Shown here: in pieces, positions 1 through 64,000 of the stretch
How positions within the stretch are numbered: the first letter of the stretch is position 1
How the letters are laid out: the number at the start of each line of letters is the position of its first letter
NCBI GenBank assembly: GCA_900320185.1
Contig: ONRD01000018.1
Span: forward strand, 17,978-81,977
Direction of reading: 5' to 3'
Source: an uncultured Bacteroidales bacterium
GTDB taxonomy: Bacteria; Bacteroidota; Bacteroidia; Bacteroidales; UBA932
Length of the DNA stretch: 64,000 bases
The notes under the pieces: generated by a model
The model's input: only the letters and a program-made list of their open reading frames with translations
Databases searched by the model: none
Told to the model about the DNA's origin: nothing
Translations under genes and position numbers: made by a program

Positions 1-995
1 ACGTTCGCGACGTCCCATGCTCCGTTGGCCAGCTGGAAGATGGTTTCCATGTCGGCAGGAGTCTCGGAGACTGCCTGGGAGTTGTTGAAGTACTCGTTGT
101 AGATCTTCGCATACCGGTTGGGCAGATGTGCGATGTCGGCATCCCAGGTTCCGGGGATGTTGATCTTGTCATAGAGCTTGAAACCGTTCTGCTCGAGGGC
201 GGCGAGGGCAGCCTTGTTGATGTCGTAGGCTTCCTTCCAGTAGTTGTTGCCTTCGTTGTAGAGGGGGCTTGCTGCGAACAGGCTCATCCTTGACTTGATA
301 GCCCATGCGAGGGACTTGCTCATACGGCGGTTCTCGCCGGCGCTGGTGATCCTGAACGGCATGTCGGGGCAGGCGATGGCATCGTCGCAGTCCTTGATGA
401 TGAACTGGACTACGTCGTAGTAGCTTGCACGCTTGACCTGCGAGAAGTCGTCAGTATAGCTGTAGGGCTCGTCGATGATGGGGAGTCCGCAGCCGAACCA
501 GCTGAGGAGTTCTGCATAGTAGTAGGCCCTGAGGAGCTTGGCCTCTGCGATCCAGCGGCTGTACTCGCTTGAGCTTCCGACGACTGCGGGATCGGCATAC
601 TTGATGAACATCGCGCACTTGCGGATGCTCTCGAAGTACTTGGTCCAGTATGAGTTCTCCACTGTTCCTCCGACGTCCCACACAGGGTGGGACGAAGCAC
701 TGGCAGTTCCGTTGTAGAGGAGGGCGGAAGCAGCCCAGTTCACGTCGAGGTCGTCAGCATCCCAGGAATCGTCGCACCAGTTGACCGGACCGCGGGTCCA
801 GAAGAAGTACTGGAGGGACTTTGTAGGGAGATTTGCGTAGCAGGTGTTCAGATAGTACATGGTCTTGTCGTAGTCGGACCAGACCTCCTCAAGGGAGATC
901 TTGCCGTCCGGAGCCTGGTCCAGGTACTTCGAGCAGGAAGCTGCGCTGAAGGAAAGCAGGATGGCTGCAATCGCAAGATATATCAATTTTTTCAT
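1..995 (-). CDS. SusD/RagB-like outer-membrane glycan-binding lipoprotein (3' end outside window)
   Basis: The reading frame stays open from the ATG at 995 to the left edge, so the C-terminal part is missing. The product starts MKKLIYLAIAAILLSFSAAS followed by a lipobox Cys (SASCSKYLDQ), giving a lipoprotein. The text DQAPDGKISLEEVWSDY and the helical repeats rich in W and Y (RAYYYAELLSWFG) are typical of SusD N-terminal regions. SusD proteins sit on the cell surface and pass oligosaccharides to the partner SusC pore. It lies 13 bp behind susC and is surely cotranscribed with it. I chose 995 because GGAG lies 6 bases upstream; in-frame ATGs at 1001 and 1007 are alternatives. The substrate is not readable from the sequence; the upstream rhamnose genes suggest a rhamnose-containing glycan. 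Confidence 0.93.
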   Translation of the reverse strand, partial: MKKLIYLAIAAILLSFSAASCSKYLDQAPDGKISLEEVWSDYDKTMYYLNTCYANLPTKSLQYFFWTRGPVNWCDDSWDADDLDVNWAASALLYNGTASASSHPVWDVGGTVENSYWTKYFESIRKCAMFIKYADPAVVGSSSEYSRWIAEAKLLRAYYYAELLSWFGCGLPIIDEPYSYTDDFSQVKRASYYDVVQFIIKDCDDAIACPDMPFRITSAGENRRMSKSLAWAIKSRMSLFAASPLYNEGNNYWKEAYDINKAALAALEQNGFKLYDKINIPGTWDADIAHLPNRYAKIYNEYFNNSQAVSETPADMETIFQLANGAWDVAN

Positions 996-1008
996 ATTCA
1001 TCTCCATT

Positions 1009-4000
1009 TTAGAAGTTGATGTTGAAACCAAGCATCATGGTCTTGGGAAGCGGGTATCCGATAGGATCGTTCGTCTCAGGATCAAGATGAGTTGCGAAGT
1101 GGCACTTCGACCAGTAGTGGAGGTTCTGTCCGGAGACATAGACCCTCAGGCCCTTGACTCCCACCTTGGTGAACAGCCTTGAAGGAAGGTTGTAACCGAT
1201 TTCGACGTTCTTCAGACGTACGAAGCTGCGGTTCTGGATGAAGAAGTCGTTGGCGCGGTGGCTGGTGGACTGACCTGTCGAGAGGGCGGGATAGGTGATC
1301 TTTTCACCGTTCTGGTAGCGCTCGACGGTCCATGCGCTCTTGTGATAGTCGTAGTAGGTACCCTGGTAGATGTACTCGACGACGTTCTGGGAACCGTTGT
1401 AGTTCTTTGAGTAGCGGCCAAGTCCGGAGAACAGGATGTTGAAGTCGAAGTTCTTCAGCTGTGCGCCGATGTTGATACCGAAGTTGATTCCAGGGATGGA
1501 GCCGGAGTAGCCGATGGGGCTGATATCCTTGTCGTCGATGACACCGTCTCCGGTGACATCCTTGTAGATGAAGTCTCCAACGCGGGGAACTCCGGAGCCG
1601 TATGCGGCGACATTTGCCGTGTAATCGTCAATCTCTTCCTGGGAAGTGAAGTAGCCGTGTCCGGGAGTATCCCAGTCGATGAGGTAACCCCACTGCTGGC
1701 CGAGGCGGAAGCCTTCGGTGCGGAACGGGTATGCATATTCTTCACCACGGTTGACTTCGTCGTATTCGATGACCTTGTTGTCGTTGAATCCGAAGTTGGT
1801 GTTGATGTTGATGCCGTAGTCACGGTTGAAGTCATGGCTGTACTTGAACTCGACCTCGAAACCGTGGTTATCGACAACACCCATGTTGACCCTGGGAATG
1901 TTGCCCAGTGGAAGTCCCTGGAACGAAGGAATGGTCTTCCTTGAGATGAGGATCTGGTCGCGGTTCTCGGTGAAGTAGTCGAAGTTCACGCGGAAATCCT
2001 TGAACAGGCCGATCTCGACACCGAAGTCCTGCTTCTTTGCGAGCTCCCATTTCAGCTCCTTGTTACCGAGGAGGCCTTCGGAAATTGTATGTCCACCAAG
2101 ACCGGCACCGCCCTGGCCCTGGCCGCCGCCTACCTGGATGTTGTCCTGATAGAGGAAACGGTCTCCACCCATGGAGTCGTTACCTACCATACCGTAGGAA
2201 TAACGGAACTTCAACCAGGTGAGTACAGGGTTGTCCTTGAGGAAGGATTCGTTGGAAGCGATCCAGCCGACTGCTGCGGAAGGGAAGAAACCGAAGCGGT
2301 TTGCAGGTGCGAACTGCTCGGATCCGTTGTAACCCATGTTGACTTCAGCAAGGTAACGCTCGTCGTAGGAGTAGGTCAGACGGGCTGCTGTACCGATAAG
2401 GTTGTAAGGGATGGCAGCGCCTGAGGACTCCCAGTAGCGGCGGTATGCGGTCACCATTGCGCCGATGTCGCTCTTTCCGAACTTGCGTGCGTAGTTGATG
2501 GAAGCCTGTCCGTAGATCACGTAGTTGGAGCTGCGGCTGTGGCTGAGGCTCAGAGGTGAAGGGTTCTGGGTTGCGAGGGCGTAGGACATCGTGTCGTTGG
2601 CGTAGTCGACTAACGGAAGGTAGAGGGCTACGGTCTTTGCGCCTTCGAGGACACCGATGTTGTAGGTATCGTAAGAAACCTGTGCATTGATGGAGAGACC
2701 CTTGGTGATGAGGTTGCTGAGGTCGTAGTTGAGTGCGAGGGTAGAGTTGAGGTTCTTCTTCGTGTCAGTACGGAAGCCCCTGTAGTTCATACACTCGTAG
2801 GCAGGACGGTCCATCCAGGACTGGTGCACGACTGCTCCGTCGTCAACACCGAATTCGCTGATGGTGGTGGGTCCTATGGAGATAGGGGTGACGCAGGTGG
2901 CCTGGTAGATAAGGTCACGCATCATCCAGTTCTCGTCGCCACCGTACATTCCGCCGACGCAAGGCATGTTGACATCCTCAGTGTAGGATGCAAGGTTCAG
3001 CGAGAGCGTGAAGTCCTTGGTGAGGTGGAAGTCGATGTTCGAACGGAGGCTGAAACGGTTCATGAAAGACTGGGGGTCGTAACCGAGTTCGTCAACCGAC
3101 AGGGTCTTGAGGTTACCGTTCTGGTGGATGTAGCCGATGTTCAGGAAGTAGTTCACATTGTCGGTACCGCCGCTGATGTTTGCACTCAGACGGGACTGGG
3201 GGGTGAACCTGCGGAACATCATGCTGTAGTAGTCGTTGTCGCAGTAGAGATACTCGCGCATCTTCTTGAGCTGTGCGTAGTTCTCCTCGTTTCCGGTCAG
3301 GCCGAAGAGAGGGTTCTTGAACTTCTCGATGAGTTCGTCGCTGTAGGCGGGAATCGATCCGGAGTTCACGAGGGCCTCGTTACGGAGCTGCATGTACTCC
3401 CAGGAGTGGGTGCGCTCGGGCTGGACGGTGAATTCGGAGAAGGACTGGTCGAACGAAATGCTGAGGTTGGGCTTGCCCTTCTCACCGCGGCGGGTCTGGA
3501 TCAGGATGACACCGTTAGCACCGCGCACACCGTAGAGACCGGTAGCGGAAGCGTCCTTCAGGACGGAGATGCTCTCGACCTCGTTCATGTCGAGGGTACG
3601 GATACCATCGGCACGCTCGACACCGTCGACGAGGATCAGAGGGCTCTTGCCGTTGAGGGTCGCAGCACCACGGAGGTACATCGTAGCACCGTCACGTCCA
3701 GGCTGACCACCACCGCTCTGCATTGAAGTAAGACCGGTGACACGTCCTGCGAGGGCGTTGTCCAGACGGGTCGAGGTGGTCTTGCGCAGTTCGGTCGTGG
3801 AGACGGTGGCGATAGCACCGGTCACCGTTGCTTTCTTCTGCTGACCGAACGCGACGACGACCGTCTCGTTGAGCACTTCATTGTCGGAAACGAGCTGGAC
3901 GTTCAGCGGAGACTGGGCTCCGGTGAACCTCTGTGTCTTGTAACCGACGCACGAGACGACGACAGTTGCGGATGCAGGTACGTTGTCCAGACGGAAAGTA

Positions 4001-4224
4001 CCATCCACATTCGTCATCGTTCCATTGGTGGTACCTTCAACCATGACGGTAACACCAGGGAAAGGCTGGTTGTTCTCATCGACCACCCTACCGGTGACCG
4101 TCCTTCCGCGCTGGGCCAGGGCCAAAGTCCCGGATCCTGCAACAAGGAGGAGGAGAACAGCCGCAATCGCTGCCCTCATCTTGGAAAGGCAGGATGCTGT
4201 TAGGATTTTATCGTGTATTTTCAT
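1009..4224 (-). CDS. SusC/RagA family TonB-dependent outer-membrane transporter
   Basis: A 1071-residue TonB-dependent receptor of usual SusC length. A signal peptide ends near residue 38 (LALAQ). Residues about 43-125 form the carboxypeptidase-regulatory-like domain (TVTGRVVDENNQPFPGVTV). The plug domain follows, with the SusC signature LNGKSPLILVDGVERADGIR and SVLKDASATGLYGVRGANGV. The rest is a 22-strand beta barrel ending in an aromatic residue (MMLGFNINF). It forms the pore under the SusD lid and imports oligosaccharides using TonB energy. It lies 47 bp downstream of rhaT on the same strand, and I see no clear promoter in that gap, so it looks like part of the rhamnose operon. No N-terminal anti-sigma (STN) domain is present. 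Confidence 0.97.
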   Translation of the reverse strand: MKIHDKILTASCLSKMRAAIAAVLLLLVAGSGTLALAQRGRTVTGRVVDENNQPFPGVTVMVEGTTNGTMTNVDGTFRLDNVPASATVVVSCVGYKTQRFTGAQSPLNVQLVSDNEVLNETVVVAFGQQKKATVTGAIATVSTTELRKTTSTRLDNALAGRVTGLTSMQSGGGQPGRDGATMYLRGAATLNGKSPLILVDGVERADGIRTLDMNEVESISVLKDASATGLYGVRGANGVILIQTRRGEKGKPNLSISFDQSFSEFTVQPERTHSWEYMQLRNEALVNSGSIPAYSDELIEKFKNPLFGLTGNEENYAQLKKMREYLYCDNDYYSMMFRRFTPQSRLSANISGGTDNVNYFLNIGYIHQNGNLKTLSVDELGYDPQSFMNRFSLRSNIDFHLTKDFTLSLNLASYTEDVNMPCVGGMYGGDENWMMRDLIYQATCVTPISIGPTTISEFGVDDGAVVHQSWMDRPAYECMNYRGFRTDTKKNLNSTLALNYDLSNLITKGLSINAQVSYDTYNIGVLEGAKTVALYLPLVDYANDTMSYALATQNPSPLSLSHSRSSNYVIYGQASINYARKFGKSDIGAMVTAYRRYWESSGAAIPYNLIGTAARLTYSYDERYLAEVNMGYNGSEQFAPANRFGFFPSAAVGWIASNESFLKDNPVLTWLKFRYSYGMVGNDSMGGDRFLYQDNIQVGGGQGQGGAGLGGHTISEGLLGNKELKWELAKKQDFGVEIGLFKDFRVNFDYFTENRDQILISRKTIPSFQGLPLGNIPRVNMGVVDNHGFEVEFKYSHDFNRDYGININTNFGFNDNKVIEYDEVNRGEEYAYPFRTEGFRLGQQWGYLIDWDTPGHGYFTSQEEIDDYTANVAAYGSGVPRVGDFIYKDVTGDGVIDDKDISPIGYSGSIPGINFGINIGAQLKNFDFNILFSGLGRYSKNYNGSQNVVEYIYQGTYYDYHKSAWTVERYQNGEKITYPALSTGQSTSHRANDFFIQNRSFVRLKNVEIGYNLPSRLFTKVGVKGLRVYVSGQNLHYWSKCHFATHLDPETNDPIGYPLPKTMMLGFNINF

Positions 4225-4271
4225 ACAGGAAAAAGTTAAATGGTATATGATAGTATAATATAATAGTATAG

Positions 4272-5417
4272 CTACTCTTCCGCAGGGATTGCTTCAGGAG
4301 TCTCCGTCGGGGCGGGAGAACCATCTTCAGGTCCGTTCACAGGACTGACCTGTTCGGTCTGCACGGCCTCTGCGGGGACGTCTTTCTCCAATATCTTTGG
4401 AAGGAATGTCGAGAATATCAGTACAGCCAATCCGCAGATAAGGACTGTAATGGTTTTCTTGTTGCAACCCTTCCATTCCTTCAGGATAATACCCCAGACG
4501 TTGCTGAATACGACGTTGAGGGCCATCAGGATGCAGAAGGCAAGGGTTGTCATGGTCTGGGATTCGGTGAAGAATCCTTTTCCGAGGCTCAGGCCGAAGA
4601 ACTGGGTGTACCAGAGCAGTCCGGCAAGGGCGCAGAACAACAAGTTGTTACCCCAGACCTTACCGTTCCTGTAGTCGCTCCAGGTCTTGTTCTTCTGGTT
4701 CTGCCACAGGCAATAGCATGCGTTTGTGACAAATCCGCCGAGAGTGACCAGCAGGGTTGCGGGCAGGGTTCTGAATATCGGAGCGGTTTCTGCGAAATGT
4801 ATATCCTTTCCGAATTCGAGACCGACGTTGAAGCAGCCGCTCATGAATCCGGCCAGCAGGGCTATTGCCAGGCCTTTAGGAAAATTGAAATCCTTTACGG
4901 CAGCCTTTTTCTCCTCATCGGAAAGAGTCGAGGATTTCATGCCGCCCGCGATACCTATGATGGCAATTCCGAGGAGCATGACCACGACACCGATGATCAC
5001 GGCGAATGTAAGGGATTTGAGGGGTTCCATTTCGGGGAAGAACATGTTCAGGAGCACCGGTCCCATTATGGTTCCGAGTGCGGAACATGTTCCGAGCGCG
5101 ATCGACTGGCCGAGCGCTACTCCGAGGTAACGCATGGAGAGACCGAAGGTCAAGCCTCCCACACCCCAGAGAACTCCGAAGAGCACTGTCATCCAGACAT
5201 TGAATGAAGGGGCGGAAGAGAACAGTTCACCAAGCGAATGGCCGGAGGGTACTGCCAGCAGGGCGCCCAGGAGGGGGAATACCAGCCAGGCGAAGATGCC
5301 CTGGACAAGCCAGTAGCTCTCCCAGCTCCATTTCTTGATCTTGTTGATCGGAACGTAGCAGCTCGACTGGCAGAATGCGCCTATCGCGATTATTAATAGT
5401 CCCAGGATAATTTTCAT
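4272..5417 (-). CDS. rhaT: L-rhamnose/H+ symporter RhaT
   Basis: A polytopic inner-membrane protein of about ten helices from the drug/metabolite-transporter-like RhaT family. Recognisable motifs are MKIILGLLIIAIGAFCQSSC, YVPINKIKKWSWESYWLVQG and GLTFGLSMRYLGVALGQSI. It imports L-rhamnose with protons. At 381 residues it is longer than enterobacterial RhaT (about 344). The excess is a C-terminal tail of roughly 35 residues rich in Pro, Glu, Ala and Thr, probably disordered. It sits 15 bp downstream of rhaA in the rhamnose operon, which strongly supports the assignment. Confidence 0.95.
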   Translation of the reverse strand: MKIILGLLIIAIGAFCQSSCYVPINKIKKWSWESYWLVQGIFAWLVFPLLGALLAVPSGHSLGELFSSAPSFNVWMTVLFGVLWGVGGLTFGLSMRYLGVALGQSIALGTCSALGTIMGPVLLNMFFPEMEPLKSLTFAVIIGVVVMLLGIAIIGIAGGMKSSTLSDEEKKAAVKDFNFPKGLAIALLAGFMSGCFNVGLEFGKDIHFAETAPIFRTLPATLLVTLGGFVTNACYCLWQNQKNKTWSDYRNGKVWGNNLLFCALAGLLWYTQFFGLSLGKGFFTESQTMTTLAFCILMALNVVFSNVWGIILKEWKGCNKKTITVLICGLAVLIFSTFLPKILEKDVPAEAVQTEQVSPVNGPEDGSPAPTETPEAIPAEE

Positions 5418-5432
5418 CTCGGAGAATAATTA

Positions 5433-6683
5433 TTACCTCTTGGAAGTAACTTCCTTCTCGTACTTTTCGATCTCGGGGATGAATTCCTCGCCGACGGGAA
5501 CTCCGTTCTTGAGGTTGAAGTAGTCGTAGACGGCGCCGAAAGGCAGGCACTTGGCTTCTTCCAGGAGGGCGAGCCTCTGGAAATACTGGCCCTTGTCTTC
5601 GTACTTGCGGAGAGTCTTGAGAGGCTCGAGGAAGGCCTGCAGGAGGCACTTCTGGGTCGCGCGCGTACCAATAACATAAGCACCGATGCGGTTGATGGAT
5701 GCATCGAAGTAGTCAAGGCCGATGTGGGCCCTGTTGAGGGCGTTCGCGCGGACAAGCTCCTTGAAGAGGTCGAGGGTCTGGTCGTTCATGATGACCACGT
5801 GGTCGGAATCCCAGCGGACCGGACGAGAGGTGTGGAGCATCAGTTCGGGAACGAAGAGCAGCAGGGAGGAAACCATGTCGCTGATGTTCTCGGTCTGCTC
5901 GTAGTGACCGGTGTCGAGGGTGTACATGAGCTTGCGTGAAGCGCAATAGCCGGCGACGAAATCGTGGGAGCCGACAGTGTAGCTCTCAAGCCCGATTCCG
6001 AAGAGTTTGGCCTCGAGGCAGCTCTTCATGTGGGGCATCTCCTCTGCGAGGATCGTGTCGAGGGACTCGGCGAAGATCTCGCGGTAGCGCATCCTCTCCA
6101 CGGTGAGGTCCTTCGATCCGTCATGGACCCAGATGTTCATGATGCAAGGATCCTTCTGGTACTTGCCCATGGCCTCCGCGACCTTGCGGCAGCGGATGGT
6201 GTGCTCGATCCAGAATTCGCGGATCTTCTTGTCGGGATTGGCGAGGCTCAGGTCGCCGCTCATGGGATGGGAGAAGGAAGTGGAGTTGAAGTCGAGCTTG
6301 AAGCCGTTCTCCTTGCCCCATTCCATCCAGCTCTTGAAATGAGCGGGCTCGACCTCGTTGCGGTCGACATGCTTGCCTCCGAAATCGCCGTAGATCTCGT
6401 GGATGTTGACGCGCTGCGTCCCTCCGAGGAGAGTCTTGACGAATTCAAGGTCTGCACGGACTTCGTCGATGTTGCGGGCACGACCGGGATAGTTGCCGGT
6501 AGTCTGGATGCCGCCGGAAAGCGCATCAGCATTCTCGAAACCCATTACATCGTCCGTCTGCCAGCACTGCAGCGAGATAGGAGTCTTCTCCAGCAGGGCG
6601 ATAGCCTTGTCGGTGTCGACGCCAAGGGCAGCATAGCGCTCTTTCGCCATCTCGTAGGCCTTTGTAATCTGTTTTTCGTTCAT
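5433..6683 (-). CDS. rhaA: L-rhamnose isomerase
   Basis: Converts L-rhamnose to L-rhamnulose in the cytoplasm, the first step of rhamnose breakdown. The 416-residue length matches the family. Characteristic stretches are ISLQCWQTDDVMGFE near the N terminus, VNIHEIYGDFGGKHVDR, the metal-site region LDFNSTSFSHP, and YTLDTGHYEQTENISDM followed by HTSRPVRWDSDHVV, which hold the metal-binding Glu/Asp/His ligands. The gene lies between rhaB (44 bp upstream) and rhaT (15 bp downstream). It is the enzyme called RhaI in Bacteroides literature. No rhamnulose-1-phosphate aldolase gene is present in this window, so the last step must be encoded elsewhere. Confidence 0.97.
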   Translation of the reverse strand: MNEKQITKAYEMAKERYAALGVDTDKAIALLEKTPISLQCWQTDDVMGFENADALSGGIQTTGNYPGRARNIDEVRADLEFVKTLLGGTQRVNIHEIYGDFGGKHVDRNEVEPAHFKSWMEWGKENGFKLDFNSTSFSHPMSGDLSLANPDKKIREFWIEHTIRCRKVAEAMGKYQKDPCIMNIWVHDGSKDLTVERMRYREIFAESLDTILAEEMPHMKSCLEAKLFGIGLESYTVGSHDFVAGYCASRKLMYTLDTGHYEQTENISDMVSSLLLFVPELMLHTSRPVRWDSDHVVIMNDQTLDLFKELVRANALNRAHIGLDYFDASINRIGAYVIGTRATQKCLLQAFLEPLKTLRKYEDKGQYFQRLALLEEAKCLPFGAVYDYFNLKNGVPVGEEFIPEIEKYEKEVTSKR

Positions 6684-6727
6684 AATTGTGATTAAAAGTT
6701 AAGTGTTTGTGTTGTATCTGTATTTTT

Positions 6728-8173
6728 TTATTTCTTGGGATAATATGTCTTCACTTCGATGGAGTTGCCGATGATCCTCCTCATCTCCCAGCGGTCCTTC
6801 ACAAGGCCGGCGGCCTTTGCCTGGATCATGATGTTGCCGATGGCGGTGCCTTCGACCGGACCTGCGAACACGGGGATGCCGAGTTCGTCGGCCGTCAGCT
6901 GGCTGACAAGCTTGTTGGCGGATCCGCCGCCGATCACGTGGAGCTTCTCTATCTTGAATGAAGCGAAACTCTGGAGCATGTCGATCACTTCCTTATACCT
7001 CTTGGTAAGGCTGTGGTAGATGCAGGCTATCATCTCTCCGTCGGTCGCGGGAACCTGCTGGCCGGATTCACGGAGAGCCGCCTTGATCTCGGCGTCCATG
7101 TCCTTGGGTGCGGCGAAGCGGGGGTCGTCGGGATTGATGGTGGAAGGGAAGTCCACAGCTTCGAGACCCATGGCCTCGATCTGGGCGTAGTTGTAGGTCC
7201 TTCCTTCCTTCTCCCAGGTCTTGCGGGACTGCTCGAGCAGCCACATCCCGGTGATGTTCTTGAGGAACCGGGTGGTGCCTTCGATGCCACCTTCGTTGGT
7301 TATGTTGTACTCGTAGGACTTGTCATTGATTATCGGCTGGGCGGATTCTATTCCCATGAGGCTCCAGGTGCCGGAACTCAGGTAGGCGAAATGCTCGTCG
7401 GCGGCAGGAATCGATGCGATGGCCGAAGCCGTGTCGTGTCCTGCCACGGCGATGACCGGGACGCTCTCCATGCCGGTCTCCTTGCAGAGCTCTTCCTTGA
7501 GGGTCCCCACCATGGTGCCGGGCTGCACGATGTCGAGAAGGATCGAGGAGTCGCAGCCGAGGCGGTCCAGGAGGGTCTTGTCGAAACTGCGGGTGCGGGG
7601 GTCGATGAGGGCCGAGGTCGAAGCGTCGGTATATTCACAGACCATCTTCCCGGTGAGGAAGTAGGAGAGCAGGTCGGGCATGAACAGGATTGCCTTGGCA
7701 TCCTTGATGGGGGAGCCTTCCTCCTGGTTCTGCGCATAGATCTGGAAGATCGTGTTGAAGTTCATGATCTGCGTGCCGGTGACGTTGTAGAGCTCTTCCT
7801 TGGGGATAATCTGGAAAACTTTCTCGGGGACGCCCTCTGTGTAGGGATCCCTGTAGGCCCTGGGCATTCCGAGGATCTGCCCGTCGGCTCCGATGCAACC
7901 GAAATCGACGCCCCAGGTGTCGATGCCGATGGAATCGATCTTGACACCCATTCCGGCCACTTTCCTGAGGGCCTCCCTGAAATGGTCGAAGAGCGACTGG
8001 ATGTCCCAATAGTACTTCCCGTCGATTTCCTTGACTCCGTTGGGGAATCTGTAGACTTCTTCGGACGTGAGTTTATCCTTTGTAACAGAACCAATTATAG
8101 CCCTTCCGCTGGTTGCGCCAAGGTCGAAGGCCAGGAAATTGTGAGCCACAGGGGCCGCCGTTTCGAGTGTCAT
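6728..8173 (-). CDS. rhaB: Rhamnulokinase
   Basis: FGGY-family kinase that phosphorylates L-rhamnulose with ATP. The N-terminal phosphate-binding stretch is FLAFDLGATSGRAIIGSV. The middle carries IGIDTWGVDFGCIG and the second ATPase domain has VAGHDTASAIAS and HVIGGGSANKLVSQL. The frame is open to an ATG at 8200 (MLKNKHHII), but a good -7 box lies at 8202-8209, which would place transcription initiation downstream of that codon. I therefore prefer the ATG at 8173 (MTLETA), giving 481 residues. It is the first gene of the minus-strand rhamnose operon and is divergent from the AraC-family gene at 8324. Confidence 0.95.
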   Translation of the reverse strand: MTLETAAPVAHNFLAFDLGATSGRAIIGSVTKDKLTSEEVYRFPNGVKEIDGKYYWDIQSLFDHFREALRKVAGMGVKIDSIGIDTWGVDFGCIGADGQILGMPRAYRDPYTEGVPEKVFQIIPKEELYNVTGTQIMNFNTIFQIYAQNQEEGSPIKDAKAILFMPDLLSYFLTGKMVCEYTDASTSALIDPRTRSFDKTLLDRLGCDSSILLDIVQPGTMVGTLKEELCKETGMESVPVIAVAGHDTASAIASIPAADEHFAYLSSGTWSLMGIESAQPIINDKSYEYNITNEGGIEGTTRFLKNITGMWLLEQSRKTWEKEGRTYNYAQIEAMGLEAVDFPSTINPDDPRFAAPKDMDAEIKAALRESGQQVPATDGEMIACIYHSLTKRYKEVIDMLQSFASFKIEKLHVIGGGSANKLVSQLTADELGIPVFAGPVEGTAIGNIMIQAKAAGLVKDRWEMRRIIGNSIEVKTYYPKK

Positions 8174-8201
8174 GATTATGTGATGCTTATTTTTTAACAA
8201 A

Positions 8202-8209
8202 CAAATATA
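8202..8209 (-). promoter_or_regulatory. -7 box of the rhaB operon promoter
   Basis: The minus strand reads TATATTTG, an exact match to the Bacteroidetes TAnnTTTG element, about 29 bases upstream of the preferred rhaB start. I see no convincing TTG at the -33 position, which would fit a promoter that depends on an activator. Confidence 0.6.
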
Positions 8210-8259
8210 ATTAAAATCGCTCCCATTATGCTAAAAAATATGACAATAGAACTTAGATT

Positions 8260-8288
8260 TTTGATTTTTGAAAAAATCATTATATTTG
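8260..8288 (+). promoter_or_regulatory. Promoter of the AraC-family regulator
   Basis: TTTG at 8260-8263 and TATATTTG at 8281-8288 are spaced by 17 bases, slightly short of the usual 19-21. The start codon is 36 bases after the -7 box. The -33 element overlaps the palindrome at 8262-8279, so binding there could repress this promoter. Confidence 0.5.
8262..8279. promoter_or_regulatory. 18-bp palindrome between divergent rhamnose promoters, candidate operator
   Basis: The sequence TGATTTTT-GA-AAAAATCA is a perfect inverted repeat with 8-bp arms. It lies between the rhaB -7 box and the -7 box of the regulator gene. The site is a candidate for the adjacent AraC-family protein, although AraC-family operators are more often direct repeats; a dyad for another regulator is also possible. 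Confidence 0.35.
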
Positions 8289-8323
8289 TAAGCCACAACA
8301 AAAATAATAAAAAACTGCGATAA

Positions 8324-9220
8324 ATGACTTCGGTTCACCTGAAATATCTTGCCGTGAATCCGGTTGACCTGAAATGGGGGCTCGCCGTCAATTCCGTCGG
8401 CTTCCAGGAAATCCCCCCTGGAGGGGACTATCCGCCCAGGAACCACCCGTCCCGCTACGTGTTCTCGGTCCAGAACGGCAGGATCCTCAACGAGTACCAG
8501 CTCCTCTACATTACGGAGGGCAGGGGAAAGTTCTTCTGTTCCTCCCTCGGGCGCAACAAGGCAGTCCAGATCGAGAGGGGGATGATGTTCCTCCTGTTCC
8601 CCGGCGAGTGGCATTCATATTTCCCGGACCGGCAGACAGGATGGAAGGAGTACTGGATCGGCTTCAACGGGTCTTTCGTGGACAACCTCATCCAGCATGG
8701 CTTCTTTTCAAGGGAGAGCCCGGTGTTCAGCGTCAGGATACGCGAGGACATAGTCAACCTCTACAACATGGCCATCGACGCCTCGGTCGCCCAGGAATCC
8801 GGGTTCCAGCAGGTCCTGGCCGGGATTGTGGACCGCCTGCTGAGCCTTGCCTACTTCTATGACCGCAATTCGCAGTTCCAGGAATCCGACGCCGCCAACA
8901 AGATCGGCCAGGCCAAGGTGATGATCTACGACAGCTTCACTACGATAACCCCGGAGGAGATAGCGTCCAAGCTGTGCCTGAGCTATTCGTCGTTCAGGAA
9001 GACTTTCAAGGAATACACCGGGTTCTCGCCGGCCCGTTTCATCAACGAGGTGAGGATGAGCAAGGCGAAGGAACTGCTCACCAACACGTCGATGAGCATC
9101 AAGGAGATCGCCTACAACGTAGGCTACAACAACCATGACTACTTCTTCACCGCATTCCGCCACACGACGGGGCAGACACCTGCGGAATACAGGGCGATGA
9201 CCCAGGGGCCGAAGCCGTAG
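8324..9220 (+). CDS. AraC-family transcriptional regulator, likely rhamnose-responsive
   Basis: A 298-residue protein with an N-terminal cupin-like sugar-sensing domain (about residues 20-150, including YLLYITEGRGKFF-type strand text and FPGEWHSYFPDRQTGWKEYWIGF). The C-terminal double helix-turn-helix spans about 195-295 (LCLSYSSFRKTFKEYTGFSP and MSIKEIAYNVGYNNHDYFFT). It is divergent from rhaB and probably activates the rhaB-rhaA-rhaT-susC-susD operon when rhamnose or rhamnulose is present. Bacteroides RhaR is the known analogue in role; orthology cannot be proved here. The 97-bp gap after it separates it from a convergent gene. Confidence 0.92.
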   Translation: MTSVHLKYLAVNPVDLKWGLAVNSVGFQEIPPGGDYPPRNHPSRYVFSVQNGRILNEYQLLYITEGRGKFFCSSLGRNKAVQIERGMMFLLFPGEWHSYFPDRQTGWKEYWIGFNGSFVDNLIQHGFFSRESPVFSVRIREDIVNLYNMAIDASVAQESGFQQVLAGIVDRLLSLAYFYDRNSQFQESDAANKIGQAKVMIYDSFTTITPEEIASKLCLSYSSFRKTFKEYTGFSPARFINEVRMSKAKELLTNTSMSIKEIAYNVGYNNHDYFFTAFRHTTGQTPAEYRAMTQGPKP

Positions 9221-9316
9221 GGCAGGCTTCGGGGAACCGTTTCGCCGGGCCTCCTTCCGACCGGAAAAATGGCCTTTAAGCTTATGTCAAAAATTTAAGT
9301 TGTCGTTCCTTCCGGA

Positions 9317-11080
9317 TTATCTTCTGGCGGGGAACAGCAGTTTCATGTCTTCTTCCATCAGAGGCCCCGCCACGCTCTCGGGGATGAACGACCAATGCCC
9401 GATGACGGCCTCGTCGCCGATGCTTTCCGACTGGATTATATTGTTTTCCTTCAGGTAGTTATAGAGCAGTTCCCGGATTTCCGGAAGCAGGCTGGCGGTC
9501 CTTTCCCCGACAGTGTCTATGTCGATCCCCGCATCGGACAGGAGACTGCCTCCGCCGTTGGCCCTGTAGGAGGTCATGGCGACTTTGTAAGGTTGGTCAA
9601 AATTGAAAGTTGACCCATCGGCGAATGAAGAGATTGAAATCCTGGAACCGAAGGGTTTCGTCACGTCCACCGTGTAGTCCAGCCCACCGGCTGAGTCGAA
9701 GTTGTAGGACCTTTCGATGAAGGACCAGGACTTCTGTCCCGTCCGCTGGTCCTCCCTCTTCGCTATCTTGAGGACGTGTTCGCCCGGGGTCCCCCTGACT
9801 GTCGTGATCCACCTGTCGTAGGAGGCCTCAAGGTAGTCCTTGATTTCCTTCCCGGTCATTTCCACGACGTTCAGGGTGTTCTCGAAGGGGTAGATGGTGA
9901 ACAGGTCGTTGTAAAGGATGTCGCCTCCCTTGACGAAGCCGTTGAAAGTCAGCGGCGCCGCGAAGGAAATGTCTGCTCCGGAACTCTTCAGGCAGATCGT
10001 GTGGATGAGGTTGAGGTAGTCGCACATCCCCCTGTATGCGTCCCTTGTCCGGAGGTCCATTGCGAGTTCTCCGACCTTTGCGGTAGAGAAGGCTTTCACT
10101 GCGGCGTAATCATCGTGGAAGGCGGTCCGCATGGCCGTGTCCACCTTGTCGCGGTCTACCGCGATCAGGGATGCGTCCAGTTCCTTCCCTACGACTTTGC
10201 CCTTCCGGACCGTGATGTCCACTCCGCCCATGCCTACGTAGCGGCAGTGGCTTCCTGAGTTGACAAGGCAGATGGAGTCACGTTTCACGACTGCCGGCTT
10301 ATGGTCGTGGGAGCAGACCAGCAGGTCGACTCCCTGCAGGGTGTTCATCAGGTCGAGCCCCTGGCTCTCAAGCTGGGAACCGTCCCCGTCGCCGGTTGCG
10401 GAATGGACCGCCACTATGACGATGTGCGGCTTTTCCTTCGCCTTGACGGCGTCGACCTGTTCCTGCACCAGCGGTATCAGGTTCTCGAAGGTCATCCCGT
10501 ACCATAGGCTTTCCGACAGCCAGTTGCTGATGTTGGCGTTGTCGAATCCGAGTACGGCTATCTTGACTCCGTGGCGCCTGAGGATGGTGTATGTCCCGAA
10601 ATAGGGCTTCCCGTCGGAGGTCCGGATGGCGTTCCCGGCGAGGAAGGGGATGCCGGAAGCTTCCAGGTCCGCGGCGACCCTGTCGTAGCAGGCATGGCCG
10701 GTCTCGATGTCGTGGTTGCCTGCCACCACGGCGTCATATTCCATGTACGCTGCCATCCTTGGGTAGACGTGCGGCGTCACCGTGTCCACATAATTGAAAT
10801 AGTAGGCGGCGTTGTCGCCCTGGAGTATGTCTCCGGCATCGATCAGTATGACGTTCTCCTTTCCGGCGGCCCTGCGGACGCTGTCCACGACATACTTCAC
10901 TGCATAAAGCGATCTCTTCACGCCGTTCCCGACGTAGGTGGAGTCGAAGTAGGTGCCATGGATGTCGTTGGTGGTGAGCACCTTGAATGAATATTCCCCG
11001 TCTTTGGGAGCGGTGCAGCCGATCATTGCCGCAGCCACAGCCGCAATGGTTGCCGTTAAGGCGATGCGCTTGATTTCCAT
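9317..11080 (-). CDS. UshA-like 5'-nucleotidase / metallophosphatase lipoprotein
   Basis: A 587-residue exported enzyme with lipoprotein signal (AAMIGCTAPK). The metallophosphatase domain has the binuclear-metal motifs LTTNDIHGTYFD, LIDAGDILQGDNAAY, VVAGNHDIETGH, VAVHSATGDGDG and LVCSHDHKPAVV. The C-terminal 5'-nucleotidase domain covers about residues 340-560, with the substrate-loop-like YRANGGGSLL. Family members remove phosphate from nucleotides or nucleotide sugars outside the cytoplasmic membrane; exact substrate is unknown. It lies 46 bp behind the gene at 11127-12359 and is likely cotranscribed with it. Confidence 0.93.
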   Translation of the reverse strand: MEIKRIALTATIAAVAAAMIGCTAPKDGEYSFKVLTTNDIHGTYFDSTYVGNGVKRSLYAVKYVVDSVRRAAGKENVILIDAGDILQGDNAAYYFNYVDTVTPHVYPRMAAYMEYDAVVAGNHDIETGHACYDRVAADLEASGIPFLAGNAIRTSDGKPYFGTYTILRRHGVKIAVLGFDNANISNWLSESLWYGMTFENLIPLVQEQVDAVKAKEKPHIVIVAVHSATGDGDGSQLESQGLDLMNTLQGVDLLVCSHDHKPAVVKRDSICLVNSGSHCRYVGMGGVDITVRKGKVVGKELDASLIAVDRDKVDTAMRTAFHDDYAAVKAFSTAKVGELAMDLRTRDAYRGMCDYLNLIHTICLKSSGADISFAAPLTFNGFVKGGDILYNDLFTIYPFENTLNVVEMTGKEIKDYLEASYDRWITTVRGTPGEHVLKIAKREDQRTGQKSWSFIERSYNFDSAGGLDYTVDVTKPFGSRISISSFADGSTFNFDQPYKVAMTSYRANGGGSLLSDAGIDIDTVGERTASLLPEIRELLYNYLKENNIIQSESIGDEAVIGHWSFIPESVAGPLMEEDMKLLFPARR

Positions 11081-11126
11081 AAATATGCCTTGACTTTGGC
11101 CCGGTCGGGGGGATCCCCTGCCGGGA

Positions 11127-12359
11127 TTACATTATCATCTCGTGCCTTTCCGGACTTTTCATCCTGGAGGAGCGGCGGCCCAGGACCTTGTCGAGGTTGA
11201 AGACCAGGGAGAACTTCTGCTGCCAGCCCTGGTAGCCGCCTTCCGCGAAGTGGAACGCGAAGGCCAGCCTGAGGTCCAGGAAGGCTGAAACGTGCGGCTG
11301 GTAATATGCCTCGAACCTGTCGTAGAAGCCTTTATCTTTCCACGAGCCGGCGATCCCTTTGGCCTGGTAGAACGGGTTCCCCCTGTAAAGGTCCTGGCCG
11401 TAGATGGTGCCTTCCGGTGAGGTCACCTGGTAATAAGGGTACTGGGAAGTCCCGTAGTAGAGGCTGTTGTGGATCCCTATGCCCCTTGAACGTATGTCGA
11501 GGGCGGCTTCGGCTCCGTGCGTGATGTCATATTCCTTCCCCTTCGCCCTCTCCCTGTGGTAGCCGTAGATTCCGTTGAGGCTCAGCGAGAGCGCCTGCAG
11601 CTTCCCTGAAGTGAACGGGGCAAGGTCCAGCTCCACGAACGGGCTCACCGTGTGGTCGTCCACGACCCCGCCGAACATCTCGGCGTTGGCGTAGTGGTGC
11701 CCCATCGCCGCCCATCCTGCATTCAGGCAGCGGGTTACGGAGAATTTGCCGTAGGAGAAGATGAGGAACTGCTCCCTGCGGTTCTTCCCGTACTTTCCCT
11801 TCCAGTCCAGGCCGAGTTCGGCGTAGCTCCTCCTGTCGGAAAGCTTCATGAGGATGCCCTCTATGTTGTTGTCGTAGAAGCGCAGCTCGTCGTTGAGGAA
11901 AACGGCAGGTATGTTCCTCCCGGGAAACGCCCCGTCGGGGGTGTCCTGGGACCCGATGGCCGAGAACCGCCTCGAGAACATGCCTGCGAAGCAGCTCAGG
12001 TCCTTCCTGCCCACCTTCGTCTCCACGTTGTACCACAGGGACATTTCATGGAACAGGCCCCAGTTCTCGATCTTCCTGTCGTCAGCCATCACCGAGGCTT
12101 CGCCCATGTTCTTGAGCAGGTCTATCCCGGCCATGACGCTGTGGTGGAGATTCCCGTCCTGGTTGAACCCGACTCCGACCATCGGTGTCAAGCGTGCCGA
12201 ATGGAAGGTCTGCGAACGCGTGTAGTCTTCGTGCCCGGCGAACTCCCGGTTGTCGAAGTAGTACTCGTACAGGACATTGTAAAGGATGCGCGGTCCTTCC
12301 TGGCACATGGCAGGGAGAGCCGCAAGTGTGAGTATGATGGTTCCTAAAGCCTTTTTCAT
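11127..12359 (-). CDS. Exported protein, probable outer-membrane beta-barrel, function unknown
   Basis: A 410-residue protein with a signal peptide cut after LPAMCQ. The rest has alternating polar and aromatic segments with no hydrophobic helix (VLYEYYFDNREF, FSRRFSAIG, ASVMADDRKIENW), consistent with an outer-membrane barrel. It has no terminal aromatic as clear as in TonB receptors. I do not recognise the family. It shares an operon with the downstream nucleotidase lipoprotein, and a TATTTTTG box lies 17 bases upstream of the start. Confidence 0.8.
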   Translation of the reverse strand: MKKALGTIILTLAALPAMCQEGPRILYNVLYEYYFDNREFAGHEDYTRSQTFHSARLTPMVGVGFNQDGNLHHSVMAGIDLLKNMGEASVMADDRKIENWGLFHEMSLWYNVETKVGRKDLSCFAGMFSRRFSAIGSQDTPDGAFPGRNIPAVFLNDELRFYDNNIEGILMKLSDRRSYAELGLDWKGKYGKNRREQFLIFSYGKFSVTRCLNAGWAAMGHHYANAEMFGGVVDDHTVSPFVELDLAPFTSGKLQALSLSLNGIYGYHRERAKGKEYDITHGAEAALDIRSRGIGIHNSLYYGTSQYPYYQVTSPEGTIYGQDLYRGNPFYQAKGIAGSWKDKGFYDRFEAYYQPHVSAFLDLRLAFAFHFAEGGYQGWQQKFSLVFNLDKVLGRRSSRMKSPERHEMIM

Positions 12360-12375
12360 GTCTGTTTCGGGGACG

Positions 12376-12383
12376 CAAAAATA
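12376..12383 (-). promoter_or_regulatory. -7 box for the 12359-9317 operon
   Basis: The minus strand reads TATTTTTG, an exact TAnnTTTG match, 17 bases before the start codon at 12359. No clear TTG was found 19-21 bases further upstream. Confidence 0.5.
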
Positions 12384-12395
12384 CTTAATTTTTCG

Positions 12396-12403
12396 TAAAT
12401 TCG
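12396..12403 (+). promoter_or_regulatory. Possible -7 box of the GSCFA gene (near-leaderless)
   Basis: TAAATTCG matches TAnnTTTG at seven of eight positions and ends only 6 bases before the ATG at 12410. If it is used, the transcript would have almost no 5' leader. Confidence 0.35.
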
Positions 12404-12409
12404 CAGAAT

Positions 12410-13279
12410 ATGAAAGAACTTAGGCTCCAGACTCCCGTTGAGGCGGGACGAAGCCGCTGGGAGATATCTCTCGGCGACGGTGTCGTCACCCTGGGCAGCT
12501 GCTTCGCGGACAGCATCGGAAAGAGGATGGCCGACCTTGGATTCGACGTCACGCTGAACCCTTTCGGGACCGTTTACAATCCTGTCTCGCTGTGCAACTG
12601 CGTAGCGCGTCTCTCTTCCGGGATCCCCTTCACCGAGGACGAGTGCGTGAAGATGGGGGCCGGCAGCGGCCTCTACTGTTCGTTCAGCCACCACACATCC
12701 TTCGCACGGGCGGACAAGGAAACTTTCCTGCGTGACGCAAACGCCTCCCTGTCAAAGGCTTCCGCATCCTGGAAGAAGGCTTCGAAGGTCATCGTCACCC
12801 TTGGGACGGCATGGATCTATGAATATTCAAGGACGGGGGAGACGGTGTCCAACTGCCTGAAGGTGGATGCCAGGGAATTCACCCGCAGGAGGCTGGGAGT
12901 GAGGGAAGTGTCCGCCGTCCTCGGAAGCATGGTCTCCCGCTTCCCGGACAAGCAGTTCACTTTCACGGTGTCGCCGATACGCCACCTCAAGGACGGTGCG
13001 CACGGCAACCAGCTCAGCAAGAGCGTGTTGCTCCTGGCCGTGGAACAGGTCTTGTCCTCTTTCCCCGACAACTGCGACTATTTCCCCGCCTACGAGATCA
13101 TGATGGACGAACTCCGTGACTACCGCTTCTATGCCCCGGACATGGTCCATCCCTCCGAGGTGGCCGTGGACATCCTTTGGGACCGTTTCATGAAATTCGC
13201 GGTCCCCGCCCGGGATTATCCGGAAATCGAGAACCGCGAAAGACTTCTGCGCCGCAGCGCGCACAGGGAGATGCACTAG
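12410..13279 (+). CDS. GSCFA family protein
   Basis: A 289-residue protein of the SGNH/GDSL-hydrolase-related GSCFA family. The diagnostic motif is VVTLGSCFADSIGKRM near residue 28, followed by NPFGTVYNPVSL, VTLGTAWIYE, TVSPIRHLKDGAHGN and the C-terminal FYAPDMVHPSEVAV, whose Asp-x-x-His fits a catalytic dyad. No signal peptide is seen, so it is cytoplasmic or non-classical. Function of the family is not established; hydrolase or acyl-esterase activity is plausible. The stop codon overlaps the convergent ffh stop by 4 bp. Confidence 0.93.
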   Translation: MKELRLQTPVEAGRSRWEISLGDGVVTLGSCFADSIGKRMADLGFDVTLNPFGTVYNPVSLCNCVARLSSGIPFTEDECVKMGAGSGLYCSFSHHTSFARADKETFLRDANASLSKASASWKKASKVIVTLGTAWIYEYSRTGETVSNCLKVDAREFTRRRLGVREVSAVLGSMVSRFPDKQFTFTVSPIRHLKDGAHGNQLSKSVLLLAVEQVLSSFPDNCDYFPAYEIMMDELRDYRFYAPDMVHPSEVAVDILWDRFMKFAVPARDYPEIENRERLLRRSAHREMH

Positions 13280-14601
13280 CGGCGGAAAGCCCTCATCCTC
13301 TGGGCGATGTTGCCTGTCAGGGCCGATTTCATCATCTTCCTGGTCTGCTCGAACTGCTTGAGAAGCTTGTTCACTTCCGCGACATTGGTGCCGCTTCCTT
13401 CGGCTATCCTCTTGCGGCGGCTGCCGTTGATTATCTCGGGGTTGTCCCTCTCCTGGGGGGTCATCGACATGATGATGGCCTCGATCCCCTTGAAGGCCTT
13501 GTCGTTGTCGATGTCGACATCCTTGATGGCCCTGTCCATCCCGGGAATCATCCCGGCGAGGTCCTTGATGTTGCCCATCTTCTTGACCTGCTGGATCTGG
13601 TTGTAGAAGTCCATGAGGCCGAACTTGTCACGCGCCAGCTTCTTGCGGGTCTCCCTGGCCTGCTTCTCGTCGAACTGCTCCTGGGCCTTTTCCACGAGGG
13701 AGACGACGTCGCCCATCCCCAGGATGCGGTCCGCGACCCTGTCGGGATGGAACACGTCCATGGCTTCCATCTTCTCGCCGGTCGAGATGAACTTTATCGG
13801 CTTCCCGGTGACATATTTGATGGAAAGGGCGGCGCCGCCCCTGGTGTCTCCGTCCATCTTGGTGAGGACCACTCCGTCGAAGTCCAGCCTTTCATTGAAT
13901 ATCTTCGCGGTCTCGACGGCGTCCTGGCCGGTCATGGCGTCCACGACGAAGAGGGATTCGGTGGGCCTGACCGCATCGTGCAGGGCGGAGATCTCGTCCA
14001 TCAGTTCCTGGTCCACGGCGAGACGGCCGGCGGTGTCTATGATCACGACCGGGCAGCCTTCGGCCCTTGCCGCCTTGATCGCGTTCCCCGCTATCCGGAT
14101 GGGGTCCTTCACTCCTTCTTCAGTGTAGACAGGCACGCCAATGCCTTCGCCGAGTACCTTGAGCTGCTCGATTGCCGCGGGGCGGAAGGTGTCGCAGGCT
14201 GCCAGCATGACCTTCATCCCGCGCTTGCTCTTGATGTTCGAGGCCAGCTTGGCGGAGAAAGTGGTCTTTCCCGAACCGTTGAGGCCGGCGACCAGGACGA
14301 TGCCGGGATTCCCCTTGATGTTGATGTCCTGGGATTCGCTTCCCATGAAATCCGCAAGTTCGTCCCTGACGATCTTGACCATCATCTGCTGCGGCTTGAC
14401 AGCCGTCAGAACGTTCTGGCCCATCGCCTTGACCTTGACCTTTTCGCAGAAATCCTTGGCGACGCGGTAGCTTACGTCGGCATCCAGGAGTGCCTTCCGG
14501 ATGTCCTTGAGGGTCTCCGCCACGTTGATCTCGGTTATCCTTCCTTCTCCTTTCAGTATCTTGAAAGACCTTTCAAGTCTCTCCTGCAAATTCTCGAACA
14601 T
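13276..14601 (-). CDS. ffh: Signal recognition particle protein Ffh
   Basis: SRP54 GTPase that binds signal sequences of nascent membrane proteins together with 4.5S RNA. The N domain covers residues 1-90. The G domain has LNGSGKTTFSAKLA (G1), DTFRPAAIEQLK, IIDTAGRLAVDQELMDE (G3) and LTKMDGDTRGGAA (G4). The methionine-rich M domain closes the protein, ending MKSALTGNIAQRMRAF. The frame is open upstream to 14775, but MFENLQERLERSF at 14601 is the family start and a -7 box lies at 14629. The product is 441 residues, a normal length. It overlaps the GSCFA gene tail to tail by 4 bp. Confidence 0.97.
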   Translation of the reverse strand: MFENLQERLERSFKILKGEGRITEINVAETLKDIRKALLDADVSYRVAKDFCEKVKVKAMGQNVLTAVKPQQMMVKIVRDELADFMGSESQDINIKGNPGIVLVAGLNGSGKTTFSAKLASNIKSKRGMKVMLAACDTFRPAAIEQLKVLGEGIGVPVYTEEGVKDPIRIAGNAIKAARAEGCPVVIIDTAGRLAVDQELMDEISALHDAVRPTESLFVVDAMTGQDAVETAKIFNERLDFDGVVLTKMDGDTRGGAALSIKYVTGKPIKFISTGEKMEAMDVFHPDRVADRILGMGDVVSLVEKAQEQFDEKQARETRKKLARDKFGLMDFYNQIQQVKKMGNIKDLAGMIPGMDRAIKDVDIDNDKAFKGIEAIIMSMTPQERDNPEIINGSRRKRIAEGSGTNVAEVNKLLKQFEQTRKMMKSALTGNIAQRMRAFRR

Positions 14602-14628
14602 AATGAAAGCCTTTTTCGGTTCAGGCTG

Positions 14629-14636
14629 CAAATATA
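14629..14636 (-). promoter_or_regulatory. ffh: -7 box of ffh
   Basis: The minus strand reads TATATTTG, an exact TAnnTTTG element, 27 bases before the ffh start codon at 14601. It supports that start over the longer open frame. Confidence 0.55.
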
Positions 14637-14792
14637 CAAAAATGACATGACATGGAACACTTCCCTTGCGTGCGTGCCTGTGTGGGTGTGCGCGGGCGTG
14701 ATTTTTGCAGTAAAAACAAGTCTGCGGACCGGCACGGTGCGGTACCGGCACGCCCACGTACGCTGAAACAATCAATCAACTCAATAACCGAA

Positions 14793-16712
14793 ATGAAAAG
14801 AACGTATTTGATTCTGGCAACCGCCCTCGTGCTCGCCCTTTCTTCATGTGGGCAGGAAAAAGCGGCGGGCGAAGCATCAGTGGACCTGTTCCCGGATACC
14901 TGGGTGGCGACCGACGCCCTCGGCAGGACGATGCCTCTCATCGATTCCGTAGGACCTTTGAAAACCGACCACCAGCGCGCCGTCGGCATATTCTACATCA
15001 CATGGCACACCCAGAATGCCTATGACGCCGAGGGACATACCGATGTCACCAAGGTCCTCCAGGAGGACCCTTCCGCAAGGCTCAGGCACGACCATCCCCT
15101 TTGGAAATACGGTGGCGGCCATTGGGGCGAACCCGAGATGGGCTACTTCCTCAGCCAGGACGAATGGGTGATCCGCAAGGACATATCCATGCTCCAGGAT
15201 GCAGGGGTCGACGTCCTCGTGATGGATGTCACGAACGGAGTCTGCTACTGGGACGAGTGGGAGGTCCTCTTCTCGACCATGATGAAGATGCGCGAGGAAG
15301 GGAACAAGACGCCTCAGTTCGTGTTCTGGTCCTTCAACAACAAGCCCGTGGAAGTGGTCAAGTCCCTCTATGAGCGCTATTACAAGCAGAACAAATTCTC
15401 CGACCTCTGGTTCTACTGGGACGGCAAGCCGCTTCTCCTGTACAACGCCCATCCGGAGGCTGACGCCAACGGCCATTACGAGGCTTCCGCAGCTGATTAT
15501 CCGAAGGAGATATTCGATTTCTTCACGCTCCGCAACATGTGGTGGGGCTACTACAAGTGGCAGGGAGAGCGCTACATCGGCACCGAGGACAACTGGAGCT
15601 TCGGCTACAGCATGGCCGACGACAGCATAATAAACATGACACCCAAGGAGCTTGTCTCAAAGCACGGCGGCCAGCTTGAGGAGGCTGCGGTGACTCCTGC
15701 CCAGCATCCCGTTACAATGACGGCCGTCCCGATGGGTGTCGGCAAGTCCTGGTCTCGTGCCGGCGGTGAGCCCGAACTTGACGAATACGACATGCCGAAG
15801 GAGGCCTACGTGCCCTGGCTCGGCAAGACCGTGGAGCATCCGACCGGCTACGGAATCTACTTCCAGGAGCGCTGGGAAGACGCCCTCGCCGCCGATCCGC
15901 CCTTCATCTACCTGAATGACTGGAACGAATGGACTGCCGGCAAGTACGGCAACGGCGGAAAGACGATGTGGCTCGGCCGCGAGAACTCATTCTATTTCGT
16001 CGACCAGTACAATGCCGAATTCAACCGTACCATCCAGCCAATGAAGGGAGGCTACACCGACAACTACTACATGCAGATGGCCCAGAACATCCGCCGCTAC
16101 AAGGGCGTCCGCCCGATTCCTGAGAACACCGGCCTCAGGAAGGTGAAGGTGGACGGTTCGTTCTCGGACTGGAAAGGCGTGAAGGTGGTCTATCGCGACA
16201 CCCGCGGGGACGTGACCTTCCGCGATGCCAAGGGCTATGCCGGCCTGCATTACACCGATTCTACCGGCCGCAACGACATCCAGGATTCGAAGGTCGCCGT
16301 GACCCCTGACGGCCAGGTCTGCTTCTATGCGAAGACCGGTTCGGCCATCACTCCGTGCACCGACCCGAACTGGATGCTGCTCCTTGTCGACACCGACCAG
16401 GACGCTTCGACGGGCTGGTTCGGCTATGACATCCTCGTCAACAAGGAGGTCGTGGACGGGAAGACCAGCCGCGTCATGAAGTATTCAGACGGAGCATGGG
16501 TCCCCGCAGGGGAGGCTTCCTTCCGTGTCGCCGGGAACGAGCTGGAGCTCTCCGTACCCGCCGGGTTGCTGGGAGTTTCAGGCGACAAGGCCTCCTTCGA
16601 CTTCAAGTGGGCGGACAACCCGTCCGACCTTGACGACATAATCACTCTCTGCACCACCGGTGACACGGCGCCAAACCGCAGGTTCAACTTCAGGTTCATC
16701 TGGAAGAAGTAA
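14793..16712 (+). CDS. GH71/GH99-like glycoside hydrolase lipoprotein with C-terminal CBM9-like domain
   Basis: A 639-residue lipoprotein (MKRTYLILATALVLALSSCG). Residues about 30-430 form a TIM-barrel-like domain resembling GH71/GH99-type enzymes (WVATDALGRTMP, FYITWHTQN, DAGVDVLVMDVTNG, FIYLNDWNEWTAGKYG). Residues about 470-639 resemble CBM9-type sugar-binding domains (VKVDGSFSDWKGVKV, MLLLVDTDQDASTGWFGYDI). The start at 14793 gives a clean lipobox; the frame is open to 14652 but upstream residues look non-coding. It is the most divergent of four tandem paralogues and the only one with a lipobox. A glycan target is likely; specificity cannot be read from the sequence. Confidence 0.85.
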   Translation: MKRTYLILATALVLALSSCGQEKAAGEASVDLFPDTWVATDALGRTMPLIDSVGPLKTDHQRAVGIFYITWHTQNAYDAEGHTDVTKVLQEDPSARLRHDHPLWKYGGGHWGEPEMGYFLSQDEWVIRKDISMLQDAGVDVLVMDVTNGVCYWDEWEVLFSTMMKMREEGNKTPQFVFWSFNNKPVEVVKSLYERYYKQNKFSDLWFYWDGKPLLLYNAHPEADANGHYEASAADYPKEIFDFFTLRNMWWGYYKWQGERYIGTEDNWSFGYSMADDSIINMTPKELVSKHGGQLEEAAVTPAQHPVTMTAVPMGVGKSWSRAGGEPELDEYDMPKEAYVPWLGKTVEHPTGYGIYFQERWEDALAADPPFIYLNDWNEWTAGKYGNGGKTMWLGRENSFYFVDQYNAEFNRTIQPMKGGYTDNYYMQMAQNIRRYKGVRPIPENTGLRKVKVDGSFSDWKGVKVVYRDTRGDVTFRDAKGYAGLHYTDSTGRNDIQDSKVAVTPDGQVCFYAKTGSAITPCTDPNWMLLLVDTDQDASTGWFGYDILVNKEVVDGKTSRVMKYSDGAWVPAGEASFRVAGNELELSVPAGLLGVSGDKASFDFKWADNPSDLDDIITLCTTGDTAPNRRFNFRFIWKK

Positions 16713-16744
16713 CTGAAAGACCGACCATATCACGACTCAAAGAC

Positions 16745-18562
16745 ATGAAAGGAATCAGAATTTCCTTGTCCCTGTTGCTGGCCCTTGCCGCAGCCGTCCC
16801 GGCTGTTGCGCAGGGTACTGCCAGCGACCCGTGGGCCGCTACCGACGCCCTTGGGCGCAAGGTCCGCTCCTACGACGAGGCACCCGCCAGGCGCGACGGC
16901 AAGTTCGTGGCCATATTCTACTGGACCTGGCACGACGTGAAACGGCATAACGACGACTGGCAGGTCAAGAACATCACCGAGATCGTCCGGCAGTACCCCG
17001 AGGCGATGAGTGACATCGACCACCCGGTCTGGGTTAAATCCGAGAAGACCGGCCAGTACTATTATTGGGAGCAGCCGCTGCTGGGCTACTACCTGACTAC
17101 CGACAAGTGGGTCCTCCGCAAGCATGCCGAAATGCTGGCCGACGCCGGAGTCGACGCGGTGTTCTTCGACTGCACCAACGGCAGCAACACCTGGAAGGCA
17201 TCCACCGAAGCCTTGATGGAGACCTGGGACCAGGCGCAGAAAGACGGAGTGAACGTGCCCAAGATCGCGTTCATGCTCAATTTCGGGCCCCTCCCGTCCT
17301 CACGCGCGGCGCTGCGCCAACTGTACACGGACATTTACAAGCCCGGCCGCTATGAGAACCTCTGGTTCATCTGGAAGGGCAAGCCTTGCATCATGGGGTA
17401 TCCCGAGGCCCTCGGGGACGACCCGCTCGACCGTGAGATAGCCGGTTTCTTCACCTTCCGTCCCGGACAGCCGGACTATGTCGACGGCCCGACCCGGCCC
17501 GACCAGTGGGGGTGGCTGGAGAACTATCCCCAGCACGGCTATGTGCCTTCGACAGGCCCGGACGGGAAGACTCGCTACGAGCAGGTGACGGTCGGCATCG
17601 CCCAGAACACCAACCCCGACCGGAAAGGCCACTGCGGCGCGTTCAACACCAAGGATGCATATGGCCGCAACTGGTCGATCCGCAACGGCTTCGACCCGCG
17701 TCCCGACGGCTACCTCTACGGCTGGAACTTCGCCGAGCAGTGGGAAAGGGCTTTCGAACTCGATCCCGAACTTGTCTTCGTCACGGGCTGGAACGAGTAC
17801 ATCGCCGGCCGCTGGGGGGCTCCATGGAACGGAGATCCTTTCTCCTTCGTGGACCAGTACAACTGGGTCTGCAGCCGTGACATCGAGCCTAACGCCGGCT
17901 GGGGCGACAAGGGAGACGTCTACTACCTGCAGCTGGTGGACCAGGTCCGCAAGTTCAAGGGCATGACTCCGCCGGAACCGGTGTCGGCTCCCAAGCCGGT
18001 CAGGCTCCGCAAGTTCTCCGACTGGGATGACGTGACGCCGTATTTCTCTGCATACAAGGGGAATACCTTCCATCGTGATGCCGATGGCTCTGCGAACCTG
18101 CACTACGTCGACAATACCGGCCGCAACGACATCGTCGGCGCCAAGGTGGCCCGCGACGGCAAGTATCTCTACTTCTACGTCGAGACGGCGGAGGCTCTTT
18201 CGCCGAAGACCGACCCTCACTGGATGCAGCTTTTCATCGACGTTGACCGCGACAAGGCCACCGGCTGGAACGGTTACGACTTCGTGGTGAACCGGGTTTC
18301 CCCGAAGGGGAGCAAGGCCCGTCTTGAGAAGAACGTCCAGGGAATATGGATGTGGGAGGATGCCGCGAAGGTGAAGTTCTTCGCCAAGGGCAACCGCCTT
18401 GTGGTCCGCATCCCTCGTTCGGTGCTTGGCGTCGGCGGAAAGGTCGACCTCGAGTTCAAGTGGAACGACAACATGCAGAAGGAAGGCGACATCATGGACT
18501 TCTACGTCAGCGGCGACACGGCTCCCGGAGGACGTTTCAATTATGTATATACAGCTGAATAA
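16745..18562 (+). CDS. GH71/GH99-like exported glycoside hydrolase, tandem copy 2
   Basis: A 605-residue secreted protein with signal peptide ending AVPAVAQG. The catalytic-like domain carries WAATDALGRKVRSYDEAP, AIFYWTWHDVK, DAGVDAVFFDCTNGSNTW, PDYVDGPTRPDQWGW and FVTGWNEYIAGRW. The acidic residues in GWNEY and DCTNG are candidates for catalysis. The C-terminal CBM9-like part (about 445-605) has HWMQLFIDVDRDKATGWNGY. It is 32 bp after the first copy and 19 bp before the next, so the set is one transcription unit. Long stretches are nearly identical to copies 3 and 4. It probably acts in the periplasm or at the surface on an imported or host/plant glycan. Confidence 0.87.
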   Translation: MKGIRISLSLLLALAAAVPAVAQGTASDPWAATDALGRKVRSYDEAPARRDGKFVAIFYWTWHDVKRHNDDWQVKNITEIVRQYPEAMSDIDHPVWVKSEKTGQYYYWEQPLLGYYLTTDKWVLRKHAEMLADAGVDAVFFDCTNGSNTWKASTEALMETWDQAQKDGVNVPKIAFMLNFGPLPSSRAALRQLYTDIYKPGRYENLWFIWKGKPCIMGYPEALGDDPLDREIAGFFTFRPGQPDYVDGPTRPDQWGWLENYPQHGYVPSTGPDGKTRYEQVTVGIAQNTNPDRKGHCGAFNTKDAYGRNWSIRNGFDPRPDGYLYGWNFAEQWERAFELDPELVFVTGWNEYIAGRWGAPWNGDPFSFVDQYNWVCSRDIEPNAGWGDKGDVYYLQLVDQVRKFKGMTPPEPVSAPKPVRLRKFSDWDDVTPYFSAYKGNTFHRDADGSANLHYVDNTGRNDIVGAKVARDGKYLYFYVETAEALSPKTDPHWMQLFIDVDRDKATGWNGYDFVVNRVSPKGSKARLEKNVQGIWMWEDAAKVKFFAKGNRLVVRIPRSVLGVGGKVDLEFKWNDNMQKEGDIMDFYVSGDTAPGGRFNYVYTAE

Positions 18563-18581
18563 CCGATACATGCGCGATATC

Positions 18582-20399
18582 ATGAAGAGATTTACCTGTC
18601 TCGCCATTGCGGCCTGCCTCGCCGCCCTGGTCCCGGGCAAGGCCCAGGTCGTCAACAGCGATTCCTGGGCAGCCACGGACGCCCTCGGGCGCAAGGTCCG
18701 CTCCTATGACGAAGCGCCCGCCAGGCGGGAAGGGAAGACAGTAGCGATCTTCTACTGGACGTGGCACAACAACCGGCACAAGCCGACCCGCCAGGTTAAG
18801 AACATCACTGAAATCATCAGGAAGTATCCTGAAGCCATAAAGCAGACGGACCATCCGGCCTGGGGTACTCCCCAGACCCTCGAGTACTACTGGGAACAGC
18901 CGCTTCTCGGATATTACCAGACCACGGACAAGTGGGTGCTCCGCAAGCATGCCGAGTGGCTGGCGGATGCCGGTGTGGACGCCGTCTTCTTCGATTGTAC
19001 GAATGGCGACCGTACATGGATGGCATCCACGGAGGCCCTGATGGAGACTTGGGACCAGGCGCAGAAGGACGGCGTGAACGTCCCCAAAATCGCCTTTATC
19101 CTCAATTTCTGGCCGGTCCCGACGACGCAGGCTTCCCTGCGCCAGTTGTACAAGGACATCTATCAGCCGCACCGTTATGAGAACCTCTGGTTCTATTGGA
19201 AGGGAAAGCCCTGCATCATGGCGTATCCTGAAGCGTTGGACGATTCGCCCGGCGATCGCGAGATCGCGGAATTCTTTACCTTCCGTCCCGGGCAGCCGGA
19301 CTACGTAGACGGCCCGGATCCCAAGCGCAACGACCAGTGGGGCTGGCTGGAAATCTATCCTCAGCACGGTTATGTCGCATCCAAGGGAGCTGACGGGAAG
19401 ACTCGGTACGAGCAGGTGACGGTGGGCATCGCCCAGAACACCAACCCCGACCGGAAAGGTCACTGCGGCGCGTTCAACACCAAGGATGCATATGGCCGCA
19501 ACTGGTCCGTCCGGAACGGCTTCGACCCGCGCCCGGACGGCTATCTCTACGGCTGGAACTTCTCCGAGCAGTGGGAAAGGGCCTATGAGCTCGATCCTGA
19601 GCTGGTCTTCGTGACGGGCTGGAACGAATACGCTACGGACAAGTGGAAGCCCGGCGCCCCATGGAACGGTGATCCTTTCTCCTTCGTGGACCAGTACAAC
19701 TGGAACTGCAGCCGTGACATCGAGCCTAACGCCGGCTGGGGCGACAAGGGCGACGTCTACTACCTGCAGCTGGTGGACCGCGTGCGCAAGTTCAAGGGCA
19801 TGACCCCGCCTGAACCGGTGTCGGCTCCCAAGCCGGTCAGGCTCCGCAAGTTCTCCGACTGGGATGACGTGACGCCGTATTTCTCTGCTTACAAGGGGAA
19901 TACTTTCCATCGTGACGAAGGCGGCAACGCAGACTACTACTACAGGGACAGTTCCGGCCGCAATGACATCGTCGGCGCCAAGGTGGCCCGCGACGGCAAG
20001 TATCTCTACTTCTACGTCGAGACGGCGGAGGCTCTTTCTCCTAAGACCGACCCTCATTGGATGCAGCTCTTCATAGACGTGGACCGCGACAAGGCCACGG
20101 GCTGGAACGGCTACGACTTCGTGGTGAACCGCGTTTCCCCCAAGGGGAGCAAGGCCCGTCTCGAGAAGAACGTCCAGGGAATATGGATGTGGGAAGATGC
20201 CGCGAAAGTGAAGTTCCACGCCAAGGGGAACCGCCTTGTGATCCGCATCCCCCGTTCGGTGCTTGGCATCGGAGCAAAGGTGGACTTCGAGTTCAAGTGG
20301 AACGACAACATGCAGAAGGAAGGCGACATAATGGACTTCTATGTGAGTGGTGACACCGCTCCCGGAGGCCGTTTCAACTATGTCTACACAGCAGAATAA
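18582..20399 (+). CDS. GH71/GH99-like exported glycoside hydrolase, tandem copy 3
   Basis: Exactly 605 residues like copy 2, with signal peptide MKRFTCLAIAACLAALVPGK. The open frame extends upstream to 18399, but that stretch overlaps the end of copy 2, so I take the ATG at 18582 (MRDIM at 18570 is an alternative). Shared motifs include WAATDALGRKVRSYDEAP, FYWTWHNNR, DAGVDAVFFDCTNGDRTW and FVTGWNEYATDKW, then a CBM9-like domain almost identical to copies 2 and 4. Differences cluster in the first 300 residues and in the loop after GWNEY, which is where substrate choice could differ. Confidence 0.87.
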   Translation: MKRFTCLAIAACLAALVPGKAQVVNSDSWAATDALGRKVRSYDEAPARREGKTVAIFYWTWHNNRHKPTRQVKNITEIIRKYPEAIKQTDHPAWGTPQTLEYYWEQPLLGYYQTTDKWVLRKHAEWLADAGVDAVFFDCTNGDRTWMASTEALMETWDQAQKDGVNVPKIAFILNFWPVPTTQASLRQLYKDIYQPHRYENLWFYWKGKPCIMAYPEALDDSPGDREIAEFFTFRPGQPDYVDGPDPKRNDQWGWLEIYPQHGYVASKGADGKTRYEQVTVGIAQNTNPDRKGHCGAFNTKDAYGRNWSVRNGFDPRPDGYLYGWNFSEQWERAYELDPELVFVTGWNEYATDKWKPGAPWNGDPFSFVDQYNWNCSRDIEPNAGWGDKGDVYYLQLVDRVRKFKGMTPPEPVSAPKPVRLRKFSDWDDVTPYFSAYKGNTFHRDEGGNADYYYRDSSGRNDIVGAKVARDGKYLYFYVETAEALSPKTDPHWMQLFIDVDRDKATGWNGYDFVVNRVSPKGSKARLEKNVQGIWMWEDAAKVKFHAKGNRLVIRIPRSVLGIGAKVDFEFKWNDNMQKEGDIMDFYVSGDTAPGGRFNYVYTAE

Positions 20400-20417
20400 C
20401 CAATACGACTCAATATC

Positions 20418-22397
20418 ATGAAGAAATTTTCCTGTCTTGTAATTGCGGCCTGCCTTGCCTCCCTGGTCCCTGGCAAAGCCCAGACGGCCAATCCTGATTC
20501 CTGGGCCGCCACGGACGCCCTCGGGCGTAAGGTCCGCTCCTACGACGAGGCGCCCGCAAAGCGCGACGGCAAGTTCGTGGGTATCTTCTACTGGACCTGG
20601 CACAACGCCAACCACAACGATGCCTTCCCGGTGTACAACATCTCCGAGATCCTTCGCGAGCATCCGGAAGCCATAAAGGACTACAACCACCCTGCGTGGG
20701 GCCCGTCCGGACCTCATTACTACTACTGGGAGAAGCCTCTTTTCGGATATTACCAGACCACCGACAAATGGGTGCTCCGCAAGCACGCGGAGATGCTGGC
20801 CGCCGCAGGCGTGGATGCGGTCTTCTTCGACTGCACCAACGGCAGCAACACCTTCAAGGCTTCCTACGAGGCCCTGATGGAGACTTGGGACCAGGCGCAG
20901 AAGGACGGCGTGAACGTGCCCAAGGTGTCCTTCATACTCAACCTGTGGCCGATGCCGACCACCAACGATGCCCTGCGCCAGCTTTACCGCGACGTCTACA
21001 AGCCGGGCAGGTACAGCAACCTCTGGTTCATGTGGAGGGGCAAACCCTGCCTAATGGCTTATCCTGACCTGCTTACGGACTCGCAGGAAGACAAGGAGAT
21101 AGCCGAGTTCTTCACCTTCCGCCCCGGCCAGCCTGACTACGTCGACGGCCCGAGTCCCAAGCGCAACGACCAGTGGGGATGGCTGGAGAACTATCCCCAG
21201 CACGGCTATGTCGCCTCCAAGGGGGCTGACGGAAAGACCCGTTACGAGCAGGTCACCGTCGGCGTTGCGCAGAACACCAATCCCGACCGGAAAGGTCATT
21301 GCGGAGCTTTCAACACCAAGGACGCCTACGGCCGCAACTGGTCGATCCGCAACGGCTTCGACCCGCGTCCCGACGGCTACCTCTACGGATGGAACATATC
21401 CGAACAGTGGGACAGGGCCTACGAGCTTGACCCTGAACTGGTTTTCGTGACTGGCTGGAATGAGTACATAGCCGGTAAATGGCTGCCCAAGGACAGCTGG
21501 AACGGAGACCCTTTCTCCTTCGTGGACCAGTACAACTGGGTCTGCAGCCGGGACATCGAGCCCAACGCCGGCTGGGGCGACAAGGGAGACGTGTACTACC
21601 TGCAGCTGGTCGACCGAGTGCGCAAGTTCAAGGGCATGACTCCCGCGGAACCCGTCTCGGAGCCCAAGTCCATCCGCCTGGGCAAGTTCGCGGACTGGGA
21701 CGACGTCGCTCCTTATTTCGCCTCCTACCGCGGCAACACGTTCAGGCGTGACAACGTGGGTGCCGGAAACACTTATTATAGGGACAGCACCGGCCGCAAC
21801 GACATCGTCGGTGCCAAGGTTGCCCGCGACTCGAAGTATATCTACTTCTACGTCGAGACTGCCGAGGCCCTTTCGCCGAAGGACGACCCTCACTGGATGC
21901 AGCTGTTCATAGACGTGGACCGCGACAAGGCCACGGGCTGGAACGGCTACGACTTCGTGGTGAACCGCGTCTCTCCCAAGGGGAGCAAGGCCCGTCTCGA
22001 GAAGAACGTCCAGGGAATATGGATGTGGGAAGATGCCGCGAAGGTGAAGTTCCACGCCAAGGGTAACCGCCTTGTGATCCGCATCCCCCGTTCGGTGCTG
22101 GGCGTCGGGTCCAAGGTGGACTTCGAGTTCAAGTGGAACGACAACATGCAGAAGGAAGGCGACGTCATGGACTTCTATGTGAGCGGTGACACGGCTCCCT
22201 TCGGCAGGTTCCTCCGACAAGGAGGAGCCGCAAACTCCTTCGACCAAGCCTACGCCTACGCCGACCCCTACGCCTACGCCGACCCCGTCGACGACCACTT
22301 CGACCAAGGTCAAGCTGGTCCAGGGGGGCATCCATGCTGCGAGTCTTTCCGCCCAGGGCGATGCGTATTCCTACCTGGTCAAGTGTACTGCGGATGA
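20418..22397 (+). CDS. GH71/GH99-like glycoside hydrolase, tandem copy 4: 5' part of a frameshifted fusion gene
   Basis: Signal peptide MKKFSCLVIAACLASLVPGK, then the same catalytic-like and CBM9-like domains as copies 2 and 3, in frame to about 22211 (FYVSGDTAPFGRF). The paralogues end a few residues after this point. Here the frame runs on into about 60 residues of low-complexity text (Tyr-Ala-Asp repeats) that is the wrong-frame reading of a Pro-Thr linker. Removing one base at about 22209-22216 joins it cleanly to the second ORF, giving one protein of about 1293 residues ending at 24300. As written the protein is mis-terminated; whether this is biology or a sequence error is open. Confidence 0.8.
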   Translation: MKKFSCLVIAACLASLVPGKAQTANPDSWAATDALGRKVRSYDEAPAKRDGKFVGIFYWTWHNANHNDAFPVYNISEILREHPEAIKDYNHPAWGPSGPHYYYWEKPLFGYYQTTDKWVLRKHAEMLAAAGVDAVFFDCTNGSNTFKASYEALMETWDQAQKDGVNVPKVSFILNLWPMPTTNDALRQLYRDVYKPGRYSNLWFMWRGKPCLMAYPDLLTDSQEDKEIAEFFTFRPGQPDYVDGPSPKRNDQWGWLENYPQHGYVASKGADGKTRYEQVTVGVAQNTNPDRKGHCGAFNTKDAYGRNWSIRNGFDPRPDGYLYGWNISEQWDRAYELDPELVFVTGWNEYIAGKWLPKDSWNGDPFSFVDQYNWVCSRDIEPNAGWGDKGDVYYLQLVDRVRKFKGMTPAEPVSEPKSIRLGKFADWDDVAPYFASYRGNTFRRDNVGAGNTYYRDSTGRNDIVGAKVARDSKYIYFYVETAEALSPKDDPHWMQLFIDVDRDKATGWNGYDFVVNRVSPKGSKARLEKNVQGIWMWEDAAKVKFHAKGNRLVIRIPRSVLGVGSKVDFEFKWNDNMQKEGDVMDFYVSGDTAPFGRFLRQGGAANSFDQAYAYADPYAYADPVDDHFDQGQAGPGGHPCCESFRPGRCVFLPGQVYCG

Positions 22398-24300
22398 CCC
22401 CTACGTCTTTTCCGAAAAGCTCCCCAAGGACCTCAAGGAGGACCAGGTCATGCTGGAGTTCGAGTACAAGTGCTCCAGGGAAGTCAAGGAATCGTTCCAG
22501 GTCTTCTATGCCCGTAACGGAGCCCCTTCCGAGGCCAGTTCAGCCCAGTACGGCGGCTTCGTCCCCGGGACTACCGACTATCGGAAGTTCACCGCCAACA
22601 TCAACAAGTTCCGCAAGGACGGTTGGGGGACCACGCGTGACTGCCTCCGCTTCGATCCCGGGGATTATGCCGGCATCGACTTCTACATCCGCAACATCAC
22701 ATTGCGTTCGATGACGGATGAAGAGAAGAAGCAGTATGAGGCGGAGATGGAGATCGAGAACTCCAAGGCCGCTATGGCCGAGCACATCGGCGAATATCTC
22801 AAGAAGGACTATCCTTCCAAGGTTACATCCGTCGTCGTGACCCAGGACAAGGTTACCATAAAGGGAACCTGCGGCGGGTCAGGGACTTATGTCCTCGCCG
22901 ACATCACCCCCTGGCAGGATGTGACCGAGATGAAGAACTTCCCTTACACGGTGAAGACCGACGGCGGCAGCTTTTCCGTCACCGTAGACAGGACCGTCAA
23001 CGGAAGGGAAGGCATCATCTACGACAGGGTGTTCTCCAAGTGGGCGGTCGTGAAGGTGGAAGGGGAGACCCAGACATTGGACTCCCATGCCCGCTATGCT
23101 GACGAAGTCGCGCCCAAGTCCTCTCCCGAAAAGGTTCCGCTCAGGAACAAGAAGGGATTCGGCGCCGGCAACATCGACCTTTACTTCCAGGACTGTGGGA
23201 CCATGGATGTCGGCAGCATCACCAGCAACATCCTGCTCCATGGAATCATCAACGGAGAGGGAGGCGACTACGTCTACGGTGGGGTGGCATACCGCCTGGA
23301 CGCCGGCTACATAGCGGGTCTCGACGCCTTGCTCAACAAGGCTGACCGCCTGGGACTTGTGGTAGAGGCCATAATCCTTTGTTCGCGGGGCACCATCTAC
23401 GAGGACCCGGAGTGCACCGGGGGCTTCTATTCGATGCCGAACCTGACGACCGCCAAGGCCTTCAATGCCTATGCCGCCGCCCTCGAGTACATGGCCTCCC
23501 GTTACAACGGGCAGCATTATGGCTGCGGCAGGATTTCCCATTGGATCATGCACAACGAGGTGGACATGGGGTCGGAATGGACGAACATGGGCGAGCAGCC
23601 CATGAACCGCTACATGGACCGTTACGTCAAGTCCATGAGGATCTGCTACAACATCGCCCGCCAGTACGACCAGAATTCAGCAATCCTGGGCTCATATACC
23701 CACAACTGGACCGCCAGCGACGGCGGCTATGCTCCCAAGGCGATGCTCGAGATGAATGTCGACTATTCCAATGCCGAGGGTGATTTCTGGTGGGGCGTAG
23801 CTTACCATCCTTATCCTCAAGATCTTACAAGGCCCGAATTCTGGAAGAATGACACTAGGAGCACCTATTCGATGGACTCTCCCTACGTCACCTTCAAGAA
23901 CCTGGAGGTGATCGACAAGTGGATCAGGATGAAAGAGAACCTCTACAAGGGAGAGACCAAGCGGCTTCTCTTCTTCTCCGAGCAGGGTACCAATTCGCCC
24001 AGTTACAGCGAGTCCGACCTCAAGCTCCAGGCTGCCGGAGGCGCCTGGGCATGGAAGAAGGCTTCCGCCCTTGAAGGGGTGGATGCCATCCAGTGGCACA
24101 ACTGGGCTGACAACAAGAGTGAATTCGGCTTGAGGATAGGCCTGAGGTCATTTGACGACGCCGGTTTTGCAAATCTGACTCCGAAGCCCGTGTGGTATGT
24201 GTGGAAAGCCGGAGGAACCGATCAGGAAGACGCCGTCTTCGAGCCTTACAAGAGCGTCATTGGAATATCGGACTGGAGCGAGATCATGCACGAGTTCTGA
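22186..24300 (+). CDS. Putative clan-A-like glycosidase domain (DUF5722-like): 3' part of the frameshifted fusion gene
   Basis: The frame begins inside the preceding ORF at a GTG and real coding text starts near 22213 (SSDKEEPQTPS). A Pro-Thr linker (PTPTPTPTP) encoded by an 18-bp repeat at about 22250-22285 leads to a beta-sandwich-like region and then a TIM-barrel-like domain. FQDCGTMDVGSITSNILLHG, HWIMHNEVDMGSEW (Asn-Glu, candidate acid/base) and LLFFSEQGTNSPSYS (Glu, candidate nucleophile) fit clan GH-A layout. The resemblance to DUF5722 is from memory and uncertain. It has no signal peptide of its own and so needs the upstream half for export. Confidence 0.75.
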   Translation: MTRLPSAGSSDKEEPQTPSTKPTPTPTPTPTPTPSTTTSTKVKLVQGGIHAASLSAQGDAYSYLVKCTADDPYVFSEKLPKDLKEDQVMLEFEYKCSREVKESFQVFYARNGAPSEASSAQYGGFVPGTTDYRKFTANINKFRKDGWGTTRDCLRFDPGDYAGIDFYIRNITLRSMTDEEKKQYEAEMEIENSKAAMAEHIGEYLKKDYPSKVTSVVVTQDKVTIKGTCGGSGTYVLADITPWQDVTEMKNFPYTVKTDGGSFSVTVDRTVNGREGIIYDRVFSKWAVVKVEGETQTLDSHARYADEVAPKSSPEKVPLRNKKGFGAGNIDLYFQDCGTMDVGSITSNILLHGIINGEGGDYVYGGVAYRLDAGYIAGLDALLNKADRLGLVVEAIILCSRGTIYEDPECTGGFYSMPNLTTAKAFNAYAAALEYMASRYNGQHYGCGRISHWIMHNEVDMGSEWTNMGEQPMNRYMDRYVKSMRICYNIARQYDQNSAILGSYTHNWTASDGGYAPKAMLEMNVDYSNAEGDFWWGVAYHPYPQDLTRPEFWKNDTRSTYSMDSPYVTFKNLEVIDKWIRMKENLYKGETKRLLFFSEQGTNSPSYSESDLKLQAAGGAWAWKKASALEGVDAIQWHNWADNKSEFGLRIGLRSFDDAGFANLTPKPVWYVWKAGGTDQEDAVFEPYKSVIGISDWSEIMHEF

Positions 24301-24311
24301 TCCGCCGGCCC

Positions 24312-25244
24312 TCAAGGTATGAAACGGACTCCTTTCATGAAGGCATGGAGCAGGTCGATCCATTCGTTCCACTCCCGCCCATTGTAAAGGAGTCCTTCGC
24401 CGTGTACGGCATCGTGGATGAAATGCAGTTCGGCCGGGAGTCCGGCTTCCTTGAAGGACTTGTACAGCCCGAAAAGGCTTTCGGGAGGGAAGAGGTCGAA
24501 TTCCGGTCCGCAGATGAATGTCGGAACAGGATTGGAGGGGAGTCCGCTTCCCGAGATGCCATAGACAGGTGCGGCCAGGTCGGGCCGGCAATCGTCGTCA
24601 TTGATGTACATCACGTTGCAGGTGAGCATGGCTCCGGCGGAGAAACCGAGAAGGGCGATCCTGTGGGGATCGATCCCCAGCTCTTCCGCATGCGCTCGCA
24701 CGAACCTTACCGCCTGCCTGCCGTCGTCTCCCTGGAGTGTAGGCTTCAGGGGACCATCTCCTTCTTCCTTTTTCTGCCTTCCGGCGAAGCCTGACAGTCC
24801 CGCGAAGAACGGCTTGAGGTTCTCCGCTATCTCCTGCTCGTCTTTCCCGACATAGTTGGTCCTGTACTTGAGGATGATGCCGGTGATGCCATGGCGGGCG
24901 AACCATTCTGCGACGTTGACTCCCTCGCTCTGCCATGTCAGGAACATGTTCCCTCCGCCCGGAGCGATGATCACCGCTGCTCCAGTGTTGATGGAAGCTT
25001 CCGGCCTGAAGACCGTGATGGTGGGGATGCTCACGTTGTAGATGACGGGTTGCCCGGCATCGTTCCGGGTGATGATTTCAGGGTAGCGGGCATCCTCGGA
25101 ACCGGGTGCCGCGCCTTCGTAGATCCTGTAGGTTTCCCGCACTTCCCGGAGTGCCTGGAAGTACCCTGCCTTTGAGGGCTTTTCCTGCGCGCAGAGCGAT
25201 GCCGCGGCTGCAAGCAGGAGGATAAGTGTCATGGCTTTTCTCAT
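24312..25244 (-). CDS. Exported alpha/beta hydrolase, probable carbohydrate esterase
   Basis: A 310-residue protein with signal peptide (MTLILLLAAAASLCAQ). The fold is alpha/beta hydrolase with oxyanion-hole text VIIAPGGGNMFLTWQSEG, nucleophile elbow LLGFSAGAML (Gly-x-Ser-x-Gly) and a late His in FIHDAVHGEGL. Similar proteins include acetyl-xylan and other carbohydrate deacetylases. I use the ATG at 25244; the frame extends to 25286 but those residues precede the signal peptide. It is the last gene of the MFS-ROK-GmhA-like run and converges on the glycosidase cluster with an 11-bp gap, so a role in glycan deacetylation is reasonable. Confidence 0.87.
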   Translation of the reverse strand: MRKAMTLILLLAAAASLCAQEKPSKAGYFQALREVRETYRIYEGAAPGSEDARYPEIITRNDAGQPVIYNVSIPTITVFRPEASINTGAAVIIAPGGGNMFLTWQSEGVNVAEWFARHGITGIILKYRTNYVGKDEQEIAENLKPFFAGLSGFAGRQKKEEGDGPLKPTLQGDDGRQAVRFVRAHAEELGIDPHRIALLGFSAGAMLTCNVMYINDDDCRPDLAAPVYGISGSGLPSNPVPTFICGPEFDLFPPESLFGLYKSFKEAGLPAELHFIHDAVHGEGLLYNGREWNEWIDLLHAFMKGVRFIP

Positions 25245-25275
25245 CGTAGTAGATGTTGCTTGATGGGACAGTGTT

Positions 25276-25860
25276 TTATCCTTCAAGGATATGCTCGATG
25301 GCGTCTATCAGGATGTGGATGACTTTTATGTGTATTTCCTGGATCCTGTCGGAGAACCGGCTGGCAGGGGCGGCGACCGCCGCATCGGAGAGACGTATCA
25401 GCTGTTCTCCCTTCACCGAAGTCAGTACCGCGACCTTCATCCCTTTTGCCTTTGCCGCTTCGACCGCTTTCATTATGTTCCTGGAGCTGCCGCTCGTGCT
25501 GATGGCAAGCAGCACGTCTCCTTCCTTGCCGAACGCTTCAACCCATCTGCCGAAGATGTCCTCGAACGAGAAATCGTTCCCGGTGCAGGTAAGGTAGGCG
25601 GAATCGTTCACGGACATTGCCGGCCAGGGTCTCCTGTCGTTGTGGAACCTGCCGGTCAGCTCTTCCGCGAAATGGGTGGCGTCGCACAGGGAGCCCCCGT
25701 TGCCGCAGCTGATGATTTTCCCGCCATTGCGGAGTGATTCGGCCATCATCGATGCCATCTTTTCTATAGCGGGGACCGTCTTCGGGTCCGCGATGAAGGA
25801 TTCCAGTTCCTGCCTGGCTTCTTCCAGGTTCTGTACGATCAGGCTTGAGAGCATATTCAT
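25276..25860 (-). CDS. SIS-domain isomerase, GmhA-like (sedoheptulose-7-phosphate isomerase family)
   Basis: A 194-residue cytoplasmic SIS protein of GmhA length. Sugar-phosphate-binding motifs are IISCGNGGSLCDATHFAEEL and LLAISTSGSSRNIMKAV, and the C-terminal helix has HIKVIHILIDAIEHIL, which matches the GmhA active-site helix. GmhA converts sedoheptulose 7-phosphate to D-glycero-D-manno-heptose 7-phosphate for LPS heptose. Here it is 4 bp behind a ROK kinase and followed by an exported hydrolase, not with other heptose genes. A sugar-catabolic isomerase role is therefore possible. The start at 25860 (MNMLSSL) is preferred; ATG 25854 is an alternative. Confidence 0.88.
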   Translation of the reverse strand: MNMLSSLIVQNLEEARQELESFIADPKTVPAIEKMASMMAESLRNGGKIISCGNGGSLCDATHFAEELTGRFHNDRRPWPAMSVNDSAYLTCTGNDFSFEDIFGRWVEAFGKEGDVLLAISTSGSSRNIMKAVEAAKAKGMKVAVLTSVKGEQLIRLSDAAVAAPASRFSDRIQEIHIKVIHILIDAIEHILEG

Positions 25861-25864
25861 TGGT

Positions 25865-26836
25865 TTAAATGTCAGCTGCAACCGACAGGGCTGCATAGTC
25901 TCCTATGGATTCTCCGAGCGCGGCCGGCACGATGCGGCACACCTTGCTGGCGAGCGGCAGTGCTTCCTTTGCGATGATTTCCTCTGCCAGGGGCTTGAAC
26001 AAGTCCTCGTTCCTGGCGTAGATGCTTCCTATGACCACGAGTTCAGGATTGAGGATGTCGATGATGATGGAAAGGCCTTTCCCGAGGTACCTTGCGCTTA
26101 CCGAATAGACTTCCTTCGCGAGGGCGTCTCCGTTCCGAGCAGCCTCGGCGACAGTCCTGGCCGTGATTGCGCCCAGGTCGCCGTCGGGGCACCAGTCCAC
26201 CTTGCCGCCCATCTGGAGCCTCTCCTTGACCATCGATGCGGCCAGCTGGGCGATTCCGCTACCGCTGCAGAAACCTTCGAACGAGCCTGCCTTGCCGTAA
26301 CCGACTGGACCGAACGCGTCCAGGCGCACATGCCCGAGTTCACCGGCGTTGTCGTTGGTCCCGGCGTAGAGTTTGCCGTCTATGATGAGCCCTGCTCCCA
26401 GTCCGGTCCCGAAAGTCATGAAGACCATGTTCCTGGTCCCTCTCCCGGCGCCGAACTTCCATTCTGCAAGGGCACAGGCATTGGCGTCGTTGTGGACGGC
26501 TGCCTTGACCCCGAATTCATCCTCCATTATCTTGGTTATGGGGATGTTGTCCCAGCCGGGAAGGTTCGGCGGACTCATGATGACACCGGTCCTGCTGTCG
26601 AGGGGGCCTCCGCAGCTGATTCCGATCGCAGACACGTCTTCCCGGGCCAGTGAATTCCTACCGAGTACCTTGCGGACTCCGTCCTTCAGGCCTTCAATGG
26701 TCCCGCCGACGTCCGTGGTGGGGAACGACAGCTTGTCCAGTATCTTTATCCCGTCAGTACCGTAGCGTCCGAGCGTCACGGCGCATTTGGTGCCTCCGAT
26801 GTCGAGGCCGACCAGGGTCTTTGTGTCCATGTCCAT
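25865..26836 (-). CDS. ROK family sugar kinase lacking the usual zinc-binding cysteines
   Basis: The N-terminal ATP motif LVGLDIGGTKCAVTLG, the catalytic Asp in HNDANACALAEW and MTFGTGLGAGLIIDG identify a ROK kinase of about 323 residues. The family usually has a zinc knuckle after the conserved GELGH, with pattern C-x-C-G-x-x-G-C. Here that segment reads GPVGYGKAGSFEG, so all three Cys are replaced by Val, Tyr and Ser while the His is kept. Phosphorylates a hexose-type sugar; substrate unknown. The start at 26836 lies 4 bp after the MFS stop; ATG 26848 would overlap it. Neighbours (MFS importer, SIS isomerase, esterase) suggest one uptake and phosphorylation pathway. Confidence 0.88.
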   Translation of the reverse strand: MDMDTKTLVGLDIGGTKCAVTLGRYGTDGIKILDKLSFPTTDVGGTIEGLKDGVRKVLGRNSLAREDVSAIGISCGGPLDSRTGVIMSPPNLPGWDNIPITKIMEDEFGVKAAVHNDANACALAEWKFGAGRGTRNMVFMTFGTGLGAGLIIDGKLYAGTNDNAGELGHVRLDAFGPVGYGKAGSFEGFCSGSGIAQLAASMVKERLQMGGKVDWCPDGDLGAITARTVAEAARNGDALAKEVYSVSARYLGKGLSIIIDILNPELVVIGSIYARNEDLFKPLAEEIIAKEALPLASKVCRIVPAALGESIGDYAALSVAADI

Positions 26837-26840
26837 GGTT

Positions 26841-27995
26841 TTATGCAAGTTTGCGGATGTGGCGGATCAGGAAAACAAGGTAGACCCACACCAGGGCCAG
26901 CGCCGCCACGGCCCAGACCTGGGAGCCCAGGGAGTCGGTGACCACTCCGAGGACGGGCGGGATGACCGCACCTCCGCAGACTCCTACGATCAGGAGGGCA
27001 GACACTTCGTTGGTCTTCTCCGGGACCCGTTGCATGGAGACTGAGAATATGATGGCGAACAGGTTGGAGTAGCCGAGACCGAACAGCGCGACGAACACCA
27101 GGATGGCCGCCAGGCTGTGCGAGAAGACCAGGCCGACGAGGCTGGCCAGGGCAAGGAATACACTGGCCGCAAAGAACCTGGGTGTCGGATATTTCATCAG
27201 TATGAGGCCTCCGAGAAAGGCTCCTACGGTCCTGGCAAGGAAATAGACGCTGTTGCCCATCCCGGCCTTTTCCAGAGGCAGGCCGCATCTTTCCTGGAGA
27301 AGTTTCGGGAAGGTCACTCCCATCCCTACATCCACTCCGACGAGGACCAGTATGCCGATGAAAAACAGGACTATGTACTTGTCCTTGAGCAGGGAGAAAG
27401 TCCTTCCGAAAGTGATTCCGGATTTCTCGACGGTTTCTTCCTTAACGGGGGCAAAGGCGAGCCAGAGCATGAAAAGGATGGTCACGGCGGCATAGACGGG
27501 GAAGACCATCTTCCAGCCGAGTGCGCTCCCGGCCACGGCCGCTGCCAGGATCGGTCCCAGGAAGGAACTGACTGCCTTGACGAACTGTCCGAGGGTGAGT
27601 GTCCCGGTCAGTTTGTCGGGGGACACTACGTTGGTTACCAGAGGGTTCTGGGCGACTTGGAGGATCGTGTTGCCTATTCCCAGCAAGGCGAATGCGACCA
27701 GGACGGAGGGGAAGCTGTAGTTGACCAGCGGCACCAGCATCGCCAGCGCCGTGACGAGGAAGCTGAGCAGGACGGTCTTCTTCCTTCCGATGCGGTTCAT
27801 GAGCATCCCCGTCGGGATGGAGAGGATGAGGAACCACAGGAAGCAGGACAGCGAGATGAGTCCTGCGACCTTGTCGTTCATCCCGGTGAAATCGGCCTTG
27901 ACGTAGCTTGTGGCTACTCCTACGATGTCCACGAAGCCCATGATGAAGAAGCCGGACATCACTGGGAGGATGGCGGATCTGAATCTTTTACCCAT
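26841..27995 (-). CDS. MFS sugar transporter (FucP-like)
   Basis: A 384-residue protein with about twelve hydrophobic helices. The first helix pair carries FFIMGFVDIVGVATSYVK, and the loop GMLMNRIGRKKTVL is the MFS loop 2-3 signature. FucP-type sugar:proton symporters are the closest group I recognise. It lies 11 bp after dsbD and just before the ROK kinase, so it probably imports the sugar that this kinase phosphorylates. The specific sugar cannot be read. Confidence 0.88.
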   Translation of the reverse strand: MGKRFRSAILPVMSGFFIMGFVDIVGVATSYVKADFTGMNDKVAGLISLSCFLWFLILSIPTGMLMNRIGRKKTVLLSFLVTALAMLVPLVNYSFPSVLVAFALLGIGNTILQVAQNPLVTNVVSPDKLTGTLTLGQFVKAVSSFLGPILAAAVAGSALGWKMVFPVYAAVTILFMLWLAFAPVKEETVEKSGITFGRTFSLLKDKYIVLFFIGILVLVGVDVGMGVTFPKLLQERCGLPLEKAGMGNSVYFLARTVGAFLGGLILMKYPTPRFFAASVFLALASLVGLVFSHSLAAILVFVALFGLGYSNLFAIIFSVSMQRVPEKTNEVSALLIVGVCGGAVIPPVLGVVTDSLGSQVWAVAALALVWVYLVFLIRHIRKLA

Positions 27996-28006
27996 ATCGT
28001 AAACAG

Positions 28007-30001
28007 TTAGTTTCCTTGCAGTTGCCCCCGGAACTTTTCCAGCCCGCCTTCAAGGAAGCCGACGAATCCGTCGACTGACAGGTTGTAGCCCCGCGGAGCG
28101 GTAAGCTGTTCTCCCTCGGGGGACAGGATTATGTAGTTCGGCTGTGCGTTCACCCCGAAGCGGTTGCGTACCAGGTAGGAATTGGCCCGGCCGAGTTCCT
28201 TGAGGACCTTCCCGTTTTCGGTGGTGACCCAGTCTTCTTCGCGCAGTTTGGACTTGTCGTCTGTGTACAGGGCCACGATCACATATTCATCCTTCAGGAT
28301 TTCCTGCACCTTAGGGTCCGTCCAGACGCGCTGCTCCATCTCCCGGCAGTTGACGCAGCCATGCCCCGTGATGTCCACGAATATGGGCTTGCCCTGTTCC
28401 TTCGCCGCCTTGATGCCTTCTTCGAGGGTGAAATAGCCTGAGAATCCCATCGGAAGCTTGAGGTCGTACCTGGACGAGTAGTCCGAGGCGGCTGCCGCTC
28501 CGGAAGGAGCCGCAGTCATGGCTCCTGTCTGGCCTCCGGCCTGGTTCCAGACCACGAAGTCCTGTGTCTCCATCGGAGGCAGGTAGCCGGAGAGTGCCTT
28601 GAGGGGAGCCCCCCACATGCCCGGGACCATGTAGACGACGAAGGAGAACGTCGCGATCGCAAGGGCCAGCCTTGTGACCGAGATCTTTTCAAGCGGGTCG
28701 TCGTTCCTGAACCTCAGCTTGCCAAGGAGGTAGAATCCCATCAGGGAGAACACCACGATCCAGATCGCCAGGTAGACCTCCCTGTCGAGAAGGCCCCAGT
28801 GGTAGGTCTGGTCGGCCACGCTGAGGAACTTGAAGCCGAGTGCGACCTCTATGAAGCCAAGGACCACCTTGACGCTGTTGAGCCAGCCCCCGCTCTTCCC
28901 CTTTATTTTCTTCAGGAGCGACGGGAACATAGCCAGGACCGTGAACGGAAGCGCGAATGCGACCGAGAATGCCAGCATCGTGACCATCGGGGTCCAGAAT
29001 TCGCCCTGGGTCGACTTGATCAGGACCGTCCCCACTATGGGGCCGGTGCAGGAGAACGACACCAGCACCAGGGTAAGGGCCATGAAGAATATCCCGCCGA
29101 GTCCCTTTCCGCCTGACTTGGCGTCACTCTTGTTCGTAAGGCTCGAAGGCAGCTCTATCTCGAATGCGCCGAAGAAAGATGCTGCGAACACCATGAATAT
29201 GATGAAGAACAGCAGGTTGGGCAGCCAGTGCGTCGCAAGCCAGTTGAAGATGTCCGCCGTCACGGAGTTGCCCCCTACCAGCAGGGTGATCCCTATGATC
29301 GCGCAGATGGGGAGGGTGTAGAGGAGTACGATGAACAGACCGTAGATGAAAGCCTTGAGGCGGCCCTGCGCAGGGGTCTCGGACTGCTTCATGAAGAATG
29401 AGATGGTCATCGGGACCATCGGGAACACGCAAGGAGTCAGAAGCATTGCGAATCCCCAGAGGATGGCCTCAAGGATGAGCCCCCAAAGGCCCTTCCCTCC
29501 GCCCGTCCCTGCCTCAGGGTCGGAAATCTCCGTGCTGTGGCCTTCCGAAGCCGCCGCGTCGGCAGGTGACTCCAGCGTGACCGAGAACTCCTTGCTCTCC
29601 GGGGCTGCGCAGAACTGGTCGTTGCAGCCGCTCCATGTTATCTCTCCCTTCACGGTTGCTTCCGGCTGGGTGAGCAGCACCCTCCACCGGAACTGGGCGG
29701 ACCCGAAGAAGACTTCCTGCCCTTCGAACATGACAGGCTCGGTGACCTGCTCCAGGCTGCCTTGCGGCTCGTACCCGGCGGGGGAGTCGAAAACCACCTC
29801 GGTGGGGTTGAACTGGTGCGCGGTCGTGTAGATGTGCCAGCCGTCCACGATGCTGGCCGTGAACAGGAGCTCGTATTCGTTGTCCGATACCGCGTTAGCG
29901 GTCACTTTCCAGGAGGCGGTAGCCTCCGGTGCCTGAGCAGGCAAGGCCACGCTGAAAAGTAGCGCGGCCAGGAATGCCAGAGCGGTCCTAGTTGTCCTCA
30001 T
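28007..30001 (-). CDS. dsbD: DsbD-type thiol:disulfide interchange protein
   Basis: A 664-residue inner-membrane protein carrying electrons from cytoplasmic thioredoxin to the periplasm. Signal peptide MRTTRTALAFLAALLFSVAL; N-terminal periplasmic DsbD-alpha-like domain (to about 150) with CNDQFCAAPESK. Eight or so membrane helices follow with the redox Cys in LLTPCVFPMVPM and SFSCTGPIVGTVL. The C-terminal thioredoxin-like domain (about 520-664) has GHGCVNCREMEQRV (Cys-x-x-Cys). It is 12 bp from rny upstream and 11 bp from the MFS gene downstream, so it belongs to a long minus-strand run. Confidence 0.95.
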   Translation of the reverse strand: MRTTRTALAFLAALLFSVALPAQAPEATASWKVTANAVSDNEYELLFTASIVDGWHIYTTAHQFNPTEVVFDSPAGYEPQGSLEQVTEPVMFEGQEVFFGSAQFRWRVLLTQPEATVKGEITWSGCNDQFCAAPESKEFSVTLESPADAAASEGHSTEISDPEAGTGGGKGLWGLILEAILWGFAMLLTPCVFPMVPMTISFFMKQSETPAQGRLKAFIYGLFIVLLYTLPICAIIGITLLVGGNSVTADIFNWLATHWLPNLLFFIIFMVFAASFFGAFEIELPSSLTNKSDAKSGGKGLGGIFFMALTLVLVSFSCTGPIVGTVLIKSTQGEFWTPMVTMLAFSVAFALPFTVLAMFPSLLKKIKGKSGGWLNSVKVVLGFIEVALGFKFLSVADQTYHWGLLDREVYLAIWIVVFSLMGFYLLGKLRFRNDDPLEKISVTRLALAIATFSFVVYMVPGMWGAPLKALSGYLPPMETQDFVVWNQAGGQTGAMTAAPSGAAAASDYSSRYDLKLPMGFSGYFTLEEGIKAAKEQGKPIFVDITGHGCVNCREMEQRVWTDPKVQEILKDEYVIVALYTDDKSKLREEDWVTTENGKVLKELGRANSYLVRNRFGVNAQPNYIILSPEGEQLTAPRGYNLSVDGFVGFLEGGLEKFRGQLQGN

Positions 30002-30013
30002 GACGGTAATGTA

Positions 30014-31558
30014 TTACTTTGCGTATGCGACGGACCTGGTTTCCCTGATCACGGTGATCTTCACCTGTCCGGGATAGGTCATCTCTTCCTGGATCTTCTG
30101 AGCGATGTCGGCCGAAAGCCTTGCGGCCTGGTCGTCGCTGACCTCGTCGGCACCGACGATGACCCTGAGTTCGCGTCCGGCCTGGATGGCGTAGCTCTTC
30201 GTCACTCCAGGGTAGGAAGCTGCAAGGTCTTCCATCCCCTTGAGCCTCTTGATGTAGGACTCGATCACCTCGCGGCGCGCTCCCGGACGTGCTCCTGAGA
30301 TGGCGTCGCCGATCATCACTATCGGAGAGATGACGGAGGTCATCTCGATCTCTTCGTGGTGGGCTCCGATGGCGTTGCAGACTTCAGGCTTCTCCTTGTA
30401 CTGCTCGGCCAGCTTCATTCCGAGGATTGCATGCGGCAGTTCAGGTTCGTCTTCCGAGACCTTCCCGATGTCGTGGAGGAGTCCGGCCCTCTTGGCGATC
30501 TTCGGATTCAGTCCGAGTTCGGAGGCCATGGTGGCGCAGATGTTGGCGACTTCACGGGAGTGCTGGAGCAGGTTCTGACCGTAGGAGGAGCGGTATTTCA
30601 TCCTTCCTATCATCTTGACCAGCTCGATGTTGAGGCCGTGGATGCCCAGGTCTATGCAAGTACGCTTTCCGGTCTCGAGGATCTCTTCGTCCAGCTGCTT
30701 CTGGACCTTCGCCACGACCTCTTCGATGCGTGCCGGATGGATCCTTCCGTCTACCACCAGCTGGTGGAGGGCAAGCCTGGCCACTTCCCTGCGGACCGGG
30801 TCGAAGGCGGACAGGAGGATGGCGTCGGGGGTGTCGTCCACGACGATCTCCACTCCGGTCGCCGCCTCAAGGGCCCTGATGTTGCGGCCTTCACGTCCGA
30901 TGATGCGTCCCTTGATCTCGTCGTTCTCGATCGGGAAGGTGGTGACGGCATTCTCGATGGCGGTCTCGGTTGCAGTCCTCTGGATGGTGTTGATCACTAT
31001 CCTCTTGGCTTCCTTGGATGCGTTGAGCCTGGCTTCGTCCATGGTGTCGTTGATGTAGGCCTGGGCTTCCGTACGGGCTTCGGCCTTCATGTTCTCCATG
31101 AGCACTTCCTTGGCTTCGCGGGCGCTCATCCCGGCAATGGTCTCCAGCTGCTTGTTGGCCTGCGAACTGAGCCTCTCGTATTCCTCGGCCTTCTTCTCGA
31201 GGGCTTCCCTCTGGGCGTTGAGGCTGTTCCTGGCGTTGTCCGCATCGCGGAGTTTCTTCTGCAGTTCGGCGTTCTGCTGGTTGAGGTTGTTCTCCTTCTG
31301 CCTGATCCTGTTCTCGGATTCGCGGATGGCGTTGTTCTTCTCGTTGATGTACTGCTCATGCTCGCTCTTGAGCTGCAGGAACTTCTCCTTGGCCTGGTGG
31401 ATCTTCTCGTTCTTGATCCCTTCGGCTTCGATCTCGGCCTTGGCTATGATTTCATCCTTCCGTCCCTTGAGAACTATTCTTTGGACGATTATGTATGCGG
31501 CGAGTGCCATCGCCGCACCGATCAGCACTCCGATCAGTATCGCAATAGTTGTTGACAT
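30014..31558 (-). CDS. rny: Ribonuclease Y
   Basis: A membrane-anchored endoribonuclease that starts mRNA decay. Residues 5-25 form the N-terminal anchor ([20 protein letters not shown]). A long coiled coil covers about 30-190. The KH domain follows ([19 protein letters not shown]), then the HD domain with [17 protein letters not shown] and [15 protein letters not shown]. The C terminus has the family text [20 protein letters not shown]. Length 514 is normal. It lies downstream of zapA and the 6S RNA, an arrangement I recall from other Bacteroidales. Confidence 0.97.
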
Positions 31559-31681
31559 CGTTTATGTGTGTTAAATACGTTTCATTCACCTATCCTTCCT
31601 GCCTCAGCCAGGCCTTGCAGCGGCAACGAAAAAACGGCCGCCGGCTTTTCGGAAACGCCGTCCGGTCGTCGCAGGATATTG

Positions 31682-31863
31682 AAAAAAAAGCCGTTAGCCG
31701 CTTGTCAGAAATCTTAATGAATAAGATTTGAGATCCGGTCCGGTTCGGAAATCCACCGTCGTACCGAGGTACGATCCCCGAGGGTAACCTTGGCCTGTCC
31801 TTGCCGTCCTGAGAGAACTCGGTTCCGTAGAACTTGTTGATTTGAGCACGTGGGACTAACGGC
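31682..31863 (-). ncRNA. ssrS: 6S RNA (ssrS), probable
   Basis: The 297-bp gap between zapA and rny is too structured to be spacer. On the minus strand GCCGTTAG (31863-31856) pairs perfectly with CTAACGGC (31697-31690), closing a domain of about 175 bases, directly followed by eight T at 31689-31682, as in a terminator. Inside are a 6-bp hairpin TCGTAC-CTCG-GTACGA (about 31760-31775) and an 8-bp hairpin AAATCTTA/TAAGATTT (about 31709-31730). A long imperfect rod with an AT-rich 3' hairpin suits 6S RNA, which binds the housekeeping RNA polymerase. The location beside zapA, as in enterobacteria, is the main argument. The closing stem uses the last codons and stop of zapA. Confidence 0.6.
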
Positions 31864-32152
31864 CGTTCTTTTCAATATTCTTAAGGTAGGACTCCACATC
31901 GTCCTGAAGCTTCCTGGCCTCCTCGGAGGCGCCGGCGAGTTTCCTCTGGTAGGAAATCCTCGCTATCGCCTCGTTCAGGGCGACGAACGAAAGCTTGTCC
32001 GAGAGAGACTTGTTAGGGTATTTCGCATCATAGACCGTCAGCTTCTGGTTTATCGCCTCCGCCGCCAGCCTCATCATCTGCTCCATTTCGGGAGTAGATG
32101 CCTTCAGCGCATATTCAATGCCTGCTATCTTTAATGTAATACTCTGGTCCAT
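31856..32152 (-). CDS. zapA: Cell division protein ZapA
   Basis: A 98-residue protein that binds FtsZ and bundles its filaments. The N-terminal part SITLKIAGIEYALKASTPE and the long C-terminal coiled-coil helix (AEAINQKLTVYD onward to ESYLKNIEKN) match ZapA. The frame extends to 32179, but MDQSITLKI at 32152 lies 2 bp after the preceding stop and is the family start. The gene shares its last codons with the closing stem of the RNA described at 31682-31863. Confidence 0.9.
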   Translation of the reverse strand: MDQSITLKIAGIEYALKASTPEMEQMMRLAAEAINQKLTVYDAKYPNKSLSDKLSFVALNEAIARISYQRKLAGASEEARKLQDDVESYLKNIEKNGR

Positions 32153-32154
32153 CC

Positions 32155-32424
32155 TTAGTTCTCGAGCAGGGAGATGCATCTGTCGATCTCCTTGACAAGC
32201 TTGTCGATCTTCTCCTTCGCCGCCTTGTTGTCTCCGAAAGCGCCGAAAGCTTCAGTCAGATGGAGGCTGTCCACCTCCTGTTCCAACTCCACGATCTGTT
32301 TCCTGCAGGATTCGTTCTCCGCCAGGCACTGATCAAGGCGGGTCTGGAGAGCCATGCGCTCCGACCTTTCCTTCTCGTACAAGGCGATGAGTCTTTCTAT
32401 GTCCGTCTTGATGTTCTCCAGCAT
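32155..32424 (-). CDS. Small coiled-coil protein upstream of zapA (ZapB-like)
   Basis: An 89-residue, almost entirely helical protein (MLENIKTDIERLIALYEKE, NESCRKQIVELEQEVDSL) with no membrane segment. A gene of this kind is commonly found before zapA in Bacteroidetes and has the size and coiled-coil nature of ZapB. Direct sequence identity with enterobacterial ZapB cannot be claimed. It is the first gene after the promoter at 32450-32480 and ends 2 bp before zapA. Confidence 0.8.
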   Translation of the reverse strand: MLENIKTDIERLIALYEKERSERMALQTRLDQCLAENESCRKQIVELEQEVDSLHLTEAFGAFGDNKAAKEKIDKLVKEIDRCISLLEN

Positions 32425-32449
32425 AGGGGCATATTATTCCTGCTGAATG

Positions 32450-32480
32450 CAAATGTAGGAAATATTATTCATTTGAACAA
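32450..32480 (-). promoter_or_regulatory. Promoter of the zapB-like/zapA/6S operon
   Basis: On the minus strand TTG (32480-32478) and TACATTTG (32457-32450) are separated by 20 bases, a good match to the Bacteroidetes -33/-7 pattern. The first start codon follows 25 bases after the -7 box. Confidence 0.65.
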
Positions 32481-32513
32481 CTTCCTTCCCGAAGGGAATC
32501 CGCCGAAATTTGC

Positions 32514-32521
32514 TAAATTTG
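32514..32521 (+). promoter_or_regulatory. -7 box of the CobW-type gene (near-leaderless)
   Basis: TAAATTTG is an exact TAnnTTTG match ending 5 bases before the ATG at 32527. If used, transcription would begin at or next to the start codon. Confidence 0.5.
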
Positions 32522-32526
32522 TGGCT

Positions 32527-33693
32527 ATGACAATAACTACCAGTTACAGGGAGATACCGGTGCTGCTCCTGACGGGATACCTCGGAAGCGGCAAGACTAC
32601 TTTGCTGAACAGGATACTGTCCAATAGGAAAGGCATCAGATTCGCCGTGATAGTCAATGACATAGGTGAAGTGAACATAGATGCCGACCTGATCCAGAAA
32701 GGGGGAGTCGTAGGGCAGACCGACGACAGCCTCGTGCCTCTCCAGAACGGATGCATCTGCTGCACCCTCAAGATGGACCTGGTCAACCAGCTCAACGACC
32801 TTTGCCACATGGACCGCTTCGACTACATCGTCATCGAAGCGAGCGGGATCTGCGAGCCGGCCCCGATCGCCCGGACCATCACTTCCTTCACTCAGATAGT
32901 GCCTCCCTCCGCAGTGACGAACGTCCCGAAGCTGGACGCGATCGTCACCGTCGTGGATGCCCTGCGCATGAAGGAAGAGTTCGACTGCGGGGATGCCCTG
33001 AAGAAGCCCGGCCTTGAGGAGGATGATTTGGAAACACTTGTCATCCAACAGGTTGAATTCTGCAACATAGTCCTTCTCAACAAGGCCTCGGAGGTGAGTG
33101 CCGAAGACCGCGGCAGGATCCGCGGCATCATCAAGGCCTTGAACCCGAAGGTGCAGGTCTACGAGTGCGACTACGGTGACGTGGACCTGGGGAAGATAGT
33201 CGGGACCGGCCTTTTCGATTTCGACAAGGTCGCCCTCAGCGCGGCGTGGATCAGCGCCCTTGAAGGAGACGGTGACGAGGAAGAGTTCGCCAACGAGGAG
33301 TCGGGCGAAGCCCTCGAGTACAACATCTCGACCTACGTCTATTACCGCCGTCCTCCGCTCGACATCTCCCGCTTCGACTACATGGTTTCCCGCAAGTGGC
33401 CTTCCAACATCATAAGGGCCAAGGGAATATGCTATTTCGCCGATGAATTGGACAAGTGCTACCTGTTCGAGCAGAGCGGAAGCCAGAAGTCCATCAAGGA
33501 CGCCGGACTCTGGTTCGCCACGATGCCCGAGGACCAGCTCCAGGAGATGATGCGCAGGGACAAGAACCTGCGGCGCGACTGGGACCCCGACTATGGCGAC
33601 AGGATGGTCAAGATCGTCTTCATCGGCCAGGGCATCGACCGCGCAGAGATCGACGCCTTGATGGACGAGTGCCTGGAAGGAGGCGGCAAGTAG
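32527..33693 (+). CDS. CobW/P47K-family GTPase, putative metal chaperone
   Basis: A 388-residue GTPase with Walker A LLTGYLGSGKTTLLNRIL near residue 12, the conserved metal-binding motif GCICCTLK (Cys-x-Cys-Cys), EASGICEPAPIARTI and the G4-like LLNKASEV. The C-terminal CobW_C-like domain holds YVYYRRPPLDISRFD. Members deliver zinc or cobalt to client proteins. The frame is open upstream to 32260, over the antisense of the zapB-like gene, but the -7 box at 32514 and the family start MTITTSYREIPVLLL fix 32527. I see no obvious Zur-type box. Neighbours give no further clue to the metal. Confidence 0.92.
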   Translation: MTITTSYREIPVLLLTGYLGSGKTTLLNRILSNRKGIRFAVIVNDIGEVNIDADLIQKGGVVGQTDDSLVPLQNGCICCTLKMDLVNQLNDLCHMDRFDYIVIEASGICEPAPIARTITSFTQIVPPSAVTNVPKLDAIVTVVDALRMKEEFDCGDALKKPGLEEDDLETLVIQQVEFCNIVLLNKASEVSAEDRGRIRGIIKALNPKVQVYECDYGDVDLGKIVGTGLFDFDKVALSAAWISALEGDGDEEEFANEESGEALEYNISTYVYYRRPPLDISRFDYMVSRKWPSNIIRAKGICYFADELDKCYLFEQSGSQKSIKDAGLWFATMPEDQLQEMMRRDKNLRRDWDPDYGDRMVKIVFIGQGIDRAEIDALMDECLEGGGK

Positions 33694-33757
33694 CCCTACA
33701 GCCTCCTCTCCGGCCGTTTTGAGTTTTTCCCGTTCACTCCAAAACAATCATTCCGCC

Positions 33758-36607
33758 ATGGATCGTTTCCAGCTAAAGTTATTCTTCTTCCAGGCCCTGG
33801 CCATACTTTCCTGTGTCGCATCTTCGGCGCAGGCTCCATTACACGACGTGAGCAACCGCATATCCCTTAAGGAAAAGTTCATGGTGGGAGGTTTCAACGA
33901 TGCTTCCCTGGACGGTTTCACATCCGGGCCATCAGTCGAGATCGCCCTCAGCGATGTCTCTGAACTGTGGGGAAGCCCGCACGAGGGCAAGGGCGCGATG
34001 ATCGTCAAGCCTGCCTCCGGCCTTCCTGCCAGTGAGTGGAGGACTGTCTCCAAGACCTTCGACAAACCGCGCAACCTCTCGCGGTACACGGCCGTCGAGT
34101 TCGGCATATTGACCCAGGAAGGTCCCGCGGTGGACCAGTGGGTGAGGCTCCGCCTGCTTTCCGGGCGGAAGTCCTTCGACTGCATGGCGCAGATCATCCC
34201 TACCCTGTGGAGGACGGTGATATTCGATGTCTCCGGCTGCAAGTTCCTCGGCAAGGTCACCGGGATCGAAATCGGATTGATGAGCCCCACCGACTCCCCG
34301 TGGGAAGGCGGGCGTTATTTCATCCTGGACGGGCTGTGTTTCGGAAAGCCCTTGGACCTCAACTTCATGACCCCGGCTTCCGTGGATGGTTTCACTTGCA
34401 GGGGAGGGAAGGTTTCCTGGGACGACGATGCCCTGGTCTGCAAGTTCGCCCGTGGCTCCGTCCTCCGTTTCCCCGACCTTTCCGGCAGCCGCAACATGAT
34501 GTACAACCCGCCGCTCGGGAGCGACCTTGAGCAGAGGAACACCGTGTTCATGGTCCTTGAGAACAAGAGTGATGTCTCGAAGGTCCGCCTGTCATGGAAA
34601 ACGATCCAGGGCGGGGAGGGCTCCAAGGACTTCGACATCGAGCCTCATTCCGGCGCGAAGGCCTGTTATTTCAACATCTCGGACAGTCCGGAGTGCAAAG
34701 GCAACCTTGCCACCCTCTCGCTTGAGCCCCTGGACGGCAAGGGAGGGAAATGGATCATCGGCCAGGTCCGTTTCGAACTCGAGCACCGTATCTTCGAGCG
34801 TGCCGGGGAGATACTTTCATGCACCGCAGATGCAAGCCGCCTGAGGATACGCGGCACGATCGATCCGTCCTTCATCAAGGACTACCCGCTGCTCGCAGTC
34901 TATGAATATCCGTTCATGAAGGACGGGGCCCCGATCGGCAAGCTTAATCTGCTGTACGAGGCCCCGGCTACGGAAACATTCGACATCCAGGAGATAGCCA
35001 ATTCCCGCCTTGGAGGCAGGATGACTCATCTGAGCTCCCGTTTCCTGGCCGTAGTGAAGGATTCGGAAGGGAACTGCAAGTGGGTCGGGGACCCCTTCTT
35101 CATCGAGAACTGGCGCGATTTCACGGAGAACCCATATTCATTCACCCTTCCCGACAGGCAGTTCCCCGTCACCCGCTACGGCGCAAGGGGGGACGGCTTC
35201 ACCGATGACACCAAGGCCATACAGAAGGCGATAGACGCCTGCTCCCGCGCCGGAGGCGGCCAGGTGGTCTTCCCCGCCGACGGCTCCGAATACGGGACCC
35301 GCTACGTGGCTACCAACATCATCCTGCGCAGCAATGTGGACCTTCACATCGAGAAGGGCGCCGTCCTGTGGCAGTCCTACGACCTGCGCGACTACGGCTA
35401 CGTGCCTGCCTATGGCCATGATTTCGACATCCCTGGCTGCCCGTGGACCCACTGCCTGTTCATCAACTATCCGCTCATCCAGGGAAACGATGTCTCCCAT
35501 GTGAAGATCACAGGTCCGGGAAAGATCAGGATGGCGGATCCGTATTCATCCAATCCGGACTGGTCCCACTATGCGAAATACTGCTCTGACAGGATACACA
35601 TCTGCCCGGTGGGCATTTCCAACAGTTCATGGATCGAGTTCACCGACATCGACGAGGTGCGTTCCAACAACTACCACACCAACTTCCATGGCAACGAGTT
35701 CATGTTCATCGGCAACGTGAAACTCTACGACGTGCAGTGCGTCAGCGGCGATGGCTTCTCCTTCGGGCAGGGCTGCCGGCATGTCCGCGTCGAGAGGGTT
35801 TTCTTCGATTCGAACGACGACGGGATCGTTCTGAGCTCATCTTACAAGGATCCGCGCGGGAAGATCAGCCCATGGCGCCATGACGATGACGAGGCGGACC
35901 ATTCCGTCCGCGACATAAAAGTCGAGCACAGCTACATCAATTCCTCCAAGAAAGGAGCGGGGAAGGCGATCGCCCTCATTCCCTGGGGAAGTACCAACCC
36001 TGAGCAGTGGAAGCAGGAACTGGACAGCATCCAGGTCTACGACTGCGTCCTGGCAGGCGGGCATTCCGTCGGTACATGGTGCGACAATCCCTTCGACGGC
36101 AAGCCTTTCGACAACATGGAGGAGAACGATTATGCCCCCGTCAAGAACTTCCGGATCCTCGGGAACGAGTATCTGAGCAAGTGTGAGCTCCTGAGCGTAA
36201 AGCCGGCCACCTTCGTCACCGACTGCGGCCTCCACGGTACGGACGCTTTCCTCAACGAGAACTTCCTCCACCGTAGCGCCTACTGGACGATGGAAGGCAA
36301 TGCCGGGGCCGAAGTCGGGTTCGCCACTGCCGCCGCGGGCGGCTCGGTCTGGCAAGGCCTCTATCTCAAGAAGGGGACCTACGTCTTCTTCGCGGAGGTG
36401 TGCGGTGACGGCAGGCTGTTCGCCAGCGATATCCTGGAGGGCACGGACGTAGGTGGGAAGGAGTTCTCTGTAGGAGGGAACGACTGGGAGTCGGTCCTCC
36501 TTCAGGTCAGGGTCCCCGCCGACGGCGACTACGGCTTCGGCGTCAGAGCCGGAAAGGAGGTCAAGGTCCGCCGGTGCAAGCTGTTCCGGGAGGACGGGAA
36601 GAAATAG
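33758..36607 (+). CDS. GH28-like polygalacturonase-type exported protein with N-terminal sugar-binding-like region
   Basis: A 949-residue exported protein with signal peptide (LALAILSCVASSAQ-type, cut near residue 24). Residues about 40-400 form beta-sandwich-like domains. A right-handed beta helix starts near 470 with FPVTRYGARGDGFTDDTKAI, the pectate-lyase/GH28 entry motif. The helix holds VSGDGFSFGQGCRHV and FFDSNDDGIVLSS, where the Asp pair fits GH28 catalysis. A last domain from about 870 is beta-rich. The frame is open to 33719, but MDRFQLKLFF at 33758 starts the signal peptide. The enzyme probably cleaves a galacturonan or rhamnogalacturonan, which would supply rhamnose to the operon at the left end; this link is inference. 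Confidence 0.85.
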   Translation: MDRFQLKLFFFQALAILSCVASSAQAPLHDVSNRISLKEKFMVGGFNDASLDGFTSGPSVEIALSDVSELWGSPHEGKGAMIVKPASGLPASEWRTVSKTFDKPRNLSRYTAVEFGILTQEGPAVDQWVRLRLLSGRKSFDCMAQIIPTLWRTVIFDVSGCKFLGKVTGIEIGLMSPTDSPWEGGRYFILDGLCFGKPLDLNFMTPASVDGFTCRGGKVSWDDDALVCKFARGSVLRFPDLSGSRNMMYNPPLGSDLEQRNTVFMVLENKSDVSKVRLSWKTIQGGEGSKDFDIEPHSGAKACYFNISDSPECKGNLATLSLEPLDGKGGKWIIGQVRFELEHRIFERAGEILSCTADASRLRIRGTIDPSFIKDYPLLAVYEYPFMKDGAPIGKLNLLYEAPATETFDIQEIANSRLGGRMTHLSSRFLAVVKDSEGNCKWVGDPFFIENWRDFTENPYSFTLPDRQFPVTRYGARGDGFTDDTKAIQKAIDACSRAGGGQVVFPADGSEYGTRYVATNIILRSNVDLHIEKGAVLWQSYDLRDYGYVPAYGHDFDIPGCPWTHCLFINYPLIQGNDVSHVKITGPGKIRMADPYSSNPDWSHYAKYCSDRIHICPVGISNSSWIEFTDIDEVRSNNYHTNFHGNEFMFIGNVKLYDVQCVSGDGFSFGQGCRHVRVERVFFDSNDDGIVLSSSYKDPRGKISPWRHDDDEADHSVRDIKVEHSYINSSKKGAGKAIALIPWGSTNPEQWKQELDSIQVYDCVLAGGHSVGTWCDNPFDGKPFDNMEENDYAPVKNFRILGNEYLSKCELLSVKPATFVTDCGLHGTDAFLNENFLHRSAYWTMEGNAGAEVGFATAAAGGSVWQGLYLKKGTYVFFAEVCGDGRLFASDILEGTDVGGKEFSVGGNDWESVLLQVRVPADGDYGFGVRAGKEVKVRRCKLFREDGKK

Positions 36608-36734
36608 CGCTTCCGGGACGGCGGCAATAAGTCCCGGGGGGCTGCTCCATGGGAAATTTCCATGCCCGTCCTGACGGTCCGGAATGGGTTTTTTGCTCTT
36701 TTTTGAGATTTTTTTTTTATTTTTTTGCAAAAGT

Positions 36735-36912
36735 CTGAAAGTTTGGAACGGAAAATGCTATATAACGGGCAACAGAGTTAATTGGTTATATTAGGATTTT
36801 ATCGTTCTACCTGGAACGAAGACGGAAAAACTTTCAGAATCACACGTTTATTCATTATTAGGTTTGTATTAAGCAAAAGAGACCGGCGCTGCGAGAGTGT
36901 CGGTCTCTTTGC
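36735..36912 (+). ncRNA. Candidate structured RNA with terminator, unassigned
   Basis: The 551-bp gap 36608-37158 has no convincing ORF. CTGAAAGTTT (36735-36744) pairs perfectly with AAACTTTCAG (36828-36837), and inside it GGAACG (36745-36750) can pair with CGTTCT (36803-36808). A stem of 12 bp with one bulge follows (36873-36885 with 36901-36912). A T-run and TTTTG motifs precede it at about 36690-36726. Together this looks like an independent small RNA of about 180 bases on the plus strand, but it could also be the minus strand, since inverted repeats read both ways. I do not recognise the family. Confidence 0.45.
36873..36912 (+). terminator. Strong hairpin, probable terminator
   Basis: GCAAAAGAGACCG (36873-36885) pairs with CGGTCTCTTTGC (36901-36912) across a 15-base loop; one A is bulged. 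Only three T lie in the 3' arm and none follow, so it is not a textbook intrinsic terminator, yet the stem is by far the strongest in the gap. Confidence 0.5.
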
Positions 36913-37005
36913 ATCCGGGGCGGCCGGTTCCCCGGAGCGTGCGGCCTTCCGGGATGCGGCTGCAACTTCCGGGAATGATCCCTTCAGGGAAATGAGGGCC
37001 GGGGA

Positions 37006-37036
37006 TTTGATTTCGGCGCCTTATTTCTTATCTTTG
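37006..37036 (+). promoter_or_regulatory. Promoter of the TupA-like ATP-grasp gene
   Basis: TTTG at 37006-37009 and TATCTTTG at 37029-37036 are separated by 19 bases, an ideal match to the Bacteroidetes consensus. The leader to the ATG at 37159 would be about 115 bases and contains a GC-rich palindromic stretch. Confidence 0.65.
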
Positions 37037-37158
37037 TGACCCTGATGACATTTACGGTCATGCTGACCATCGCAACACTATAGCCAAACCAGGCCTTGGG
37101 GATGTCCTCGGCGTCCAGCCGGCACGGCCGTCTCCGGGCAGCTTTGAAACCATAAGAA

Positions 37159-38007
37159 ATGCATATCCTTGAAGAACTTAAAGTACGCCTCAGGTTCCGC
37201 CGCAAGATGGGAAAGTGGGGGAGGATCAGCCATCCCGAGCTGTTCTCGGAGAAACAGCAGTGGCTCAAGCTTCATTACAGGAACCCTCTCTACACGACCA
37301 TGGCGGACAAGTATGCCGTCAAGGAATATGTCGACTCCATCCTCGGGCCGGGCTACACGATTCCCACCATCGCCGTCTATGACAGGGCGGAGGATATCCG
37401 CTGGGAGACCCTCCCTGACCGTTTCGTCATAAAATGCACCCATGACAGCGGCGGGGTCAGGATCTGCAGGGACAAGTCCTCCTTCGACAAGGAGGAGGCC
37501 GCGCGCTTCCTTTCGAAGAGGCTGAGGCTGGATTATTCCCGGCACAAGTCCGAGTGGACCTACAAGGATGTACCGCACCGGATAATCGTGGAACAGTACC
37601 TGTCCGAAGGACCGGAAACGGACCTCCATGGGATCCCCGACTACAAGTTCATGTGTTTCGGCGGGAAGCCGCACAGCGTCATGGTCTGCGTTGACCGCGG
37701 GATAGGGGAGGTCAAGTACTATTTCTTCGACAGGCAGTGGAACCTTTTGCGTATCAATGAGTGGAGCGCCGCAGCCCCCGAAGGCTTCACCTTGCCGCGT
37801 CCCGCCAACCTGGACGAGATGTTCGACCTTGCCGCGCGCCTGTCTGCCGGGATCCCGTTCGTCCGGGTGGACCTTTACAGCGTCGCGGGCAGGATCTGGT
37901 TCGGGGAGTTCACCTTCTTCCCGAAGAGCGGCCTGGACATGGACCTGCTGCCCTCGACCGATGTGATGTACGGCAGGATGTTCGACCTTCCGGCGGCAAA
38001 CCGGTAG
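37159..38007 (+). CDS. TupA-like ATP-grasp protein, likely polysaccharide or cell-wall biosynthesis
   Basis: A 282-residue cytoplasmic protein. The sequence SHPELFSEKQQWLKLHYRNP, TMADKYAVKEYV, DRFVIKCTHDSGGVRICRDK, RIIVEQYLSE, PDYKFMCFGGKP and FVRVDLYSVAGRIWFGEFTF is the pattern of the TupA-like ATP-grasp family found in capsule and teichuronopeptide clusters. The family is thought to attach amino acids or similar groups to polymers. It stands alone between the candidate RNA and the mscS gene. Start at 37159 is the only in-frame ATG that keeps the full fold. Confidence 0.88.
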   Translation: MHILEELKVRLRFRRKMGKWGRISHPELFSEKQQWLKLHYRNPLYTTMADKYAVKEYVDSILGPGYTIPTIAVYDRAEDIRWETLPDRFVIKCTHDSGGVRICRDKSSFDKEEAARFLSKRLRLDYSRHKSEWTYKDVPHRIIVEQYLSEGPETDLHGIPDYKFMCFGGKPHSVMVCVDRGIGEVKYYFFDRQWNLLRINEWSAAAPEGFTLPRPANLDEMFDLAARLSAGIPFVRVDLYSVAGRIWFGEFTFFPKSGLDMDLLPSTDVMYGRMFDLPAANR

Positions 38008-38088
38008 GAAGCACCGGTATCCGGGCCTTCAGGCCACCTTCCGGCCCATTTCCATGACGGAGGTGGTGGAACGTAATCGTAAAAATCT

Positions 38089-38096
38089 TATCTTTG
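38089..38096 (+). promoter_or_regulatory. -7 box of the mscS-like gene
   Basis: TATCTTTG is an exact TAnnTTTG match 54 bases before the start codon at 38151. No clear -33 TTG is present. Confidence 0.5.
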
Positions 38097-38150
38097 TATC
38101 CCGAGGAGGGGGGATTGTGCCCCTTCCGTCATCATGTAATCCTATCGAAT

Positions 38151-39074
38151 ATGTTCCAGATCCTTCAGTCCGCCCCTTCCGCGGAATCCTTTTCGGCAGA
38201 CACCGTCGTCGCCAAGGGTGCACAACTGGTTGAAACAATCAAGACGACTCCTGCAAACGAGCTCCTCGAGGGCACGGCTTCCGCAGTTGTCAAGTTCGGT
38301 CTCAAGATCGTCCTTGCCATAGTAATCTATATAGTCGGGGCCTGGCTGATCCGGAAGACCAAGGGCATCATCACCAAAGCTTTCGAGAAGAAGGGTACCG
38401 ACTCGACCCTCTCTTCGTTCATCCTCAGTTTCGTGACCGCTCTGCTGTGGGTCGTCCTTATCCTCGCGATGGTCGGAACCCTCGGGATCAACACCACTTC
38501 GATCGCCGCCCTGCTGGCTGCTGGAGGTATGGCCATCGGCATGGCCATGAGCGGAACCGTCCAGAATTTCGCAGGCGGATTGATCATCCTGGCTTTCAAG
38601 CCTTTCAAGGTGGGGGACTACGTTGAGGCCCAGGGGTACTTCGGATGGATCTCGGAGATCAGCATAGTCCACACCAAGCTGGTCACTACAGACAACCGCG
38701 AGATCACGATTCCCAACGGCGCCCTGGCGAACGGCAACATCGACAACTACAGCAAACGCAACCCCTACAGGCTTTCGGTAAGGTTCAGCGTCGCCTATGG
38801 TTCGGACCTCGACCTTGTCCGCTCGCTCCTTCTGGACCTGGTGAAGCAGCAGCCTGCCATACTGGATGAGAAAACACCCGGGGCCGCGGAGCCCAGGGTG
38901 TATGTCAACTATCTTGGCGATAACGGGATACAGATAGAGATCCGGGTCTGGATCGATTCAGCCCACTACAAGTGGATGCAGACCTGGCTCAACGAGACCA
39001 TCTACAAGGAACTTCCCAGGCATGGCATCCAGTTCCCGTTCCCGCAGCTCGACGTCCATGTGAGGCAGGACTGA
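38151..39074 (+). CDS. Small-conductance mechanosensitive channel (MscS family)
   Basis: A 307-residue inner-membrane channel that opens on hypo-osmotic shock. Helices near residues 45-70 (FGLKIVLAIVIYIVGAWLI) and 90-115 lead to the pore helix with IAALLAAGGMAIGMAMSGT and the conserved VQNFAGGLIILAFKPFKVGDYVE. The beta domain holds TTDNREITIPNGALANGNI and the C-terminal vestibule follows. The frame is open to 38094 but the upstream text lies over the promoter; the ATG at 38151 is preferred. It stands as a single gene. Confidence 0.95.
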   Translation: MFQILQSAPSAESFSADTVVAKGAQLVETIKTTPANELLEGTASAVVKFGLKIVLAIVIYIVGAWLIRKTKGIITKAFEKKGTDSTLSSFILSFVTALLWVVLILAMVGTLGINTTSIAALLAAGGMAIGMAMSGTVQNFAGGLIILAFKPFKVGDYVEAQGYFGWISEISIVHTKLVTTDNREITIPNGALANGNIDNYSKRNPYRLSVRFSVAYGSDLDLVRSLLLDLVKQQPAILDEKTPGAAEPRVYVNYLGDNGIQIEIRVWIDSAHYKWMQTWLNETIYKELPRHGIQFPFPQLDVHVRQD

Positions 39075-39103
39075 CGCCGCAGGGCTGCCCGGTCTTAATG
39101 CCG

Positions 39104-39169
39104 CCCCGGTCCTTGCCTGTCGGCCCTGGTAACGGATGCCGACGAAGTCCCCGGTCCTTGCCTGCCGGC
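39104..39169 (+). repeat. Short direct repeat in the mscS-GDPD intergenic gap
   Basis: CCCCGGTCCTTGCCTG followed by T/C-CGGC occurs at 39104 and again at 39149, 45 bp apart. The gap 39075-39200 holds nothing else I recognise. Confidence 0.5.
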
Positions 39170-39200
39170 ACCGCGAGCGCTCCGAAGGACTCGGCCCCCG

Positions 39201-40700
39201 TCAGAACAGGAACTGGAGTTTCTCCCTGAGACGGGTGTAGTCGTCGATCCGGATGTAGTCCATGCCGCCCAGGCGGACCTGGCTGTCGTTGCCCCCGTCG
39301 GCGAAGTCGTCGCCGACGAAAAGGATCTGGTCCTTTGAATATCCCTTCTCGGCTGCGTAACGCATCACCGCGTCGTACTTGTTGTACTGTTTCGGGGTTA
39401 TGTCGAACGAAGTGGTACCTCCTATGAACACGGAGTAGTCCTTGAAGGTCTCCTTGACCTCCGGGTACATCTTGCGCCTTCTGGTCTTGTCCGGATCGAA
39501 TGCGAGTTTTTCTTCCGGATCAGCTTTCGTCCCGAGGAGGCCGAAGGTGACCATCCCGGAACCATGGTACTCGAGAGACTCGCCCTTGAAGGAAGTGTAG
39601 CCATATTCCTTCCTCAGCCGGGAGCATTCCTTCTCGAAGAACTTCCGGTCCGCGGGCGCCTTGTCTTCGCGCACGATGGTGAACTGCCCGTCCACCATGC
39701 GGCTCTCCTCCATCCCGTAGTTGCCGATGATTGTGATAGGGTAGCCGCCCATCTGGTTGAATATCCTCCTGCAGCCGCCTGCGCCTGCCATGATGATCTC
39801 GTAGCGGGCGGCCAGGGTGTCGAGCACGGCCCTGTTCTCCGCGCCCAGGGGCTGCTTGTGCTGGGTCAGCGTGCCGTCCAGGTCGAAGGCTATCAGTTTC
39901 TTGGTCTGCTTCCACTCGAGCTCCCTGACGGCGCTCATGAGGTTCTTCATGGCCTGGGGCTGGTCCGAACTGACGTAAGTGACATGATGCCTCATCGCGA
40001 AGTCGGCCAGGTCGTAGCTGTTGACCGGCCAGAGCACCGTCTGGAGTCCTGCCTCGTGGGCCTCGTCCAGCAGATGGGTCTTGTTCATCACGGCGGCCAT
40101 GTTGTAGGAGACTCCGGCGAAGCCCCTGTCCAGCAGTTCCTGGGTGGAGAACGTTTTGCTGCTGGAAATCGGCAGCACCGGGGAGCCTTTCCTCAGGCGT
40201 ACTATCTCGTCGCACAGGTGTTCGCTGAACGAGATGAAAGTCAGCTGGTCGTACATGTCCATCATGTCGCACAGCTCGATGACTTTCTCGGCAAGGAGGG
40301 TTTCCCGCTCCGGAGAAGGGTGTGCCTTGAGTTCCAGGAACAGCATCAGGCCGGGGGTCTTTTTCGCCTGGGCGAAGTACTCGCGCAGGGACGGGACACG
40401 GTCTCCGTTGGGCAGCACACACGACTTGACGGTCTTGTAGTCAAGTTCCTGGACATTTGGGTAGGTCGACCCGGCGATCCTGGGGCCGTGGAGGATGACG
40501 AGGGAGTCGTCGGTGGTCAGGTGCACGTCCAGTTCGACTCCTTCGACTCCGATTTCCTGCGCTCCCTTCAGGCTGGTCAGGGTGTTCTCGAACGATCCCG
40601 GGTGTGCGTAGTAGCCCCTGTGGGCCATCACCTTTGTCTGTGCCGGAAGCAAAGCGGCCGTCAGCAGGACGGCCGCAATGATGGTGGTAAGCCTCTTCAT
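39201..40700 (-). CDS. Exported fusion of glycerophosphodiester phosphodiesterase and phosphomannomutase-like HAD domain
   Basis: A 499-residue protein with signal peptide MKRLTTIIAAVLLTAALLPA. Residues 23-260 form a GDPD domain: MAHRGYYAHPGSFENTL (His27-Arg28), GVELDVHLTTDDSLVILHG and LMLFLELKAH. Residues about 265-499 form a HAD type-II domain with LIAFDLDGTLTQ (Asp273, Asp275), FIGGTTSFDITP and ILFVGDDFADGGNDSQV, a layout seen in eukaryote-type phosphomannomutases. GDPDs release glycerol 3-phosphate from deacylated phospholipids; the HAD half would be a phosphatase or mutase. Having both behind a signal peptide is unusual. The downstream lipoprotein gene is in the same direction but upstream of it by 31 bp. 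Confidence 0.9.
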   Translation of the reverse strand: MKRLTTIIAAVLLTAALLPAQTKVMAHRGYYAHPGSFENTLTSLKGAQEIGVEGVELDVHLTTDDSLVILHGPRIAGSTYPNVQELDYKTVKSCVLPNGDRVPSLREYFAQAKKTPGLMLFLELKAHPSPERETLLAEKVIELCDMMDMYDQLTFISFSEHLCDEIVRLRKGSPVLPISSSKTFSTQELLDRGFAGVSYNMAAVMNKTHLLDEAHEAGLQTVLWPVNSYDLADFAMRHHVTYVSSDQPQAMKNLMSAVRELEWKQTKKLIAFDLDGTLTQHKQPLGAENRAVLDTLAARYEIIMAGAGGCRRIFNQMGGYPITIIGNYGMEESRMVDGQFTIVREDKAPADRKFFEKECSRLRKEYGYTSFKGESLEYHGSGMVTFGLLGTKADPEEKLAFDPDKTRRRKMYPEVKETFKDYSVFIGGTTSFDITPKQYNKYDAVMRYAAEKGYSKDQILFVGDDFADGGNDSQVRLGGMDYIRIDDYTRLREKLQFLF

Positions 40701-40731
40701 TTTCGGAATGAGTAATGGATTCGGAAACGGG

Positions 40732-41217
40732 CTAATTCTGTTTCTTGTAGGAATATACCGTGGTGACGGTCCCGACCTTCTGGGTGAGGACCAGTTCGGT
40801 CTTGCCGAGCTTGGTCACGTCGAAGGTCCCGCCAAGGATCATGTTGCGGCTGAGCAGGTCGTCGGACAGCCACAGTGTCTTGCTGAAGGATATCTTCTTT
40901 TCCTGGGAGTTGTAAGTGAACCTGGTGGCATCGACATCGACGTCCTTGAGGTCGAGGTCCGTGAAACTCCCTTTCTTGACGAGTGCGTGGGGGAAGGGGA
41001 ATTCACCCAGTGCAAGGTAGAAGTGATTCTCGGTGTAGTCGGTCTCTTTCGTCGAGTTTGTCCCGTCGGAGGAGAGGGAAGTCACGGTCTTGGTGGTCAA
41101 CGCCCAGACCCCGTAAAGGTTGCCGGTGTCGTCCCCGGTGTGGGTCACGCCTTCTTTTTCACAGGATGCAAGCAGTGCCATGCAGGCGACTGCCGCCAGA
41201 TAAAACAACTTTTTCAT
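40732..41217 (-). CDS. Small lipoprotein, lipocalin-like, function unknown
   Basis: A 161-residue lipoprotein (MKKLFYLAAVACMALLASC then EKEG). The mature part is all beta with LYGVWALTTKTVTSL at its start and strands ending LVLTQKVGTVTTVYSYKKQ, as in many Bacteroidales lipocalin-like domains. The start at 41217 follows a -7 box by about 26 bases; the frame extends to 41256 but that part overlaps the box. It is 31 bp upstream of the GDPD-HAD gene and likely cotranscribed. Confidence 0.82.
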   Translation of the reverse strand: MKKLFYLAAVACMALLASCEKEGVTHTGDDTGNLYGVWALTTKTVTSLSSDGTNSTKETDYTENHFYLALGEFPFPHALVKKGSFTDLDLKDVDVDATRFTYNSQEKKISFSKTLWLSDDLLSRNMILGGTFDVTKLGKTELVLTQKVGTVTTVYSYKKQN

Positions 41218-41243
41218 AGCGATTCCAAATTGGTTGTCTTTTG

Positions 41244-41251
41244 CAAATGTA
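41244..41251 (-). promoter_or_regulatory. -7 box of the lipoprotein/GDPD operon
   Basis: The minus strand reads TACATTTG, an exact TAnnTTTG match, 26 bases before the start at 41217 and just after the AlkD-like stop codon. Confidence 0.5.
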
Positions 41252-41257
41252 GTCATT

Positions 41258-41962
41258 TTACGATTGCAAATAGCGTTCCCTTTCCGTTTTTGGGAATTTT
41301 TCGATGGCGTAGCGCAGCGTGGTCCGTGACATGGTGCGGATGTGCCCCTGCAGGAAAGCCTTCAGCCCTTCCGGGTCCCGCTTCCCGGCTTCCCTCAGAA
41401 GCCAGCCGGTGGCCTTATGGATCAGGTCGTGCGGATGGTCAAGGAGCAGGGAGGCTATTTCGAAGGTGTCCCGGCACTGCCCCTTGCGGACGAATGCCAT
41501 GGTGCTGACGATCCCGATGCGCTGTTCCCACATTGTCTTGCCGTTCCTTGCCAGGTCGTACAGCACGGTCCTGTCCTTGTCCAGCAGCCAGTCGCCGAGC
41601 AGCTGGTAGCAGGACAGGTCCACCAGGTCCCAGTTGTTGATGCCCCCGGTGTGCGAGAGGTAGAAGCTGATGCAGCGCTCCCTGGCCTGGGGAGACTTGC
41701 CACTGTGTGAATATACCTGGACCAGGGACAGAAGCGCGGCGAGCCGGATTTCGTGATATTCATTCTCAAGGCACTCTTCCAGCATCCGGAAGTCCGTCAG
41801 GCGCCAGGTCTCCCTGACGACGCTCCTTGTGACGGGAACCTTAATGCCGAGGAACCGGTCTCCTTCTCCGTACTGCCCAGGACCCGTCTTGAAGAAGCGG
41901 GCCAATCCTTCGACCTGGGAAGGGTCCGCCTTTTCAACCATTCGTCCTGCAAGAATGTTCAT
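41258..41962 (-). CDS. DNA alkylation repair protein (AlkD-like)
   Basis: A 234-residue HEAT-like-repeat DNA glycosylase. The N-terminal motif GEGDRFLGIKVPVTRSVVRE is diagnostic of the AlkD family, followed by repeats EYHEIRLAALLSLVQVY, NNWDLVDLSCYQLLGDWL, MWEQRIGIVSTMAFVRKGQ and LIHKATGWLLREAGKRDPEGL. The Trp and Asp in NNWDLVD are the base-contact residues in AlkD enzymes. It removes bulky or cationic alkylated bases. The start at 41962 is the first in-frame ATG giving a full first helix; an ATG seven codons on is possible. Confidence 0.93.
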   Translation of the reverse strand: MNILAGRMVEKADPSQVEGLARFFKTGPGQYGEGDRFLGIKVPVTRSVVRETWRLTDFRMLEECLENEYHEIRLAALLSLVQVYSHSGKSPQARERCISFYLSHTGGINNWDLVDLSCYQLLGDWLLDKDRTVLYDLARNGKTMWEQRIGIVSTMAFVRKGQCRDTFEIASLLLDHPHDLIHKATGWLLREAGKRDPEGLKAFLQGHIRTMSRTTLRYAIEKFPKTERERYLQS

Positions 41963-42053
41963 GGCTCCAAGTTACTGCTTTTTTCCGAAAGGCGCAACCG
42001 GACCGGTGCCCGGCCATGCCGCGGAACTATTCAGGGGGATTATCGATGAACCT

Positions 42054-42224
42054 CTATGCTAGTTTCTTCGCTACCTCCATCAGAATGGCTGAGACAATCG
42101 AAACAGCCAGGGCGATGTACTTCCTCTTTTTGCTTTTCGCCTCATCGCTTCCGCCTTCGGTCAAAGCAAATATAAAGAAAATGAAAGCTACTGCCTGAGC
42201 AATAAGCGGGATGGATAATACCAT
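42054..42224 (-). CDS. Small membrane protein, unknown
   Basis: A 56-residue ORF below usual size cut-offs. It reads MVLSIPLIAQAVAFIFFIFA, then a charged loop EGGSDEAKSKKRKY, then a second helix IALAVSIVSAILMEVA and KKLA. Two membrane segments with a Lys-rich loop look real. Reading upstream in the same frame continues open over the stop of the BRO-like fragment (KIPTLEEIHNANASAAEDLSG), so it could also be the tail of a longer disrupted gene. A weak GAGG lies 11 bases before the ATG. Function unknown. Confidence 0.5.
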   Translation of the reverse strand: MVLSIPLIAQAVAFIFFIFALTEGGSDEAKSKKRKYIALAVSIVSAILMEVAKKLA

Positions 42225-42258
42225 CCCTGACAGATCCTCGGCAGCTGAGGCGTTAGCG

Positions 42259-42453
42259 TTATGGATTTCTTCGAGAGTCGGAATCTTTCTTCAAACGTTC
42301 TTTTAACTTACGCCAGTATGCTCCAGGATCCAGGCTTTCAGTGAGGACAGCAACGACATCGACAATGGAGCAATACCACTTCTCACTAATATCATCCCAG
42401 ACTGTTCTGACTTTCTTCTCTTCGAAGAGTTGTATCGCTTGTTTCTTTGTCAT
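42259..42453 (-). pseudogene. BRO-N / antirepressor-type protein, N-terminal fragment
   Basis: A 64-residue ORF starting MTKKQAIQLFEEKKVRTVWD and continuing EKWYCSIVDVVAVLTES and AYWRKLKERLKK. This is the N terminus of the BRO-N domain family (prophage antirepressor or damage-inducible-like proteins), which are normally about 200-300 residues. It stops at RRNP, so only the first quarter is present. The preceding open frame includes MLL at 42462. I read it as a remnant of a mobile element gene. Confidence 0.7.
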
Positions 42454-42591
42454 AAGTAACATCCATTTCCATCACGTTCAAATGTATACATTTGAACGTT
42501 CTTTAAATTGCAGACCCTACTCCAGACACACTGGATGGAACGCTACCTCGGATTGAGCATAAAAACGCATTACTGAAACACCACCAGTACA

Positions 42592-42819
42592 TCAATATCT
42601 TTTGATAAGTGCGCCCAAAGCAGTAATCCCCAACAAGACGACATCTATCCCGATCATGCATAGCGAATAGACGATGCCATCTTTCAATGTAGCAGAGGGA
42701 GTAAGTAAGATAATAAGCGCCAATAGAATAAGCCCAATCAGCAAGGACAACACCCACACTTGTACCAGATCCCGCAAATGCAAGCGATCTTTCATAAAGG
42801 CATCTCTCGACCGTGCCAT
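42592..42819 (-). CDS. Small two-helix membrane protein, last gene of an overlapping unknown operon
   Basis: A 75-residue protein (MARSRDAFMKDRLHLRDLVQ) with two strong hydrophobic helices, VWVLSLLIGLILLALIILL and LCMIGIDVVLLGITALGAL. The ATG at 42819 is 2 bp after the stop of the preceding gene, which decides this start against the longer frame to 42891. Family unknown. The context is four overlapping genes from 44194 to 42592. Confidence 0.65.
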   Translation of the reverse strand: MARSRDAFMKDRLHLRDLVQVWVLSLLIGLILLALIILLTPSATLKDGIVYSLCMIGIDVVLLGITALGALIKRY

Positions 42820-42821
42820 AA

Positions 42822-43211
42822 TCAGAAAATCAATTGGATTAGTAAGATAACAATCGCCAGAACCTCCCCGACATAAAGCACCAGTCTCCATTTCATCAGG
42901 ATCTCGGCATAGGATTCCATGAGATGGGAGCCAAAGCTATAAGAAAACAGGCTTGAACTGTTCGCTCGGCCCATCATCGCCATCTCCCAGAAACGAAATA
43001 ACAAGAAAAACGGGCAATTCCCTACAACCCCGCTGTCAATAATCTTCCACGCTTCCCATTTCGCATCAGCACTGCCATGCATCAGCAGCTTTCTCAGGCA
43101 GCGTCTTGCTTCCCTTTTATTCTGGTCAAGGGTATCGTCACCTGTAGCATAACGCTTCGCAGCATGCAACAGATCGTCTTCCATGAGCGGCCAGTCTTCT
43201 TTTGTATTACC
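42822..43211 (-). CDS. Unknown protein with C-terminal membrane helix
   Basis: A 129-residue protein, MGNTKEDWPLMEDDLLHAAK. Residues about 25-60 (KREARRCLRKLLMHGSADAK) look like a helical-repeat (Sel1-like) segment, and residues 108-129 form a membrane helix (LYVGEVLAIVILLIQLIF). The ATG at 43211 overlaps the stop of the upstream gene by 5 bases, a sign of translational coupling. The frame also extends to 43253. I do not recognise the family. Confidence 0.65.
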   Translation of the reverse strand, partial: GNTKEDWPLMEDDLLHAAKRYATGDDTLDQNKREARRCLRKLLMHGSADAKWEAWKIIDSGVVGNCPFFLLFRFWEMAMMGRANSSSLFSYSFGSHLMESYAEILMKWRLVLYVGEVLAIVILLIQLIF

Positions 43212-44034
43212 CATTTGTCTCCTCTGCATCAATAATCCGGTGAGTTTTGTCAATAATTGCCCGGAGTTTGCTAAAGGCCGAATTCACCTTGCCTTCATCA
43301 GACTGTTCAGGATTCTCGATAATACGTTTTACTCCCGGAGCAATGATTTCAGCAGTCGCTTGTTCATGACTGATTGCTATGCCTGCAACTTGACCATCAC
43401 TATAGATGAACTTAATGGCTCGGCCCCGTTTTTTTATGCGTGAAAGGGCCTGTATCGCTAAATCATTCACATGCAAATCGAAAGAAACCCCCTCGTAAGA
43501 TAATTCCCCCTTCCTGCTAACATTGTCAAAAACACAGGGCAATACCTCCTGGCCAGACTTGGAGTACATACCCATCTTTCGAGTAGCAACGTCCATGACA
43601 ACAAAGCCGAAATTGGATATCGTATTCGGGAAAAAGATCACACTACCCTCTGGGATGAGGATTTCACCGGAAGGAGAAAGCACCCTTGTTGATGTCACGC
43701 GATTCCACATATTAATGAGAACGCAATCATCAGAAGCATAGACAATTGCTGGCGGAGTTCCTTGCTGAGTCATGTCAAATGGCCGGACATTATACTTTTT
43801 CGCAATGAGAAATCTGCGGAAAAGTTGCCTGATATCTTCATTCTTGACATCTGACATGTGTGACCTTAAGATAGCATCTATATCCCAGCCTGCTGTTTCG
43901 GCGGTTTCAGTCAAAACTTGAATCGCTTCTTCAAGAGACAATGCGTTCTTGTGCCGGGAATAGTATGTCCTGGGCAGAGCTTTAGCCAAGAAGTCTTTCA
44001 ACTCTTTTTCAGAAAACGACTGTTGCATGTTCAA
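43207..44034 (-). CDS. Unknown cytoplasmic protein with a WG-repeat-like segment
   Basis: A 275-residue soluble protein (MNMQQSFSEKELKDFLAKAL). The N-terminal third is helical. Near residue 160 the text MGMYSKSGQEVLPCVFDNVS resembles a single WG/KWG repeat. A basic stretch RIKKRGRAIKFIYSDG follows. No enzyme motif is seen. It overlaps its upstream neighbour by about 20 bases and its downstream neighbour by 5. ATG 44028 is an alternative start. Function unknown. Confidence 0.7.
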   Translation of the reverse strand: MNMQQSFSEKELKDFLAKALPRTYYSRHKNALSLEEAIQVLTETAETAGWDIDAILRSHMSDVKNEDIRQLFRRFLIAKKYNVRPFDMTQQGTPPAIVYASDDCVLINMWNRVTSTRVLSPSGEILIPEGSVIFFPNTISNFGFVVMDVATRKMGMYSKSGQEVLPCVFDNVSRKGELSYEGVSFDLHVNDLAIQALSRIKKRGRAIKFIYSDGQVAGIAISHEQATAEIIAPGVKRIIENPEQSDEGKVNSAFSKLRAIIDKTHRIIDAEETNG

Positions 44035-44194
44035 TCTTTTTAGCGCTTGGATATCTTAGCTGTACTAACCGGGTAGCCCTTTCCTTGTTGTTCAATAGCC
44101 GTGAAGCTTCAAACATATCCATTTCCTGCTCATAATGGACAGGTATGCCGTCCACGGTAGCGTAGATGCGGCATCTTCGTGTTGTGTTACTCAT
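44009..44194 (-). CDS. Small unknown protein, first gene of the overlapping operon
   Basis: A 61-residue protein, MSNTTRRCRIYATVDGIPVH then YEQEMDMFEASRLLNNKERA, rich in charged residues and ending HATVVF. It is soluble, with a beta-hairpin-like start and a helix. It overlaps the following gene by about 20 bases. No family recognised. The 258 bp upstream (44195-44452) hold nothing I can name. Confidence 0.6.
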   Translation of the reverse strand: MSNTTRRCRIYATVDGIPVHYEQEMDMFEASRLLNNKERATRLVQLRYPSAKKIEHATVVF

Positions 44195-44452
44195 AACATT
44201 TTGATTATTTGTTGTCTATATGACATTCTCGAATAAGGACATCTTTACCCTGCCATCACTACGATGAACAGAAACGCGGTAATGAATAATTGCATACATG
44301 GCTGTTAGTGTTTAATTGGTCCCTAAATAGGACAAAAGTGTGGAGCTTTACGTTTATACAGGAAAACCTTAGAGCAAATGTACAACTCTACTCTCGTATT
44401 GAGGGAACACAGAATTATGCCGACCAGCCAATACAAGTGATGAATGGTGCAC

Positions 44453-44839
44453 TCATCGTTTCGCCCTCCAGATTCGTCCGGGAGCCACTTCATCCAGGAC
44501 ATAAAGACAGGCGTAGCGGATCTTGTTCCTGTTTTCCTGTTTATAAGCCGCAATCGGGTGAGATGCGATCAGTGGATCCCCCGAGGACTCCTTGCAGAAG
44601 AGGGCGACAATGCGGCCCTTCTCCATCAGATCCCGAAACGGGGCCGGGTCCACACCGAAATCGAAGCGCCAGGCCGACAGCCGGAAAGGAGGAGTGGGTG
44701 TCCTCCTATAGGAGAATTCCCTCCACGACCCACTTTGGAGAAGGTCTTCCACAAGATCCTGACGACCGTGCGTGCGGAGGAGATACCATGCGGACGACTG
44801 GTCCGCCCAGAGGTCAAATTCTTTTCTTTCGCTGTTCAT
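44453..44839 (-). CDS. Unknown 128-residue protein
   Basis: MNSERKEFDLWADQSSAWYL begins a soluble protein rich in Trp, Arg and aromatic residues (SWREFSYRRTPTPPFRLSAW, RFDFGVDPAPF). The frame is open to 45058, over the preceding gene, but the ATG at 44839 lies 7 bp after that gene's stop. The segment KGRIVALFCKESSGDPLIAS and the Tyr-rich end look like a compact alpha/beta domain. I do not recognise it. It is paired with 44847-45104 and divergent from the WYL regulator. Confidence 0.6.
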   Translation of the reverse strand: MNSERKEFDLWADQSSAWYLLRTHGRQDLVEDLLQSGSWREFSYRRTPTPPFRLSAWRFDFGVDPAPFRDLMEKGRIVALFCKESSGDPLIASHPIAAYKQENRNKIRYACLYVLDEVAPGRIWRAKR

Positions 44840-44846
44840 AATGTAT

Positions 44847-45104
44847 TCAAAAATAGCGTGACAAGGATTGATAGAGTTCGGCACATTCTTGATCTGCAAG
44901 AGGGCCGTCGAGAAGAGCCGTGAGTTCCTGCTTTGCCCGTCGGATGTCGCCCCTGCGAAGCAGGCGGCTGACCAACACCCAGGCTCCCGGCATGTACCTG
45001 GCATTCGGGGTTTCTTTGAGGAAAGAGCATATCTCAGGAACGAAAACATCGCTCTCAAGGAGTTGATCCCATCCCGGGAAGGGGGCTTTTTGCATTGACT
45101 TCAT
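44847..45104 (-). CDS. Unknown 85-residue protein divergent from the WYL regulator
   Basis: MKSMQKAPFPGWDQLLESDV continues with helices VPEICSFLKETPNARYMPGA and VSRLLRRGDIRRAKQELTAL. It looks like a small helical-repeat (TPR-like) protein. The 102-bp gap to the divergent WYL gene should hold both promoters. With 44453-44839 it forms a two-gene unit that the WYL protein could control. Function unknown. Confidence 0.6.
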   Translation of the reverse strand: MKSMQKAPFPGWDQLLESDVFVPEICSFLKETPNARYMPGAWVLVSRLLRRGDIRRAKQELTALLDGPLADQECAELYQSLSRYF

Positions 45105-45206
45105 CTATGATTGAATTGGTTTCCGCTTGCAAAGGTATAGCATACTTGCGCAGGATTATTGCACAAGTGATATTATTTCTCTATTTTCGCAGAAACCTTC
45201 CATATA

Positions 45207-46001
45207 ATGGCCAAACCGCTCCGAAGATACATCTGGCTCATCGAGACAGTCAGCCGTGCCGGTTCCATCTCCTATGCGGATATCCGTCGGAAATGGATCC
45301 AGTCCCCGGTCAACGACCTCGGAGAGCGGGACTATCCGAGGCGGACCTTCCTTTCCCATATCGAGGAGATCAAGGAACTGTTCGGCCTATCCATCCTCTG
45401 CGACAGGAGGAACGGTTACCGATACTATATCGTCGTGGAGGAGAGCGACCCCCGCCGGGAGGATCTGATCGGCGCGCTGTCTCTCAGCGTCAAACTGCTG
45501 GAGAACCAGGATCTGCAGGAAAGGGTGAAAATTACGTCTTGGAATTTCAACAACCGACATATCCCGCCACTTCTGGAGGCCATCGAGCAGAAACGCTCCG
45601 TGGATATCGCCCATGCGCTGGACGAAAGCGACTACACGAAGGAGGAATTGGACACGCTTCACATGAATTCCCAATCGGATTCTGTAGTCAGATTACCAGA
45701 CGAGGAGTTTTTTTCCGAGAGCATCTTCCAGATGACTACACGGATCCAACCCTATTTCCTTGAGTTCGTCAACCATACTTGGTTTTTGCTTGCCTATGTC
45801 CCCGCGAGGCATCGGATGGAGGTTTTCAGACTGGTCAGGATCACCGCGCTGGAGGTGATGGAGAATCTCCCATTCGTCAGAAACGACGCCCTCTCTTTCG
45901 AGCAGGTCCGTCAGGAGATCCTTTCCAGGCACAACCCCGGCCGGCGGACTGTCCTGAACGATGCTGACGAATACCATCTATTCAATGAGTTTAACCGATA
46001 A
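45207..46001 (+). CDS. WYL-domain transcriptional regulator
   Basis: A 264-residue protein. An N-terminal winged helix (residues about 5-75) includes IWLIETVSRAGSISYADIRR, RTFLSHIEEIKELFGLSI and a wing ILCDRRNGYRYYIV. The middle is helical and the C-terminal half is WYL-like: IQPYFLEFVNHTWFLLAYVP then RMEVFRLVRITALEV. WYL proteins sense nucleic acids or nucleotides and often control phage-defence genes. It is divergent from two small genes and overlaps or abuts the HEXXH protein downstream, so both sides are candidate targets. A weak TATTTTCG lies at about 45182. Confidence 0.85.
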   Translation: MAKPLRRYIWLIETVSRAGSISYADIRRKWIQSPVNDLGERDYPRRTFLSHIEEIKELFGLSILCDRRNGYRYYIVVEESDPRREDLIGALSLSVKLLENQDLQERVKITSWNFNNRHIPPLLEAIEQKRSVDIAHALDESDYTKEELDTLHMNSQSDSVVRLPDEEFFSESIFQMTTRIQPYFLEFVNHTWFLLAYVPARHRMEVFRLVRITALEVMENLPFVRNDALSFEQVRQEILSRHNPGRRTVLNDADEYHLFNEFNR

Positions 46002-46014
46002 TAACAATCAAGCA

Positions 46015-46800
46015 ATGGGAGTGTTCAATGAAATAGATTTTAACAAGGACGGCGACGGTAACTATATCGACCCCATCTCAGAAGAGAACCGTGCTGACAA
46101 AGTTTTTTACGAATTCCGTCCATTACCGGAAGACAAGAATCTGTATGTGGATTTCAATCAGGATAATCCCCAGTTGAAGGATGCCGACTTGGAAAAAGCC
46201 GTTCTGGTTTTTCAAGGAATTGCCCTAGAATGCAAGATTCCTCTGGCTGCCGGTGCGGTCAAATTGGGAATCATTCCTGAAAAGGAGAAAACATTATCCG
46301 CCTATCCCGATCCGACAACGATTCGTGTAAAATATAAGCCACTCGGCCAACACCGTCCAAAACATGAAGGAATCCCGTTCATCGATATTGACTGGGATGA
46401 CATTAAGGCTAGTTATGCAGGTGAACCTGCAAAAGCGCTCGTCATCGTTCTGCTGCACGAGTACATGCACGAACTGATGTCAACGGAAAGTGTTCAATTC
46501 TCTTATAACGATGCCTACTATGTCCAAAAGGAAGAGGCTCTGGCAAACGCTTTAACTCTGAAAGCTTTGGACCTTTCTGATGACAAGTCGCTGCTTGAGT
46601 TCGCCTTAGGGTTCATGGCCCACCAGCCCCAGGAATTTGGCTACCGATACGGCATCGAAATCTTCCGCATCTCAGGGAATAAAACCATCGATGAGATGGC
46701 CTGTGAATGGAAGCGGGAGAAGGAAGGCTTCTGCAAACCCTCCAAAGAGGAAAAGGAAGGCTTCTACCGCAGGGTGATGGCGGGAATCGTGAATAATTGA
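46015..46800 (+). CDS. Putative zinc metallopeptidase-like protein (HEXXH)
   Basis: A 261-residue soluble protein. The motif IVLLHEYMHELMSTES contains His-Glu-Tyr-Met-His, a zinc HEXXH site, and EEALANAL about 40 residues later could supply the third ligand. The family is not recognised; the arrangement is like ImmA/IrrE peptidases, which cut repressors, but the rest of the sequence does not obviously match. Starts at 46015 (MGVFNEIDFN) or 45985 (MSLTDNNNQ) are possible; the second overlaps the WYL stop by 17 bases. Coupling with the WYL gene suggests a regulatory pair. Confidence 0.7.
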   Translation: MGVFNEIDFNKDGDGNYIDPISEENRADKVFYEFRPLPEDKNLYVDFNQDNPQLKDADLEKAVLVFQGIALECKIPLAAGAVKLGIIPEKEKTLSAYPDPTTIRVKYKPLGQHRPKHEGIPFIDIDWDDIKASYAGEPAKALVIVLLHEYMHELMSTESVQFSYNDAYYVQKEEALANALTLKALDLSDDKSLLEFALGFMAHQPQEFGYRYGIEIFRISGNKTIDEMACEWKREKEGFCKPSKEEKEGFYRRVMAGIVNN

Positions 46801-46896
46801 ACTGACCCCTGCCGTGAGGTATAAGTGCGTGAGGATGACTTCTGTTGAGGCTTCTTCATGTTTCACTCCTCATACTTGTCTGCTTGCTGATAACCG

Positions 46897-47337
46897 TTAG
46901 CGAGAAAAAGATCTTTCTTTTTCTAAGGTTGCATCTTTATTCTCTGAATCCAAGAATTTAAAGTACTTATTCCAATATGACTTTTGATTCCTGGTTAACT
47001 TCTTTGTCTTCCCGAACCGAACGCTAATGAGGTCTAATCTATCTTTAGGAGAAACACTAAGTTTCTGAATAAAGTCATCTCTTTCCCCATTCTCCAGAGT
47101 TTCGATTTTATTGAGAGGCATCAAATAATTATCAATTGATTTTACATTCTCCTCATAGAGGAACTGAACATATCTTTCTCGCCTATATACAGAATCATCA
47201 TTGTATATTACCGACGTGTCAGGAGTCGAAAAGACAAAGACATCATCGTCATCTTTTCCTATGATATAACCAATTAGAATATTCCTTTCATCCAGTTTGC
47301 GTAAAACTGTTGCTCCCATTTGAAAATATTTTTGCAT
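46897..47337 (-). CDS. Unknown acidic protein overlapping its upstream partner
   Basis: A 146-residue protein, MQKYFQMGATVLRKLDERNI then IIGKDDDDVFVFSTPDTSVI, with a beta-rich first half and a basic helical end (KTKKLTRNQKSYWNKYFKFL). It overlaps 47274-47723 by 46-64 bases depending on start (47337 or 47319). The two are read in different frames of the same strand, and coupled translation is likely. Family unknown. It is more A+T-rich than the surrounding genes. Confidence 0.55.
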   Translation of the reverse strand: MQKYFQMGATVLRKLDERNILIGYIIGKDDDDVFVFSTPDTSVIYNDDSVYRRERYVQFLYEENVKSIDNYLMPLNKIETLENGERDDFIQKLSVSPKDRLDLISVRFGKTKKLTRNQKSYWNKYFKFLDSENKDATLEKERSFSR

Positions 47338-47723
47338 TCCTCCGAATTCATCGACGAGGTACCATTATAGAGAAGGGCCACGTAGATAAGCGGCTTTTCT
47401 TGACCCACAGAATAACAGTAGCGTGACAACATTTTCTTGGCCACCTGATCTGCTCTCGTTGCATCAATCTCAATAATCAGTTCGTATTCTTCATTATTTG
47501 GATTGTTGATCCAAATGTCAGCTTTATCTTTGGAATTATCGAATAATCGCTTTTCGATATTCTCACCCAAGGTTGCGTTAGTATCAAAGCACTTAGCCAC
47601 CTTATTTTGAAAACGCTCAATATCTTTATGCGTTCGTAGTGAATTACCGGATAGTTGTTTTCGCATATCAGATGTCAAGCACATCTTGATTTTCTCAGTA
47701 ACGAAATCAGTTATTCGAGACAT
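47274..47723 (-). CDS. Unknown protein, possibly nuclease-fold
   Basis: A 149-residue protein, MSRITDFVTEKIKMCLTSDM. The segment KADIWINNPNNEEYELIIEI followed by DATRADQVAKKMLSRYCYS has spaced acidic residues on a beta hairpin, then a helix, which could be a degenerate PD-(D/E)xK nuclease core. A following strand PLIYVALLYNG fits that fold. No catalytic Lys is clear, so this is only a suggestion. The frame reaches 47741 (MFKLHT). Together with 46897-47337 it forms a two-gene unit of unknown role. Confidence 0.55.
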   Translation of the reverse strand: MSRITDFVTEKIKMCLTSDMRKQLSGNSLRTHKDIERFQNKVAKCFDTNATLGENIEKRLFDNSKDKADIWINNPNNEEYELIIEIDATRADQVAKKMLSRYCYSVGQEKPLIYVALLYNGTSSMNSEECKNIFKWEQQFYANWMKGIF

Positions 47724-47923
47724 AGTATGAAGTTTAAACAATTGTTACACTGTCATTCCCAGACTTTGATCGTCTTCCTAGGTTTTCTCCCGGTCAGGGG
47801 CTGACTGGAGCGCGTAGCCAGGAAGCAAACTCCTGGCTTGCGATTAAAGATAAACATTATTTCAAAGATTCCCAAGGCCATCTTCTCTGCATTTACACAG
47901 TTCTGGATGACGAACTTTCACGT

Positions 47924-48355
47924 TTAATACAAGGAGCGCTCATCGAACATTTCACGCGGCATGATCGACGTGGTGTTCTCGACTTTATAGTAGGGGCGGC
48001 TGTCGTATGTGTACGGTGCAGCCATAACAGCCGGAGCCGGGAACCAAATGGCAATGACTTTCTGGTTGGGCCTTTCGGGGACATCGACATATTGCGCGTA
48101 GAGGTCAATGGCAGGTGAGAACTTGCGCATTTCCTTGGCGATATCCTGACGTGTCTGGTCGGCCACATCCTGACCTAGAATCTTCAGCGACTTGGGGTGG
48201 ATACCGAAAAAGAGCCAGCCTCCCTCGGTGTTTAGGAAGGCGCAGCCGGACTGCATCCCAGCAACCAACTCTCCGGTGGTCTTTTTGACCTCCAAAATGC
48301 GGCTTTCATCGCGGTGGATGATGGTCTCTATGTCGTGTATTGTCAGCTCCTTCAT
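47924..48355 (-). pseudogene. AlbA_2 (Schlafen-like) DNA-binding protein, N-terminal fragment
   Basis: A 143-residue ORF matching the N-terminal AlbA_2 domain of putative ATP-dependent DNA-binding proteins: HRDESRILEVKKTTGELVAG, CAFLNTEGGWLFFGIHPKSL, VIAIWFPAP and RPYYKVENTTSIMPREMFDE. Full-length members run to about 350-500 residues with an HTH tail. Here the frame ends at ERSLY soon after the domain, and the next 180 bp (47742-47923) show no matching continuation. I read it as a truncated remnant, though a stand-alone domain is possible. Confidence 0.7.
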
Positions 48356-48828
48356 TCGGCTCTATATTAGTTTCACAAATGTACGAAAAGAAATCCGGGC
48401 AGCAATCAATATTCACGAGGAAGAATCCGCAGGATGAAAAATAGACAAGTTTATCTGTAATGCACGCGATATCAGGCGTTTTCCAGCGCTTTATACGACC
48501 GAATATGATGCAAAAACAACAGCGAGACAAACATTATTTTGCTTATCTCGCTGTAAATCTGTATGTTAAGAGTGAAACTTTCTCTTAATACTCCTCCTCG
48601 TTGAAGGTGGACTTTGATTCTTGTAAGTAGTTTATCTTTAACAAGTTAGGTTGTGGCCAAAAACTTTGGGAAGTCGCTTGGAAGTCTGAGACGAGCCGAG
48701 GGGTGGTTATTCAGACATTTATACCGATATTGGAAAGGGGTAAGAAAATTTCTAAAAAGTAGTAAGAAAACTAGAATTAATAGGGAGAAAAACATATCTT
48801 TGCAGATAATAATGCCATAGCTATAACC
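48356..48828. other. 473-bp gap without a gene; contains a hairpin
   Basis: No convincing ORF is seen. ACAGCGAGA (48519-48527) and TCTCGCTGT (48546-48554) form a perfect 9-bp inverted repeat with an 18-base loop. Read on the minus strand it is followed by a T-rich run (TTGTTTTT), so it may be a terminator of something lost from this strand. The right end holds the Fic promoter. Confidence 0.5.
48795..48802 (+). promoter_or_regulatory. -7 box of the Fic gene
   Basis: TATCTTTG is an exact TAnnTTTG match 26 bases before the start at 48829. No -33 TTG is obvious; the upstream 60 bases are very rich in A. Confidence 0.55.
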
Positions 48829-49824
48829 ATGAAAGATCAATTGACAGCCTTGATTGAGCAATATAAGCAATTGGGTATTGATTGCCAGATAGACTACGAG
48901 AAGTTCTATCTGTACTCGATCATTACCCATTCCACCGCTATTGAAGGGTCGACGGTTACGGAAATAGAAAACCAGCTTCTCTTCGACGAGGGAATCACCG
49001 CGAAAGGGAAACCTCTCATGGAGCAAATGATGAACCTGGATTTGAGGCGTGCCTATGAAGAGAGCATTCGCCTTGCCAAGAATCATACGGACATTACTGT
49101 CGACATTCTGAAGGCCCTGTCCCATCTGGTCATGCAGAATACTGGCTCGACATACAAGACTGTCCTCGGCGACTTCTCATCCGCAAATGGCGACCTCCGG
49201 ATAGTCAATGTCACCGCTGGCGTCGGGGGACGCTCCTATCTGAGTTACAAGAAGGTTCCCGCCAAATTGCAGGAGTTCTGCGACTGGCTCAATGCCCAGC
49301 GCCAGCGTCCCATGTCCCTGTCGGAACGTTATGACTTGAGTTTCGAGGCTCATTACCGCCTGGTGACCATCCATCCCTGGGCCGATGGAAACGGACGCAT
49401 GGCCCGTCTCGTCATGAATCAGATCCAATTTGAATTCGGCTTGATTCCTGCCAAGGTGCTCAAGGAAGACAAAGGGGATTATATCAATGCGCTCATCGCA
49501 ACCCGGGAGGCGGATGATATGTCCATTTTCCTTGAATTTATGACGGACGAAATGGTCAAGACACTGTCCGCAGACATCGAGGCATTTCTTAAGTCGATTG
49601 ACGATGATGGGGAGAATAGTCAATTGAAAGGGGAGAAAAAACAAAAAAGTAGGGAGAAAATTCTCCAACTTCTCAGAGATCACCCTAACTATTCGGCCCG
49701 CAAACTCGCTGAAATAATCGGAATAACTCCCAAAGCCATCGAAAAGCACCTTGCAAAACTCAAAGCCGCGGGTCTCATCCGAAGAGAAGGCCCGGACAAA
49801 GGCGGTTCTTGGACGGTGTTATAA
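48829..49824 (+). CDS. Fic-domain protein with C-terminal winged helix
   Basis: A 331-residue protein. The catalytic loop is TIHPWADGNGRMARLVMN, the Fic motif HPF-x-x-GNGR-x-x-R with Trp in place of Phe. Near residue 35 THSTAIEGSTVTEIENQLL carries the N-terminal inhibitory motif (S/T-x-x-x-E-G), so this is a self-inhibited class. The flap region LGDFSSANGDLRI precedes it. A winged helix-turn-helix closes the protein (NYSARKLAEIIGITPKAIEK). Fic enzymes usually transfer AMP to protein hydroxyls. Such Fic-HTH proteins are common, mostly orphan, in Bacteroidales. It is convergent with an ADP-ribosylglycohydrolase fragment. Confidence 0.92.
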   Translation: MKDQLTALIEQYKQLGIDCQIDYEKFYLYSIITHSTAIEGSTVTEIENQLLFDEGITAKGKPLMEQMMNLDLRRAYEESIRLAKNHTDITVDILKALSHLVMQNTGSTYKTVLGDFSSANGDLRIVNVTAGVGGRSYLSYKKVPAKLQEFCDWLNAQRQRPMSLSERYDLSFEAHYRLVTIHPWADGNGRMARLVMNQIQFEFGLIPAKVLKEDKGDYINALIATREADDMSIFLEFMTDEMVKTLSADIEAFLKSIDDDGENSQLKGEKKQKSREKILQLLRDHPNYSARKLAEIIGITPKAIEKHLAKLKAAGLIRREGPDKGGSWTVL

Positions 49825-49860
49825 TCCATGTGAGGGTGTTGGTCTAGGCTCGAGAATTAG

Positions 49861-50013
49861 TTACTTGTACATAGCATTATATGCGTTGGCAAGTGTCATG
49901 ACTGGGTCATCCGTGAAACGATTGTATTTCGCTAGAAACGGGAAATCCGTTCGTTTGATGTTGTGGAATTCGTAAGGAGATCCTACGATATCACCGACGA
50001 TAGCTCCAAGCAT
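49861..50013 (-). pseudogene. ADP-ribosylglycohydrolase N-terminal fragment
   Basis: A 50-residue ORF reading MLGAIVGDIVGSPYEFHNIK then FPFLAKYNRFTDDPVMTLAN, the start of the DraG/ADP-ribosylglycohydrolase family, where FTDDTVMT holds metal ligands. Thr is replaced by Pro here, and the frame ends at NAMYK, far short of the usual 250-300 residues. It is therefore a remnant. It lies 8 bp after the small Cys-rich gene on the same strand, so the two may once have formed an operon. Confidence 0.75.
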
Positions 50014-50021
50014 ATTCCCGC

Positions 50022-50222
50022 CTACTTGAATCGTTGATCCCATTGTGAGCAGGAAGCCATGCCCTGCATGGAGCAGCCGTTGAATCCGCCGCCTGCGCAG
50101 CGAGCCCTTTCACTATTGTCGAAATCAACCCACTTGTGCCAGAAGTCGGCTGAAGTGCGCCCGCACCAGCAGGAGCATGTTGCGCATACGCGCCAGTCAC
50201 TAGGTACTTTGTTATTCGCCAT
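50022..50222 (-). CDS. Small cysteine-rich protein, putative zinc-binding
   Basis: A 66-residue protein: MANNKVPSDWRVCATCSCWC, then GRTSADFWHKWVDFDNSE, CAGGGFNGCSMQGM and CSQW. The pattern C-x-x-C-x-x-W-x-G-R with later spaced Cys looks like a small zinc-ribbon-like family seen in many Gram-negative bacteria. I recall similar text but cannot name the family. The six or more Cys at regular spacing and a sensible start support it as a real gene. Confidence 0.6.
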   Translation of the reverse strand: MANNKVPSDWRVCATCSCWCGRTSADFWHKWVDFDNSERARCAGGGFNGCSMQGMASCSQWDQRFK

Positions 50223-50469
50223 GTTGTCGTTGTTTATTAATAGATACCGTGTTTTATCGGTTTTCTTTCATTAAGATGAGAAAAGGCCCGCACCATTTCT
50301 TTTTGATGGAGCCAAGCGCCATGGCAAGTTCAGACCGACCGATGACTCCAGACGGGTGGAAGATTCTTACATCTTATTTCCACAGACGGAATTCCTATAA
50401 AAACATCAATTCAAGAGTAAGAATCATGTCATTTTCCGGTATATCTTCCCGAACCAAGCGTTTATTGCC
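50223..50469. other. Gap of 247 bp between divergent small genes
   Basis: A 74-codon plus-strand frame (50249-50473) exists but its composition is random-looking and it has no supporting context. I see no structured element or clear promoter box. Confidence 0.4.
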
Positions 50470-51042
50470 ATGATTGTAAAAACCAAAGCTAATGCACCGG
50501 TCGGCCAGCTGAAGCTTGACCAAACGGGGGAATTCCTGCAGACGGGCCGCAGGTCTCCTGACAAGAAGCCCCGGAAAGAGTCACCCCAACTCGCAGAATG
50601 GGAGAAACGGTTTCTAAAGGAAGCGTTCTTCCTATATGAAAACAGGGAACGGATTCTCTCCGACATCAGAATGTCCCTCACGCCCACTCCATTCCGGAAC
50701 GGACTTGCCTATAGCAGCACCTCCGGACTTGGCGGAGCAACGCTTGGAGTCTATCTCGAATGGTGGGACGTTTGCCGCAAATCAGTTATCAGAAACGAAG
50801 AAAATACATACGCACTCACCTACCGCATAGCCGGCAGCCCGCTTTCCGGTAGCAATTCCTGCTCGGCCGTCACAAGGGACGGCAGGACAATCACCGTCCA
50901 TCTGATGAGCCCGTTTTCGGATGCCTGGGGCTCCTTCATGCACATCAACCAGCGCTATGCCGATTTAAAGAAACTTTATCCAGCGTCAGCCTATACCCTG
51001 GAAGAAACCATTGCAAAACTGCGAGATACATATGGGAAGTAA
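50470..51042 (+). CDS. Unknown protein, first of a three-gene operon
   Basis: A 190-residue soluble protein, MIVKTKANAPVGQLKLDQTG. A basic segment RRSPDKKPRKESPQL precedes a helix (EKRFLKEAFFLYENRERIL) and then a beta-rich part with SSTSGLGGATLGVYLEWWDV, YRIAGSPLSGSNSC and ITVHLMSPFSDAWGS. No family recognised. It overlaps the next gene by 11 bases. The operon ends 52 bp from the convergent vWA gene, so it may belong with the MoxR/vWA system. Confidence 0.65.
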   Translation: MIVKTKANAPVGQLKLDQTGEFLQTGRRSPDKKPRKESPQLAEWEKRFLKEAFFLYENRERILSDIRMSLTPTPFRNGLAYSSTSGLGGATLGVYLEWWDVCRKSVIRNEENTYALTYRIAGSPLSGSNSCSAVTRDGRTITVHLMSPFSDAWGSFMHINQRYADLKKLYPASAYTLEETIAKLRDTYGK

Positions 51043-51880
51043 CTTGTTCGATCATTTTACCGAGACACTGTCGGTCCTCATCACCAAGGAGAGCCTTAGC
51101 ATTACCCGCCTGTTCAATCATATGTTGAAAGACCTTGAATGCGCATGGAGAGCACTCCCGGAAGAGATTTCCATCGAACTTATCAAAGAGAAACTCTTCC
51201 AGTCGGTGGTAAAGGACTTGGCGGAAGAGCTCGAGGTGCCCGAATCAAAAGACATTCGGATGAACCCGGAAGAGACTACTACGCGATTAATCCGTCACGG
51301 CATCCCAAAAGGGAACATTTCCGCGAAATTCAACTATTTGACTGCCAGCCTTCCCAATGCAGATTACCGGCTGTACAGAGAGACCAGCGGGAATTCGGCC
51401 GACACCATCCGGATTACCCGGAATGGGTACAGCGTTTACATCACCTCCAGGCTCTCGTCCGAAGAAACCGCCCGGTTTGTGCTGCTGCTGGATGAGCACC
51501 TGCCGAGAATCGACGAAGCAGCCGGAGCGTTATTCGGGGAACTGTTGCAGGAATACCGGAATAAGCAAAAGGAAATGATGGCCCTGGATATTGCCAGGAA
51601 GGCCGTGGATGCCCAACTCGCAGACATACTCCCCGGGATGGGTATCAAGGTGAAATACAAGATTGCCGACGGGAAGGTCAAGATGCATCTCACCCGGACT
51701 TTCACAGGTGAAGTCGAACTCCCGCTCGAAGCGCTCCGGGATTTCCTGTCCAATCCCGGGCGGGTTGAATCCGCCCTCAAGCTAGAGCCGGTCTCTCCGG
51801 AACCAGAGAAGGATCCGGACTTTCTGCATCCTTTTCCTCCCACGATTTTTCGTTCAAACATCGTTTTAAATCCAAAGTAA
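51032..51880 (+). CDS. Unknown protein, second of a three-gene operon
   Basis: A 282-residue soluble protein, MGSNLFDHFTETLSVLITKE. The N-terminal helices include TRLFNHMLKDLECAWRALPE. The middle has two beta-rich pieces (TIRITRNGYSVYITSRLSSE), a helical linker (NKQKEMMALDIARKAVDAQL) and a last beta-alpha piece MGIKVKYKIADGKVKMHLTR. No catalytic motif seen. ATG 51011 also opens the frame; I choose 51032 because it gives the shorter overlap with the upstream stop at 51042. The layout suggests a structural or adaptor protein, but this is a guess. Confidence 0.65.
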   Translation: MGSNLFDHFTETLSVLITKESLSITRLFNHMLKDLECAWRALPEEISIELIKEKLFQSVVKDLAEELEVPESKDIRMNPEETTTRLIRHGIPKGNISAKFNYLTASLPNADYRLYRETSGNSADTIRITRNGYSVYITSRLSSEETARFVLLLDEHLPRIDEAAGALFGELLQEYRNKQKEMMALDIARKAVDAQLADILPGMGIKVKYKIADGKVKMHLTRTFTGEVELPLEALRDFLSNPGRVESALKLEPVSPEPEKDPDFLHPFPPTIFRSNIVLNPK

Positions 51881-51883
51881 ACT

Positions 51884-52645
51884 ATGACAGAGAAGAAATA
51901 TCAGAGGTACTACGACCTTGCAGGCAAGGCGTCGTTCGAGAACTGGGAATCCGTCAGGAAGAGCAAAATGTGCGGATGCTACTATTGCCGGAGCATCTTC
52001 CCTTCATCCGATGTCGGGGAGGAAGACTGGACACCAGACCGTCACGGAAGGACGGTCCTCTGCCCGAAGTGTTCCATCGATTCCGTCATCGGCGACGCAT
52101 CGGGCATTCCCATCTGGGAGGATGTGTTGGAGGAACTGTACCAGGAGAAGTTCTGTCCCACCGATTTCCCCATAGTGAGAACGGAACGCCTGCTCATCCG
52201 TCCCGTTCTGGAACAGGATGCGGCGGACATCCTCGAGATTCGTGGGGACGAGGATACGGCCGATTGGGCCGCAGTCCCTTGTATGAAGATCATCGAAGAG
52301 GCAAAAGACTATATTGTAGACCACACAGAATATGGTCGGGGACTTTCCCTTGTCCTCGGGGATGAGGTCATCGGGTTGATAGAACTCTATGCGGCCTATG
52401 AACTGTCCGGTGATTTCATGGGATACTATATGAAAAAAGCCCACCGCTGCAAGGGATATATGACGGAAGCGCTCACGGCTTTGCGGAAGAAGTGGACTGA
52501 AGAAGGGGAAGAAATCCCCATGCTGTGGATTTATCCTGACAACTTCGCGTCATTGAGAGTCGCGGAAAAAAGCGGCTGGACCTACCAGTGCTCTCATATA
52601 ATGGATATCAACTGTTTTAATCAACTCGTGGTTCTTTATAAGTAG
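51884..52645 (+). CDS. GNAT acetyltransferase with N-terminal zinc ribbon
   Basis: A 253-residue protein. Residues about 15-75 hold a four-Cys ribbon: SKMCGCYYCRSIFPSSDV with CGCYYC, and TVLCPKCSIDSVIGDASGIP with CPKC. This piece is known as a stand-alone small protein in many bacteria. Residues about 95-253 form a GNAT domain: VRTERLLIRPVLEQDAADIL, GDEVIGLIELYAAYEL and HRCKGYMTEALTALRKKW (acetyl-CoA loop), then IYPDNFASLRVAEKSGWTY. Target is unknown, perhaps a protein N terminus or a small amine. Last gene of the three-gene operon, 3 bp after its neighbour. Confidence 0.82.
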   Translation: MTEKKYQRYYDLAGKASFENWESVRKSKMCGCYYCRSIFPSSDVGEEDWTPDRHGRTVLCPKCSIDSVIGDASGIPIWEDVLEELYQEKFCPTDFPIVRTERLLIRPVLEQDAADILEIRGDEDTADWAAVPCMKIIEEAKDYIVDHTEYGRGLSLVLGDEVIGLIELYAAYELSGDFMGYYMKKAHRCKGYMTEALTALRKKWTEEGEEIPMLWIYPDNFASLRVAEKSGWTYQCSHIMDINCFNQLVVLYK

Positions 52646-52697
52646 GACGCTTCTGGCCGTAGATACCCGCAACTCACCGAACCCCATCAGTGAACAA

Positions 52698-53789
52698 TTA
52701 AGGCAGGATCATAGTACATACACGACCATACTTTTCCATCCAGTCGTGGTGCCTGTCGTAACACTCCCGGTTCTCGCAAACCCACATAATCTTGGTCTTG
52801 AAACCTTCCGGAATCCGCGGTTCCGGAGCATCTCCGTCGGTCAAAATCAGAAGGCCGTCATAGTTCTTATCGAAAGCATATTGAATGGGATCATCGAATG
52901 AGGTCCCCCCTCTTCCGACAATCTCAATATGGGCAGCTGCCCTCTTCAAGCTGTACGCTTTGCTGATGCAAGAGTCGAACTGTACCACATCGACGGCCTC
53001 AAAACCATATTTGAAGGCGGAGCCGACCACACCGTAAAAATGGGATAAGGTTTTGACCGATATACTACCGGAAACATCGACAGCAACCAGAAGTCTGGTG
53101 ATGAATCTGCGCCGGGAACCCATCTGCTCAAAGCCGAATCTTCTACTGGGGCGCATCCTGGTCAAGTCGCGCTTGCTGGAAAGGATACTGGCCCGAAAAC
53201 CGGAAAAAACACTTCGCCAATCTATTCTGGCCTTCGTAGATGCGATGATGGTTTCAGCCAGCCTAAGAGGGATTGTCCCCCAATCCCGGGCATTCACGAT
53301 GGCCTCGTTTATGGAATCCGCCGCCAGATCGTCCTCTTCCCATAATTCACACAGATCCCGGCTCGGCCCTTCTGAATCTCCGTCATCCGGAATAAGGTCT
53401 TCAATCTTATAACTGTACCATTCGTAGGAATGCCCGGATTCCAGCCCAAAATCTCCTGGTCTCTCCAGAGTGTGGAACTGAAAAGTATAGTTGTCCGACA
53501 GGGTTACATTGCTCGCCGCGGATATAGCCCTGGGACCGCACAAGTCCGGTTTACGTTCATAAGGATGCTTAAGCAGAATCCTGATTGCCTCAGCCTTGAG
53601 AACCTCCTCCAGTTGCTGACGAGGGATTCCTGACAGGACATCGGGATTATATTCTATCCGGTGTTTGCCGCTCCTGACGGGACAGTCCATATGCACATTT
53701 TCGGTCAGTTCGTGCGCGCAGGCAACAGCGAACATCGGCGGCTCAAGGACGAACCACTTTTCAATTATGCTATTCAACAGTTCACGCAT
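52698..53789 (-). CDS. vWA-fold protein of the DUF2201 type
   Basis: A 363-residue protein. Residues 1-170 are a metallopeptidase-like helical domain (EVLKAEAIRILLKHPYER lacks a clear HEXXH and so is probably inactive). The C-terminal vWA domain has the MIDAS motif LVAVDVSGSISVKTLS, then VDVVQFDSCIS, GRGGTSFDDPIQYAFD and LLILTDGDAPEP, all three metal-site loops. vWA partners of MoxR ATPases receive or present substrates for remodelling. It is 9 bp behind the MoxR gene and is the last gene of the five-gene operon. Confidence 0.9.
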   Translation of the reverse strand: MRELLNSIIEKWFVLEPPMFAVACAHELTENVHMDCPVRSGKHRIEYNPDVLSGIPRQQLEEVLKAEAIRILLKHPYERKPDLCGPRAISAASNVTLSDNYTFQFHTLERPGDFGLESGHSYEWYSYKIEDLIPDDGDSEGPSRDLCELWEEDDLAADSINEAIVNARDWGTIPLRLAETIIASTKARIDWRSVFSGFRASILSSKRDLTRMRPSRRFGFEQMGSRRRFITRLLVAVDVSGSISVKTLSHFYGVVGSAFKYGFEAVDVVQFDSCISKAYSLKRAAAHIEIVGRGGTSFDDPIQYAFDKNYDGLLILTDGDAPEPRIPEGFKTKIMWVCENRECYDRHHDWMEKYGRVCTMILP

Positions 53790-53798
53790 TAAAATACG

Positions 53799-54869
53799 CT
53801 AAATGCCCTGAATGTATTGAATCATTTCCGCAGACACCTGCGGTGCGTTAACAGCAATGAACTGCACTGCTGAAGAATAGGTCTGCTGGACGTACAAGTT
53901 TGCAAAATGGGCAGCTGCTTCTTTCTTCTTGCCGGTAAGGAATGTGAAGTACGCAACAAGATTGCCTGCAATCTTCTTGCTGCCCTTAATATCTCCGGTC
54001 TCAAGCACCCTGAAGATGGAATCATTGATTACCGACAAGTCGTGGAGAGCATATTTCTCCAAAACCGTCTTTACCTTCTCAAAATCCTCCAGGACGTCTT
54101 TTCCCGTAATAAGCTTTCTCTCCGAAAGGCTTTTGTAAAAAACGGAAGCTCCCTTGGCTCCAACGATGCTTGAGATGGTCTTCAACTTGGATGAAGAGAT
54201 CTCCTTTACGCCTTTCAGCACATCTGAGACCCTCTTCCACGCACGACGGTCCGGGGTCTTTTCCAGTCCGGTATCTGCGTTTTCCTTTCTGTCAGGATCC
54301 TTGTCGAGCCAAAAGGGATTCTCTTCAATAAAGGAAATCACCCTCGGGTCAAGCGAAGACTTCTTTGCCCAAAGCAGCCATTCCTGGACGGTCGGTTGAA
54401 ACACCACGATGTTAAACCGGCTGACAAGAGCCGGATCCAGGTCCGTGAGTTGGTATTGATCTCCGGCATTTACGGCCGATATGACCCGGCTTCCTTCCGG
54501 CAATTCCCTCCCCGCCAACTTCCGGTTGAGGGCCAAATCCATGATTGTCTGAAGAATCTCCGGACGGGCGCGGTTCAGTTCGTCAAGGAACAACACGATG
54601 GGCTTCCCGTCAATCGGGAACCAGTAAGGAGGCATGAAATCCGTCTTCCCGGTGTCCTCATTCATGTGCGGGAGACCAATCAAGTCCCCCGGATCGGACA
54701 TCTGCCCCAGGAAGAGAGCAACCACCCTCATTCCTTTGTCCGAGTAGTACTTGGTAAGGATCTCGGACTTGCCGATACCGTGATTACCAATCAGCATAAT
54801 GTTGTGCTCGGGCGGCGTGTCATCCAGCACCTGGAGCAACTCCGTGATATTTACTTTAATGTTAGACAT
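53799..54869 (-). CDS. MoxR-type AAA+ ATPase
   Basis: A 356-residue AAA+ ATPase. Walker A is IMLIGNHGIGKSEILTKYY near residue 24, Walker B IVLFLDELNRARPEILQTIM near 90, sensor 1 VISAVNAGDQYQLTDLD, and the arginine-finger region PALVSRFNIVVFQP. The C-terminal lid is helical (KRVSDVLKGVKEI). MoxR enzymes work with vWA proteins as chaperone-like remodelling machines, as in RavA-ViaA. Its start overlaps the stop of the upstream LRR gene by 8 bases. Together with the vWA gene it is the output end of the operon in my reading. Confidence 0.93.
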   Translation of the reverse strand: MSNIKVNITELLQVLDDTPPEHNIMLIGNHGIGKSEILTKYYSDKGMRVVALFLGQMSDPGDLIGLPHMNEDTGKTDFMPPYWFPIDGKPIVLFLDELNRARPEILQTIMDLALNRKLAGRELPEGSRVISAVNAGDQYQLTDLDPALVSRFNIVVFQPTVQEWLLWAKKSSLDPRVISFIEENPFWLDKDPDRKENADTGLEKTPDRRAWKRVSDVLKGVKEISSSKLKTISSIVGAKGASVFYKSLSERKLITGKDVLEDFEKVKTVLEKYALHDLSVINDSIFRVLETGDIKGSKKIAGNLVAYFTFLTGKKKEAAAHFANLYVQQTYSSAVQFIAVNAPQVSAEMIQYIQGI

Positions 54870-56721
54870 AGTAGAATAGCCATTCGTGGAAACCTAATCT
54901 TTCTACTTTATTACCATATTTCTGCGATAATTGGTCATACGCATCCTCCAGATTCAGCAACGCTTGAAATGCCTTCTTCGCCGTTTCCTCCGTTACGCGA
55001 AAGTGAAATGAAACTCCCGGAATAGGTTGTCCGCTGACAGATCTCATTCCGCGGTCCCAATTCCCGCGATAATTGATTCGGATGCTTCCAGCGGGGGTTG
55101 AATCAGCATACTCCGCCATCGCTTTCCGGAAAGAGGTGGCAACATCCAAAAGGAATTCCAAGTCTTCTTGAGCCGTCTCCACTTGAAGTTCCAGCTTTAT
55201 TTCCAGCACATTGAACACAACGACTTCAATATTCGGGTTGGTCCGGAAATACGTGTATTCAGAGGAACTGAAGTAAATGTATTTGAACCCGGCAGATCCG
55301 ATAATGGACTCACACATTGATTCCAACATCTTGTCCTCGGCTTTCTTCTCCCGTTCCCTTCTCTCTTTTTCGACATGCTCCAATTCTCTGCTCTGCTTTT
55401 CTCTCTCCATTGCTTGCACTTTGGTGTTGAGCAAACTCTCGGATGGATAAACCAATTGGCCGTTGACATAGACGCTCAGAATTCTCTCTGTCCACCGATT
55501 GATCGGAAACTTGTTTTTAATTCTGATCTTAAGGTTTTCATTGGCTGATGTAACTCCGATAAGATCCACCCTGCACACTGTTTGCCAAGGTCCAAAATTC
55601 TCAGAGAGAAGGAGAGCCGGAGGTACCGAAATGGCAGGGAACGGATAAGATTCCAGAAATCCTTTACCGATACTCTGCATTGTCTTTGGCAGAACCAACT
55701 TCTTTAATTTCTCCATTGAATGGAACGGGAGAGAACTTATGTGTGTTATGCCTTCCGGGATGATCAATTCCTCCACGTCAAAAAAAGAGGGGAAGGAATC
55801 GTCCTTAAGACGGATGGATTTCAAGTTCTCCGGGAGTTTCGTAGCTTCGGGGAATACATATAGCAACTCCCTTTTATTCCTGTCAATCAGACAGTTGTAC
55901 TCTATCGTCAACACCTTGTTGTCCGGGGAGATCGACAAGGTCTTCCATTCATTTCCATCCGGGCAAAACTCTTTGAGAGTGGACGGCAAATGGACGTGTG
56001 CGGCCTCGCAGGCAAAAAAGACATCAGGACCGATACTTGTAATACCCTCGGGAACGTCAATTCGCTCCAAAGCCCAGCAACAACAGAAAGCGGCATTTCC
56101 CAATTCTTCCATTTTCTTAGGGAGAGTAAGCGTTTTCAGTTTATGGCAGTTGTCGAAGGCTCCAAGACCAATCGATTTTACGCTCTCAGGAATGGTCAAA
56201 GCCTCCAATGAAGAACAGTACCGGAAACTATGAGCCCCGATTCTTTCCAGTCCTTCGGGAAGTGAAACTTCCTGCAAAGGACACCCATGAAAGGCATCCT
56301 CACCGATCGTTTTAAGATTCTTGGGCAAAACAATCTTCCTGAGGGATGAACATTGGGAAAAGGCCCCTTTCCCAATGCTTGTCACGGTGTCCGGGATTAC
56401 AACCTCCTGTAAGCTCGAGCATCGAAAAAAAGTCTCGTCACTTATCTCTTTAATTCCCTCAGGCAGGACGGCTTTCGTCAAGGCGTCACAACACTCGAAG
56501 CAGCGCTTGCCAATCTTTTTTACCGTATCCGGAATCGTGATGGAAGTTAATGAAACACAACCGGAAAAAGCATACCAGGATATGGCGGAAACACTATTGG
56601 GGATAGAGACACTCTTCAACTGCTTAATGCCCATAAAAGCTCTCTGGCCAATCTTATCAACGCCCGCAGGAATCTCCGCGTGACCTTCTACGTTTATATA
56701 ACTATTGCCATACATAACCAC
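54862..56721 (-). CDS. Cytoplasmic BspA-type leucine-rich-repeat protein, downstream copy
   Basis: A 619-residue protein without a signal peptide. Residues about 10-260 hold some ten LRR_5 (BspA/TpLRR) repeats of about 23 residues, such as LKSVSIPNSVSAISWYAFSG and LTSITIPDTVKKIGKRCFEC, with later degenerate repeats to about 370. A coiled segment (REREKKAEDKMLESMCESII) leads to a C-terminal domain of about 150 residues shared with the neighbouring paralogue (DLEFLLDVATSFRKAMAEY and QALLNLEDAYDQLSQKYGNK). LRRs of this type are usually exported; these are not, so a cytoplasmic recognition role is likely. First codon shares one base with the upstream gene. Confidence 0.9.
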   Translation of the reverse strand: MVMYGNSYINVEGHAEIPAGVDKIGQRAFMGIKQLKSVSIPNSVSAISWYAFSGCVSLTSITIPDTVKKIGKRCFECCDALTKAVLPEGIKEISDETFFRCSSLQEVVIPDTVTSIGKGAFSQCSSLRKIVLPKNLKTIGEDAFHGCPLQEVSLPEGLERIGAHSFRYCSSLEALTIPESVKSIGLGAFDNCHKLKTLTLPKKMEELGNAAFCCCWALERIDVPEGITSIGPDVFFACEAAHVHLPSTLKEFCPDGNEWKTLSISPDNKVLTIEYNCLIDRNKRELLYVFPEATKLPENLKSIRLKDDSFPSFFDVEELIIPEGITHISSLPFHSMEKLKKLVLPKTMQSIGKGFLESYPFPAISVPPALLLSENFGPWQTVCRVDLIGVTSANENLKIRIKNKFPINRWTERILSVYVNGQLVYPSESLLNTKVQAMEREKQSRELEHVEKERREREKKAEDKMLESMCESIIGSAGFKYIYFSSSEYTYFRTNPNIEVVVFNVLEIKLELQVETAQEDLEFLLDVATSFRKAMAEYADSTPAGSIRINYRGNWDRGMRSVSGQPIPGVSFHFRVTEETAKKAFQALLNLEDAYDQLSQKYGNKVERLGFHEWLFYYV

Positions 56722-58697
56722 TAATAATCTTTAATCGGGCCGACCAGTTTCTCCGCCTTCTCTCCATATTTACGCAACATATCCGCATAGGCCACCTCCA
56801 GATTGTCCAGCGCCTGAAATGCCTCCAAAACCGAATCCTGATCCAGCTTCAGATAGATGAGCATCCCCGGGAAAGGTTCACCGCTGATATACTTCTCCGT
56901 ACCTTCATATCCTTTCCACTCAGACCTGGTGATGAGGTGCGGATCGGACGATGCAGAGATGTATGTTTTCAATGCTTCACGATATGATGTAGCAACATCC
57001 AAGAGAAAGGCGAGATCATCCCGTGCCGAATTCATCTGAAGAATATACTGCATTTTCAACGAATCAAATATCGTGACAGTTAATCTGTTCTTAGAGTCCA
57101 GATAGTCAAAGGCGAAACCACCGGGCTCAAATGCCGCTTTACAAAGAGATGACAATGTCATATCCTCAACCTTCTCGGCCATCTCTTGTTTCCGTTGCTG
57201 CAGCCTCTCCCGTGCTTTGGCTTCCTCCCTGGCCCGAAGTACCTCGATGGCAGGAAAAACCAACTGACCACCCAAATAGACACACGTTCCACTACCGCCC
57301 CAGGACCATCCGTTAGAAAACCGTTTCTCAATCGCGGATCTCAATTCTTCACTGACTGACTCAACCCCTATCAAATTCACCTTCTGCGGCCAATTATAGT
57401 AAAAATGATCGTCAGCAAGGAGAAGCGTTGGCGGGACCGAGATGGAAGAGAAAGGGTAGTCGCGCAAAAAATCTCTGCCGAGGCTTTGCATTGTCTCCGG
57501 CAGCACAAGTTTCTTCAGTTTTTTCATCTGGCCGAAAGGCAGATTGCTGATGTGAGTAACACCTTTTGGAATGATCAATTCCTCGACGTCAAGCAGCGGA
57601 GGCAGAGAACCGAAGGATAGATGGATGGATTTCAGGTTCTTCGGAAACTCAGCCGCATCCGGAGAGATGTACAATAATTCACGCTTCTGTTTGTTAACCA
57701 AACAGTTGGATTCCATAGCAAGGACCGGGTTAGCCGATGAAACCGAGAGTGAGGCCATATCGTTATAGCCCCATTGGAATTTGTATGGATGAATCCTATA
57801 TTTTCTCTCTTGATCGCTGACTGTGTTAAACTCCATTACGGTGGAAGAGAGGTGGACGTGTATGGAAGTGCATCCAGCAAAAACCAAGTGATGTATCCTT
57901 GTCACACCCTCGGGGATATCGACCCGCTCCAATTGGGAGCACCCCCGGAAAGCCTCGTCTTCCAAAACATCCAGCTCCTTTGGAAGTTTCAGCGTCCGCA
58001 AGGTGGTACAATCCATAAAAGCCGCACGATCAATCATCTTGATGCTTTCCGGTATTGACAAGGACACCAAGGAGGTACATCCGCGGAAACACTCCTCGCC
58101 AATTGTTTCGATACCTTCGTCGAGGATTACTTCTTCCAGCGGCGTGCAATGGAATCCGCTGAGGGATTTGACTGTCGAAGGAATATGCAGTCTGGTGAAA
58201 GGACATTCCATAAATGCATCCTTTTCGATTGCTGCCAATGAATCAGGAAAAACGATCGATTCAATTTTGCATTTTTCAAAGGCCTCCTCACAAATAGTCT
58301 TGAGTTTCCTTGACAGGACCACCTTCGACAATGAGCTGCATCCAGAGAATGCACCTTTTGCAATTCTCGTCACACTGTCAGGAATGACAATCTCCTCTAG
58401 ACTCGTACAATCCTTGAACACATACTCGTCAATTGCTTTGAGCCCATCCGGAAGAACGATCTTCGTCAATCCAGAGCATCCTTCAAAGCAGTGCGTGCTG
58501 ATCTTTTTGACCGAATCAGGAATCGCGATTGCGGTCAGATTCTTGCACCCCGCGAACGCTTCTGACTGGATAGCCACCACAGTGTCCGGAATGATAACAC
58601 TGCTTATCTTTTTACCCCGGAACTCTTTCTGGTAAATCTTATCGACCCCGTCAAAGAAAACCACCTGGTCGTTTTCTATGTAACCGCTAGTTAGCAT
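56721..58697 (-). CDS. Cytoplasmic BspA-type leucine-rich-repeat protein, upstream copy
   Basis: A 658-residue paralogue of the downstream LRR gene, again with no signal peptide. Repeats start at about residue 30 (KISSVIIPDTVVAIQSEAFA, LTAIAIPDSVKKISTHCFEG, LEEIVIPDSVTRIAKGAFSG). A coiled segment near 500 (REEAKARERLQQRKQEMAEK) precedes the same C-terminal domain (DLAFLLDVATSYREALKTYI and AFQALDNLEVAYADMLRKYG). The concave face residues differ between the two copies, as expected if each binds a different partner. It starts 11 bp after the STAND NTPase gene and ends on the base where the next gene begins. Confidence 0.9.
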   Translation of the reverse strand: MLTSGYIENDQVVFFDGVDKIYQKEFRGKKISSVIIPDTVVAIQSEAFAGCKNLTAIAIPDSVKKISTHCFEGCSGLTKIVLPDGLKAIDEYVFKDCTSLEEIVIPDSVTRIAKGAFSGCSSLSKVVLSRKLKTICEEAFEKCKIESIVFPDSLAAIEKDAFMECPFTRLHIPSTVKSLSGFHCTPLEEVILDEGIETIGEECFRGCTSLVSLSIPESIKMIDRAAFMDCTTLRTLKLPKELDVLEDEAFRGCSQLERVDIPEGVTRIHHLVFAGCTSIHVHLSSTVMEFNTVSDQERKYRIHPYKFQWGYNDMASLSVSSANPVLAMESNCLVNKQKRELLYISPDAAEFPKNLKSIHLSFGSLPPLLDVEELIIPKGVTHISNLPFGQMKKLKKLVLPETMQSLGRDFLRDYPFSSISVPPTLLLADDHFYYNWPQKVNLIGVESVSEELRSAIEKRFSNGWSWGGSGTCVYLGGQLVFPAIEVLRAREEAKARERLQQRKQEMAEKVEDMTLSSLCKAAFEPGGFAFDYLDSKNRLTVTIFDSLKMQYILQMNSARDDLAFLLDVATSYREALKTYISASSDPHLITRSEWKGYEGTEKYISGEPFPGMLIYLKLDQDSVLEAFQALDNLEVAYADMLRKYGEKAEKLVGPIKDY

Positions 58698-58708
58698 ATA
58701 GTTACCTG

Positions 58709-61372
58709 TTACTTATTCTCTACTATTTCAGATAAACTCTTCTGCGCTTGTTCTTCATTTCCGAGTTCTTTCCATTTCTCGGCTGAGCGACGGAAGTAGT
58801 CATTTGCCGCATCTATATTACCAAGCGCCAAATATGACTGGCCAACACGATTGAATAAAGTAGCTATCCAGTCTTCATCGCTAATCCTTGTGGCAATCTC
58901 GAGGGCTTTAAGCCTGGACTCCAATGCTTTCTCTTTATCACCCACTTTTCCGTATTCGTAACCAACCGTATCATAACAAGATGTGGCCATGATGGTGTCT
59001 TCGCCATAAATTAGTAACTCAATTGTTAATCCGATCTTTGCTAATTCTAGAGCCATCTTATGATTCCCTTGTTTCAGATACCTCATCCTTAAGTGATGAA
59101 CACCTCTAAAAGTATATTCAAGTCCTCTTCTGGCGGCCTCATTTATTTTCCAATTCTCCCTTCCGATTCCAAAGCTTGATTCCTCTTCATCTGAATTGGA
59201 ATAAATGTAGGCCGACTTAAACAAATAATACGCCTTGTCATAATAAAAAAGAGCATTACTATTGTCTCTCGACTCCAAATACATACGCCCTGTACGGTAG
59301 TAACTATCTGCGAGTCTTACACTACTAAAGCCAAAGTCTGAAACAAACGAAATCAATACTTTAATAAAGCCAAATTTCTTAATTGTAGAAAGATAATCCT
59401 CCAAATGGTACTTGTCGGAGGAATCGGATAAAAGCAGGTTCCACCACCAAATCAAATCTTCTTTATAATTTCCATAAAAGAACCTGAATGTATCTTCCCT
59501 CATAAGTAGAGAATATAGAGAATTATATATTCCGAGTTCACTATACTGGTGCCCCAACTCCAACCAAGAGTATGCGGTGTCAGTCTCTTGTGAACGACAG
59601 TACTCAACAATTTCCCCACGAATCATCTGCACAAAGTTATTATTCGAAGACAAATAGCGTTGCTGAACTGCTTCCGAAAAGAAACGATGAGAAAAGCTCA
59701 CGAGTCCCATCTTTATATTTAAATGGGATATGAGACCACAATAAAGTTGCGACCATTGTAGAGGCTTCAATTGGGCAATCCAAGTGATGGCGCCTTCCGG
59801 CACTCCACTACGAGACAACAAGATGAGGCTCAAGACATGGCTCACCATTTCTTCCCCAAAATCATCCTCAAAACGCTCAAGAACCCGCTGGTAAAAGTCC
59901 GGAATGCTCTTGGGTGCGAGGTAATAATGGATTCTCTCCTCCAAATTATCATAAGAACCGGAAGAAGCCAACTCATCCAATAGTGTCTTTAAGACAAGCG
60001 TGTTCGAACATTGCTCATTGTTTATGATAGCTGTCACTTGCTCATCTGTCAAGTGCTTACCATAATTATTGATAAGATAGTCACCAACAAGCGTGCGCCT
60101 CTGCTCAAAACCTAGTGGATGAAGTTCAAACACATTATACTCATGTTGTTTGAAGACTTCCATGGTGGGGTCCTCATCGAGTGTTGTAATGATCAACTTT
60201 ATATTCTTGGGCGGGTTGCCGAGCCAAAGCATATCTTTAGCGTCCTTATCATAGTGATTGCGCTTCTCGATCCAAGATTTGGATGGAAGAACTATGCCTT
60301 GACGATTATCAACGAGCTGGTTCACGGCATCAAGGACAATCAAGCATCCTTCCTTGTCCACGGATATCTGGTTGTAAATCAATTCCAGTGTATCGGTGTC
60401 CTCCTTGCTCCACTTCTCCTTGTCCCGTTCATCAAATGGCGGCTCCAACTTGAACTGATCTTTCAGATCGGCACATAGTGTCTTAACCACGTGGTGGTGG
60501 CTCCCGAGGCTGCCGCCATTCCCGATAAAATGATAGATAATTTTGCGATTAGTTTGCTTTTTATCAAGCAACCTTTTTACCCAGTTGGCCACTAGGGCGG
60601 ACTTGCCGAGACCGCTTTCGCCAGTAACAATCAGATATTGCTGATTCTCATCCGACAAGAAGTTGTCTAACTTTTCAAAGTTTTCTTTTACCGGAACATA
60701 GCTCTGACACAACTGATTAAGGAACGACCGCTGCGAAATCCGCTCTTTCTCCAAGAATGACAAAGAATGCTTTTCCGGGAATAGTTCATCCAACAATCGC
60801 ACAAAAGCATCTTCCACCTGTTTGGCCAGATCCTCCGGACTAGTGAAGTCAAACACTGGGTAACGTCCGTTTGAACGGACAGCACGCTTCAGTTCGGCCA
60901 GTTTTTCGGGATTATTGTCTCGCTCCTCCTTATTGTCATTGATATAGAAGAAAGCGTGCAGGTCTTCCTTATGCTCAAGAACCCCGAACTGCATCTCCAT
61001 ATCAGTCACGCTCAGTTTACGCTCAACGTAGGACCGCACCTGATCGAAACGATCAAATGTACTCTCTTCGATATCTCCACGTGAAGGGACCCAGCCATAT
61101 CTGTTCCCGATGATGCCAATGAAGAATGGTATCGAGTTTTGTATCTCCCGCAAACAGATATCGACAACTTTCCCGGACTCGCTCTCCTCCTTAGTGATGC
61201 CCCAGCGGAGATCCACTTCCGTCAAAGTAACATCTCTATTTGCCGCCATAACCCGAAGCCTCGGGAACGTCTTCTTCATCAGTTCCGTCCGCTCGTCATT
61301 CATATCCGAGAATGTAGAGGAAATGAAGACGCGGATGGTGCGGTTTTCTATTAGGCTGATGGGCATAAACAC
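58709..61372 (-). CDS. DUF4062-NACHT-TPR STAND NTPase
   Basis: An 887-residue signalling ATPase. Residues 12-95 form a DUF4062 domain (RVFISSTFSDMNDERTELMK and LTEVDLRWGITKEESESGKV), a TIR-related fold. The NACHT-like P-loop is IVTGESGLGKSALVANW (Gly251 to Ser258), with Walker B CLIVLDAVNQLVDN near 345 and IKLIITTLDEDP. The helical middle (LSLILLSRSGVPEGAITWIA) is as in TEP1-like proteins. C-terminal TPRs run from about 690 (YYRTGRMYLESRDNSNALFY, YGKVGDKEKALESRLKALEI, LGNIDAANDYFRRSAEKWKE). STAND proteins oligomerise on ligand binding and trigger an effector. First gene of the five-gene operon; ATG 61366 is an alternative start. Confidence 0.93.
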   Translation of the reverse strand: MFMPISLIENRTIRVFISSTFSDMNDERTELMKKTFPRLRVMAANRDVTLTEVDLRWGITKEESESGKVVDICLREIQNSIPFFIGIIGNRYGWVPSRGDIEESTFDRFDQVRSYVERKLSVTDMEMQFGVLEHKEDLHAFFYINDNKEERDNNPEKLAELKRAVRSNGRYPVFDFTSPEDLAKQVEDAFVRLLDELFPEKHSLSFLEKERISQRSFLNQLCQSYVPVKENFEKLDNFLSDENQQYLIVTGESGLGKSALVANWVKRLLDKKQTNRKIIYHFIGNGGSLGSHHHVVKTLCADLKDQFKLEPPFDERDKEKWSKEDTDTLELIYNQISVDKEGCLIVLDAVNQLVDNRQGIVLPSKSWIEKRNHYDKDAKDMLWLGNPPKNIKLIITTLDEDPTMEVFKQHEYNVFELHPLGFEQRRTLVGDYLINNYGKHLTDEQVTAIINNEQCSNTLVLKTLLDELASSGSYDNLEERIHYYLAPKSIPDFYQRVLERFEDDFGEEMVSHVLSLILLSRSGVPEGAITWIAQLKPLQWSQLYCGLISHLNIKMGLVSFSHRFFSEAVQQRYLSSNNNFVQMIRGEIVEYCRSQETDTAYSWLELGHQYSELGIYNSLYSLLMREDTFRFFYGNYKEDLIWWWNLLLSDSSDKYHLEDYLSTIKKFGFIKVLISFVSDFGFSSVRLADSYYRTGRMYLESRDNSNALFYYDKAYYLFKSAYIYSNSDEEESSFGIGRENWKINEAARRGLEYTFRGVHHLRMRYLKQGNHKMALELAKIGLTIELLIYGEDTIMATSCYDTVGYEYGKVGDKEKALESRLKALEIATRISDEDWIATLFNRVGQSYLALGNIDAANDYFRRSAEKWKELGNEEQAQKSLSEIVENK

Positions 61373-61742
61373 TCTAACATACTAGTTTATAGATGGCATT
61401 CACTATTTGCGACACAACAAAGACCATGGTTAGCTGAGAAAACCCGAGTATTACTATTAAGGCAATAATAAGGTCGCATTTCGTGGAAACCCAGTTGAGA
61501 CAAGTAATCAGTATTTCTGTAGCCTTCCCTATACTAACCACGACGAGAATCAACTCACATTCTGCTCTCAGGTATTAGTTTTAAAAAAGATAATAGTCCT
61601 TCAACACCCAACAATGGCTAGGCGTTGGAAAAAAGAGAACGTGGGTTCTTATGTTTTCTGAAATATGTTCAGTCCTCCACTTTAGGATGAAGAAAATCCT
61701 CCGCCCAAGAAAGGATCGAATAGATTAAACTATTATGAAATC
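61373..61742. other. 370-bp A+T-rich gap
   Basis: No convincing gene. It holds the terminator at 61629-61649 and, to its left, presumably the promoter of the STAND operon, for which I see no exact TAnnTTTG box. A short minus-strand frame around 61681-61745 (ILSWAEDFLHPKVED) looks protein-like but has no start and overlaps the precursor end. Confidence 0.4.
61629..61649 (-). terminator. Intrinsic terminator after the RiPP precursor
   Basis: On the minus strand AGAAC-CCAC-GTTCT is followed by CTTTTTT. It lies 94 bases beyond the stop of the precursor ORF at 61743 and would end the RiPP transcript. Confidence 0.55.
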
Positions 61743-61856
61743 CTAGGCCCCGCAATTACAACCAACCCTAGACCACCCTCGACCAAGTGAAATAGTTCCC
61801 ATAGTGAAACGAGAATCATCTTGAGTAATCTTCAACGGCTTTAGAACGAACTTCAT
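61743..61856 (-). CDS. Putative RiPP precursor peptide, copy 1 (37 residues)
   Basis: A tiny ORF, ATG at 61856. The product begins MKFVLKPLKITQDDSRF, continues MGTISLGRGWSRV and ends GCNCGA. It lies downstream of an ATP-grasp and a radical SAM/SPASM gene on the same strand, and a second related ORF lies 90 bp upstream. Against that copy the core differs by synonymous changes in Phe, Leu, Gly and Arg codons and keeps ITQDDSRF, MG, SLGR, WS and GC-x-CG. This pattern indicates selection on the peptide. The first 17 or so residues would be leader and the Gly/Trp/Arg/Cys-rich rest the core. Modification sites cannot be known from sequence. Confidence 0.6.
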   Translation of the reverse strand: MKFVLKPLKITQDDSRFTMGTISLGRGWSRVGCNCGA

Positions 61857-61894
61857 AACATACAAAATTTTAGTTTATAAATTTATGATAAAAA

Positions 61895-61919
61895 TGCGTT
61901 CCTTCACTCCGGAAACCGC
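61895..61919 (-). terminator. Possible hairpin after precursor copy 2
   Basis: On the minus strand an imperfect GC-rich hairpin (GCGGTTTCC with GGAACGC) is followed by ATTTTTAT, 27 bases after the stop of copy 2. It could attenuate transcription between the two copies. Confidence 0.35.
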
Positions 61920-61945
61920 ATTATGAACATTCCTCATAATACATA

Positions 61946-62032
61946 TTAAACCCCGCAAGAACAACCTCGCGGAGACCACCACCGCCCCAATGAAACAATA
62001 CCCATCATAAAACGAGAATCATCTTGAGTAAT
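61946..62032 (-). pseudogene. RiPP precursor-like ORF, copy 2, start not clear
   Basis: The minus strand reads ITQDDSRFMMG, then VSLGRWWSPRGCSCGV and a stop at 61946, 20 of 28 residues identical to copy 1. In frame, a stop TAA sits directly before the Ile codon, so no leader like MKFVLKPLK is present. The first in-frame ATG (62008) would give only 20 residues. One base fewer in the A-run near 62032-62034 would open the frame to a GTG at 62045. It may be a decayed copy, or translated from a rare start. The conserved core argues that it was functional recently. Confidence 0.45.
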
Positions 62033-62086
62033 TTATCTTACTCACAAAAATAAGGATTATTTATAATAAACACAATAATAACACTA

Positions 62087-62926
62087 TTATCTACTGAACA
62101 ATCGACTCTCGATTAGGCTAGACAATGATTCTATGTCCTCTTGGAAAACTATGCCTGGCGATAAGTTTGCCTCCAAGATATACCAGTTTCCATTATTTGA
62201 AAGAATCCAGTCTGTCCCAATTATGTCGGCATTTGTCCTCAAAGCTAAAGATTCCGTTCCTTTAATAACGTATTGAGGTACAGAAGATGGATCAATTCTA
62301 TTTATTGATATTGGGTTTACGTTAGCTTTCCATATAGATGGGACTCTTTCATAAACTGTGATTAAACCATCAATGTATAATATACGTATATCTTTTCTAT
62401 ATGGTATATAATCTTCTAATGAAATGGACTCCCCTAGTTTAGTTGCAATATCGATAGTATCAATATACTTAACTTCACTGTCAATCAATGCCTTACCATA
62501 TCCTCCATGGAATTCACCAACTTTAAGGACTTTTGACAAGTGCTCAACATTTCCCATATATGGCGCATTTAATCCGAAAAAACAGGTTTTTCTTATTGAA
62601 GGAAGACCTACTTCGGATATCGCATAGTTCATCAAGGCGTTATGACAATATAGTAAACTAGATAGTGCACTATTAATACAAACGACATTTGTTTGTAAAA
62701 CAAGTTCAAGAATACGCTGTTCTGACAATAGATCTTTATCAAATTGACATCTCCATAATACCAAATCTACAATACACCAACCATCTACTGAGAAGTAGTA
62801 TAATACTTTATTATCTGCATACAAATCAATGTTGCGCGGATCTGGGCAAAAATAAAAACGGCAGCCATGAATCTGACCCAATTTCAAATTCTCGCCTATA
62901 GCCAAAACAATCTTATCCTTATTCAT
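62087..62926 (-). CDS. ATP-grasp enzyme, probable RiPP maturase
   Basis: A 279-residue protein, MNKDKIVLAIGENLKLGQIH. The C-terminal half carries ATP-grasp text: VKVGEFHGGYGKALIDSEVK (nucleotide loop), DIRILYIDGLITVYERVPSI, and the metal-site strand DWILSNNGNWYILEANLSPG (Glu and Asn ligands). These are RimK/graspetide-ligase-like features. Such enzymes link acidic side chains to Ser, Thr or Lys in a precursor. It overlaps the upstream radical SAM gene by 8 bases, and a pairing of these two enzyme types is known as the grasp-with-spasm arrangement in Bacteroidetes. I infer the role from that pairing. Frame extends to 62938. Confidence 0.82.
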   Translation of the reverse strand: MNKDKIVLAIGENLKLGQIHGCRFYFCPDPRNIDLYADNKVLYYFSVDGWCIVDLVLWRCQFDKDLLSEQRILELVLQTNVVCINSALSSLLYCHNALMNYAISEVGLPSIRKTCFFGLNAPYMGNVEHLSKVLKVGEFHGGYGKALIDSEVKYIDTIDIATKLGESISLEDYIPYRKDIRILYIDGLITVYERVPSIWKANVNPISINRIDPSSVPQYVIKGTESLALRTNADIIGTDWILSNNGNWYILEANLSPGIVFQEDIESLSSLIESRLFSR

Positions 62927-63902
62927 ACAATCCGTCAATGTAACCTTTAAGCAATAAAATCAGCCCTTCCTTTGTGACCTCACAATTATTATGAAAAGAG
63001 CCATCACATCTTTTATTACGAACATACTCCCTTGCAGGACATCCTCCTCCACATACAGGAAGAAGAGTACAGTTCCGACACACACTGAAATTACCCGGGG
63101 TATAATTCATTTGCTTATAATATGTTGGTGAAGGTATGAAAGTGCCATTATTGTCAATTCTTCCAGATTTACCTTTTGGATATCCAATCATTAAGTCACA
63201 TTTGTAAACATCCAATTTAGAGTCTACAAAGAAAGCGTTCTCTTGATTGAAATAGCAAGGAGACCTTTTACCGAAGGGTCTCATTATTGGGAATCCGTTT
63301 TGTTTAGAGATGGGCGCTATTTTATCAACTACCATTCTAGAATAGCCAGTTTCATGAAAACATGACTTAAAAGAATCATTTCTGCCTTCGAAACTTTCTA
63401 GAAAGGCCAAATAGATAGTTCTCACATAAGGCTGGACTAACTTAAAGACATCATCAACAGTATCAATGTTCTTTTCATCAACATTAATCCGGACTTGAAT
63501 ATGATCCTTCAGCCCTCTCTCATAACACTTTTTTATATTGTTGAGGATACAATCAAACGTCCCACTTCCATCTTTCCGTACACGCCTTGAATTATGTAAG
63601 TCTCGTCCGCCGTCTATTGTAACCTGTACATCCATGTTAAACCGCCTTATCATCTCGATTACGCCCTCATCCACAAGTGTAAAATTGGTGACCATAAAAA
63701 AAGATGGCCTACAATGATATGAATTGGCTATCTCGTCCATTTTTACACAAAAATCAAGTAACTCTTCTTTTGCAATAAGAGGTTCTCCACCAAACAAAGT
63801 AATATTCAATCGTTTTATGGACGACTTCTCCCTCAATCTCTCTATCTCACTTTCAACAAACCTAGAAATAATCATCAATTGATTATGAGTAATAACCTCA
63901 TA
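62919..63902 (-). pseudogene. Radical SAM/SPASM peptide maturase, 5' end missing at an insertion sequence
   Basis: The open frame from 63878 gives 319 residues: IKRLNITLFGGEPLIAKEEL (the GGEP motif), VQVTIDGGRDLHNSRRVRKD and the C-terminal SPASM Cys cluster (DVYKCDLMIG, SVCRNCTLLPVCGGGCPARE). The cluster motif C-x-x-x-C-x-x-C that must come before GGEP is absent. The frame is open a further 8 codons (YEVITHNQ), then meets a stop at 63905, next to an insertion-sequence-like end at 63910. In intact enzymes the third Cys is commonly followed by Tyr-Glu, so exactly the Cys motif seems to be cut off. If so the protein is inactive. Confidence 0.78.
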
Positions 63903-63909
63903 TCATGCG

Positions 63910-64000
63910 TGTCCACTAAAAGTTGTGGACGCTTAGTTAAAAGTTAAACAATCAAACAAAGTTGGTTCCTCGGAACCGTTACGTTCATTGACAATATTGT
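63910..64000 (-). mobile_element. End of an insertion sequence (rest outside window)
   Basis: The tip TGTCCACTAAAAGTTGTGGAC contains GTCCAC and GTGGAC as an inverted pair, like IS3-family ends that start with TG. It sits at the point where the radical SAM frame breaks, and a transposase-like reading frame ends 23 bp inside it. The other end and target duplication lie beyond the window. Confidence 0.55.
63933..64000 (-). CDS. Transposase C terminus (partial)
   Basis: The minus strand frame entering at the right edge reads NIVNERNGSEEPTLFDCLTF and ends at a TAA at 63933-63935. Only about 22 residues are visible, so assignment rests on the adjacent terminal-repeat-like sequence. A second frame (ending LCLIV) is also open over this short stretch, and I cannot exclude it. 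Confidence 0.4.
   Translation of the reverse strand, partial: NIVNERNGSEEPTLFDCLTFN

What the first reader, a model, noticed from the sequence alone, without database searches (positions are those of the whole stretch)
52698..61372. Five-gene NLR-like operon: STAND NTPase, two cytoplasmic LRR proteins, MoxR ATPase and vWA protein
The genes are spaced by 11, -1, -8 and 9 bp on one strand, so they form one unit. It combines a DUF4062-NACHT-TPR switch with leucine-rich repeats on separate polypeptides, plus a MoxR/vWA pair. NACHT plus LRR in one protein is the hallmark of NLR immune receptors; here the parts are in trans and joined to a remodelling ATPase. STAND proteins and MoxR-vWA gene pairs have each been linked to prokaryotic conflict systems. 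I do not know a described system with this exact set. The accessory, A+T-richer surroundings fit a defence island.
Basis: partly seen in the sequence, partly recalled or inferred. Interest (0 to 1): 0.85.

Follow-up and report, generated by a model that had tools for sequence, protein, structure and literature searches.

The report
MoxR–vWA machine with LRR-tagged partners
A gut bacterium carries a gene cassette in which an ATP-driven protein-remodelling pair sits with partner proteins that share one undescribed plug-in domain, here fused to leucine-rich repeats and set beside a predicted cell-suicide enzyme; this suggests a modular bacterial defence platform, but no function has been tested.

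Summary
The five genes, spacings and domains are real. As one recurring "NLR in trans" system the reading fails: in the DNA held for 80 named relatives no STAND relative adjoins MoxR, and six fetched STAND loci show no MoxR or LRR relative. What recurs is a MoxR plus DUF2201-type vWA pair (75 of 80) with small partner proteins sharing an undescribed ~96-residue helix–three-strand–helix domain (MACD, my name). LRR1, and through it LRR2, ends in this domain, so the LRR proteins look like MoxR–vWA partners with an LRR front end. MACD was found in 18 of 393 order genomes, each among the 21 with MoxR, though most matches lie away from the MoxR gene; four of 13 family genomes with a match lack MoxR. 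In two genomes most scanned MACD proteins carry WGR domains instead. The STAND protein has DUF4062, reported as a TIR-like NADase (PMC13174449), with the likely catalytic glutamate kept. Most likely a patchy conflict system with swappable recognition modules and an NADase executioner; defence and STAND–LRR–MoxR cooperation are inferred.

The parts
58709..61372 (-). STAND protein, 887 aa: DUF4062 (TIR-like NADase type, Glu76 at the likely catalytic position) - NACHT/NPHP3_N (P-loop 251-258) - TPR
   Evidence: (Telomerase protein component 1 chain 11gz_A, E 6e-22)
56721..58697 (-). LRR1, 658 aa: LRR_5 array (about aa 20-435) plus C-terminal MACD domain (aa 495-578) and a second strand-rich unit
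54862..56721 (-). LRR2, 619 aa: LRR_5 array plus the same type of C-terminal region (34% identical to that of LRR1)
   Evidence: alone it is only a weak MACD hit (E 0.01 with the converged model, 1.2 with the leave-out model)
53799..54869 (-). MoxR-type AAA+ ATPase, 356 aa
52698..53789 (-). vWA (DUF2201) protein, 363 aa, MIDAS-type DVSGS at 238; faint metallopeptidase-type match (DUF2201_N) without HExxH
51032..51880 (+). about 282-aa protein (likely start) with a MACD-like region (residues 177-235 of the translation used, which starts at 51026), convergent with the operon
   Evidence: leave-out E 4.5e-4, best single domain 2.5e-3; relative of the 283-aa protein of the C27 locus (E 4e-25)
50470..51042 (+). 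190-aa protein of unknown kind beside it; no MACD detected
51884..52645 (+). GNAT acetyltransferase, possible optional neighbour (a weakly similar GNAT gene, E 8e-6, also precedes MoxR in L056)

Best explanation
The core is a MoxR AAA+ ATPase with a DUF2201-type vWA co-chaperone that works on dedicated partner proteins carrying a shared ~96-residue C-terminal docking domain (MACD: long helix, three strands, long helix). The N-terminal part of the partners is exchangeable; here it is a leucine-rich repeat array (LRR1, LRR2), elsewhere a WGR domain or uncharacterised regions. Most likely the LRR part binds an invader's (or a stress-altered) protein, the MACD docks on the MoxR-vWA ring, and ATP-driven remodelling releases or assembles the complex. 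The first gene, a DUF4062-NACHT-TPR protein, is the coupled executioner: on triggering it oligomerises through the NACHT domain and its TIR-like domain destroys NAD+, stopping the infected cell. Shown by computation: gene set, domains, MACD homology, co-occurrence of MACD with MoxR-vWA, conserved ATPase and MIDAS-type motifs, conserved glutamate. Inferred: docking, recognition by LRR, coupling of STAND to the rest, NAD+ loss, defence.
For: An HMM seeded from three small solo proteins only reached LRR1 at iteration 2 (E 6e-4) and converged at 9e-11. A leave-out model of 77 sequences without LRR, window or own-genome proteins hits LRR1 at 1.7e-4; the best reversed-sequence hit is 0.41. Profile-profile, LRR C-termini against MACD: probability 93.7, E 2e-7, 81 columns. 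The LRR C-terminal profile in turn picked up an ordinary MACD protein next to MoxR in G202, E 4e-4. MACD in 18 of 393 order genomes, each among the 21 MoxR genomes (hypergeometric 2.5e-28, uncorrected for relatedness); 51 of 67 MACD matches lie over 5 kb from MoxR or on other contigs, so the link is not mere adjacency. WGR in 11 of 14 scanned MACD ORFs of G239/G340. DUF4062 aligns with the TEP1 chain 11gz_A, Glu76 in CLREI against CLGEV. DUF4062 NADase and phage defence: PMC13174449. MoxR-vWA as core of proposed conflict systems with NACHT or TIR parts: PMC7159879 and PMC8195603 (sections and passages read). A cluster with MoxR-like and VWF-domain proteins (PA4317-23) is one of those studied as protection against bacterial antagonism in P. 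aeruginosa: PMC8926400 (passages read).
Against: The STAND gene was seen beside MoxR only in this genome (none adjoining in 80 loci; none of 6 STAND loci) and has the lowest GC of the five, so it may be a passenger. LRR-MACD fusions were seen in only 2 of 32 MoxR genomes. MACD was found within 5 kb in only 47 of 80 loci (26 of 43 vWA-bearing loci with at least 3 kb on both sides). Three of 21 order and three of 12 family MoxR genomes gave no MACD match, and four family genomes with a MACD match lack MoxR. The MACD profile was built from MoxR neighbours. Few known defence genes adjoin; PADLOC gives only weak partial matches to the five proteins (best E 2.3e-4). LRR2 alone is not significant as MACD. 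No functional data.
Confidence: 0.4

Rival explanations
1. The STAND gene is an independent DUF4062-NACHT-TPR defence gene that landed upstream of an LRR-MACD-MoxR-vWA cassette; the two merely share transcription.
For: STAND relatives in 9 of 393 order genomes, own included; six fetched loci from five genomes without MoxR, MACD or LRR relatives, and in G357, which has two MoxR loci, the DUF4062 gene is on another contig. No STAND relative adjoining MoxR in 80 loci. GC3 0.49 against 0.57-0.64 for vWA and MoxR.
Against: Only 11 bp separate it from LRR1 on the same strand, in a run of overlapping or nearly touching genes; MoxR-vWA conflict systems elsewhere are reported with TIR and NACHT parts (PMC8195603, PMC7159879).
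Confidence: 0.3
2. MoxR-vWA-MACD is a protein-maturation or assembly chaperone with no immune role, possibly of phage origin, MACD proteins being adaptors to cellular clients.
For: Characterised MoxR-vWA pairs insert metals or assemble complexes (PMC13036017 abstract; PMC7159879 section 8). Phage relatives are common: phrog_1297 E 2e-49 and phrog_1314 E 9e-28; 463 phage records match, all under 60% identity and 8 over at least 80% of the length. A jumbo-phage pair is proposed to help virion assembly (PMC7824862, passage read).
Against: Patchy presence (12 of 149, 21 of 393), varied flanks, occurrence in Treponema and Spirochaetaceae records too, exchangeable front ends; apart from MACD genes no neighbour is common, the most frequent being a ~550-595-aa AAA+ ATPase within 8 kb in 15 of 80 loci.
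Confidence: 0.22
3. NLR in trans, as first read: the LRR proteins are the direct sensors of the STAND protein and MoxR-vWA resets it.
For: Operon order and tight spacing.
Against: LRR1, and LRR2 through it, carries the domain that marks MoxR-vWA partners; STAND has its own TPR region; the combination was not seen again.
Confidence: 0.08

Closest known systems
MoxR-vWA-centric ternary conflict systems (Kaur et al. 2020, PMC7159879; Kaur et al. 2021, PMC8195603)
   Same: Adjacent MoxR and vWA genes plus a third component with variable N-terminal parts; NACHT-clade STAND and TIR domains are reported among their parts.
   Different: Third component here is MACD, not matched by Pfam; no domain after the vWA; the vWA is DUF2201 type; the STAND has an intact P-loop, unlike iSTAND. 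DUF2201, DUF4062, WGR and leucine-rich have no occurrence in the main text of PMC7159879; its source data were not seen.
Swarozyc and other DUF4062 TIR-like NADases (PMC13174449)
   Same: DUF4062 with the conserved glutamate; DUF4062 beside NACHT, as reported for TEP1, NWD1, NWD2 and NPHP3.
   Different: KpSwz has an auxiliary domain that binds the phage portal, not NACHT-TPR; no MoxR-vWA partner is described in the parts I read.
Bacterial NLRs / bNACHT proteins (PMC12169576, passages read)
   Same: NACHT module; LRRs present in the operon.
   Different: NACHT and LRR lie on different polypeptides and the LRR proteins carry a MoxR-vWA partner domain.
Jumbo-phage MoxR-vWA pair with metallopeptidase-fused vWA (PMC7824862, passage read)
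   Same: MoxR-vWA pair with a metallopeptidase-type region; the window pair matches phage families phrog_1297 and phrog_1314.
   Different: Proposed there for virion assembly with peptide processing. HExxH was absent from residues 31-200 of all 66 vWA proteins of at least 330 aa from the 80 loci; one family-genome protein outside that set, in L027, has an HEYAH stretch in an N-terminal extension.

Membership tests
NLR (NACHT plus LRR receptor) | NACHT/NB-ARC module and LRR in one polypeptide | tested here: not met
   STAND protein has DUF4062, NACHT, TPR and no LRR match; LRRs are on separate proteins
MoxR-vWA ternary conflict systems (Kaur) | MoxR AAA+ and vWA encoded side by side | tested here: met
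   Window and 75 of 80 relatives
MoxR-vWA ternary conflict systems (Kaur) | Known third component (VMAP, iSTAND, iSTAND2, FtsH, beta-propeller, TERNS3) | tested here: inconclusive
   The five window proteins and the scanned MACD proteins gave no above-cut-off Pfam match to such a component; bpMoxR matched the MoxR only below cut-off; VMAP and TERNS3 sequences were not at hand for direct comparison
MoxR-vWA ternary conflict systems (Kaur) | Effector domain C-terminal to the vWA or in a vWA-L gene | tested here: not met
   vWA match runs to aa 341 of 363 with no further domain; a separate vWA-L gene could not be tested for lack of its sequence
MoxR-vWA ternary conflict systems (Kaur) | iSTAND: inactive STAND NTPase | tested here: not met
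   Intact P-loop GESGLGKS
DUF4062 TIR-like NADases | DUF4062 domain with catalytic Glu | tested here: met
   (51.1 bits), alignment to 11gz_A; Glu76 in CLREI. That this Glu is the catalytic one rests on the alignment and on recalled TIR motifs
DUF4062 TIR-like NADases | NAD+ hydrolysis and abortive phage defence | not testable with these tools
   Needs enzyme and plating assays
Swarozyc | KpSwz-type auxiliary domain | not tested
   The protein has NACHT-TPR after DUF4062; the KpSwz sequence was not at hand

The most novel reading that the evidence does not exclude
A previously undescribed modular platform of bacterial immunity: one MoxR-vWA machine serves a set of recognition proteins plugged in by a common MACD domain, encoded next to it or scattered round the genome (8 MACD ORFs in the fetched stretches of G239 and 12 in those of G340, each genome with one MoxR match; mostly with WGR fronts), with LRR fronts here and a DUF4062-NACHT NADase as executioner. 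It would be a bacterial counterpart of a receptor repertoire sharing one adaptor.
Probability: 0.3. Interest if true: 0.87.

Novelty: new variant of a known kind. Interest (0 to 1): 0.62.

Why it matters
MoxR-vWA pairs are widespread and many have no known client. A shared domain that marks likely partners, including copies encoded far away, gives a direct handle on what they work on, and its fusion to LRR and WGR modules makes the question of bacterial LRR- or nucleic-acid-sensing immunity testable. The window also joins a newly reported NADase class (DUF4062) to such a cassette in one operon.

Tried and rejected
Conserved five-gene NLR-like system: not supported. The convergent 190-aa gene as a MACD protein: no support. 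Known fold for MACD: no match at E <= 1e-3 in PDB or BFVD for the small-protein model (best BFVD hit E 8.6e-3, an 83-residue unnamed viral protein) and none in PDB for the LRR1 C-terminal model; weak Roadblock/MglB-like hits there (E about 0.1-0.7) were not believed. STAND in viral contigs: no relative, with patterns that find close relatives only. Plasmid carriage: 99 plasmid records match MoxR, all under 60% identity and none counted as covering 80%, so spread by those plasmids is not supported. Left edge of the island: the DNA-alkylation gene at 41258 was found in 8 of 13 genus genomes (own included), but no other window gene matched near it in seven fetched stretches from six genomes, so no boundary could be set; the contig ends with the window on the right. 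MACD matches in four family genomes without MoxR (G019, G023, G067, G137) count against a perfect link; three are weak (8.5e-5 to 6.8e-4), G137 is 2e-8 on a 9.4-kb contig of an 83% complete genome. Family MoxR genomes without a MACD match: G014 (which has the LRR-MACD protein), G104, G113; in the order: G258, G400, G438. Five MoxR loci (L071, L075, L086, L090, L092) have no vWA within 2.5 kb; in L071 the next gene is DUF3109. A DUF2201 literature search gave four papers, none on this topic by its listing; MoxR with WGR domain gave none. That MACD is undescribed rests on Pfam scans, NCBIfam for the window proteins, PADLOC and PHROGs scans of a few and paper searches; subscription papers and the supplements of the 2020-21 papers were not seen.
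Full report
OBSERVATION. The five genes lie as described, with gaps of 11, -1, -8 and 9 bp. Domains by Pfam: DUF4062, NPHP3_N/NACHT (NACHT itself just under cut-off) and TPR in the 887-aa protein; LRR_5 arrays in both LRR proteins; AAA_5 in MoxR; DUF2201 vWA-like with a DUF2201_N metallopeptidase-type match in the last. P-loop and MIDAS-type motif are intact, and none of the five has a strongly hydrophobic segment. Among 66 vWA relatives of at least 330 aa from the 80 loci below, none has HExxH in residues 31-200 and 62 keep D[VTA]SGS. LRR_5 matches fall in only three ORFs of the genome, two of them these.

WHAT RECURS. MoxR relatives were found in 12 of 149 family genomes at E <= 1e-20 and 21 of 393 order genomes at E <= 1e-40, own genome counted. 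A scan of named genomes gave 426 relatives, of which the best 80 were kept: Bacteroidales, Prevotella/Xylanibacter, Porphyromonas, Treponema and an uncultured Spirochaetaceae among them. Some of these are contigs also fetched from the unnamed set (for example L085 and L022). A vWA gene of the same kind lies within 2.5 kb in 75 of 80. No STAND relative adjoins MoxR in the DNA held for any of the 80; one weak hit (E 3e-6) lies 8.4 kb from MoxR in L047. LRR genes resembling the window's are within 8 kb in three of the 80 (L029, L085, L095). In the family genomes an LRR gene is immediately upstream of MoxR in L022, 106 bp after vWA in L027, and one gene beyond vWA in L028. The viral-collection contig L166 has MACD, LRR, MoxR, vWA and AAA+ ATPase genes. 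A ~550-595-aa AAA+ ATPase is within 8 kb in 15 of 80; the L021 copy matches PADLOC IetA models (E 1.5e-27). How often an LRR_5 gene would fall there by chance in those other genomes was not measured.

THE SHARED DOMAIN. Small proteins beside MoxR-vWA looked alike at the C-terminus. An HMM seeded only from three of these (L015, L026, L027) converged on 93 ORFs (a few from contigs fetched twice) and, from iteration 2, on LRR1 (E 6e-4, then 9e-11), the 289-aa gene product, and the LRR protein next to MoxR in L022/L085. A model of 77 sequences, with LRR, window and own-genome proteins left out, still hits LRR1 (1.7e-4), the 289-aa protein (4.5e-4) and L022 (1.8e-3); the best of 5587 reversed sequences scores 0.41. 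hhalign of the three LRR C-termini against 42 MACD sequences gives probability 93.7, E 2e-7. LRR2 is linked through LRR1 (34% identity, E 6e-31) and is not significant alone. AlphaFold gives, for a small MACD protein, two helices and then long helix, three strands, long helix (pLDDT 94.0), and for LRR1's C-terminus long helix, three strands, long helix followed by a second three-strand-helix unit (pLDDT 84.0 for the best model, 69-75 for the other four). No match at E <= 1e-3 was found in PDB (both models) or BFVD (small protein only). None of the scanned MACD proteins has an above-cut-off Pfam match over the MACD region.

CO-OCCURRENCE. In 393 order genomes MACD matched in 18, each among the 21 with MoxR (hypergeometric 2.5e-28, not corrected for relatedness). 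Of the 67 listed matches 16 lie within 5 kb of MoxR, 7 at 5-20 kb and 44 elsewhere or on another contig, so the link is not only adjacency; contig breaks inflate the last number, and in many genomes only 11 first-look candidates were scored. In the 149 family genomes 13 have MACD, 9 of them among the 12 MoxR genomes; four are not, three of these weakly. The profile was built from MoxR neighbours, which favours such genomes. In G239 and G340 fetched stretches hold 8 and 12 MACD ORFs; of 14 scanned, 11 have a WGR domain at E <= 1e-3 and 10 above the Pfam cut-off. LRR-MACD proteins were seen in 2 of 32 MoxR genomes searched, own genome and G014.

THE STAND PROTEIN. Residues 11-129 align with PDB chain 11gz_A, Telomerase protein component 1 (TEP1), E 6e-22. 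The glutamate of CLREI (Glu76) aligns with that of TEP1 CLGEV; that this is the catalytic residue is my reading of the alignment with recalled TIR motifs. DUF4062 proteins are reported as NADases, in bacteria as the Swarozyc phage-defence system (PMC13174449: abstract, first of six parts of the text, figure legends and passages read). Relatives occur in 9 of 393 order genomes, own included; six fetched loci from five of them show no MoxR, MACD or LRR relatives. The gene has the lowest GC of the five.

MECHANISM. Known MoxR-vWA pairs remodel bound proteins with ATP: NorQ is proposed to twist and stretch a linker of NorD (PMC13036017, abstract). The reading offered is that MACD docks partners on the ring, the LRR part recognises a target, and remodelling frees or assembles a complex, with the STAND protein as NADase executioner. 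Every step after the domain assignments is inference. The passenger reading for STAND (0.3) is nearly as likely as coupling.

COMPARISON. The closest kind is the MoxR-vWA-centric ternary systems (PMC7159879, sections 8, 20, 22 and passages read; PMC8195603, section 6 and passages read). The pair and the constant-plus-variable logic are shared; the known third components and vWA-fused effectors were not found. Experimental precedent in defence is indirect: a P. aeruginosa cluster with MoxR-like and VWF-domain proteins is among those studied as protection against bacterial antagonism (PMC8926400, passages read).

Noticed in passing
window 61743-63878, minus strand: Radical SAM/SPASM maturase, ATP-grasp protein and two short look-alike peptides (61743-61856 and 61946-62008, ending ..SLGRGWSRVGCNCGA and ..SLGRWWSPRGCSCGV): probably a small RiPP cluster upstream of the STAND gene, GC3 about 0.3.
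   Followed up: partly
window 45207-49824: WYL regulator (45207-46001), Schlafen AlbA_2 protein (47924-48355) and a Fic protein matching PADLOC SoFic (48829-49824, E 1e-28): modest defence-type neighbourhood.
   Followed up: partly
L062, L064, L079 downstream of vWA: A related ~850-870-aa gene follows MoxR-vWA; in L062, the one scanned, it is a UvrD-type helicase with an internal exonuclease domain, perhaps another partner type.
   Followed up: partly
L167, L168 (contigs of about 364 kb), L169 (32.8 kb): Viral-collection contigs carry a MoxR 51-52% identical to the window's, followed by a vWA gene.
   Followed up: no
L027 2022-3632: vWA protein with an extra N-terminal region containing HEYAHH, resembling a metallopeptidase motif.
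   Followed up: no
L071, L075, L086, L090, L092: MoxR relatives without a vWA neighbour, followed by the same small genes; in L071 the first is DUF3109.
   Followed up: partly
G000 contig C27 (L004 3464-11503): Second MoxR-vWA locus of the same genome, with a 190-aa MACD protein, a 283-aa relative of the window's 289-aa protein, and a 659-aa ORF whose letters resemble the AAA+ ATPase of L021 upstream.
   Followed up: partly
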